From a virus, in the IMG/VR virus record IMGVR_UViG_3300050821_000690, positions 1 to 32,061 of that record: a stretch of DNA of 32,061 nt; one strand, written 5' to 3'. Made by a program: the position numbers and the translations under genes. The notes beneath the pieces are model-generated. The model did not search any database, was not told the origin of the DNA, and worked only from the letters and a program-made list of their open reading frames with translations. Shown piece by piece: positions 1-32,061 of this stretch (within the stretch, counting starts at the first letter, position 1; each line of letters begins with the position of its first letter).

Positions 1-914
1 CCGTTCAGTCCGCTGTTGCCGATCTGGCCGCCGAGCAGGTTGTCCAGGTAGGCATCGTTGCCGGCCTTGCGCGCCTTGGCATGCAGCTCCTGGCCGATCG
101 ACGCCGCGACATTGGGCGCCAGGACGCTGCCGAACTTGTCGAATATGCTCGACGCAGTGCCCCAATCCCCGTGCGCGGCCGCGCCCTCGATAGCGGCATG
201 AATGATCATGCCCTGCTGATCCTGCCCGGCCTGGATGGCCGCCGGGTCGGTGCCGTCGCCGCCATGCGCGCGGCGAAACGCCTGGATGCCGGCCGCGTTC
301 GCGTCGGCCAGTGTGTGCATCAGATGGTCGGGATCGTTGTAAGTAGTGGCCGCCTGACGCATCTGCGTGTCGAGAGTGGACTTCGCGACGGTGTCCTGCC
401 ACGCCTGCTGCTGCGCGTCCAGATGGCGTCCGACCTGTTCCTGCGTTGACGCCATCAGTCGGCGGGACTGCTCGTCGAACTGGAGGCGCTGGGCGTCGTT
501 CTGCAGGCCAGAGCTGATTTGCGAGCGCAGAGACGTCAGCTTCTGCATCATACCCGGGCCGGCGTTGAGGGCGTCTTCGCCGCGCAGAGATATCAGACCG
601 CCGCGTTCCGGCGACCCATCTGGCGCATTCGCGTCGCCATACAGGAGGTTCATGGTCTGATTGGAGTATTGGTTGAATGCGTTGTCGGTTGCGGTCTGGT
701 TCTGCCGCATCTGGACGGTTTGCGCAGCCTGCTCGAGCTGCCCGCTGCCTTGCTGAAGCTGGTTCCCCACCTGCTCGGCCGTGCGCGCGTTGATGGCGCC
801 GAATGCGTTGGCCGGCGCGTTGACGTCTATGTAGTCGCGGCCCGGCGCGCCTGCGGCCCGGGCGGTGGGGATGCCGGCGTCGTATTGGGCCAGTCCACGA
901 ATGCTGTCGCTCAT
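1..914 (-). CDS. Large internal virion protein, N-terminal part (runs off left edge)
   Basis: An open frame starts at ATG 914 and continues without a stop to the window edge, giving about 304 residues of a longer protein. The start overlaps the stop of the upstream gene as ATGA, which supports it. The visible part is polar, rich in Gln, Ala, Asn and Asp, and predicted mostly helical, for example MMQKLTSLRSQISSG and RRLMASTQEQVGRHLDAQQQ. It has no signal peptide. Position after the tail nozzle, GNAT-like and gp14-like genes is where short-tailed phages encode the large ejected core proteins that cross the host envelope with the DNA. No lysozyme or transglycosylase motif is visible in this part; one could lie beyond the edge. 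Function is inferred from position and composition. Confidence 0.7.
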   Translation of the reverse strand, partial: MSDSIRGLAQYDAGIPTARAAGAPGRDYIDVNAPANAFGAINARTAEQVGNQLQQGSGQLEQAAQTVQMRQNQTATDNAFNQYSNQTMNLLYGDANAPDGSPERGGLISLRGEDALNAGPGMMQKLTSLRSQISSGLQNDAQRLQFDEQSRRLMASTQEQVGRHLDAQQQAWQDTVAKSTLDTQMRQAATTYNDPDHLMHTLADANAAGIQAFRRAHGGDGTDPAAIQAGQDQQGMIIHAAIEGAAAHGDWGTASSIFDKFGSVLAPNVAASIGQELHAKARKAGNDAYLDNLLGGQIGNSGLN

Positions 915-1519
915 AGGCCACCCGTTCCGTCACCGACTATTGGACCGCCCTGGTCCGCGCCGCCAGTCCCGCTTGTGCTGCCGCTGGTGCTGCCTAGCGC
1001 GCCGCTGTTCTGGAAGGTTGTCCACTTGTTGGTCAGGGCGCTGGCGCCTTCGATCAGGCTGCCACCGGCCGCCGGCAGCGCGGCGTTGTTGGCGTTCGCG
1101 GCCGCTGTGGTGTCGGCGTTGGACTGGCTGGTGAATGCCATGGACTGGTTCTGGTAGCCGTAGGCAGCGAGAGCAGAGTTGTGCTGCAGGGTGTTGATGT
1201 CCTGGAGGGACGTCATGCGCTGCGACACCCTGGTGTCCACGTTGGACCCGCTGTTGACGTCGGTCCCGAGAGCCCCTTGCATGGCTGCCTCGGCACCTAG
1301 CCTGGCGCGGTTCGCGGCGCCCTGGGCCGCCACGTCTTGCTGCCCCTTCTGCGCCTCGAGGGACGCGTTGTAGCCGGCGATCTTGGCGTTGTTCGCCGCG
1401 ACCTCGGACTGATACTGAGCCTGCTGCGCCTGGGACTTGGCCGAGTTGTATGCGCCGAGCGCCGACACCGCAGTGCCGATCGCGCCGAGGGCAAGTGAGG
1501 CTATGGGCAGAACGGCCAT
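911..1519 (-). CDS. Internal virion protein, gp14-like
   Basis: This encodes 202 residues. The N-terminus has a hydrophobic, glycine-containing stretch (PIASLALGAIGTAVSALGAY, residues 5-24), followed by a long Ala/Gln/Asn-rich helical region and a Gly/Ser/Thr-rich tail. That layout is typical of the smaller internal core proteins of T7-like phages (gp14), which are ejected into the host outer membrane during infection. The start overlaps the upstream stop as TAATG and the end overlaps the next gene as ATGA, so it is translationally coupled on both sides. The role is inferred from architecture and neighbours; primary sequence in this family is poorly conserved. The N-terminal stretch could be mistaken for a signal peptide, but it lacks a clear cleavage site and a basic start. 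Confidence 0.65.
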   Translation of the reverse strand: MAVLPIASLALGAIGTAVSALGAYNSAKSQAQQAQYQSEVAANNAKIAGYNASLEAQKGQQDVAAQGAANRARLGAEAAMQGALGTDVNSGSNVDTRVSQRMTSLQDINTLQHNSALAAYGYQNQSMAFTSQSNADTTAAANANNAALPAAGGSLIEGASALTNKWTTFQNSGALGSTSGSTSGTGGADQGGPIVGDGTGGL

Positions 1520-1968
1520 TATCGTGTCATCCTAATCTTGCGCACCATGACCCCACCGAGGTCCATAGGCTCGAGCACCGTGAATCCCAGGAACTCCGCG
1601 TAGCGTGCCACCCGCGCGTCTCCGTCCAGGATGTATCCGTAGAGCGAGAGTAGCATCCCGCCTTGTAGCAGATCCTGTAGCCACGCGCGAGAAGCGTTTG
1701 CCATCATGCGCTTGTGGTGGCGGGCTTCCTCGGTGACGCAGAACCAGACGTATCCCTCGGTCTCCAGGGTGCCGGCCATGAGGCCCCACATTGCCAGCGG
1801 GCGCCCGGACAGCTCGGCTACCCACACCTCGGAGCACCGGGCTACCAGCTTGCGCAGCTCGCGGCGCGCGCCAAGGTGCTTGATGCCGACGATCGCCTGA
1901 TCAGACATGCCGGCTATCAAGGGTCCGACATGCGTCGGCCTGGCCGGAACTATCTGCGGAGCATCCAC
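1519..1968 (-). CDS. GNAT-fold, gp13-like internal virion protein
   Basis: The protein has 149 residues and starts at GTG 1968, overlapping the end of the upstream gene by 19 bases; AAGG lies about nine bases before the start. The pattern is that of an acyltransferase (GNAT) fold: a strand pair around LAMWGLMAG, then YVWFCVTEE, a helix HHKRMMANASRAWLQDL, a strand LSLYGYI and the terminal RYAEFLGFTVLEP, matching the usual GNAT ending LGF. The acetyl-CoA pyrophosphate loop (Q/R-x-x-G-x-G/A) is not evident after the central strand. Podovirus tail modules often carry such a protein beside the gp14-like gene, annotated as GNAT or internal virion protein A, and a structural or assembly role is more likely than catalysis here. 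Confidence 0.6.
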   Translation of the reverse strand: MDAPQIVPARPTHVGPLIAGMSDQAIVGIKHLGARRELRKLVARCSEVWVAELSGRPLAMWGLMAGTLETEGYVWFCVTEEARHHKRMMANASRAWLQDLLQGGMLLSLYGYILDGDARVARYAEFLGFTVLEPMDLGGVMVRKIRMTR

Positions 1969-3569
1969 GCGCCGGGGCCTTGCTGCTGCCTGCGGTGATC
2001 GGGGTGCTGCTGCGGCTTCTGCTCCTGCGCGAAGCCCTGCTCGGTGATGTCGCCCTCGAGCAGCTCGGGCATGACGGACAGAACCTCGAGCGGTAGCGGG
2101 AGGGGCTGCTGAATGGCGAGCTGGCCCGGTTTGGCCCAGCTATCGTTGACCGTAGTGCGGAGTTCCCCGCTCTGCAGGAAGGTCACCGGCTGTCCGGCCG
2201 GAGATAGGTATGTCAGGACCGATTGCGACTGGGTGCCCTGCTGCGGCTGAAGGGGCGTGGTGGTCATGTTGTTCCACGCCGGCCCGATCGACTGCGGTGC
2301 GGTGGTCGAGCCGTCTATCTGATTGGTCCCGAGCTGGACCGGCCCGCTCTTGTTGACGCGCGCCGTCAGGGCAGACACCGCCTTGCGCCGGCCCTGCACA
2401 GTGGGCGAGCCTGCGTCGAGGCGAGGCGTCTGGAGCTGCGGCAGGAACGGCAGACCGATCTTCACGTTGGTGGCCGGGAACGGCAGGGTCACTGACCCAT
2501 CGAGCGCCACGATCTGCGGCGCCATGGGGATGCCGTCCAACAGCCCGACAACCGCGATCCCGATCAGGTGGTCGAAGCCCCATATCTGCACGACCGGCTG
2601 GGTGACCGTCCATCCGTTGTCGCACGACAGGAAGGTGAACGGCGCGGTGTCGGTAAAGCAGAAGCCGCTCGGGCCGAAGGTGGCGCTGGTGTTGCCGGAT
2701 ACCTGCCACTCATACTCGGTGCCGGGGATCAGACCGGTGATCGTGTAGGACGTGGCGTTGATGCCGTTGATCTGCGTCCAGGCCGACGATCCGTTGATGC
2801 GATATCGCAGCGCGTAGGGCTCGTCGCCCGTGTCGCTCCACACCGGGGTGATTTCGGATGCAGAGTGCGGATTGCCGCAAGTCAGCGGGACGGGCGGGAC
2901 GCTCGGGAAGACGCCTTCGTAAATGCCGACGTCATCGAACAGTATCTCGACGGGAGGCGACGCTACAATGAACTGCCCCTGGATCTGGAACAGGTCTACG
3001 TTGGTCCCGCCGCCGTTCGTGCGAGTGTCGCCGCTGAAGCTCGACGGAGCGCCGCCATCCACGGTCAGGACCGACGTTCCCGTGGCCGACATATCGACCA
3101 CCCAATTCAGGTGGTGCCATGTGTCGAGCGACAGGGTGAACGAGTGCCAAGGATCGGTAGCCGGGAAGCCGGTGCCTGCGTTGAGGTAGCAGGTGCCTTC
3201 GCCGCCCATGTAGAACCGGACGGTGCTGTCCGAGGACGTTTGCTGCAGCAGGAAGCCAGGAGCGTTTGACTCAGGCGGGTCCGGAATGCCGGTGCCGCTC
3301 GGCATGTAGACCCACAGGTCCACAGTCCACACGGGGCCGAGCTGAGACACGCCATTGAGGATCGATCGCTGCACCCAGCCGGCGCCTTCGGCCGTTCCGC
3401 CGTTGATGCCGACGCCGAGCGATTGGGTCGGGCTGTGATAGAACGTGGTTGATATCTGGCTGTCCGGAAAGCTCGGGCCAGCCGGGCCGGTATTCACCCA
3501 CGGCGCGGTGATAGTGTTGGAGCCAGGAGGGTAGCTCTCGAAGTTGTCTAACCAAATCCGCGTCGTCAT
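1950..3569 (-). CDS. LamG-like + FN3 + C-terminal tail-nozzle domain protein
   Basis: I place the start at ATG 3569, five bases after the upstream stop; AGGG lies about ten bases ahead. A GTG at 3611 is an in-frame alternative. Three parts are visible in 539 residues. Residues 1-220 look like a concanavalin A/LamG beta-sandwich (TWHHLNWVVDMS, SVLTVDGG, ILFDDVGIYEG). Residues 225-315 look like fibronectin III (ALRYRINGSSAWTQI, TSYTITGLIPGTEYEWQVSG). Residues 315-525 match the usual C-terminal end of podovirus nozzle proteins: IWGFDHLIGIAVVGLLDG, VTLPFPATNVKIGLPFLPQL, TVQGRRKAVSALTARV and LPLPLEVLSVMPELLEGDI. That last part is missing from the neighbouring nozzle gene, so the two products probably complete one tail structure. 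The outer domains may bind host surface glycans (inference). Confidence 0.75.
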   Translation of the reverse strand: MTTRIWLDNFESYPPGSNTITAPWVNTGPAGPSFPDSQISTTFYHSPTQSLGVGINGGTAEGAGWVQRSILNGVSQLGPVWTVDLWVYMPSGTGIPDPPESNAPGFLLQQTSSDSTVRFYMGGEGTCYLNAGTGFPATDPWHSFTLSLDTWHHLNWVVDMSATGTSVLTVDGGAPSSFSGDTRTNGGGTNVDLFQIQGQFIVASPPVEILFDDVGIYEGVFPSVPPVPLTCGNPHSASEITPVWSDTGDEPYALRYRINGSSAWTQINGINATSYTITGLIPGTEYEWQVSGNTSATFGPSGFCFTDTAPFTFLSCDNGWTVTQPVVQIWGFDHLIGIAVVGLLDGIPMAPQIVALDGSVTLPFPATNVKIGLPFLPQLQTPRLDAGSPTVQGRRKAVSALTARVNKSGPVQLGTNQIDGSTTAPQSIGPAWNNMTTTPLQPQQGTQSQSVLTYLSPAGQPVTFLQSGELRTTVNDSWAKPGQLAIQQPLPLPLEVLSVMPELLEGDITEQGFAQEQKPQQHPDHRRQQQGPGAWMLRR

Positions 3570-3571
3570 CT

Positions 3572-5923
3572 TCAGTATCCCTGGATGCCGTATGGCGGCG
3601 GTAAGACCCACGTAGCGAACACGTTGCTCGTGTCAGAGAAGCCGGTGATGTTGGCGATGCCACCCGCGATGCGCAGCACTGAGCCAACCATCGATGGCGT
3701 GAACGGTGTAGCGTTCGGCGCGCTGATCAGGCAATCACCAGTGAGCGATGACGCCACGAGGATCGCATTGAACGTCGGCATGTCAACGCCAAGCCCGGAG
3801 TCAACGCACCACGGATCTTCGCTGCTATCCCACACGCGCGGGTCCATGCGCTCTATGATGTAGAACGCGCCCTGCGGGCTGTTTCGAAGGACGATGACGT
3901 AGATCGCATCTACTGGAGGCTCTGTGACTGCGGTCACACTGACGAACGCGCCTAGCGTGTCATGGCGCGCCCAGCCGTAGACTTCCTGCTCCTTCAAATA
4001 CGTGAAGGACAGCATGACGCCGTCGCATCGGATTGCCCAAATGACCTTGTATGGTTCCTCGGCCCACGCCCACTGCTTCAGCTCGCCGATCGAGAAGAGA
4101 TGCGATGACAGGACGGTCTGGTCGGTGCCGGCGTAGTTGTTCGTGAAGTAGTTGTATACCATGTCGCGCACGACATTGCCCTTGGCCTGCACGAACAGGA
4201 TATCGGTGTAGACCGGTATCGGGCCGATCGACGCAGAGATGCCGGCGAACATCTGCGGCGTGGCCTGCTGTCCGGACGGCGTGATCGCCACCGGGTTCAA
4301 CGCCGAACCACCAGGACCAGATACCTGCCATGCGCCGCCGCCCGTTAGCGTCACGAGTCCGCCTGGCTCAGCGAGCATCCACTGAATGCCGTTCACCTGC
4401 TGCGCCCACGGCGTGCCGGTGATCGCGTCGTCAGGCTGCACGGGGATGCCGCTGTCGAAGTTGGTGAAGAAGCCCGGCTTAGACATGAAGTATGTGTCGG
4501 GTTGGTTCAGCGTGTTCGCGTATACGCGGCGCTGTTGGAAGTAGGCGACGACGCTGGGATTGTTACCGGTCTGTGGTCCAATCACAATGTTGAGTCCGGC
4601 TCCGGTGCCGTCGCCTGCTACTGTCGCGAAGTCGGACGCGGCGTAGTTCTCGCCCGCATTCGTGATGATGTATCCGGTGATACCGCCATTGACGATGACC
4701 GGTATGATGATGGCTCCGCTGCCGGTCGAGGTGTGGACCGTAACTGCGGCAGTGGTGTAGTTGTTGCCCTCTGCCGCGACGTTCGCTCCGATGATGGAGC
4801 CCGCTGCGAATGGGTTCTTGTGGATAGGTGGAACTTGCGTCTGATCAGGGATCGTGTTCGAGTCAACGAACTGCGTTCCGTAGGACAGTCCGACGAAGCT
4901 GAAGATCGCGCCGAGCGGGACTGGGAGAGCCGTGGTGGTGTTGCCTGGCAGCGTGTTGTAGGACGTCGGCGCGCGGTAGACGTTGTAGTATGCGGCATTG
5001 TTTACCGTCGACCAGTTGACGATGTTCGATCCAGCGGTGATCGACATATCGACGGCGTTGACAACGTTCCCGATGTTCGATGCTATGCTCTCTTGGCCCG
5101 CCGCGTTGACAGCCGTCACCACGTAGGCGTATGCTGCAGGCAGCGTCGGAGGCGACAGGCTGGAGTTCGGCTGCACCGTAGCAGTCACGCCAGTGATCGT
5201 CGGCGGGGTAATGTCAACGTCGAAGCTTGTCTGCACCAGCGTCCAGTCTGTATCGGTGATCCGAGACAGGTCGTAGGGCGGATAGTTCGGGTGCGTGAAG
5301 CTCATCACGTCCGCGCTCTGCGCGAACTTCAGCGTCGCTATGTCCTGTATCGCCCAAGGAGTCTCGATGGTGAGCAGCTTGGACATTATCCCGCCGGCCA
5401 AGTAAGCCGGAAACGCCGTGCTATCGACCGGTGGTCCGGTCAGCATGGAGATTTCAACGTTGTTGGCATCTACCACTGTGACGCCATAGAACCTATCGTT
5501 GACCGGTGTCATGCCCTGCACGCCAGAGATGAACGCCCTATCTCCGTTGTTGAAGGAATGACCTGGAATCGTAACCACCGCAGTGGTAGCCTGCGAGATG
5601 CCCGTTATGCCAGTCGACAGGTAGACGATCGGCGAGCCCTGGAAGTAGAACGACATATACTGGTTGCCCAGCTCCAGGACGTAGCCTTGGCTGTTCGAGA
5701 ACTGGAACGTGATCAGGCGCGGAGGGAACTGCGAGTTGGCCGGCGTGCTGGACAGCAGGACGAACTCCGTGCCGCCGCGCGACATAGCGCCACCACGATA
5801 GTTCACGAATAGATTCCGCATCGTAGATGCGGCAACGTGATACTTGGAAAGGTCGACGTGCCCGAACAGAGCCGGGGATATTTCCCCAGCAGAGAAGCTC
5901 GTCTGGATTAGAGGCGTTGTCAT
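3572..5923 (-). CDS. Tail nozzle / tubular protein B-like, N-terminal and middle part
   Basis: The 783-residue product opens with the family signature QTSFSAGEISPALFGHVDLS followed by NLFVNYRGGAMSRGGTEFV, typical of phage tail stabilisation or nozzle proteins that form the distal end of a short tail. Around residues 235-345 there is an Ig/FN3-like insert (AYAYVVTAVNAAGQESIAS), and near residues 385-450 a glycine-rich piece (GYIITNAGENYAASDF). The region FQQRRVYANTLNQPDTYFMS and the later IRCDGVMLSFTYLKEQEVYGW and IERMDPRVWDSSEDPWCVDSG are standard nozzle segments. The protein stops right after GIANITGFSDTSNVFATW, where homologues normally continue into a conserved C-terminal domain, here found in the next gene. 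The start overlaps the upstream stop as TAATG. Confidence 0.82.
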   Translation of the reverse strand: MTTPLIQTSFSAGEISPALFGHVDLSKYHVAASTMRNLFVNYRGGAMSRGGTEFVLLSSTPANSQFPPRLITFQFSNSQGYVLELGNQYMSFYFQGSPIVYLSTGITGISQATTAVVTIPGHSFNNGDRAFISGVQGMTPVNDRFYGVTVVDANNVEISMLTGPPVDSTAFPAYLAGGIMSKLLTIETPWAIQDIATLKFAQSADVMSFTHPNYPPYDLSRITDTDWTLVQTSFDVDITPPTITGVTATVQPNSSLSPPTLPAAYAYVVTAVNAAGQESIASNIGNVVNAVDMSITAGSNIVNWSTVNNAAYYNVYRAPTSYNTLPGNTTTALPVPLGAIFSFVGLSYGTQFVDSNTIPDQTQVPPIHKNPFAAGSIIGANVAAEGNNYTTAAVTVHTSTGSGAIIIPVIVNGGITGYIITNAGENYAASDFATVAGDGTGAGLNIVIGPQTGNNPSVVAYFQQRRVYANTLNQPDTYFMSKPGFFTNFDSGIPVQPDDAITGTPWAQQVNGIQWMLAEPGGLVTLTGGGAWQVSGPGGSALNPVAITPSGQQATPQMFAGISASIGPIPVYTDILFVQAKGNVVRDMVYNYFTNNYAGTDQTVLSSHLFSIGELKQWAWAEEPYKVIWAIRCDGVMLSFTYLKEQEVYGWARHDTLGAFVSVTAVTEPPVDAIYVIVLRNSPQGAFYIIERMDPRVWDSSEDPWCVDSGLGVDMPTFNAILVASSLTGDCLISAPNATPFTPSMVGSVLRIAGGIANITGFSDTSNVFATWVLPPPYGIQGY

Positions 5924-6852
5924 TAGTAGGCGCTGCCGTCAGGGAACGGCGAGGCCTCCCAGCCATTGAATAGATAGCCCGGGCCGGCGTAGCCACCGTC
6001 TCCGGCATAGCCGTAGCCTCCGCGCCCACCTGACATGCGGGTGCGTATCCAGGCCGCCTCGTGATTGGTATTGGCCGGCGACTCGTTGCCATCGGCCACG
6101 CGCGCCGCGTCGAGTGCCTTCTTTGCGGAAGCGATGCATTGGTCGCGCATCGGTATCGCCAGCTTGGGCTCCTTCGCCATCCACAGCGGCGTCGCGCACT
6201 TGGCAGCGAGCACCTGAATGACCGCCTGACGGAACAGCGGGTCCCACACGCTCGGCTGATCGACCAGCGAGGTGTAGACAAGCGACGCCTGCTGCTGGTT
6301 CGTCAGGATCACGGTTTGCTGGTTGTATGCGGCTCCCTGGACTCCTTCGAGATCGGGGAGCTGGTTCCAGTTTGAGATGGCCCCAACGACAGTCGGTATA
6401 AGGTCTTGGGAGACAAGGAACGGCGCTGGGATCGTGCGGGCCACTGGCCACGGCGAAGGTAGAGTTGTCGGCGGGACGTTGGGTGGCTGGGTGACGATGT
6501 TTCCACTTGGCACCGGGCTAGTGATGCTGCCTGTCACAGGGACGTAGCGAGCCTTCAGGCAGTCGACCGGCCACGCATACTCGTAGATCCACAGGCCCAT
6601 GCCAGGCGTGCCGGTGCCGACCGGAGGCTGGCTCTGCTGCGTAGCGTCCTGCAGGAGGATTAGCTGAGCCTGCCTCCGGCAGAAGTTCCAGTGCGCCGCG
6701 CGGCTGATCTCCTCGACGGTCGGAGCGTAGTTGCGAAGCAGGACGCGCGCCTCGCGCGACCCTTCCTGCAGATCACCGATCGTGTTGATCCAGCCGATGC
6801 TGTCCAGGGCCTGATTGCAGATGTCCGCGTGCTGGACGCCAAGTATGCTCAT
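5923..6852 (-). CDS. Tail tubular protein A-like adaptor (third tandem copy)
   Basis: The 309-residue product resembles gp11/tail-tubular-A adaptors that link portal and nozzle. It carries the pattern CNQALDSIGWINTIGDLQEG, then SREARVLLRNYAPTVEEI, HWNFCRRQAQLILL, LWIYEYAWPVDCLKARYV and a later VYTSLVDQPSVWDPLFRQAV. Compared with the two upstream paralogues it has a longer proline-rich central insert (about residues 110-150) and a glycine/tyrosine-rich tail (GGRGGYGYAGDGGYAGPGY). The start overlaps the upstream stop as ATGA and the end overlaps the nozzle start as TAATG. Its place directly before the nozzle fits an adaptor contacting the nozzle. Confidence 0.75.
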   Translation of the reverse strand: MSILGVQHADICNQALDSIGWINTIGDLQEGSREARVLLRNYAPTVEEISRAAHWNFCRRQAQLILLQDATQQSQPPVGTGTPGMGLWIYEYAWPVDCLKARYVPVTGSITSPVPSGNIVTQPPNVPPTTLPSPWPVARTIPAPFLVSQDLIPTVVGAISNWNQLPDLEGVQGAAYNQQTVILTNQQQASLVYTSLVDQPSVWDPLFRQAVIQVLAAKCATPLWMAKEPKLAIPMRDQCIASAKKALDAARVADGNESPANTNHEAAWIRTRMSGGRGGYGYAGDGGYAGPGYLFNGWEASPFPDGSAY

Positions 6853-7457
6853 GACGGCCTCACCTCTGCCTCAGTCTTCGCCTGGATCGCCATGCGCTCC
6901 GCGAGCTGGGTGTCATTCGGATCCTTGCCGAGTTCGCGGCCGAACAGAACTGCAAGCCGCTCGATCAGGCTGTCGATGAAGTTTTGGTCCTGCCACTCGG
7001 ACGGGTCGACCACGCGTGCGGTTATGATCGCCAGCGGGCGAGAGAGGTTCGTGACGATCACGCGGGCGGCGAGCTGCGAATCGTAGACCGCCTGGAAGAT
7101 ATTGACGCGCGGCATGGCCTCCGGAATGAACAGAGGCAATGGCCTGACGCTGCGAACCTTGATGGCGTTCGCAGGATAGGTGAACTCGTAGATCCAGGGC
7201 GGCGGCGGGTTGGTCGACGGGTTCCACGGCGTGATGCCGTAGCCGGCAGGCGGCGCGGTCTTGATCGGCGCGCCGAGGTCCACTTCCTGCTGCAGAAAGT
7301 CCCAATCGAACTCGCCGAACAGAGAGTCGCGCGTCTGCCCGTAGAAGTCGAGCGCCACGCGTGAGGCGCGCGAGCCTTCGTATATGTTGCCGATCGGCGT
7401 GGGATATCCGCAGCGACGGAGCGCCGCGTTCAGGAGGTCTTCGACCGCGAGTGCCAT
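6849..7457 (-). CDS. Tail tubular protein A-like adaptor (second tandem copy)
   Basis: This 202-residue protein follows the same plan as the downstream gene: LLNAALRRCGYPTPIGNIYE with GSRASRVALDFYGQTRD, FDWDFLQQEVDL, PWIYEFTYPANAIKVRSVRP and IITARVVDPSEWQDQNFIDS. In the family these segments form a helical bundle that docks under the portal. The EGS-R-ASRV segment and the aromatic W/F position are well preserved. Overlaps on both sides (TAATG and ATGA) couple its translation to both neighbours. It is the closest in length to a minimal adaptor. Whether all three copies are built into the virion cannot be told from sequence. Confidence 0.75.
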   Translation of the reverse strand: MALAVEDLLNAALRRCGYPTPIGNIYEGSRASRVALDFYGQTRDSLFGEFDWDFLQQEVDLGAPIKTAPPAGYGITPWNPSTNPPPPWIYEFTYPANAIKVRSVRPLPLFIPEAMPRVNIFQAVYDSQLAARVIVTNLSRPLAIITARVVDPSEWQDQNFIDSLIERLAVLFGRELGKDPNDTQLAERMAIQAKTEAEVRPS

Positions 7458-8023
7458 TAGCTGTCCCTATCCATATCGGACCCGCTGACCTTGCCGGCCC
7501 AATCGAGCATCTTCTCGGAGAAGTCCGGGCGCCCGGCGACGGGGATGGCGAGCTGGCTTCCGAGATAGCGCACCATGGCCTCTGTGAAGCTGTCGTCCCA
7601 ATCTCCCTCTGTCACGTCGTTTGTCGTGATCACCGCCGCGTAGGATAGCTGGTTAGAGCAGACGCACTCCACGCCGTTGCTGAAGTACACCGACCATCGG
7701 ACTGGCTGCGGATCTAGTATGTTCAGGTTGTTAGGCAGTAGGGTGCGGATGCGAACGGCGTTCGTGGGATAGACGTAGGAGAACGGCGAGCCCGGAAGCC
7801 CGCTGGTCCCACCAGTCACGAGCGGAACCACATCGCGGGCGAACTCGTAATCCTGCTGGCGCAGCAGCATCTGCACCGCACCCTGGTATAGGGCCGCCGC
7901 GTAGATCCCATTGGGGGAGCCATCGAAGTCAGTGCCAACGGTCCCGCTCGCCAGGGGCACGCCCTGGGCGATTTCCGTCAATGCTCTGTTTACAACGTCC
8001 AAACTGGTCAAGCTCGGGATCAT
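7457..8023 (-). CDS. Tail tubular protein A-like adaptor (first tandem copy)
   Basis: The 188-residue product is the most divergent of three adjacent adaptors. It keeps the outline VVNRALTEIAQGVPLASG, then NGIYAAALYQGAVQMLLRQQ, DYEFARDVVPL, FSYVYPTNAVRIRTLLP and ITTNDVTEGDWDDSFTEAMV, with final helices SQLAIPVAGRPDFSEKML. The conserved EGS segment of the other two copies is replaced by a longer loop (VGTDFDGSPNG). The start at ATG 8023 follows a good ribosome site (AAGGCCTGACC) just after the methyltransferase gene. It is probably a head-completion or tail adaptor component of the same ring system. Confidence 0.7.
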   Translation of the reverse strand: MIPSLTSLDVVNRALTEIAQGVPLASGTVGTDFDGSPNGIYAAALYQGAVQMLLRQQDYEFARDVVPLVTGGTSGLPGSPFSYVYPTNAVRIRTLLPNNLNILDPQPVRWSVYFSNGVECVCSNQLSYAAVITTNDVTEGDWDDSFTEAMVRYLGSQLAIPVAGRPDFSEKMLDWAGKVSGSDMDRDS

Positions 8024-8025
8024 GG

Positions 8026-8733
8026 TCAGGCCTTGTGGAAAAGCAGGTTCACGAACGTGTAGTCTAGGCCGATCCAGTTGATCACGCGCTCATTGCACGC
8101 CAAGCGCGCTGTGGTGGTTAGGTGTAGCCCATGATCGAGGGCCACGGCGCACAGCGCTACCAGATCGCCATAGCTGAAGATGCGAACTGGCGCGCCGAAC
8201 GCTTGGCGATCTCCGGTGTCGATAGGCTCTTGCCAGTAGTCGGTGCTGATGAAGAGACCGCCGCCAGGCTTCAGAGTGCGAGCTGCTTGTCCCAGGAACT
8301 TGTCGACGTTGACACCGTGCTCGATGACGGAGAAGCAGCCGATGAAGCTGATGGTGTTGGCTCCGAAGCGGAGAGCTTCGATGTTTCCGTGCTCGTAGCC
8401 AATTCCGTCCACATAAGCTTGACCGCGCATGTCGAGGTTATTGCCAACAAGATTGCGGAAACCAAGTTTCCGTAGGCCAGGAAGAAATGCTGAACCATCA
8501 CCTGCTCCGGCGTCGAGGACCAGCCCATCAACCTCGACGTGCATTGCTGCGTAGGCGAGTGCGATCAGGTTGTCCCAATTTTTGGGCCTGTCGCAATGAT
8601 GGGGCAACCCCAACGTTTCTAGCAATCCGACCGATTCGTCAACCTCTTTTTGCGTTTGCAACGCTGAGTTGATTTCGGCAACGGCCCACGTATACGCGGG
8701 AAGCAGCCTATCGGTTGTGATGCGGTTCACCAT
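8026..8733 (-). CDS. SAM-dependent methyltransferase (class I)
   Basis: I choose ATG 8733 (235 residues); an upstream in-frame extension to 8802 would overlap the preceding gene. The Rossmann-type SAM site is clear: motif I VLDAGAGDGSAFLPGLRKLG around residues 70-90, an acidic position near NNLDMRG, a post-II region ISFIGCFSVIEHGVNVDKFL, and motif III TLKPGGGLFISTDYW. This matches small-molecule or glycan methyltransferases rather than DNA methylases: no N/DPPY or PC catalytic motif is seen. It interrupts the fibre-to-tail gene order. Lines I counted in it have 53-57% GC, against about 67% in the adjacent fibre gene, suggesting separate acquisition. The substrate is unknown; modification of a surface glycan or virion protein is only a guess. 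Confidence 0.8.
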   Translation of the reverse strand: MVNRITTDRLLPAYTWAVAEINSALQTQKEVDESVGLLETLGLPHHCDRPKNWDNLIALAYAAMHVEVDGLVLDAGAGDGSAFLPGLRKLGFRNLVGNNLDMRGQAYVDGIGYEHGNIEALRFGANTISFIGCFSVIEHGVNVDKFLGQAARTLKPGGGLFISTDYWQEPIDTGDRQAFGAPVRIFSYGDLVALCAVALDHGLHLTTTARLACNERVINWIGLDYTFVNLLFHKA

Positions 8734-8755
8734 GTCGGCACATATACACCATTCC

Positions 8756-9580
8756 CTAGCAGTTGGGGAAGGGACCTGTCGCTGGTGTGTAGGCGCCGGC
8801 ATAGCGCGCGACGCCCTTTGTGACCCGAACCTCGTCGATATAGCCCGTCCAGTTCTCCGAGCTGCTGTTCCCCCAATTGCCTATGTTCGCAGTGCCGAGG
8901 GACGGAGAGCCGAAGATGGTATCCGACGCGGTCTGTGTCGCCACCACCGCGCCGTTGACGTAGAGGCGGAAGGTGTTGCCCGATCGGTCGCAGGCGTAGC
9001 TGATCCAGGTGTTCGCGGCCGGCGTGTAGGCGCCTGACGTTGCCACCGAGTTGCTGAACGAGCTGCCATCGGTCGACCAGTTGAACGCCAGCGTCGCCGG
9101 GCTCGAGCCACGGTTCCACACCAGCGACCACATTTCGGTGCCTGAGAAGCCCGGCCAGAACGCCACGATGCCCGGGAAGTTGCTGGCAGAGGTGCCATCC
9201 CAATAGGCCCACGCCTCCACGGTGAAGGCACCGGAGCCGAACTCGTAGAGCGAGTCCGCGCCTCCAGGTGCCGTGTTGCCGCCGTTGACCAGCAGGCTGG
9301 CCGTGCCGAACTCGAATTGCGCGGTGCTTGCCGATGAGCCGGAGCTGCACAAGACCGACTGTGCGTTGCTCGAGCTGTCGACCAGCGTGGTCGCGCCATT
9401 CGATTGGTCGAAATGACATAGCAGCGAGACGTCAGCGAAGTAAGGGTCGCAGGCGCCACCAGAGCCACCACCTGAGAACAGTGGCGGGGCGACGAACTGC
9501 GCCCTGGCCGAGCGCGCGCTGATGATCGCTGGAGCGGCCAGCGTCAGCAGCTTGCGGCGCGGGAGGATCAGCTTGCCCAT
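8756..9580 (-). CDS. LamG/ConA-like fibre protein with Tat-type signal
   Basis: The 274-residue product begins with a twin-arginine style signal (PRRKLLTLAAPAII, residues 7-20, then ARAQ as a likely cleavage site near residue 28). After a Gly/Ser linker it has one concanavalin A-like LamG jelly roll: SLLCHFDQSNGATTLVDSSS, FTVEAWAYWDG, AANTWISYACDR, TFRLYVNGAVVATQTAS, IGNWGNSSSENWTGYIDEVR and VTKGVARYAGAYTP. Such domains often bind polysaccharides and occur in phage tail fibres. The start overlaps the upstream fibre gene stop as TGATG. An export signal on a virion-type protein is unusual; it may instead be a secreted protein or the hydrophobic segment may serve as an anchor. Confidence 0.8.
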   Translation of the reverse strand: MGKLILPRRKLLTLAAPAIISARSARAQFVAPPLFSGGGSGGACDPYFADVSLLCHFDQSNGATTLVDSSSNAQSVLCSSGSSASTAQFEFGTASLLVNGGNTAPGGADSLYEFGSGAFTVEAWAYWDGTSASNFPGIVAFWPGFSGTEMWSLVWNRGSSPATLAFNWSTDGSSFSNSVATSGAYTPAANTWISYACDRSGNTFRLYVNGAVVATQTASDTIFGSPSLGTANIGNWGNSSSENWTGYIDEVRVTKGVARYAGAYTPATGPFPNC

Positions 9581-10170
9581 CAGTGAGCGAAGGCCTTCTG
9601 CAGGCTGACCGCGATGTGGGTGCTGTCGATGACGTAGTAGGACAGGATATCCACCGCATTGTCGCCAGTCGAGAGCGTGAGCGACGCTGTGCCGCCCGGG
9701 GCCTCATACTGGCTGCCCCAAGTGCCGATCGTGTTGGACCCGGTGGAGGACTGGATGATCTCGATCTCGCCGCCCGTGCCAGCGACCGGTGTGGTGCTTG
9801 GATTGGCGAGCGTGCAGGGGCAGGCCGTCGTCAGCAGGATAGAGTAGTTGTTCGAGCTGCCATCCGGCGTGAATGTCACGGTGCTGATCGCCAGTGAGGT
9901 CGGGGTGACCGACTGCTGCGCCGACCACACGTTGGTCCCGTTCAGCAGTGGAACGGTGCTGCCCGACGTCCCGGTGTTCTTCGCGCAGGCAGTCCCGCCG
10001 TTCGAAAGGCTGGCGCAAGCGGCCTGGGTGAATGCACCGGTTGTCGGGGCGAAGCTGAGCGCGCCGGTCACGCCGTTGATGGCGTTGTATTGGACCGGCC
10101 CCAGGATCGTTGCGGCGGCGGCTGCCGGGATAATGAAGCCCTTCAGCCAGGACAGCAGGGCGCCGATCAT
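9580..10170 (-). CDS. Tail fibre-like protein
   Basis: The 196-residue product starts with a hydrophobic stretch (GALLSWLKGFIIPAAAAATI, residues 3-22) and continues as a beta-rich, Gly/Thr/Ser-rich chain: YNAINGVTGALSFAPTTG, SNNYSILLTTACPCTLANPS, GTGGEIEIIQSSTGSN, then a tail DNAVDILSYYVIDSTHIAVS. This ending is a recurrent C-terminal module of phage fibre and head-spike proteins. Its start overlaps the preceding fibre gene as ATGA, and it ends by TGATG overlap with the LamG fibre gene, so the three genes are probably made together. Receptor contact is inferred from fold type and position only. Confidence 0.65.
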   Translation of the reverse strand: MIGALLSWLKGFIIPAAAAATILGPVQYNAINGVTGALSFAPTTGAFTQAACASLSNGGTACAKNTGTSGSTVPLLNGTNVWSAQQSVTPTSLAISTVTFTPDGSSNNYSILLTTACPCTLANPSTTPVAGTGGEIEIIQSSTGSNTIGTWGSQYEAPGGTASLTLSTGDNAVDILSYYVIDSTHIAVSLQKAFAH

Positions 10171-11300
10171 GGGATGACCCGGATGGCGTAAGTCTGGCTG
10201 GCCGGCGTAAGCGAGCCGCTGCTGATGTTGCAGATGTTCAGGGTCACAGTGTTGGTAGCGGACACCGAAGCTGACCACACCCATCCGCTCGCCAGGCCAG
10301 TGATAGGGCTGGCGACAGCCACCATAGAGGTGGTGGCGCCGGTCACGGTCGTGTTCTGCTGTTGGCAAGTCTGCGCAGAAGTCGCGCCCGGGTTGAAGGT
10401 CGCGGACGTGGCGGTCAGAGGTGCCGGCGTCGTGCCGGCCGGCGTCAGCCACGTTCCAGCGCCACTCAGGAAGTGCGCGGCATTTGTGTCTGGCGTCGAG
10501 CAGCCATTGGTGCCAGAGCCAGCCAAGGCGCACGCGACGGTGCCGGTCGCCGTGATCGTGCCGCCTGTCAAGCCGGTTCCAGCCGTGATGCTGGTCACCG
10601 TGCCGGCTGCTGCGGCGGTCCAGCTCGGATCAGCCGTCGCGCCGTTGCTAGTCAGGACGTAGCCGGATGTGCCGGCGCTACCGAGCGTGTAGGGCGCGGC
10701 GCCAGCGCCGCCACCGAGCACGACCTGATGAACCGCGAGCGCGCCGGATGACGCCATCGTCGAGGACGATGCGAAGTAGGGCAGGCCGCCGCTGGTCCCG
10801 GTGGTAAGGCCCGTCCCGCCCAGCGCCACGGATACCTGCGGGCTGATGGCGATGACGCCGCTGGTGACAGTGATGCCGCTACCGCCCGTGTAGGACGGAA
10901 TGGTGATGGTAGACCAAGTCGGGTTCGCGGCCGCACCGAGCGTCTCGAGATACTGGCCGCTCGTTCCGGGAGCGAGGAACACCCAGCCAGTGGAGTTGCG
11001 ATAGAGGATGTCGCCCTGCGCGTAGCTGCCGAGCGAGTCGATCAGCGCCGTCAGTGGCGTGTCGGCCGCAGGCTGCGGCGTGTTGTTGGCATTGCCGATC
11101 AGGTGGCTCTGCGCGATCGTCGGGAAGTTCAGGGTCAGACTGTTGACGCCAGAGTCCTGGACTACGCCGTTGCGGGTCCAGCTCGCGAAGTCATTCGGGA
11201 CCACGACGCCATACTGCATCACGGCGCCCTGCGAGTGCGCCTCGGTCGGGATGTAGAGGGCGGCTGCGGCGAGCAGCAGTGCAGCGAGGATCTTCTTCAT
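10167..11300 (-). CDS. Repeat-rich tail fibre-like protein with Sec signal
   Basis: The ATG at 11300 is preceded by AGGA at seven bases. The 377-residue product opens with a classical Sec signal (KKILAALLLAAAALYIPTEA, cleavage near HSQG at residue 24). The rest is fibre-type: ASWTRNGVVQDSGVNSLTLN, DSLGSYAQGDILYRNSTGW with GTSGQYLETLGAAANPTW, then Gly/Thr/Ser repeats (GGTGLTTGTSGGLPYFASSS, GAAPYTLGSAGTSGYVLTSN, SITAGTGLTGGTITATGTV) and a beta C-terminal module (SGWVWSASVSATNTVTLNIC). Such repeats are common in phage fibres and shafts. A strong terminator hairpin lies just upstream of it, between this gene and the capsid-side genes, so its level may be set lower than theirs. Confidence 0.7.
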   Translation of the reverse strand: MKKILAALLLAAAALYIPTEAHSQGAVMQYGVVVPNDFASWTRNGVVQDSGVNSLTLNFPTIAQSHLIGNANNTPQPAADTPLTALIDSLGSYAQGDILYRNSTGWVFLAPGTSGQYLETLGAAANPTWSTITIPSYTGGSGITVTSGVIAISPQVSVALGGTGLTTGTSGGLPYFASSSTMASSGALAVHQVVLGGGAGAAPYTLGSAGTSGYVLTSNGATADPSWTAAAAGTVTSITAGTGLTGGTITATGTVACALAGSGTNGCSTPDTNAAHFLSGAGTWLTPAGTTPAPLTATSATFNPGATSAQTCQQQNTTVTGATTSMVAVASPITGLASGWVWSASVSATNTVTLNICNISSGSLTPASQTYAIRVIP

Positions 11301-11314
11301 GTCATGTTCCTGAA

Positions 11315-11343
11315 ACAGAAATGGGCCGCCCTGCCGGCGGCCC
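11315..11343 (-). terminator. Rho-independent terminator
   Basis: A perfect 8-bp G/C stem (GGGCCGCC with GGCGGCCC, 11323-11343) has a 5-base loop. On the minus strand it is followed by ATTTCTGTTT, a T-rich run, so it can end minus-strand transcription after the gene at 11378-11677. It lies only 23 bases before the fibre gene start, so read-through must supply the fibre genes unless an unseen promoter exists. On the plus strand it is followed only by TTTG. Confidence 0.7.
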
Positions 11344-11377
11344 TTTGTCGTCCGGATTAAGGGCCTTTGTCTGAGCC

Positions 11378-11677
11378 TCAGTCGTGGTTCACGTCTGCGA
11401 ACGAATCATCGACGTTGCCGACCAGAACCGCTTCAGCTACTGGCTCGATGACTACCGCCGGTATCTGCGCCCAAAGAACCTTGCCCGAGCAGTTGTCGGT
11501 CTGCAGCTCTTCGCGATGGTATACGCCGTGCGCGCCCGTCCCGTCAGCCGGGCTTTTGCCATCGAGAGGGTTAATGCGATCGATGTGCGTGCGCTTGTCG
11601 TCTGCATTCCAGAAGTGCTCGATCTGGAACGGCCCGCCCGGCTGATGCCGGATGGTAGCGTCATTCGCTATCGCCAT
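11378..11677 (-). CDS. Small phage protein of unknown function
   Basis: The 99-residue acidic product overlaps the previous gene by 17 bases and starts at ATG 11677 behind a GAGG. It reads as a compact soluble beta-containing domain: ATIRHQPGGPFQIEHFWNAD, then GVYHREELQTDNCSGKVLWA and PAVVIEPVAEAVLVGN. No signal peptide, membrane segment or recognised motif is present. Lying between a likely capsid-associated small protein and the fibre block, it may be a minor virion or assembly component. It is the last gene before the terminator. I do not recognise a family with confidence. Confidence 0.65.
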   Translation of the reverse strand: MAIANDATIRHQPGGPFQIEHFWNADDKRTHIDRINPLDGKSPADGTGAHGVYHREELQTDNCSGKVLWAQIPAVVIEPVAEAVLVGNVDDSFADVNHD

Positions 11678-11969
11678 CGTCCTCGCCTTCCTTGCTCTCG
11701 TCTTCCCAATGCAGCATCTCGACGATGCGCATCTCGACGCACCGGCCGTTGGATTCGCTGTCGCTGCAGTGGGTCACCTTGGCCATCACGGCCAAGTGAA
11801 TGAGGTCACCCACGGAGCAGGCGTCATCCTTGTCGATCCCGAGCAGGTTCAGCTCGCGTTCTGACAGGTTGATGCAAAGGCCCCATGGGTGATCGTTGCG
11901 GACGGCTTCGATCGGCGCCGGGTTGGCGCGTTCGCGAAGCTCGTCCTCAGTGTAGCGCATATCGGCCAT
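11661..11969 (-). CDS. Small capsid-associated-type protein (staple-like)
   Basis: I choose ATG 11969, with GGAG seven bases before it, giving 102 residues. The core pattern HPWGLCINLSERELNLLGID followed by SVGDLIHLAVMAKVTHCSDS and CVEMRIVEMLHWEDES resembles a widespread class of small phage beta proteins, sometimes annotated as capsid staple or decoration proteins, where a P-x-G-L-x-L-x-L-x-x-E-x-L-x-x-L-G segment precedes a V-G-D strand. The tail is strongly acidic (ESKEGEDDGDSE). Family membership is from pattern memory, so the role is tentative. It follows the small basic proteins of the ESLF cluster. Confidence 0.6.
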   Translation of the reverse strand: MADMRYTEDELRERANPAPIEAVRNDHPWGLCINLSERELNLLGIDKDDACSVGDLIHLAVMAKVTHCSDSESNGRCVEMRIVEMLHWEDESKEGEDDGDSE

Positions 11970-11994
11970 CAGCCGACTCCACCGCCGGGTGTCA

Positions 11995-12510
11995 TCAGAT
12001 CCCGCCGCCGCCAGCGCCCGCAGGCGCGACGTTGTTCGGGCTCGGCCCGGCAGTGCCCATTTCGGGGCCAGCGCCGGCCGGCATTCCACCTGGAGGTGCA
12101 GCAGCGCCCGCACCCGGCATTCCTGCCTGCTGCGCGGATTGCTCTTCGGCCATCTGGCGCGCGTTCAGCGCCCTGTGGTCGGCCTCGTGACGCTCGCCCA
12201 TCTTGCGGCGCTCATCGCGGTGGTTGCCGTGCATGTCCTTGCTCTCTTGCTCATGCTTGCCACGCATCTCGCGGCGTTCGGCCGCGTGGCGCGTCGGCAT
12301 GTCAGCGGGAGCAGCTTCCTTCTTTGAAGGGGCCTGTCCGCCGCTCTTGGCGCCGCCGCCCTCGTTGCTGTTGGAGTTCTCGCCCGAGCTGGTCTTCTTC
12401 TCGTCTGAGCCGTGGTTGGCCTCGACGCGCTTCGCAGGAGACTCTTTGCCGTCCTCCGAACCTTCCTTCTTCGGTGAGAAGAGGGACTCTTTCTTTCCGG
12501 CTGCCATCAT
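11995..12510 (-). CDS. Charged low-complexity protein with 11-residue repeats
   Basis: The 171-residue product starts at ATGATG 12510, overlapping the previous stop as ATGA. It opens with KKESLFSPK (residues 6-14), a peptide shared with two neighbours. Residues about 15-70 are Ser/Lys/Glu/Gly-rich and probably disordered. Residues about 73-116 hold four consecutive 11-residue units: RHAAERREMRG, KHEQESKDMHG, NHRDERRKMGE and RHEADHRALNA. His and Met/Leu recur at fixed places, consistent with a hendecad helical coil. The end is Pro/Gly/Ala-rich. No enzyme motif is seen. Similar His/Glu/Arg/Met repeats occur in other phage proteins of unknown role. A virion-internal or assembly role is possible. 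Confidence 0.7.
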   Translation of the reverse strand: MMAAGKKESLFSPKKEGSEDGKESPAKRVEANHGSDEKKTSSGENSNSNEGGGAKSGGQAPSKKEAAPADMPTRHAAERREMRGKHEQESKDMHGNHRDERRKMGERHEADHRALNARQMAEEQSAQQAGMPGAGAAAPPGGMPAGAGPEMGTAGPSPNNVAPAGAGGGGI

Positions 12511-12539
12511 TTGCTCCTGTTGAACAAGGACTCTTTCTT
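12484..12539. repeat. 12-base direct repeat encoding the ESLF motif
   Basis: GGACTCTTTCTT occurs at 12484-12495 and again at 12528-12539, 44 bases apart. On the minus strand both encode KKES of the motif KKESLF, in two different genes (start of one protein, end of the other). The identity at base level suggests duplication. Confidence 0.7.
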
Positions 12540-12722
12540 GTTCTTCTTGCCGTGGTGCATGCCCATCAGGGTCTCAGCAAGGCGCGCTTCGTCGCCAAGC
12601 TTCCCGGGCGCGTGTTCTTCCTTCTTGGCGTAGGCAGCGGTGGTCATGCCGGCCTTCTGCGCCTTCGCGCGGAACTGGCCGTGTGCATTCTCCGTCGCGC
12701 CGCTGATCCACTTGGAAGCCAT
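12507..12722 (-). CDS. Small basic phage protein with C-terminal ESLF motif
   Basis: The 71-residue product begins MASKWISGATENAHGQFRAK, followed by KAGMTTAAYAKKEEHAPGKL and DEARLAETLMGM. This outline (SKWI-x-GA, then A-x-x-A-G-x-T/S, then G-x-x-x-ARLA-x-TL) recurs in many short proteins near phage head and tail genes, none with a known function to me. The C-terminus is KKNKKESLFNRSK, sharing ESLF with the neighbours on both sides. AAGGAACGACG precedes ATG 12722. Confidence 0.7.
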   Translation of the reverse strand: MASKWISGATENAHGQFRAKAQKAGMTTAAYAKKEEHAPGKLGDEARLAETLMGMHHGKKNKKESLFNRSK

Positions 12723-12741
12723 CGTCGTTCCTTATAGCACG

Positions 12742-12936
12742 TCAGCTCTTCTTGTTGAAGAGAGACTCCGGCTTGTTGCGAGGCTTCGCGGCGTGCTTGT
12801 TGGCGGTGGCAATAGCCTCGCCTTCAGGCACGCCGTGCTTGATCATCGCAGTCGCCTGCGCAGCCGCCTCGGAGGCAGCAGCGCCGCTCAGTTTGTGATT
12901 GTGTTTCGCGGCAAACTGCTTACCAGTCCAGGGCAT
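12742..12936 (-). CDS. Small basic phage protein with C-terminal ESLF motif
   Basis: The 64-residue product has the outline MPWTGKQFAAKHNHKLSGAA, then ASEAAAQATAMIKHGVPEGE and AIATANKHAAK, a pattern seen in short proteins of other phages: K-x-F-A-x-x-H-N followed by an Ala-rich helix and a G-V-x-E-G-x-A-I turn. It ends KPRNKPESLFNKKS, again with the ESLF peptide. The helical region suggests a small helix-turn-helix bundle but not a clear DNA-binding domain. It sits three bases after a fibre-like gene. The ribosome site is weak, suggesting coupled translation. Function unknown. Confidence 0.7.
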   Translation of the reverse strand: MPWTGKQFAAKHNHKLSGAAASEAAAQATAMIKHGVPEGEAIATANKHAAKPRNKPESLFNKKS

Positions 12937-12939
12937 CGA

Positions 12940-13449
12940 TTAGCCTGCAGACTCGGACCAAAGGTCCCACGTCGAGGTCGGCGTGTTGTAGATCAGGCAG
13001 TATGTGATGTTCGCGGTCAGGGCGGTCAGAGCGGCTGCGGTGGCGATCGTCTGCGTGGTTGCGCCAGCGGCGATCGTGACGGCCGTCTGCGTCTGCGTCG
13101 AGCGCATGCAGTTGAGCTGCCCGTTGCCCGGGTTCGCCGCGAGGGTGAACGTGCCGGTCGCCAGGGTGCCCGCCGGCTTGATCAGGTAGTTGGTCTGACC
13201 AGCGCCGAACGACAGTGAGAAGGCCGTCAGAGGAACGGTCTCGACGTAGCCCGACACTCCGTTGACCTGAGACGCAGTCGCATACTTGCTCTGCGCGGTC
13301 GGCATGCCGTGCTTGACGACCTGAACCAGATCGTCGGAGTCGACCTTCTGCACGGTCGGGATAACGACGGTCTGCGCGATGGCCGCACCGATAGAGGCTG
13401 CCAGGGCAATGCCCGCCACGGCGGCGAAGAAGGCGTCACGAAACTTCAT
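12940..13449 (-). CDS. Exported fibre/appendage-type protein
   Basis: I choose ATG 13449 (169 residues), with AAGGA about ten bases ahead; the longer frame to 13515 overlaps the upstream gene and lacks a purpose. It starts with a Sec-type signal (FFAAVAGIALAASIGAAIAQ, residues 7-26). Next comes a short module, PTVQKVDSDDLVQVVKHGMP and TAQSKYATASQVNG, which recurs in the next upstream protein. The remainder is a beta domain (TAFSLSFGAGQTNYLIKPAG, GTFTLAANPGNGQLNCMRST, NITYCLIYNTPTSTWDLWSE), a module often found in phage appendage proteins. Function is inferred as a structural appendage. Confidence 0.65.
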   Translation of the reverse strand: MKFRDAFFAAVAGIALAASIGAAIAQTVVIPTVQKVDSDDLVQVVKHGMPTAQSKYATASQVNGVSGYVETVPLTAFSLSFGAGQTNYLIKPAGTLATGTFTLAANPGNGQLNCMRSTQTQTAVTIAAGATTQTIATAAALTALTANITYCLIYNTPTSTWDLWSESAG

Positions 13450-13466
13450 TGGAGCGGTTCCTTGTG

Positions 13467-16103
13467 TTACTGAGAAACGAGAGGCGCCAGGACTGCGGCC
13501 AGAGATTGTGACCACAGGTATTCGCCGTAGTCGCTGTTGTAGATGCCATCAAACGAGCAGCCAGAACATCCGTAGGTAGGCGATGTTGGGGTTGCCCAGC
13601 CGGCGCCTCTGGTGTCCCAAATCAGGCTGGTTGCTGGATTCTTGCCGAGCGCCAGGATCATCGGACGGTTGAGCGACGAGATGACGCCAGACGATAGATC
13701 GTTGTGGCTAATCGTGAGCATCGCGTTAGCTGGGACCGATGATGCATTCGACAGGGTAGCAGACGTGCTGTTCAGGGTGATCGATATGGTGGTGTTGGCC
13801 GGTATGCCGGGACCAGAGACAGGCTCGCCAGACACGGTGAATGCGGCTGGGTAGGCCAACGTCAGCGATGTGCTGCTGCTCGTTGCAGTCGAGTTCTGGT
13901 ATCCAACGAAGATCGGCGTTCCCGCTGCTATGGTTGCCGCCTGAGACAGCGTCAACGTCCATGGGAGCGTCGAGCTGAATGTTCCGGTTGTTCCAGCAGG
14001 GATGCCGGCGCCGGTTATCAGGTAGCCAGACCCACCGAACGGAACACTCTGCGCCACGTATGGGATCGGAACAGAGGTGGAGTTGTTGACCGCAGTGGTC
14101 ACCACCAATCCGTTGATCTGCAGGCTTTGCTCGGGGGCGTCAATCATAAGCACGGGCTGGCCGCCGTAGCCACGCACCTTGGCGGCGAGCGTCTCTACGT
14201 TGGTCAGGTATGACTGGAGCGAGTCGGGGCCGTGATCCGAATACGTTTGGAACACAACTATCCCGGGATTTGTCGCCTCAATCCACTGAGAGCAGCGAGT
14301 GAAGTTCGTGTTCGTGTTGCTGGAGCCTGAAGCGTTCAGCGCGAATACAGGTATCTCCGGTGTCGAGAGAGCGTTGGCCGCGATAAGTGCGGCTGACGCC
14401 CCTGTGTCAACAGTATCGGCTCCCTGGGCGTTGAACCCGCCGCACTGCAGCGTCGTGACCGAACGATGGCGAGTGGCGAAGCGCAGGAAGAAGGCTGGCA
14501 TCTTCGTTTCTGCGGTCGTTCCCGACTGCGAGGGCAGGTAGTTGATCGAGTCTTTTGAGTTCGCTCCACCGCCGCCCGAAATTGCCGACCAAACCGGAGG
14601 TATGCCCAGCGCTTGCTGGCAGGCGCCGATCTGAGTGCATCCCGAAGGGGAGAGAGTGACCGAGGACGACGTGTTCGCGGAGTCCAGAAAGAAGCGAACC
14701 TGGAGAAGCCTGTTGCGAGACGTTGATACGACCGGCAGAGATGAGCCAGAGGAAGTTGACGCATTGGTGTAGATGACGTTCGTAAACGTCAACACTGCGC
14801 CAGGGGTTAGAACGGGCGTGGTCAATCCTCCGGCGCTTCCAACCGTCACGATGTTGTTGACGGTATCGACGTCCTGCACCAGGGAGCCGGAGACGATGCC
14901 CGTCCCGGAGACAGTCTGACCCTTGTGGATTCCGGCCGTAGATGCAACCGGAATGGCCCAATCGTTTGTTACCGCGACGGTCGCGGTTGTCTGCACGGTC
15001 AGGGTGATGGCGGCCTGCGCTCCCACGGTGCCCGCGATTGGCTGCGAGAGCACGAGGCTATTGGGAGTGGTGTTCAACAGCGTCGTGCCGGCGGCAATGT
15101 TCGTGCCCGACACAGACATGACGTTGCCAGTGGTGAAACCTCCATCGACTCGATACAGCGAAGAGAGTTCCAGCCAATCGCTATAGATGGCCTGGGGAGG
15201 TCCGTTAGCTGCCTGGGCAGGCACTACTGGGCTGGTGAATGTCTGGAATGGAACGGGGCTGAACCAGATCGCTTGGTTCTGGCCGCACGCGAGCGCACCG
15301 CCAGAGTTGCCGGTCAGAGAGATTGTGGTGGTGCCAACAACGTTGACAGTTGCTCCGGGCGCTATGCATCCCAGGCCATCGGCAACATACCAGCCGGTCT
15401 GAATTTCTGCGTTGGCTCCGAGCAAGCGACCCGGAGTGACGCCTCCGGAGAACGTCAGGGTAGTGGCGGGGTTTGCCGACGCGGTGGTTACCGTCAGGGC
15501 CACGACGGGGCCTGGCTGACCGCTGGCCTGACCCGGCAAGCCGACCCATGGTGCAGAGTTTACTCCGTTGTTGCCCCACTGGAAGGGCACAAGGTTCGTG
15601 ATCTGCGTGCCGTTCTGGTCATACGTCTTTCCACCGATGGTGGTGGGGTTTCCATAGGAAGAGCTTGCCGTTGCGGCGGCTGTGTCAACCTGCCAAGTCG
15701 CGTGCGCGGCGCCCGCGCCCTGTGTGTTCTCTACCCCGAGCTGCACGGCGTCAAAATCGTCAGGCACTTCTACGGTGAAGATGCCGGTGCCGCCGCCGCT
15801 GGCGTTGGAGTAGGTGCCTGCAGTCTGCGTTGCGCGAGAGCCTTCCGGCGCCCACGCGGCAACGTGAACGCGAGGAGCAGCGGTGTTTACAATACCGATC
15901 GCAGTCGGCGCGTTGATCGCGCCATTCTGGATTGACTCGACGGTCGCGTAATGGTTCTGCGAGCTTGGTTGTCCGTGCGGAATAACCTGTATCAGGTCAT
16001 TCGGGTTTGGCTGGACCACTGGCAGTGTCGATTGAGCCATCGACTGCCCAACGAGGGCAAGAGATAGCACGGACGACAACAAGGCGCGCAAACTGGTGTT
16101 CAT
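13467..16103 (-). CDS. Large spike/fibre protein with Sec signal and SGNH-like region
   Basis: I choose ATG 16103 (878 residues), seven bases after GAGAGG; ATG 16130 is possible. A Sec signal (LRALLSSVLSLALVGQSMAQ) is followed by the same PNDLIQVIPHGQPSSQNHYA module as in the next gene. The middle holds several related beta repeats with the pattern G-x-G-I-x-x-G-T/N-T (VSGTGIVSGSLVQDV, ITGAGIPAGTTGTFSS, VSGPGIPANTTISITL). Between them lies a region like an SGNH/GDSL hydrolase: NSKDSINYLPS, VTTLQCGGFNAQGADT, VVFQTYSDHGPDS, GYGGQPVLMIDA, and near the C-terminus SFDGIYNSDYGEYL. The last segment has Tyr where the catalytic His normally lies, so activity is doubtful. It is likely a receptor-binding spike. 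Confidence 0.65.
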   Translation of the reverse strand: MNTSLRALLSSVLSLALVGQSMAQSTLPVVQPNPNDLIQVIPHGQPSSQNHYATVESIQNGAINAPTAIGIVNTAAPRVHVAAWAPEGSRATQTAGTYSNASGGGTGIFTVEVPDDFDAVQLGVENTQGAGAAHATWQVDTAAATASSSYGNPTTIGGKTYDQNGTQITNLVPFQWGNNGVNSAPWVGLPGQASGQPGPVVALTVTTASANPATTLTFSGGVTPGRLLGANAEIQTGWYVADGLGCIAPGATVNVVGTTTISLTGNSGGALACGQNQAIWFSPVPFQTFTSPVVPAQAANGPPQAIYSDWLELSSLYRVDGGFTTGNVMSVSGTNIAAGTTLLNTTPNSLVLSQPIAGTVGAQAAITLTVQTTATVAVTNDWAIPVASTAGIHKGQTVSGTGIVSGSLVQDVDTVNNIVTVGSAGGLTTPVLTPGAVLTFTNVIYTNASTSSGSSLPVVSTSRNRLLQVRFFLDSANTSSSVTLSPSGCTQIGACQQALGIPPVWSAISGGGGANSKDSINYLPSQSGTTAETKMPAFFLRFATRHRSVTTLQCGGFNAQGADTVDTGASAALIAANALSTPEIPVFALNASGSSNTNTNFTRCSQWIEATNPGIVVFQTYSDHGPDSLQSYLTNVETLAAKVRGYGGQPVLMIDAPEQSLQINGLVVTTAVNNSTSVPIPYVAQSVPFGGSGYLITGAGIPAGTTGTFSSTLPWTLTLSQAATIAAGTPIFVGYQNSTATSSSTSLTLAYPAAFTVSGEPVSGPGIPANTTISITLNSTSATLSNASSVPANAMLTISHNDLSSGVISSLNRPMILALGKNPATSLIWDTRGAGWATPTSPTYGCSGCSFDGIYNSDYGEYLWSQSLAAVLAPLVSQ

Positions 16104-16144
16104 TTCATTTCCTCTCTCACACTGGGCCATTGAACTCAGTCAAA

Positions 16145-16510
16145 TTAGCCCAGGATGAGATAGTTGTATGTGCTGGTGTCCGAGCTGCCGCACGTCACGG
16201 TGAACCCGGTGCCAGGCGTGATGGTCGCGACGAACGGAGCCGCTACGGTCCCGCCGACAGTCTTGAGGGTCATGAACACCTGCGACCCGGCGTTGGTGTA
16301 TGTGTCGGCCACGGTCGCGGCGCTGGTCGCGCAAGTGAACGTCCCGCCGCTCATGAGAGCGATGGTCGCCTGCGGGCCGGTCGACTGGATCGGAACCGAG
16401 AAGTGCCCAGCGAAGCTGGTGAGCACGATCGCGCCAGAGACATAGCTCTGCGCGAACGCAGCGCCGGCCAGAGCGATAGCCATTGAGACCCCGAGCAGAA
16501 ACTTTTTCAT
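16145..16510 (-). CDS. Small exported beta protein, appendage-type
   Basis: Of two close ATGs I choose 16510, because AGGA lies eight bases before it and only two bases before the other. The 121-residue product has a clear Sec signal (KKFLLGVSMAIALAGAAFAQ, cleavage after residue 20). The mature part is beta-rich: GGTFTCATSAATVADTYTNA, QVFMTLKTVGGTVAAPFVAT and ITPGTGFTVTCGSSDTSTYN followed by YLILG. This is a module common at the ends of phage fibre and spike proteins, here standing alone behind a signal. Two cysteines (in TFTC and VTC) could form a disulfide if exported. Confidence 0.65.
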   Translation of the reverse strand: MKKFLLGVSMAIALAGAAFAQSYVSGAIVLTSFAGHFSVPIQSTGPQATIALMSGGTFTCATSAATVADTYTNAGSQVFMTLKTVGGTVAAPFVATITPGTGFTVTCGSSDTSTYNYLILG

Positions 16511-16521
16511 GTGCATGTTCC

Positions 16522-16899
16522 TCAGTATCCAGCCGACATGGCCATCTGGCCGTTGCCGCTGATTCGTGTGTTGGCGGTGCCGCTTGAGTAAGCGGTGCAG
16601 TTGGAGCGGTATAGCACACCGCGCTCCGGTTCGAAAAGCTGAAACGAAGCGACCGCAGTGGTAGTGACCACGGAAGTGGTGAATGGGATGTGCGTGCCAA
16701 CCCAAGTGGTTCCACCATCGTAGCTCTTCTCGAGCACTACGGTTCCGCTGAACGTGCCGTAGACCGTGAAGTTGAACCAGCCATACGGGCAGGCGTAGAC
16801 GGTTGACGCAATCTGAGATCCGAGAGCGTCCGCCGCCACGAAGTTAGCCAGATCGCCTGCGCCCGGCGTCTGCGAGATACCAGTTGTTGGGATACCCAT
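16522..16899 (-). CDS. Probable virion decoration or head-completion protein
   Basis: The 125-residue product is a beta-rich domain without a signal peptide: STVYACPYGWFNFTVYGTFS, GTVVLEKSYDGGTTWVGTHI, SFQLFEPERGVLYRSNCTAY, NTRISGNGQMAMSAGY. The GTVVLEKSYDGGTTW strand pair is characteristic of small phage beta-sandwich proteins that bind capsid or tail surfaces. The start shares a base with the upstream stop (TAATG). Position directly after the head block suggests capsid decoration; a tail-associated role is possible. Confidence 0.6.
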   Translation of the reverse strand: MGIPTTGISQTPGAGDLANFVAADALGSQIASTVYACPYGWFNFTVYGTFSGTVVLEKSYDGGTTWVGTHIPFTTSVVTTTAVASFQLFEPERGVLYRSNCTAYSSGTANTRISGNGQMAMSAGY

Positions 16900-17684
16900 T
16901 ATGCCACCAGTTGTCTCGCCGGATCAGCGACGGTGCCTAGCACGGAAATCTTAACCTCTCGGTTCGTCATTCCACCCGGAGCGCGTCCAATGACCTCGAG
17001 CCCGTTGTGCGGCATTCCACGATCGGGCAGTGCGCCCGGTTCCACCGTGAGTTCGCCGCCTGTGTAGGCCTTCGGGATTGCCGGCAGGGATTCGAAGACA
17101 TGCCCACCGGGCGTCACGATATTCCCCTTGCGGTCAACCGGGTTCAGTCTGGCGAGAGTGCCTGGGGCCTTGCCGATCGAGTCGCAGAATGCCGCATAGA
17201 TTGCCCTTGATGTCTCGTCCTTCGGCTCCATCGCCTCGTTCGGCACGCCATCCCACTTGATGCAGGTCTGGTGTGTCACGCGCTGAGCGTCGACCCAAAC
17301 AGGGACGATCAACTGATCCTGCAACTGCACGGTGGCAGTCAGACCATACTCAGGGCGGATCCCGTTCTCACGGGCCGATACGATCAGGGCCACCATCTTC
17401 TCGCGCGCAGCATAGCGACGCTCGAGGATTGCTGGATCGACAATTGCTTCCTTGCCGGTTCCCTGGTTCGCGAGTTGTCCGATCGCCATTGCGAGCGCAT
17501 TGGCGAAGTTCACGCTCTCGGAGTCTTTCGCCACGGCTGCGGGGGCTTCGCCACGCTCCTGGGCAATTGCTGCGAGAACTTGCTGGACTGCCTTGGCAGC
17601 GGCCTCCTCGGCCATCTGCTGTGCCTCTGCTCTCGTGATCGAGTCAACACTCGGAGAAGCAGTGGCCTCCTTCGACGGGGGCAT
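16899..17684 (-). CDS. Phage virion-associated protein of unknown function
   Basis: The 261-residue product begins with a helical Ala/Glu/Gln-rich region (RAEAQQMAEEAAAKAVQQVL, residues 18-37) suited to a coiled coil. It continues with a folded part: IVDPAILERRYAAREKMVAL, YGLTATVQLQDQLIVPVWVD, RVTHQTCIKWDGVPNEAMEP and VTPGGHVFESLPAIP. AGAAGGATAACTG precedes ATG 17684. There is no recognised catalytic motif. It follows the cement protein gene in the head block, and homologous-looking proteins with a long Ala-rich helix then a compact domain occur there in other podoviruses. Role unknown. Confidence 0.6.
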   Translation of the reverse strand: MPPSKEATASPSVDSITRAEAQQMAEEAAAKAVQQVLAAIAQERGEAPAAVAKDSESVNFANALAMAIGQLANQGTGKEAIVDPAILERRYAAREKMVALIVSARENGIRPEYGLTATVQLQDQLIVPVWVDAQRVTHQTCIKWDGVPNEAMEPKDETSRAIYAAFCDSIGKAPGTLARLNPVDRKGNIVTPGGHVFESLPAIPKAYTGGELTVEPGALPDRGMPHNGLEVIGRAPGGMTNREVKISVLGTVADPARQLVA

Positions 17685-17799
17685 CAGTTATCCTTCTGGC
17701 TTGTGAAAGAGGGCCGGGGATTGGACGCCTGCCGTAGGCCCGAGCACGATGCTGCGAGTTGCTACGGAGCCTTCCGCTCCCCGGCATTCGTTACGTGGC
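17685..17799 (-). other. Intergenic stretch with small hairpin after cement gene
   Basis: These 115 bases contain a 5-bp hairpin (GGAGC and GCTCC, 17766-17780, loop of five) about 20 bases past the cement stop on the minus strand. A 7-base complement (GCCGGGG at 17713-17719 with CCCCGGC at 17779-17785) could make a longer fold. No T-run follows, so it is not a clear terminator. I see no convincing promoter. Confidence 0.4.
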
Positions 17800-18342
17800 T
17801 TACTTCACCACGTAGTTGTTGGGCTGGATCAGCCCGATCGAGTAGTCGTCGCGGACCACCGAGATGATGGCATAAGCGATCGTGCCGGCAGTGAAGTCCG
17901 TCGCGCTGGGCACAACGAAGTTCAAGCGGTAGTAGCGCGGGCGAAGGTTCGCCGGGAAGACCGGCGGGAACTTCGTGCGGAACACGTAGGTCCCGGCAGT
18001 GCATTGAGCCACAGTGAGAGCACCGGACTCCATGATGGTCTGCCAAGTGCCAGGCTGATGGCTCGGGGTCGTGTCCGGAGCGGCCTGGAGCTGCACATTC
18101 AGCGTCGCTGAAGTGCTGGTCGTCAGGGCGGTCCCGATCGCCACGACCAGTTCCGGCTGCAACCCACCAACGCCCATGTCGGCGCCGAAGAGAGCGGCGG
18201 TCCCGATGATGTTCGTCGGCGCGGTGCCAACGCCATTACCGAGGATATCGTAGGTGTCCGACTGGACGGCAACGCCTGCACCCGCCACCAGCGACAGTGG
18301 GGCGCCGGGCTGCACGAAGCCGGTCAACGCATCAATGAACAT
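17800..18342 (-). CDS. Bbp16-like capsid cement protein
   Basis: The 180-residue product starts MFIDALTGFVQPGAPLSLVA and continues TSTSATLNVQLQAAPDTTPS and ALTVAQCTAGTYVFRTKFPP with VFPANLRPRYYRLNFVVPSA and FTAGTIAYAIISVV. This follows the plan of the Bordetella phage BPP-1 cement protein Bbp16: MFID start, strands with a Q-x-A/S-D segment, then the L/F-P-x-x-x-R-Y-x-R-L-x-Y/F region. In BPP-1 this protein staples neighbouring capsid subunits from outside. AAAGGGCAAG precedes ATG 18342. It lies directly downstream of the capsid gene, the same order as in BPP-1, and is separated by a hairpin that may tune expression. Recognition is from pattern memory. Confidence 0.75.
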   Translation of the reverse strand: MFIDALTGFVQPGAPLSLVAGAGVAVQSDTYDILGNGVGTAPTNIIGTAALFGADMGVGGLQPELVVAIGTALTTSTSATLNVQLQAAPDTTPSHQPGTWQTIMESGALTVAQCTAGTYVFRTKFPPVFPANLRPRYYRLNFVVPSATDFTAGTIAYAIISVVRDDYSIGLIQPNNYVVK

Positions 18343-18374
18343 TTACTTGCCCTTTCTGGAGCGGGAGAGGAAGG

Positions 18375-18398
18375 GTGAGGGGCGATTAAACCCCTCAC
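18375..18398 (-). promoter_or_regulatory. Stem-loop between capsid and cement genes
   Basis: A perfect 8-bp stem (GTGAGGGG with CCCCTCAC) closes an 8-base loop in the 70-base gap following the capsid stop. No T-run follows on the minus strand, so it is not a standard terminator. It may protect the 3' end of processed capsid mRNA or cause partial termination, both inference. Confidence 0.55.
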
Positions 18399-18412
18399 TC
18401 ATTCGCAGTCGA

Positions 18413-19459
18413 TTAGACTACGCGCGCCTCGGTGGTGAGGAGCTGGTCGACGACGGTGATGGGAACCCCACGGAAGGAGTCGGTCACCACGCCGGCCGAG
18501 TCCGTCACGGACAGCAGCACGTTGCGGTTACGCATGCCCTGGATATCCATCCAGTGACGCCCGGTGCGGTTTGTGTGGAACGCGGGGCGCACGCCAAGAC
18601 CGGCTTCGGTCGGGGCATCCGTCTCCACGATCCCGCTCACCTTCTTCGTCAGCAGCGGCGGCAGCATGACCATTTCCGCCATCAGGGCGAACAGGTCAGG
18701 TGCGTTCGGGCCGGCGAGACCAGCGGAGGTCACGTCGATGTTCGCGAGGCGGGCGCAGAAACGCCAATCCTCGGGGATGATCGCCATCATGTGGCGGAAC
18801 CAGAACGTGTAGGCCATGAACGGATTGCCCACTGCGTCGTAGCCGCGCTGGCTGTCGGACAGATCCTCAACAGTGAGGCCCGCCTTCGAGTTGCGAGGAT
18901 ACACAGAGTAGAGCGAGCGAGGGCTGTAGCAGTTCAGCCAGATGGACAGGTTGCTCGAACCCACCCCGCCGCCGTCGATCACGTTCGCAGCGTTCTGCGC
19001 CGTCGAGGTCGCGACAGTGTTGTAGAACACTGACAGACCGTTGAAGGACGCCGGAGTCGTCGCCGCGTTGCCGTAGAAGATGCCCTGAACCATCGTCTGG
19101 CTCATGCCTTCCATGAACGCGACCATCTCGGACGCGCGGAACGCTTCGATGTCGCCAGATGCCTCGGCGAGCAGACGGTCAACCTGCGACCAATCCTCGA
19201 GCACGCCGATGCCAAGACGCGTCTTCGCGCTGGTCGACTTGCTGTAGGGAGTGCCTTGGTTGATTGAGCGCCAGAAGCCTGCGGGCAACGAGGTGCGGAA
19301 TGCAAACTCGTGTCCACCGATTTCATTCGCTTCCTTGACGGGCAGGTAATCCCACACGTCGTTGCACTGAGACAGCATCTCAGCAAGCGTCATCTGCTTG
19401 CCAGCGCCATCCAGGCGGCTCGTCAGATCGAGCAGTGTCGGCCATGCGCCGGTTGCCAT
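18413..19459 (-). CDS. Major capsid protein (Bbp17-like)
   Basis: The 348-residue protein opens ATGAWPTLLDLTSRLDGAGK and has features of the BPP-1-type capsid family: SQCNDVWDYLPVKEANEIGG, FRTSLPAGFWRSINQGTPYS, LGIGVLEDWSQVDRLLAEAS, MVAFMEGMSQTMVQGIFYGN, NPFMAYTFWFRHMMAIIPED and LLLTTEARVV-type ending. Length (about 330-350) fits that family. This coat has an HK97-like fold with changed topology in BPP-1 (family knowledge). GAAAGGG precedes ATG 19459. It sits after the scaffold gene and before the cement gene, the expected order. No prohead-protease target can be defined by sequence alone. Confidence 0.88.
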   Translation of the reverse strand: MATGAWPTLLDLTSRLDGAGKQMTLAEMLSQCNDVWDYLPVKEANEIGGHEFAFRTSLPAGFWRSINQGTPYSKSTSAKTRLGIGVLEDWSQVDRLLAEASGDIEAFRASEMVAFMEGMSQTMVQGIFYGNAATTPASFNGLSVFYNTVATSTAQNAANVIDGGGVGSSNLSIWLNCYSPRSLYSVYPRNSKAGLTVEDLSDSQRGYDAVGNPFMAYTFWFRHMMAIIPEDWRFCARLANIDVTSAGLAGPNAPDLFALMAEMVMLPPLLTKKVSGIVETDAPTEAGLGVRPAFHTNRTGRHWMDIQGMRNRNVLLSVTDSAGVVTDSFRGVPITVVDQLLTTEARVV

Positions 19460-19490
19460 AGTGAAGCCCTTTCGTGTTTTGGCTCAGTGA

Positions 19491-20342
19491 TTACCGTGAG
19501 GAGAAGCTATTGTTCGACTTCTTGTCGAACAAACCCATCACCCCACGGCGTGGTTCAGGGTTAGCAGTAGGTGAAGGCTTGCTGCCGGCTGGCGGTGACG
19601 CAGGCTCATCGAACAGACTGGCAACGCGATAAAGCGCGCGCCAGAATGCGGGATGATCTCCGGCTCCGGTGGTCGACAGGAACTCGTTGAACGCGCCACG
19701 GTCGGCCTCGGGCACGATAAGATCGCGAGCCCGCGCCACGGCGCGACTGGTTGTCTCGAACGACGCGCCGCCAAGGGACGGATCACTCTTGATCTGATTG
19801 CGCCACTCAGCGCGCGTAGCAGCGAAGGCTTCATGCTGCTGCGCGAGAGTGTTCTCGGTCAGAGAACGAACGTGTTCAGCGTGCATGTCGAGGAGGCGCT
19901 GGCCGGCTTCAGGCGCGATGTTCAGTTCGCGCAGAGTGTCGGTGTAAGCGCTGAGAGTCTCCGCAGGGGCCTCGAATGACTCCGGCAGCTTCATCTCGTA
20001 GACCAGCGGCTCCGCTGGCTTCACCGGCTCTATGACCGGCTTCACTTCGGCGGGCTTCTCGCCTTCTGGCGTCTCGCCTTCGGCTTTGGCCGCCTCGTTG
20101 TTCGTCTCTTCGAGTAGAGACTTCGTGTCGGTGTGAGGCTTCAGTTCTGTCTTCGCCGGCTCAACGACTGGCGCTTCGGTTGCCGCAGGAGCGGGAGCCT
20201 CAACGACTGCAGGAGCTTCGACGACGGCTGGCGTTTCGACTACGGGAGGCGCCACTGCGGCGGGAGTTTCGATTGTCGGAACGTGTGCTGGCGTGGTGAC
20301 GATAGCTTCGGTCACTGCGGCCGGCGTAACTGATTCGCTCAT
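19491..20342 (-). CDS. Scaffolding protein
   Basis: The 283-residue acidic product has a Pro/Ala/Val/Glu repeat region at residues 20-65 (units like VVEAPAVVEAPAP), a Lys/Glu-rich stretch, then a helical part: EMKLPESFEAPAETLSAYTD, LNIAPEAGQRLLDMHAEHVR, HEAFAATRAEWRNQIKSDPS, ARARDLIVPEADRGAFNEFL and TTGAGDHPAFWRALYRVASL. The last two segments are typical of phage scaffold or head-assembly proteins. It ends RRGVMGLFDKKSNNSFSSR; the LFDKK piece resembles the LFNKK motif of three small proteins encoded 7 kb downstream. The start overlaps the upstream gene as ATGA. It sits directly before the capsid gene. No protease active site is seen. Confidence 0.82.
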   Translation of the reverse strand: MSESVTPAAVTEAIVTTPAHVPTIETPAAVAPPVVETPAVVEAPAVVEAPAPAATEAPVVEPAKTELKPHTDTKSLLEETNNEAAKAEGETPEGEKPAEVKPVIEPVKPAEPLVYEMKLPESFEAPAETLSAYTDTLRELNIAPEAGQRLLDMHAEHVRSLTENTLAQQHEAFAATRAEWRNQIKSDPSLGGASFETTSRAVARARDLIVPEADRGAFNEFLSTTGAGDHPAFWRALYRVASLFDEPASPPAGSKPSPTANPEPRRGVMGLFDKKSNNSFSSR

Positions 20343-20725
20343 TGTTCCTCGGTGTTAGAGTTGGGATGCTCAATCGGATCCGGCTGGAAGCGCGGATCGA
20401 ACTCATCGTGCATCTTCAGAACGCCCTCTCGGGCGCAGACCAACAGGTGCTGGTAAAGATCCTGGCCGAATGTCGATCGGCCGTGCCAGAACCATGTCGC
20501 GTTCGGATCTGGAGAGCCATTCGGCGTGATCCGGAACTCGGTCTTGAAAGTGTTCAGGTCGCTCAGAAGGCGCCATATCTCGGAGCGCCCAACCGGATCC
20601 TGAAGTGTCTTGGCCCAAAAGCGTTCGGACTCTCGGGCCTTGTAGCGTCGCTTGGCAGCTTCGGAGCGTGCCTGAAGCTCTGCCGCCTGCTCTTCAGGGA
20701 GCAGGTAGACGTATTCAGATTGCAT
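20339..20725 (-). CDS. Bbp19-like phage head protein
   Basis: The 128-residue product contains a conserved-looking core: PVGRSEIWRLLSDLNTFKTE, then WFWHGRSTFGQDLYQHLLVC and AREGVLKMHDEFD. The pattern (x-G-R-x-x-x-W-x-L-L-x-x-x-x-x-F, later G-x-x-x-G-x-x-L-x-x-x-L) matches the Bbp19 family named from Bordetella phage BPP-1, encoded between portal and scaffold genes. The family has no firm function but is part of the head module. The start follows AGGATTGC; its end overlaps the scaffold start as ATGA. The first 40 residues are a charged helix (PEEQAAELQARSEAAKRRYK). Confidence 0.7.
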   Translation of the reverse strand: MQSEYVYLLPEEQAAELQARSEAAKRRYKARESERFWAKTLQDPVGRSEIWRLLSDLNTFKTEFRITPNGSPDPNATWFWHGRSTFGQDLYQHLLVCAREGVLKMHDEFDPRFQPDPIEHPNSNTEEQ

Positions 20726-20731
20726 GCAATC

Positions 20732-21211
20732 CTATGGCACGATCACCGAGACGGGTCGCGTGTCGCGGTGCGGCGCCCTGCTGGTGTCTGGCAGTATCAT
20801 GCCAACCTTGCCGGTCGCTTTTGTCTCGAGGTCATGAGCGCTCGCAACGATCTTGCGCAGCGTGATCTCCAGCTTCGTGAAGAGCTGCCGCGCGTAGTGA
20901 TTCGTGATCATCACGCGCGCCATCTGGTGCAAGTTCTCGAGCTGCGGCGCGAGATAGATCCACCGGCTGTCTTCGCGCCAATGACCCATCTGCCTGCACG
21001 CTCCCTCTGCGAGCTTCAAGCGCTCACGGAGGCGGACGAACGTCGCGCCCTGCGCCGGCAGAACCTGCAGAAGAGCGCAGTCGTCAGCGGCTCCAAGCAT
21101 GTTGGTGCGCCAGCAATCCTTAATCTCCGCTTCCGTCAGAATGCCTTTGCGCTCTGAAGGAGTCGGGAGAAGAACCGGCCCGTCGAGAGCCGGATCAGTT
21201 TGATCGATCAT
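20732..21211 (-). CDS. Head-module protein of unknown function
   Basis: This 159-residue product is coupled to the portal gene by an ATGA overlap. It looks mostly helical: EAEIKDCWRTNMLGAADDCA, LLQVLPAQGATFVRLRERLK, LAEGACRQMGHWREDSRWIY and LHQMARVMITNHYARQLFTK. I see no signal peptide, catalytic motif or nucleic-acid-binding signature. Its location between portal and the Bbp19-like gene suggests a head assembly or packaging accessory. Confidence 0.65.
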   Translation of the reverse strand: MIDQTDPALDGPVLLPTPSERKGILTEAEIKDCWRTNMLGAADDCALLQVLPAQGATFVRLRERLKLAEGACRQMGHWREDSRWIYLAPQLENLHQMARVMITNHYARQLFTKLEITLRKIVASAHDLETKATGKVGMILPDTSRAPHRDTRPVSVIVP

Positions 21212-23019
21212 TGTCCACCCAAGATAGTCTGGAGAGCTGATTGCCCGTTGCCAACGTCCGTCTTCGACAAGGTGTTCGCAGCCTGCACTGCCGGCAGCGT
21301 AGCTTGCGCCACTTGCTGCTGCTGTGCCTGCTGCTGCTTAGCCTGATCGATCTGCTGCACCTGGTCGGTGGAGAAGAACGTGTTCACCGGGAAGTTTGTC
21401 AGCCTGCCATACTCGCGGAGTGCCAAATCCAGATTGATGATGCGAACCGGGTCTGGCACGCCTGCTGCTTGCGCGGCAGACGATAGTGCCCCGGCGATCT
21501 GGAATGTGCGTTCCATGCTGGCGGTCTCTGCCGCCTCTTGCGCGATCTTCATGATCGAGCGGTAGTTCATTTTGATGGGCACGTTCGCCAACGACTTCGG
21601 CTTCGGCAGAAGCATCTTGCGACGCTCCATGATTGCCAGGATCCGCATGATCGCCGGGTTTGCGCACTCGGTTTCGAACAGGTTCACGAACGGGCCGAGA
21701 ACCTGCAGTCGCTCGAGATCGCGCTTCGTGATTTCCAGCTCGTTGCGCGGCTGGATGCCTTCCATTTGCGTGATCGCCATGAACACATCGACGAAGAAGC
21801 CCTTCTCGATGCGCTTCTGGACCATAGCAATGTCTTCCGACATTGGCTGCAGCCAGTTAGGATTGACCATGAAAGCGGGTTCGTAGCCAACGCGTCCGCC
21901 ATCCGAGGTAGCGTAGGTGATGTCGCCCGGGCGAATGCTGCTTGGCTGGTTCTTCAGCGACGGATGCGCGACCATCGGCGGCCGCACTCCCTTCTCCATG
22001 AACTCGGCCTTGCGCCTCGTCTCGAGCTGCACTTGCTTGTTGTCGCCCAGGACTTCCATCCCCGGCGAGCGGCCATACGGGTCGTTGGACGTCGTGGCCC
22101 AGCGGGCCGCGAAAAAGGGCTTCTCGTAGAAGCCGCGCCGCGACAACTCGCATTGCGTTTTCTGGCCTCTCAGCCATTGGACCTCGCGCCATGTGAATGA
22201 GCCGGGCACAACGCGCACGGCTTCTGAGCCGTTCTTGCCTGGCACAACGATGTTCGGTTCGATCGCGCTGACGACTGTCCACTCGCGATCGAGAGCGCCA
22301 CCGCCGGCAGCCCACTGACTGCGGATCTGCACGGGGCAGTTCTGCAGGCCGAATTGCTCGACGATATCCTGCACCGTGAGGTTGTATTCACGGTAGATCG
22401 TGTCCACTGTCATGCGCGAGCCGGCAGCGAGCAGATACTCGCCGCAGCACGGCAGGTAGCAGCGTATGACGTCTTCGGCGTCCTCGTAGATTATTACCGG
22501 CGCGGTGCCGAACACGGCAACGTCTTCGAACGCCTGTGCCATCGTCTGATAGAAGTTCGATTGAGCGAGGACTACGTCGAGACGTTGTTTCGTGTCATGC
22601 AGCCAGTTCAGCGCCTCGCCGTCCAGGTTGACCCAGGGAAGCGCGACGCCAATGTCATACCACGGGCGGGACGGGCTGGTGAGCCCACTCCACATGCCGG
22701 AGGCGCACACCTTGACAGCCTGCATCGCAGTGCTATCTATGATGGCGTCGTTCACCGGCCGACCACGGTCGTAGGTGTTGGGAGTGACAAGCCAATGGTA
22801 GCGGCGAGGCAGGGTATACATCGCCACTTCAGCCCAATAGGCCCACCAACTGAATCGCCAGTTCTTGAGCGACTGCAGGCGGGTCTCGAGCTTGGAGTAG
22901 ATGACGTCCCAATTGAGGCCAGCCTTGGCCTCGGTCGGGAGCGTGAGCGGTTGCTGCGCCAGGAGCGTCGGGCTCATCGCCTCGTAATACGCCCGCGCGA
23001 AGCGCGAATCGCCGGCCAT
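21208..23019 (-). CDS. Head-tail connector (portal) protein
   Basis: The 603-residue product matches the podovirus head-tail connector family (PF12236-type). Signatures include WAEVAMYTLPRRYHW (about residues 62-76), DSTAMQAVKVCASGMWSGLT with SPSRPWYDIGV (95-125), a clip/wing region AFEDVAVFGTAPVIIYED, and the later AWRWATTSNDPYGRSP-type segment (read here as FFAARWATTSNDPYGRSPGM) with LGDNKQVQLETRRKAEFMEK. The C-terminus is Gln-rich (DQAKQQQAQQQQVAQATLP). A dodecameric ring of this protein forms the DNA channel at the capsid vertex in the family. ATG 23019 follows the upstream stop by one base; ribosome site weak, so coupling is likely. Confidence 0.88.
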   Translation of the reverse strand: MAGDSRFARAYYEAMSPTLLAQQPLTLPTEAKAGLNWDVIYSKLETRLQSLKNWRFSWWAYWAEVAMYTLPRRYHWLVTPNTYDRGRPVNDAIIDSTAMQAVKVCASGMWSGLTSPSRPWYDIGVALPWVNLDGEALNWLHDTKQRLDVVLAQSNFYQTMAQAFEDVAVFGTAPVIIYEDAEDVIRCYLPCCGEYLLAAGSRMTVDTIYREYNLTVQDIVEQFGLQNCPVQIRSQWAAGGGALDREWTVVSAIEPNIVVPGKNGSEAVRVVPGSFTWREVQWLRGQKTQCELSRRGFYEKPFFAARWATTSNDPYGRSPGMEVLGDNKQVQLETRRKAEFMEKGVRPPMVAHPSLKNQPSSIRPGDITYATSDGGRVGYEPAFMVNPNWLQPMSEDIAMVQKRIEKGFFVDVFMAITQMEGIQPRNELEITKRDLERLQVLGPFVNLFETECANPAIMRILAIMERRKMLLPKPKSLANVPIKMNYRSIMKIAQEAAETASMERTFQIAGALSSAAQAAGVPDPVRIINLDLALREYGRLTNFPVNTFFSTDQVQQIDQAKQQQAQQQQVAQATLPAVQAANTLSKTDVGNGQSALQTILGGQ

Positions 23020-23020
23020 T

Positions 23021-23245
23021 TTACTGGCCCGTGAGCTGCTTGGAGGCGGTAGGCGTCGCGGTCAGACCTGATGCGCCACCAGTGTTGGTGACCGTGTTGT
23101 CGAATCCGCTACCCTGTGCCGCTGACGCCGCGCTGCGCTCTGCCGCGCCGGCCTGCTGGGAGGTTGTCGCAGGAGTGCCGGGTGAAGGAGGCGGAGGCGG
23201 TGGCGGCGGGGGTGCGGGCGCTTTCGATCCGCCGAAGATTCCCAT
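23021..23245 (-). CDS. Short proline-rich head-module protein
   Basis: I choose ATG 23245, just after the terminase stop; ATG 23257 lies in frame but inside the terminase gene. The 74-residue product starts MGIFGGSKAPAP, has nine consecutive prolines, and then a Gln/Ala/Ser/Thr-rich low-complexity tail. Short proteins starting MG-x-F-GG-x-K with a proline run occur between terminase and portal in other phages; their role is unknown. The proline run may form an extended arm. Confidence 0.65.
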   Translation of the reverse strand: MGIFGGSKAPAPPPPPPPPPSPGTPATTSQQAGAAERSAASAAQGSGFDNTVTNTGGASGLTATPTASKQLTGQ

Positions 23246-23246
23246 G

Positions 23247-24701
23247 CTAGCCCCCAAATGGATTGTATCCGTTCCCGCCAGGGGCCTTGATGCCCGCAGT
23301 GAACGAGTCGAACGGATCGTATTCTACAGCGTGTCTGCTGCGAGAGAGCCCGTTCTGCGAGGCTCTGGCGACAGGCGCCGCGAACGTCAGCATGAGGGCA
23401 TCGAAGTGATCAGGCGAATATCCGAGCTTGGACTTCACCGCGTCCTTGGGCTCCAGCAGGAGCCTGTCACCCTGGTGGGTGTATGTCGTGCGCGTGAGGG
23501 CCGCGATCAGCTCCGGGACGTCCGGGATAGCGCCACCGCGCTTGATCCATTCGACGCACTCGAAAGCCATCTCGGCCCGCTTGTTGTAGTAGCGCGGGCT
23601 GTCGGACTTGCCGGCGAACTGAACGCCTACCGGCGCGTGGCCGAGGCGCATCAGGTTGTCGATCCAGGAGGATCCGAATCCTCCGGTGTTGTCGATGAAG
23701 GTGGCGTCCGCCGACCAATCGAGCATAAGGCGAGCCACAAGACCCGCGCCCTGCGTGCCATCCAGACCTCGGTATTGCTGCGGCGTAAACGCAACGAGTC
23801 CTTGGCGCTTGAAGATGACCGACGAGTCGTCGCCTTGCCGCGCGACGTCCACACCCACAACGCGAGCAGAAGAAGAATAATCGTGCTCGACATAGTGCCT
23901 CCTGATCGCCACAGCCACTTCGTCAGGGCCGATCAGGGTGTTGAAGCCGGCTGGCGGAAACTTGCCGAGGACGTTCACCAGAACGTAGGGGTTGTCCCGG
24001 CCGTATTGCTTTATCTGCGACCGCGCCCACTCGATATCGACGCGCGTTGAACGCTTGGGGTTGTCGGGATCGCCGTTGATCTCGACCACGAACCATTGGT
24101 CTCGGGCGGTCGTGCAGGCTTGGTAGAGAGGTCCGTCGAGGTCGGTAGGGTTCCCGGCCTGGACGATGTGCCCTTCCTTACAGCTCGCCAGCGCGGCTTC
24201 TGCGCTCGCCATGATGGCGCTCGGCATGCCGCCCGACTCGTCGAGCAGGAAGAGGATGTAATCGGCGTGGAGCCCGGCCAGCGTTTTGCCGACCTCCGTT
24301 TTATCCGCAGTCTGTGACCACGAACGGGCGGACATCCACCAGGTCTCCGGTTTCTCGCGGGAGAATATCCGGGTCTTGGTCCAGATGAACATGCCCTTCA
24401 GCAGGGGGCTCTTGTCCATCCAGTAGGCCATTTCGGTCCACAGGCCATCGGCGAGGTTGGCGCCGCTGATCGAGGTTGCCGCGATCTTGGGCTGTGGCCG
24501 CGTGAGCAGGAAGTTCCAGGCGAGCCATGAAAGGACTGCCGTCTTACCCGGCCCCTTGGACGCCTGCATGGCGATCTTCGGCTGGCTGGGGAATGCCTCG
24601 AGGACATCTTCTTGCCACGGATCCGGGGTCACTCCGAATAGATCCCGGACCATCTGCGCAGGGTGCTCGCGCCACCTGCGGATATTGCTAGCAGCGTCCA
24701 A
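23247..24701 (-). CDS. terL: Terminase large subunit
   Basis: This 484-residue DNA-packaging motor has an N-terminal ATPase and C-terminal nuclease. Walker A is ASKGPGKT (47-54), Walker B YILFLLDE (148-155) with the catalytic Glu, and the coupling motif is GNPT (183-186). The RNase H-like nuclease acidic residues are visible as VVGVDVARQGDDS (D285), ATFIDNTGG (D337) and SPDHFDALML (D431, D434). All key residues are intact. It starts with TTG at 24701, one base after the small-subunit stop; no ATG is available before Met17, which would remove part of the N-terminal adenine-binding region (DPWQEDVLEAF). Length fits the family. Promoter and small terminase lie directly upstream. Confidence 0.93.
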   Translation of the reverse strand: MDAASNIRRWREHPAQMVRDLFGVTPDPWQEDVLEAFPSQPKIAMQASKGPGKTAVLSWLAWNFLLTRPQPKIAATSISGANLADGLWTEMAYWMDKSPLLKGMFIWTKTRIFSREKPETWWMSARSWSQTADKTEVGKTLAGLHADYILFLLDESGGMPSAIMASAEAALASCKEGHIVQAGNPTDLDGPLYQACTTARDQWFVVEINGDPDNPKRSTRVDIEWARSQIKQYGRDNPYVLVNVLGKFPPAGFNTLIGPDEVAVAIRRHYVEHDYSSSARVVGVDVARQGDDSSVIFKRQGLVAFTPQQYRGLDGTQGAGLVARLMLDWSADATFIDNTGGFGSSWIDNLMRLGHAPVGVQFAGKSDSPRYYNKRAEMAFECVEWIKRGGAIPDVPELIAALTRTTYTHQGDRLLLEPKDAVKSKLGYSPDHFDALMLTFAAPVARASQNGLSRSRHAVEYDPFDSFTAGIKAPGGNGYNPFGG

Positions 24702-24702
24702 C

Positions 24703-25074
24703 TCAGTTGACCGTAGGGGTCTCGGCTTGGAACGATGCGTTGATCAGGTCTTCCAAGCTCTTCTCGCCGCCGTCGTGGTTGACGATCGCCTGGGGAGCCT
24801 TGCCCTCTACGCGGTCGAGCCAGCGGTCGCCGGCCGTTACGCGCGCCATAGCGGGCGCATTCTTGTCGCTCATGATCTCGACATACATCTCGAGAACCTT
24901 CTCGCGACGCGCCGCGATCATCGCCTTGCGATCGGCAAGAACATCGGCAGACATAGCTGCCCTGGACGCGTTGCGCTGAGCCACCGTGCGGGCGCCCTTG
25001 CCGGCGCCCTTAGCGGGACCGCCCCAGCCAGCACCGTATAGCGATGTGCCGTGGCTGGTTGGCTTGTCGGTCAT
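24703..25074 (-). CDS. Terminase small subunit-like protein
   Basis: I choose ATG 25074 (123 residues), behind GAGAG; the longer frame begins at a GTG with no ribosome site. After a Gly/Lys-rich basic N-terminus (GAGWGGPAKGAGKGARTV), the core is ADVLADRKAMIAARREKVLE, MYVEIMSDKNAPAMARVTAG and DRWLDRVEGKAPQ. This A-x-V-x-A-G-x-x-x-L-D-R-x-x-G-K-x-P-Q segment is typical of small proteins encoded next to large terminases that help recognise phage DNA. The position directly before terL supports the call. No canonical HTH is sharply visible. Confidence 0.7.
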   Translation of the reverse strand: MTDKPTSHGTSLYGAGWGGPAKGAGKGARTVAQRNASRAAMSADVLADRKAMIAARREKVLEMYVEIMSDKNAPAMARVTAGDRWLDRVEGKAPQAIVNHDGGEKSLEDLINASFQAETPTVN

Positions 25075-25121
25075 GGTTCTCTCGGAAGGGGTCGGACGCA
25101 CTTAGCGCCCATTAACCCCGC

Positions 25122-25150
25122 ATGTATCAGCGCGGTGGACGCTGGGTCAA
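25122..25150 (-). promoter_or_regulatory. Candidate sigma-70-type promoter ahead of terminase genes
   Basis: On the minus strand TTGACC (25145-25150) matches the -35 consensus in five of six bases. It lies 17 bases before ATACAT (25122-25127), a weak -10 match. It falls in the only longer gap (119 bases) between the accessory genes and the head block, 50 bases ahead of the small terminase start. Confidence 0.4.
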
Positions 25151-25178
25151 CACTCTTCCAATGATTTTGTTCATTTTA

Positions 25179-25192
25179 CGGGAGGTGTCCCG
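25179..25192 (-). terminator. Short hairpin after accessory gene chain
   Basis: A 5-bp stem (CGGGA with TCCCG) with a 4-base loop lies one base past the stop of the last accessory gene on the minus strand, followed by TAAAATG rather than a T-run. It could be a weak terminator or mRNA end. It separates the accessory chain from the promoter candidate of the head block. Confidence 0.35.
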
Positions 25193-25193
25193 A

Positions 25194-25400
25194 TTATTGG
25201 GTCTTCCCGGTGAACAAGAATCGCTTCGCTGCGGCCAGTTGGTTGATGAACGCGTTGAACTCGGATTGGCATGGTGTGGCGTTCAGCGCAGGCTTCAGCC
25301 AGGCTTCCGCCGTGATCAATGTGGCCTCGAGCTGGTCGAGCGCCTTGCGGTGCGCCGGGCTCGAGATGAAATGCACATTCCTCGGTAGTTCAGACGCCAC
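25194..25400 (-). CDS. Small helical phage protein, unknown
   Basis: The 68-residue product begins at GTG 25400, overlapping the previous gene by 11 bases. The sequence ASELPRNVHFISSPAHRKAL, DQLEATLITAEAWLKPALNA and FNAFINQLAAAKRFLFTGK reads as two or three helices. No motif is recognised. It is the last gene of the accessory chain, just ahead of the promoter candidate for packaging genes. A transcription-related role would be a guess. Confidence 0.6.
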   Translation of the reverse strand: MASELPRNVHFISSPAHRKALDQLEATLITAEAWLKPALNATPCQSEFNAFINQLAAAKRFLFTGKTQ

Positions 25401-25560
25401 GGGGGGATTCCTTCTTCTGCATCCTGTAGATCATCTTGGCAAGCGCGCGTCGGCCGGCTCGATACGTTTCATCGGGGCGCGCCGAGCGTGTGGCACCGCG
25501 CTTCGCCTGCTCGAGCCGGCCGGTCATTCCCATCACTTCGCGAGGGGTCGGGGTCTTCAT
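25390..25560 (-). CDS. Small basic phage protein, unknown
   Basis: The 56-residue product starts at ATG 25560 overlapping the upstream stop (ATGA). It is strongly basic: VMGMTGRLEQAKRGATRSAR, ETYRAGRRALAKMIYRMQKK. It could be a nucleic-acid-binding peptide or a partner of the HTH protein before it, but nothing specific is visible. Its reality rests on tight coupling and length. Confidence 0.55.
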   Translation of the reverse strand: MKTPTPREVMGMTGRLEQAKRGATRSARPDETYRAGRRALAKMIYRMQKKESPRGV

Positions 25561-26153
25561 GAGCGCTTGCTCCAGAACTCGATCAGGGAAGTCAGGGCCG
25601 CCCGCAGCACGCCGACAGCCCCCTGTCGCTCGATGCCGATCAGGTCTGCGTATTGGGCCACGGAGCGGTTCACCAGGACGACGTGGTGTATCACATCCCA
25701 ATTAGCCCCGAGGTGCGCGCGGGCTGCCTGGACGCACGCGATAGCGTCGCGCTGAATAGCGACCCCCTCGAGCTTCGACATGGGGATCCAGCCGGTCTGC
25801 GGAGTGGCGCTGGCTCGCTCCCCGTAGGAGCTGACGCCTGCAGAGACGGACTCGCAGGCCGCGACGGTCTGCACCAGCCGGCAGGCGGCCTTTGCGTGCT
25901 CCTCGGTGATCATCGCCGTCTTGCCGGCGGCGGCACGCTTCTGTCCGTTCTCGAGAAGCGCGGCCATGGCGCTCCAGCCGACCTTGAAGGTGTTTCCGTC
26001 TCGCACGACTCGCGGGCCGCGCATGGACGTCCCGATTCGCTGGGCGGCCGGGGCAAGCTCTTCGTCCTTGCGCTCCTGCTCGGCGGCGATGGCCGCGTCT
26101 GCCAAGCGCTTCAGCTCTGCTCGGCGCTTCTTGTCGGCTGCGGTGGGTTTCAT
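25557..26153 (-). CDS. DUF6456-like helix-turn-helix protein
   Basis: I choose ATG 26153, which overlaps the upstream stop as ATGA, giving 198 residues; ATG 26177 is an alternative. The N-terminus is a basic coiled helix (ADKKRRAELKRLADAAIAAE). Later parts resemble DUF6456 proteins of alphaproteobacteria and their phages: KVGWSAMAALLENGQKRAAA, then QRDAIACVQAARAHLGANWD and IHHVVLVNRSVAQYADLIGI with ERQGAVGVLRAALTSLIEFW. The last segment looks like an HTH with a recognition helix, in the style of sigma-factor region 4. A regulatory role over the following head genes is plausible but inferred. Confidence 0.6.
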   Translation of the reverse strand: MKPTAADKKRRAELKRLADAAIAAEQERKDEELAPAAQRIGTSMRGPRVVRDGNTFKVGWSAMAALLENGQKRAAAGKTAMITEEHAKAACRLVQTVAACESVSAGVSSYGERASATPQTGWIPMSKLEGVAIQRDAIACVQAARAHLGANWDVIHHVVLVNRSVAQYADLIGIERQGAVGVLRAALTSLIEFWSKRS

Positions 26154-26410
26154 GCTGACATGCGCCTGCGTAGCCATAGGTCGGAGTAGGAGGCCACGCG
26201 AGACGAAACCTCCTTCTCATGAAGCTTCCGGCGCGCCAGGATCGGCTTGGGAGGCGGGCACGCAGGAAGAGCCTCGTATAGCCAGTGCATAAGGGCGTGC
26301 GCATCTCTAGTCAGCATTATGACGCGAGTCGACGGAGACGCCAAGGTGACGTATCCGTCCTTCACGGTGCCTCGCAGGAAACTGCCCGGTATGGGAGCGT
26401 CGACGATCAC
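26150..26410 (-). CDS. Small phage protein, unknown
   Basis: The gene starts at GTG 26410 overlapping the upstream stop as GTGA, giving 86 residues. Two short strands (GSFLRGTVKDGYVTLASPST and RVIMLTRDAHALMHWLYEAL) are followed by a Pro-rich link and a basic helix (ARRKLHEKEVSSRVASYSDL). No family recognised. It lies in the chain of coupled small genes ahead of the HTH protein. Confidence 0.55.
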   Translation of the reverse strand: MIVDAPIPGSFLRGTVKDGYVTLASPSTRVIMLTRDAHALMHWLYEALPACPPPKPILARRKLHEKEVSSRVASYSDLWLRRRMSA

Positions 26411-26631
26411 TGGACGTCCTTCCTCGGAGGAAGGACCGTGTAGAAGAAGTCGGCCACCGATCGTGCCTCGTCGAACGTCAGCTTGCCTATGACGTCGCGG
26501 CCCGACACGATCAGGAAGAACTCCGGATTCGGTGACTCGGGATCCTCTGCGGCTGCCACGAAGGCCAGCTTGCCCTCGGGGTTCTCGAGGTATTCCCGGA
26601 TGGCTGATGCGCCAGTATTGACGTTGCTCAT
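26407..26631 (-). CDS. Small phage protein, unknown
   Basis: The 74-residue acidic product starts at ATG 26631 overlapping the previous stop as ATGA. It reads as an alpha/beta fold: REYLENPEGKLAFVAAAEDP, EFFLIVSGRDVIGKLTFDEA, RSVADFFYTVLPPR. I do not recognise a family. It may work with the following gene, which contains a similar short strand-turn plan (VTLASPSTRVIMLTRD). Confidence 0.55.
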   Translation of the reverse strand: MSNVNTGASAIREYLENPEGKLAFVAAAEDPESPNPEFFLIVSGRDVIGKLTFDEARSVADFFYTVLPPRKDVQ

Positions 26632-26966
26632 AGCTTCTCAACTACCTCCGGTTCGATTCCGGCCGCACGCAGGTATCGGTGCAGCACGTCGTGTTGCTTG
26701 GCCAGGCCGTCCGTGTCGGCGTGCTGGCGCTGCTGGTCATCATGGACCAGGTCGAGCAGGACGGCGCTGATCATGGCCCTGAACACTACGCTCGGAGGAA
26801 CCTGGACGCGGGCAGTCCATTGCTGCGAGGCGTCCCATCCGGCGTCAACCACCTGCGTCGTTGGCTCTAGGAGTGCCTGCAGGATCAACCGCAGCCCCCC
26901 GTCGTTCGTCACGTCCAGCTCCCGGAGCCGGCGCGCCATCGTCCCTACTTGATCGAGCTGTCCCAT
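26628..26966 (-). CDS. Small helical phage protein, unknown
   Basis: I choose ATG 26966, one base past the previous stop; the longer frame would overlap. The 112-residue product is helical: VGTMARRLRELDVTNDGGLR, LILQALLEPTTQVVDAGWDA, VVFRAMISAVLLDLVHDDQQ, HDVLHRYLRAAGIEPEVVEK. No signal peptide; the central helix is amphipathic rather than a membrane anchor. No recognised motif. Confidence 0.55.
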   Translation of the reverse strand: MGQLDQVGTMARRLRELDVTNDGGLRLILQALLEPTTQVVDAGWDASQQWTARVQVPPSVVFRAMISAVLLDLVHDDQQRQHADTDGLAKQHDVLHRYLRAAGIEPEVVEKL

Positions 26967-26967
26967 T

Positions 26968-27165
26968 TCAGCACCCGCAATATGGGTCGTATCCGCCACC
27001 GGACGGAGTAATGAATCCGCCCGAGCCTGTGTTGGTGGACGTCTTGGCCGGCGTGGCCGGCGCGGTGGGCTCCGGGGTTCCCTGGATGCCCTTCGTCCGC
27101 TCGGCCTGTATCTCCTTCAGGCGAGCGGCGATCGCGGCCATGTCGTCTGCTACGTATTCGGTCAT
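26968..27165 (-). CDS. Short Thr/Pro-rich phage protein
   Basis: The 65-residue product starts at ATG 27165, overlapping the previous stop as ATGA. A short helix (DDMAAIAARLKEIQAERTKG) is followed by a Thr/Pro/Gly-rich disordered tail ending FITPSGGGYDPYCGC. The CGC end could bind metal or form disulfides; no partner is known. Confidence 0.5.
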   Translation of the reverse strand: MTEYVADDMAAIAARLKEIQAERTKGIQGTPEPTAPATPAKTSTNTGSGGFITPSGGGYDPYCGC

Positions 27166-27647
27166 GGCCCGTCTTGCATTCCGTCGCGCATTCCCTGCTG
27201 GAAGTCCTCGTCCTTGAAGGAGCCGCATGGTGCGTTGCTGAGCGTCAGGAATGCGTGGAGGATCTCTTCGGGGTCTGCCTGCGACATCCGCACTCCGACC
27301 TCGTATCCCTCGTCGTATGCGTTGCCGAAGCGTGCGCGCACATCGTTTTCGCTTTCCCACTCGCTGGCGGGGAACTGCCGCCCGGACGCGAAGCCCTCAT
27401 TGTAGGCATCAACGGTATCGGCGTAGGTGTAGGCCTGTTCGCTGGTTCCGTGTGGAACTGGCCCGTGTGGAGGGGTGGAGAACGACTGCTCACCGAGCGA
27501 TCCGACTTCCCCGGTGAGGCTACGCTCGACCGCCGTGTAAGCCGACGCGGCCAGATCGAGCAGGGTGCGAGGACCGATATCGACGTCGTATTGGTTGATC
27601 ACGCGCGCCTGCGCGTCGGCTATCGCCATCAGCAGATCGTAATCCAA
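27162..27647 (-). CDS. Phage protein of unknown function (TTG start)
   Basis: The 161-residue product starts at TTG 27647, two bases past the previous stop and behind a good AAGGGAG site. It is acidic and helical at both ends (LLMAIADAQARVINQYDVDI; DEGYEVGVRMSQADPEEILH) with a Tyr/Asp-rich middle (EQAYTYADTVDAYNEGFASG) repeating the type Y-x-x-G-x-x-x-G (NAYDEGYEVG, DAYNEGFASG). These DAYN-E-G units recall short helix-forming repeats. No catalytic signature is seen. Confidence 0.6.
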   Translation of the reverse strand: MDYDLLMAIADAQARVINQYDVDIGPRTLLDLAASAYTAVERSLTGEVGSLGEQSFSTPPHGPVPHGTSEQAYTYADTVDAYNEGFASGRQFPASEWESENDVRARFGNAYDEGYEVGVRMSQADPEEILHAFLTLSNAPCGSFKDEDFQQGMRDGMQDGP

Positions 27648-27649
27648 TG

Positions 27650-27985
27650 TCAGGCTCCCTTCGCCGGGGGAGGATTGCCGTCAGATGCCTTGAGGCAGGC
27701 ATCGAACTGGCCGTCGTCGCCGGGCTTGTTGTCGATCATGAAAAGTGACCACGTCTTGTCCGACGTCATCAGAACGAAGCGGAATCCGTCCGCGTTCTTG
27801 CCGGTCCATGTGACGTGCTCGCCGAAGATCTCGTGCGCCTTCTGCATCAGCTTCTCAGCCGGAGCGCAGAACTCCCCCGCGTCGTTGACGTGCGGGCCAT
27901 CAGCATCTTGGGCGCGGGCCGGTGATGTCAATACCATGACACTGGCGATCGCGGCGATAGCTCCGTAGGCGAGTGCGTTTTTCAT
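27650..27985 (-). CDS. Small secreted (periplasmic) phage protein
   Basis: The 111-residue product begins with a clear Sec signal (KNALAYGAIAAIASVMVLTS, then PARAQ as cleavage site near residue 26). The mature part is an alpha/beta domain: CAPAEKLMQKAHEIFGEHVT, WTGKNADGFRFVLMTSDKTW and SLFMIDNKPGDDGQFDACLK, with two cysteines that could pair in the periplasm. CAGGAG lies upstream of ATG 27985. It is encoded among cytoplasmic-looking accessory genes; in the periplasm it might act in superinfection exclusion or envelope changes, which is inference. Confidence 0.7.
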   Translation of the reverse strand: MKNALAYGAIAAIASVMVLTSPARAQDADGPHVNDAGEFCAPAEKLMQKAHEIFGEHVTWTGKNADGFRFVLMTSDKTWSLFMIDNKPGDDGQFDACLKASDGNPPPAKGA

Positions 27986-28026
27986 GGCAACTCCTGGGTT
28001 CCCACTCGATATGGGGAGCAGATCGC

Positions 28027-28263
28027 CTATGGCAAGAGGTTGCCGAAGAAATTTCGCCAGCGTCGACGCTTTACCTGATCGCAGAACAGCTCGCGCACTT
28101 CGTCGATAGTCGGCACCTTGGGGCCGAGGCTCTGCTCCATCACGTATGCCGCGCCCTCGTTGAAGCCACGGATGAACTCGGCGTAGTGCGTCATGGCCGG
28201 GCCTTTGGCCTTATACACCGCGACCCACGCCCGGTGGGCAGCCTCCCTCGGCGTGAACATCAT
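28027..28263 (-). CDS. Small phage protein, unknown
   Basis: The 78-residue product starts at ATGATG 28263, one base past the fibre-like gene stop. Helical and basic: PREAAHRAWVAVYKAKGPAM, HYAEFIRGFNEGAAYVMEQS, DEVRELFCDQVKRRRWRNFF. The FIRGFNEGAAY piece echoes small phage proteins seen elsewhere, but I cannot name a family. No membrane segment. Confidence 0.6.
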   Translation of the reverse strand: MMFTPREAAHRAWVAVYKAKGPAMTHYAEFIRGFNEGAAYVMEQSLGPKVPTIDEVRELFCDQVKRRRWRNFFGNLLP

Positions 28264-28264
28264 G

Positions 28265-29176
28265 TCAGCTCTCGCGAACCATTAGCTGTGAGCCGTTGCG
28301 GTAGACGAATCCCACGCCGACGCCGGCTGCCGCTGCCGCCGCATCGTTCGCCGCGTTCGTCAGCACCGTCAGAAGTATGCCGCCCGCGTTTACCTGGAGC
28401 CCCTTGTTGGCAACCATGGTCCCATCGAACTTGGTGTGCGCGGTAATGTGCAGGCTTCCGGCGCCACCTGCAAGGGTTGGGTCCCAAAGAATTTGAGCTG
28501 TGCCGGCGGTATTGAACGCGATCGTCATATTGTCGTTCAGCCAGATGGCGTTCCCACCGAGCTGCTGCCCGGGGCGGAAGTCGATGCCAGCCTGCGAGTA
28601 GGGGAAGTTCATGTTGAAGCCGAGGACCAGCGACGTGTTGACGTTGCAGTGCAGGCTGAGGCCGTATGTAACCTGCGCGGGCGCGCCATTTGGGTCGTGC
28701 TGACCAGCGACGATCACCATTCCGATTCGGTTCCGCGCGTCGTCGGCGCCATTGCAGATGATGTCGACCTCGAGGCCGACCTGGGCGTTGGTGGCGGACG
28801 AGGGCTGTCCGGTCGTGTCGTGGCTCTCGAACACACCGCCCCATATCTGGGGGTTGTTCGGCGCGCCGCCCGAGTTGAAGCCGCCGCGCACGCCCTGGCC
28901 ATAGACAGGGACGTGACCGCCGTTGCCACCCGTGCTGCCCGAGCCGTTGTAGCTCAACTGGCTGAGAATGCCCCAAAACCCATAGGTAGGGGCTTCCGTG
29001 ATCTCAGTGTTGACCCGCAGTGTGCTGACGACGCCGGAGCCCCCTGATACATTGGGGTTGTAGTTGAACTCGGCCTGCGCCGCATTGGCGGCCGGCGTGG
29101 CGTTGTTCGGCCAGGCCTGCAGGTTCGTGCTGACAACGCCCTCGGCATTGGTCTGCGTGATCGAAGCTGACATCAT
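28265..29176 (-). CDS. Fibre-like or decoration protein in accessory region
   Basis: The 303-residue product overlaps the upstream stop as ATGA, and a second ATG follows at once. It is Gly/Asn/Thr-rich and beta-predicted: NAAQAEFNYNPNVSGGSGVV, NNPQIWGGVFESHDTTGQPS, VGLEVDIICNGADDARNRIG, TYGLSLHCNVNTSLVLGFNM and ITAHTKFDGTMVANKGLQVN. Its C-terminus (GVGVGFVYRNGSQLMVRES) resembles the end of phage fibre proteins. No signal peptide. It is isolated from the virion genes, inside the small-gene chain. A head fibre, a capsid-attached spike or a stray fibre module are all possible. Confidence 0.65.
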   Translation of the reverse strand: MMSASITQTNAEGVVSTNLQAWPNNATPAANAAQAEFNYNPNVSGGSGVVSTLRVNTEITEAPTYGFWGILSQLSYNGSGSTGGNGGHVPVYGQGVRGGFNSGGAPNNPQIWGGVFESHDTTGQPSSATNAQVGLEVDIICNGADDARNRIGMVIVAGQHDPNGAPAQVTYGLSLHCNVNTSLVLGFNMNFPYSQAGIDFRPGQQLGGNAIWLNDNMTIAFNTAGTAQILWDPTLAGGAGSLHITAHTKFDGTMVANKGLQVNAGGILLTVLTNAANDAAAAAAGVGVGFVYRNGSQLMVRES

Positions 29177-29337
29177 TTTTTCCCATAACGTTGGAGTGCG
29201 ACGTAGGCCAGCGACTTCGCCTGAAACGCGTTGTCGTCCTGCGCGAGGGCGTCGTAAATCTGCTGGAACAAGGCCAGCATCTCTGCCTTGTCCTCCTCGA
29301 GCGCGATCAGGCGGGCTGCAACGCTGTGCTCGTGCAT
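29173..29337 (-). CDS. Short helical phage protein
   Basis: A 54-residue frame starts at ATG 29337, one base after the preceding stop, and overlaps the fibre-like gene by ATGA. It reads HEHSVAARLIALEEDKAEML, ALFQQIYDALAQDDNAFQAK and SLAYVALQRYGKK, probably two helices. The longer frame extending to 29544 is a reading through the preceding gene and is not used. Function unknown. Confidence 0.6.
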   Translation of the reverse strand: MHEHSVAARLIALEEDKAEMLALFQQIYDALAQDDNAFQAKSLAYVALQRYGKK

Positions 29338-29338
29338 G

Positions 29339-29527
29339 TCAGATTCTGTGCCGCTCGACGAGTCGAACATATTCAACCACGCCGCAAGGGAGGGACATTT
29401 GGCAGCCATTGTCCGCAAGCGTGACCATGACTCCCTCGATGACTGACTCGACTGGTCCGATAACGGCAAGAGGCTCTCGGAGGACTTCAGCGAGAGCAGC
29501 GTAGCCTTCCTTCTCCGAGTAGCGCAT
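29339..29527 (-). CDS. Small phage protein, unknown
   Basis: The 62-residue product has a strong ribosome site (GGAGGG about nine bases before ATG 29527). It reads as a helix then beta strands: KEGYAALAEVLREPLAVIGP, VESVIEGVMVTLADNGCQMS and LPCGVVEYVRLVERHRI. The SLPCGVVEYVRLV strand recalls short phage proteins but no family is recalled with certainty. Confidence 0.6.
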   Translation of the reverse strand: MRYSEKEGYAALAEVLREPLAVIGPVESVIEGVMVTLADNGCQMSLPCGVVEYVRLVERHRI

Positions 29528-29545
29528 TGCACAGCCCTCCGCATG

Positions 29546-29746
29546 TCAGCCTTCTACCACCGGCTCGACCAGCTTGTCACGGACGATTGTGGCCTTCCAG
29601 CCCTTCGACGAGAAAAAGGTCCGAAGCTCGTAGTCAGTCTTGCCGACGCACCATCCCAGGATGGGCGCGGCCGCGAAGCAGACTCCATCATCGACCAGGA
29701 GGCCCGCCACGAAGTGCGGGGCCTCGACGCGCACCAGGACGGTCAC
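29546..29746 (-). CDS. Small phage protein of a common family, unknown function
   Basis: The 66-residue product starts at GTG 29746 (GTGA overlap). The pattern APHFVAGLLVDDGVCFAAAP followed by ILGWCVGKTDYELRTFFSSK and GWKATIV is familiar from short proteins in many phages: HF-x-A-G-L, AAP-I-L-x-W-x-x-G, then L-R-x-x-x-x-x-x-G-W. I know no function for it. It is probably an early accessory protein. Confidence 0.65.
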   Translation of the reverse strand: MTVLVRVEAPHFVAGLLVDDGVCFAAAPILGWCVGKTDYELRTFFSSKGWKATIVRDKLVEPVVEG

Positions 29747-30024
29747 GACGCCTTATCGGCCAGGATCACGTCCAGGCGCACCCCGAGCGACCCCAGCTCG
29801 CACAGGAGCGCGTCGAGCTGCGGCGAGTTCTTCGCCGCTTCCTTCTGCTCCCTGTATAGGTCGAGCAGCTCGTTGGCCGAGTCCACCAGGCTCATCTCTC
29901 GGTTGAAGCGTTCCGTCATGAGCTTGTAGCGGAACCGATTCTCGCCGTAGCGGGCGCGGATCTCTTCCGCCAGCGAGTCCGTGACCTCTTGTAGCTTTGT
30001 CGCGAGTTGATCTGACGGTATCAT
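29743..30024 (-). CDS. Small coiled-coil phage protein
   Basis: The 93-residue product starts at ATG 30024 (ATGA overlap). It is almost entirely helical and charged: ATKLQEVTDSLAEEIRARYG, KLMTERFNREMSLVDSANEL, LDLYREQKEAAKNSPQLDAL, with heptad-like leucines, consistent with a coiled coil or helical hairpin. No enzymatic residues. Function unknown. Confidence 0.6.
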   Translation of the reverse strand: MIPSDQLATKLQEVTDSLAEEIRARYGENRFRYKLMTERFNREMSLVDSANELLDLYREQKEAAKNSPQLDALLCELGSLGVRLDVILADKAS

Positions 30025-30230
30025 TGGCCCACAAGCCCAATAGGTTTCGTCGTAGGCACTACGCGGTCACGCGCGGTCCACAGGCGGTATGCGCGCCGGT
30101 ATCCTACGGCCGTGCGCTCGACGCCATCCTCTCCCTGGACCTTATAGACCCGCTGCCCGACGTCCGGGTTGTAGCCGAGCGACTCGACCACTCGGTAGCG
30201 TTCGCCGCCGATCTCGATGATGCGCGCCAT
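30021..30230 (-). CDS. Small beta-type phage protein
   Basis: The 69-residue product starts at ATG 30230, whose A is shared with the previous TGA stop (TGATG). Strands are evident: ARIIEIGGERYRVVESLGYN, VGQRVYKVQGEDGVERTAVG, YRRAYRLWTARDRVVPT. A small barrel-like or SH3-like fold is possible. No known family recalled. Confidence 0.6.
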   Translation of the reverse strand: MARIIEIGGERYRVVESLGYNPDVGQRVYKVQGEDGVERTAVGYRRAYRLWTARDRVVPTTKPIGLVGQ

Positions 30231-30691
30231 CAGACGGCGTCCGCCAGCACGATGGTCTTGATGATGTCGAGCGCCTCTTCCAGGGTGTCGACCCGGTAGT
30301 CGATGCACGCGCGCACCATCGGGTGGTTCAGGATGAACGAGTCCTCGGGGCACGCCACGACCACCGGGACCTGCAGGATGTAGGCCATGGCCAGCTCCAT
30401 GTCCGTCCCACGGCTGATCGTCTTGGCATCGGTGAAGTTCACCAGGATCGCGGCGGACGTCTTCACGTCGTTCGAGTCCCGCTTCATGATGCCTTTGTCG
30501 GTGGCCAGGGCGTGCTTGAACCCCTCCGTCCCGATCTTGCCTGAAGCGCGCAGGAACGCCTTGCCACGGAGCGGGGAGAAGCCATCGATGCCGTCCCAAT
30601 CGAGCTGCTGGGCCGCATACTCGCGCCAGTCCTGGCCCTCGTCGTATGTCAGGCCAGCGATCGGGCCGGCGAGGTAAACCTTGGGTCTCAT
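30230..30691 (-). CDS. Nucleoside 2-deoxyribosyltransferase-like protein
   Basis: The 153-residue product carries the hallmark VYLAGPIAGL (residues 5-14) of the nucleoside 2-deoxyribosyltransferase and dNMP hydrolase superfamily. Also present are RDSNDVKTSAAILVNFTDAK and SRGTDMELAMAYILQVPVVV, where the Glu of GT-x-x-E is the expected catalytic nucleophile. Enzymes of this group cleave or exchange the N-glycosidic bond of deoxynucleosides or deoxynucleotides. In a phage it could recycle nucleotides, remove modified or host nucleotides, or help make modified bases; the substrate is not evident. The start overlaps the upstream stop as ATGA. Confidence 0.75.
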   Translation of the reverse strand: MRPKVYLAGPIAGLTYDEGQDWREYAAQQLDWDGIDGFSPLRGKAFLRASGKIGTEGFKHALATDKGIMKRDSNDVKTSAAILVNFTDAKTISRGTDMELAMAYILQVPVVVACPEDSFILNHPMVRACIDYRVDTLEEALDIIKTIVLADAV

Positions 30692-30864
30692 TGGATCTTG
30701 CTCCTGATCCGGTTGATCCGTGCGATAGTCTCGGCGCGCTCCAGGCTGGCGGGCACCTGCGCCCTAAGATCGTCCGCCAGGTTGAACAGGACGTCCCGCG
30801 TGTCCCACAGCAGCTTCTCGAAGTCGTCCAGCCCCTTCTGCGCGGCCTCGAGGACGGGGTTCAT
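30688..30864 (-). CDS. Small coiled-coil phage protein
   Basis: The 58-residue product starts at ATG 30864 (ATGA overlap with the upstream gene). It is one helical run: LEAAQKGLDDFEKLLWDTRD, VLFNLADDLRAQVPASLERA, ETIARINRIRSKI. The longer frame to 31125 reads through the upstream gene and is not used. Function unknown. Confidence 0.6.
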   Translation of the reverse strand: MNPVLEAAQKGLDDFEKLLWDTRDVLFNLADDLRAQVPASLERAETIARINRIRSKIQ

Positions 30865-31181
30865 CGCTTCACCCCGATCTGCGCCAGGGCCTCGCGCATC
30901 GCACGCTCCAGCGCGTAGGATGACCCGCTGCTCTGCAAGAGCGCGTAGGCGTCGAGCCGGATACGGTGGGTGACCAACTGACCGTTGTCGTATGCCTGCT
31001 CGGCTACGATGGTGATGGTCGGATCCCCGACTGGCCTGCAGTTTGGCACTACGCGGTCCGGCGTCGGATTCGCCGGCATGCCGGTGCAGTTCGCGATGTT
31101 GCCGCAGCAGGGCCTGAACATGCACCTGGGTATCAGGTTTGGCTGCGGATACTGCGGCCCCGGCTTCTCCTGCCGGCTCAC
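30861..31181 (-). CDS. Cysteine-containing small phage protein
   Basis: The 106-residue product starts at GTG 31181 (GTGA overlap). Its first half holds four cysteines (NLIPRCMFRPCCGNIANC) plus one later, with His only further on, so metal binding is possible but not shown. The second half is strand-helix: ITIVAEQAYDNGQLVTHRIR, LDAYALLQSSGSSYALERAM, REALAQIGVKR. No family recognised. Confidence 0.55.
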   Translation of the reverse strand: MSRQEKPGPQYPQPNLIPRCMFRPCCGNIANCTGMPANPTPDRVVPNCRPVGDPTITIVAEQAYDNGQLVTHRIRLDAYALLQSSGSSYALERAMREALAQIGVKR

Positions 31182-31435
31182 CAGTTCACCTGCACCTTGA
31201 AGCCGACGCCGTCGACGCTGGCCAGTCCCACATTGAATCCGCGAGACGAGAAGTGGTCACGCAGAAGCTGCCCGCACTCGCGGTCGGGGGCATAGAACGT
31301 GAGGTTAGAATCCCCATCCCGAGCCGCTGACGCCGCCCGCTTGTCGAAGCCACTCACGGCGTCGTCGACGAAGGCATCCATGCGCTCCTTGAGGGCCTCA
31401 CGGGTGATGGATCCGAGTTCGTATGGTGTGATCAT
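31178..31435 (-). CDS. Small alpha/beta phage protein
   Basis: I choose ATG 31435 (85 residues); ATG 31489 would overlap the upstream gene by 23 bases, and neither has a strong ribosome site. A helix (TREALKERMDAFVDDAVSGF) is followed by a small beta unit: SNLTFYAPDRECGQLLRDHF, SSRGFNVGLASVDGVGFKVQ, ending VNW. This helix plus strand plan is common in short phage proteins. Function unknown. Confidence 0.6.
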   Translation of the reverse strand: MITPYELGSITREALKERMDAFVDDAVSGFDKRAASAARDGDSNLTFYAPDRECGQLLRDHFSSRGFNVGLASVDGVGFKVQVNW

Positions 31436-31466
31436 GACCGGGAGATGGGGATCCGGCGCCGGGGTT

Positions 31467-31682
31467 TCAAGTCCTCGGTGAGCCGTCATGCTCGCGGGTG
31501 ATCGAAACGTTGGCCCACATCGCGGCCTCACGGACCTTGCGCAGGACATACGTCCTGTCGGAACCGTGCGGCAGAACCCTCTCCAGGGTCAGGCACAGCT
31601 CGGCGAACGCCGTCCTGGACTCTTCCATGGAGTTGATCTGGGCCTCGGTTGGCTTGTGATAAGCGAACGTCGAGTCGTGCAT
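31467..31682 (-). CDS. acb2: Acb2-like cyclic-nucleotide sponge (anti-CBASS/Thoeris)
   Basis: The 71-residue product starts at ATG 31682, five bases after a strong AGGAGG site. It matches the phage Acb2 family, small helical-hairpin proteins that assemble into oligomers and bind cyclic di- and trinucleotides, and in some members gcADPR signals, blocking CBASS and Thoeris defence (family knowledge). Visible family marks are the F-x-YH-x-P-x-x-x-Q start (FAYHKPTEAQ, residues 6-15), a first helix with E-x-x-R-x-x-F-A-x-L, a P-x-x-S/G-x-x-x turn (LPHGSDRTYVLRK), and the hallmark EAAMWANVSITR (50-61). Length is typical. It leads the chain of accessory genes, fitting early expression. The AT-rich stretch upstream may hold its promoter. 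Assignment is by motif recall. Confidence 0.78.
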   Translation of the reverse strand: MHDSTFAYHKPTEAQINSMEESRTAFAELCLTLERVLPHGSDRTYVLRKVREAAMWANVSITREHDGSPRT

Positions 31683-31715
31683 TGGGCACCTCCTGTGCTG
31701 ATCGCAGATATGGGG

Positions 31716-31765
31716 CCGATCCGGAAAATTCCAACCGAAAATTACAGAACCGTTAGAAATATCCC
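31716..31765 (-). promoter_or_regulatory. AT-rich promoter/operator candidate ahead of acb2
   Basis: On the minus strand two similar units, CGGTTCTGTAATTTT and CGGTTGGAATTTTC, stand side by side, ending about 35 bases before the AGGAGG site of the acb2-like gene. TGTAAT in the first unit is a good -10 match (5 of 6) but has no good -35. TTGGAA with 17 bases to ATATCT is another weak option. The paired units may be an operator. Confidence 0.35.
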
Positions 31766-31915
31766 GGAACCCGCTGAAATTCCCAGGGGGTGCATGATGT
31801 GGCTTTGTCCTGGTGTGGCCGACCGAGCGACCTGGCGGCCGCCCCCCAAAGTCGCCCTACACGGCCGGGCAAACATGGATCGCGGTGGCAGCGCGCGATG
31901 GCATGACGCGACATA

Positions 31916-31934
31916 GGCGGACAATGTCTCCGCC
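31916..31934. repeat. Inverted repeat
   Basis: GGCGGA and TCCGCC (6 bp, exact) flank a 7-base loop. No T-run follows on either strand, so it is more a possible protein-binding site than a terminator. Confidence 0.4.
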
Positions 31935-31988
31935 CAATTGATGCGTAACCCATTGATATCGTTGAGCGTCGCACGCACGCACTGCGCC

Positions 31989-32009
31989 AGGATACAAGTC
32001 AGGATACAA
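31989..32009. repeat. Direct repeat AGGATACAA x2
   Basis: AGGATACAA occurs at 31989-31997 and again at 32001-32009, spaced 12 bases start to start, close to one helical turn. With the preceding C the shared unit is CAGGATACAA at least in part. It could be a regulator-binding or iteron-type site; only two copies lie inside the window. Confidence 0.5.
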
Positions 32010-32061
32010 CTCGCAGCGTGCGCTCAATAGCATCGTATGTCCGATAATGGTTCTTGTCGGG

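Follow-up and report, generated by a model that had tools for sequence, protein, structure and literature searches.

Is the tail nozzle of this virus built from two separate chains? The question is raised by two adjacent genes, ORF1 and ORF2, in the stretch of viral DNA analysed here (32,061 nucleotides; hereafter the window). An earlier note, made from the sequence alone, had proposed that a nozzle was cut at this place by an inserted host-binding module and that the pieces are made as two proteins. We compared both products with known nozzles and with related viral loci, and the coordinates of the features are collected in Table 1.

Table 1. Features of the two nozzle genes and of the genes upstream of them in the window
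Feature	Position	Strand	Remark
ORF1	3572..5923	-	783 aa; N-terminal platform strands, tip/inserted domains, beta-propeller, one small beta module
First ~45 residues of ORF1	5789..5923	-	assigned by homology to T7 gp12
E1_FCCH-like inserted domain, ORF1 ~105-182	5378..5611	-	27.0 bits, under the 29.5 cut-off
Beta-propeller core, C-terminal part, ORF1 455-716	3776..4561	-	
Small beta module behind the propeller, ORF1 ~717-777	3593..3775	-	stays on ORF1
ORF1/ORF2 junction	3567..3574	-	stop TGA 3574-3572, AG, start ATG 3569-3567
ORF2	1950..3569	-	539 aa; putative adhesin module, FN3 and nozzle dock/platform
N-terminal module, ORF2 1-218	2916..3569	-	LamG according to the earlier note; without family match
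FN3 domain, ORF2 ~220-302	2664..2912	-	PF00041, E 1.7e-5
C-terminal nozzle part, ORF2 313-510	2040..2633	-	fibre-dock-like strands, then platform; pLDDT mostly >80
C-terminal tail of ORF2	1953..2039	-	ends GPGAWMLRR
Three tandem adaptor-like genes	5923-8023	-	all phrog_394
Methyltransferase-like gene	8026-8802	-	Methyltransf_23 (Pfam), E 1.2e-10
Block between capsid and adaptor genes	8756-17684	-	several signal-peptide-like starts
Signal-peptide-like start	16145-16705	-	
Signal-peptide-like start	13467-16130	-	
Signal-peptide-like start	12940-13515	-	
Signal-peptide-like start	10167-11300	-	
Signal-peptide-like start	8756-9580	-	real Laminin_G_3 match, E 2.6e-15

ORF1 and ORF2 match consecutive parts of one nozzle

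In profile searches, ORF1 matched positions 6-551 of phrog_376 (712 positions; E 3.9e-122) and ORF2 matched positions 547-707 (E 2.4e-17), and the two together covered the profile a single time. Sequence matches to the Carin1 nozzle (PDB 8ck1) extended up to residue 630 for ORF1 (E 5.6e-81) and from residue 674 to 827 for ORF2. Alignment to single-chain nozzles thus agrees with the earlier proposal that the 783-residue gene holds the N-terminal and middle segments and that the usual C-terminal domain stands at the end of the next gene. The stop of ORF1 had been placed at GFSDTSNVFATW, which is not exact, since ORF1 continues to VLPPPYGIQGY.

The AF2 model of ORF2 was good in its C-terminal part only. 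There, residues 313-509 were aligned with residues 657-830 of 8ck1 (Z 10.6) and with residues 603-788 of T7 gp12 (Z 6.3). The GPGAWMLRR end resembles the GPGxWML ends of the single-chain relatives L003 and L004. For another single-chain relative, L043, an AF2 model with pLDDT 87 was aligned over its full length with Carin1 (Z 41.3) and T7 gp12 (Z ~24; 1..984 against 2..789). The model of a single-chain homologue also matched the FCCH region of UBA6 (Z 14).

A profile scan of the window, whose record may be incomplete, gave one nozzle core and one C-terminal part. The dock and platform of ORF2 are the sole copy in the window, which argues against a C-terminal segment that is a separate, unrelated protein. 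By sequence homology, ORF1 and ORF2 correspond to the two halves of a T7 gp12-type nozzle.

The three adaptor-like genes (phrog_394) lie upstream of ORF1; downstream of ORF2 are matches to phrog_308 and phrog_418, and the genes there encode gp13-like and gp14-like internal virion proteins. T7 shares this order of adaptor, nozzle and internal virion proteins, with a single gp11 where the window has three adaptor-like genes. In Carin1, the nozzle gene has the same place, behind the connector gene. The methyltransferase-like gene of the window is flanked by the gene of the LamG protein on one side and by the adaptor genes on the other. Two proteins of the block between the capsid and adaptor genes have the motif DLxQVxxHGxPxxQxxYAT in common.

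The break is shared with a sister locus

Viral contigs were scanned with ORF1, the C-terminal part, the related locus L001 and alignments as queries, which gave well over a hundred loci, and the relatives were classed by profiles for the propeller core and the C-terminal part. Both parts were present in one ORF in 104 of the 108 distinct related nozzle cores. The window and L001 were the only cores whose first ORF ends inside the contig without a C-terminal part; the other core-only rows end at a contig edge, and L112 and L120 account for 2 of the 108 cores cut in this way. Almost all relatives are thus single-chain.

The window and L001 were sisters in the core tree (260 columns; support 100/99, path length 0.74). 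The first ORF of L001 stops at WILPPSQLVS and ORF1 of the window at WVLPPPYGIQGY, in both cases just past the small beta module, and the common break point is WxLPP. The second gene of L001 starts by a TGATG overlap, and the 239 residues of it that can be seen have nothing in common with ORF2; the contig ends 718 nt into this gene, short of any possible C-terminal part. No Pfam, PHROG or PDB match, no phage match and no further contig were found for this second gene, and its only NCBIfam match was sub-threshold. Repeats of the STIVG...W kind were seen in it by eye, like HAF-type extracellular repeats, a likeness that no profile backs.

Since the two sisters carry different sequences behind the same break, the split and the module are separable, and the split appears to be inherited while the module differs. 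The split is well supported as an inherited trait, as opposed to a local accident, and most simply it predates the present modules. The earlier note's picture of two chains, with additional material where the nozzle is parted, is retained, but in view of L001 the insertion of a module into an intact nozzle is no more than one of the possible histories. When the C-terminal parts were placed in a tree, ORF2 stood beside L040 (100/85), a locus that the core tree also puts close to the window, and this agreement is consistent with a single ancestral nozzle gene.

A frameshift or an assembly error is unlikely

The most likely start of ORF2 is the ATG at 3569, 2 nt past the ORF1 stop (TGA AG ATG), which gives 539 aa. 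The GTG at 3611 was disfavoured against it. A frameshift joining both genes had been named in the earlier note as an outcome that would overturn its reading, and it can be considered in two forms.

The first is a sequencing or assembly frameshift that broke one long nozzle gene carrying the module in frame. With an overlap of 60 nt and an offset of one base between the two frames, a single indel could join ORF1 and ORF2, and such artefacts do occur in the set. L010, aligned with its near twin L002, shows a deletion, with gaps of 25 nt, and in the Pseudomonas phage PfDIW6 (L171 2492-4961, OM418631) a stretch is repeated in both pieces; both apparent splits were rejected as probable error or decay, the likely error in PfDIW6 being one of assembly or sequencing. 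However, L001, which comes from another record, has its break at the identical place, where a clean TGATG overlap is followed by a different sequence, and this argues against such an error in the window. The strong support for the sister grouping and the ATG of ORF2, which lies exactly where the new module starts, also speak against it, and we regard an error as very unlikely.

The second is programmed -1 frameshifting, by which the short ORF1 product and, in addition, a long fusion of both ORFs would be made. Relative to ORF1, ORF2 occupies the -1 frame in the window and L001 alike, but a TGATG or TGA-AG-ATG junction alone produces this frame relation, and no slippery heptamer of the form X XXY YYZ was found in the 60-nt overlap. 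This mode of expression is hardly to be expected here.

A module-accepting site lies between the propeller and the dock

The gap between the propeller and the C-terminal part was compared among 123 distinct nozzles. It held nothing in 13, one small beta module in 50, and an extra module in addition to the small one in 60. The gap in relatives thus holds from none to two small beta modules, each ~75 aa long, which indicates that this site accepts modules. The extra module is related to another module within the same protein (ORF1 374-447). In the pair of the window and L001, the small beta module is kept on the first chain and new material leads the second.

ORF2 has ~310 extra residues ahead of its nozzle part. 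The fibronectin III-like segment described earlier scored above the Pfam gathering cut-off (25.4 against 25.0 bits). The LamG label for the N-terminal segment was not sustained: it had zero Pfam, PHROG or PDB sequence matches, even at E 10, and its AF2 model was poor (pLDDT 25-45). Relatives of the module were not confirmed in viral contigs and not found in plasmids, and a phage search gave one weak match, to the FN3 part only. The module was also not found in 398 sampled genomes of one phylum, in a search run without a positive control. The other LamG-like protein encoded in the window gave no meaningful match to it (E 0.17).

From its position, the FN3 domain and its difference to L001, a plausible guess is that the module is a receptor-binding or adhesin part, with a putative role in host binding. 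Alternatively, both chains may build the nozzle while the module docks a separate fibre, or decorates or stabilizes the tail, and does not bind a receptor. It is located where T7 and SU10 have their fibre dock region, and the window has further possible adhesins upstream, including the true Laminin_G_3 protein; moreover, the viral record that makes up the window is incomplete, and separate fibres may be encoded elsewhere in the genome. On the other hand, the module is wholly unlike between the window and L001, as host-range parts would be, and FN3 domains are frequent among phage tail proteins. A non-receptor role is thus a serious alternative to the receptor-binding arm, although a rather unlikely one.

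Two-gene nozzles also occur in cultured phages

In the Xanthomonas phages SAC, CP2, 10KY502B and Olaya, which were isolated by different groups, the nozzle homologue is encoded by a pair of genes, 1392 and 1713 nt long, that overlap. The break lies ahead of the propeller, with a TAATG overlap (SAC: L168 2495-5598; also L173, L174 and L175). CP2-like phages are cultured and virulent and have podophage particles (PMC8143317), and their viability in culture means that phages can live with a nozzle encoded by two genes. They resemble the window in this two-gene homologue, but they differ in the break site, have no adhesin-like module at the break, and carry the dock, the platform end and the propeller together on the second chain.

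Twelve other phage records had a single-chain nozzle. The record of Limnohabitans phage DC33 (L163, PQ492659) says Inoviridae, yet it contains a block of capsid and tail genes with the nozzle of a podophage. Nozzle homologues were found in 97 of 385 sampled genomes of one class, where the N-terminal and core pieces, if both were listed, were generally in one open frame. No published description of split nozzles, including the CP2-like ones, was found in a literature search that mostly did not cover subscription journals.

The structurally known nozzles are single chains. That of the Cobetia phage Carin1 (gp36, PQ119497) has sequence and fold homology across both ORF1 and ORF2, but it is one chain of 830 aa without a large module ahead of the C-terminal part. 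T7 gp12 (PDB 6r21 and others) shares the fold, with a platform formed from both termini, a seven-bladed propeller, a tip and a dock before the platform; it differs in being one chain, and its fibre, the trimer gp17, is docked as a separate component (PMC6702177). In SU10, the dock of nozzle gp17 (PDB 7z47) carries receptor-binding fibres at the propeller edge; in contrast, this nozzle is a single chain and its short tail fibres are separate and held non-covalently (PMC9509320).

Proposed two-chain nozzle

We consider it likely that ORF1 and ORF2 are two proteins that form one subunit of a T7 gp12-type tail nozzle. That the nozzle is encoded in two pieces, with additional sequence where they part, is well supported by homology, by the single copies and by the split in the sister. 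The two proteins would probably be made through stop-start translational coupling.

In T7 gp12, the fibre dock forms the link between propeller and C-terminal platform, and the first 45 residues supply three platform strands (PMC6702177). By homology to this layout, on which the assembly proposal is based, ORF1 would carry the N-terminal platform strands, the tip and the propeller, and ORF2 the dock together with the larger share of the platform. Three strands of the platform barrel are predicted to come from the first ~45 residues of ORF1, which would complete the platform of ORF2. Because the barrel would be built from both chains, ORF1 and ORF2 are expected to associate physically and to co-assemble, with six copies of each per virion.

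The ORF2 module and FN3 would be attached covalently just ahead of the dock, on the outside of the nozzle at the site of the fibre in T7, and could serve as a built-in receptor-binding arm. Carried at the free N-terminus of a chain of its own, the module might be exchanged without disturbing the DNA-gating propeller. As a tentative generalization, to which we give somewhat less than even chances, two-chain nozzles may be a recurrent and so far undescribed podophage design, in which the second chain bears an exchangeable receptor-binding module on the dock and no separate fibre is needed there.

Annotation that expects one gene for one nozzle will overlook split cases. Cultured CP2-like phages bring two-chain nozzles within reach of ordinary virion proteomics or cryo-EM. 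The nozzle is the gate and the tip of podophage tails, and this natural split reveals where an essential nozzle tolerates a cut and stays heritable. It also suggests a route by which host-range modules may be exchanged beside the gate while the gate itself is left untouched.
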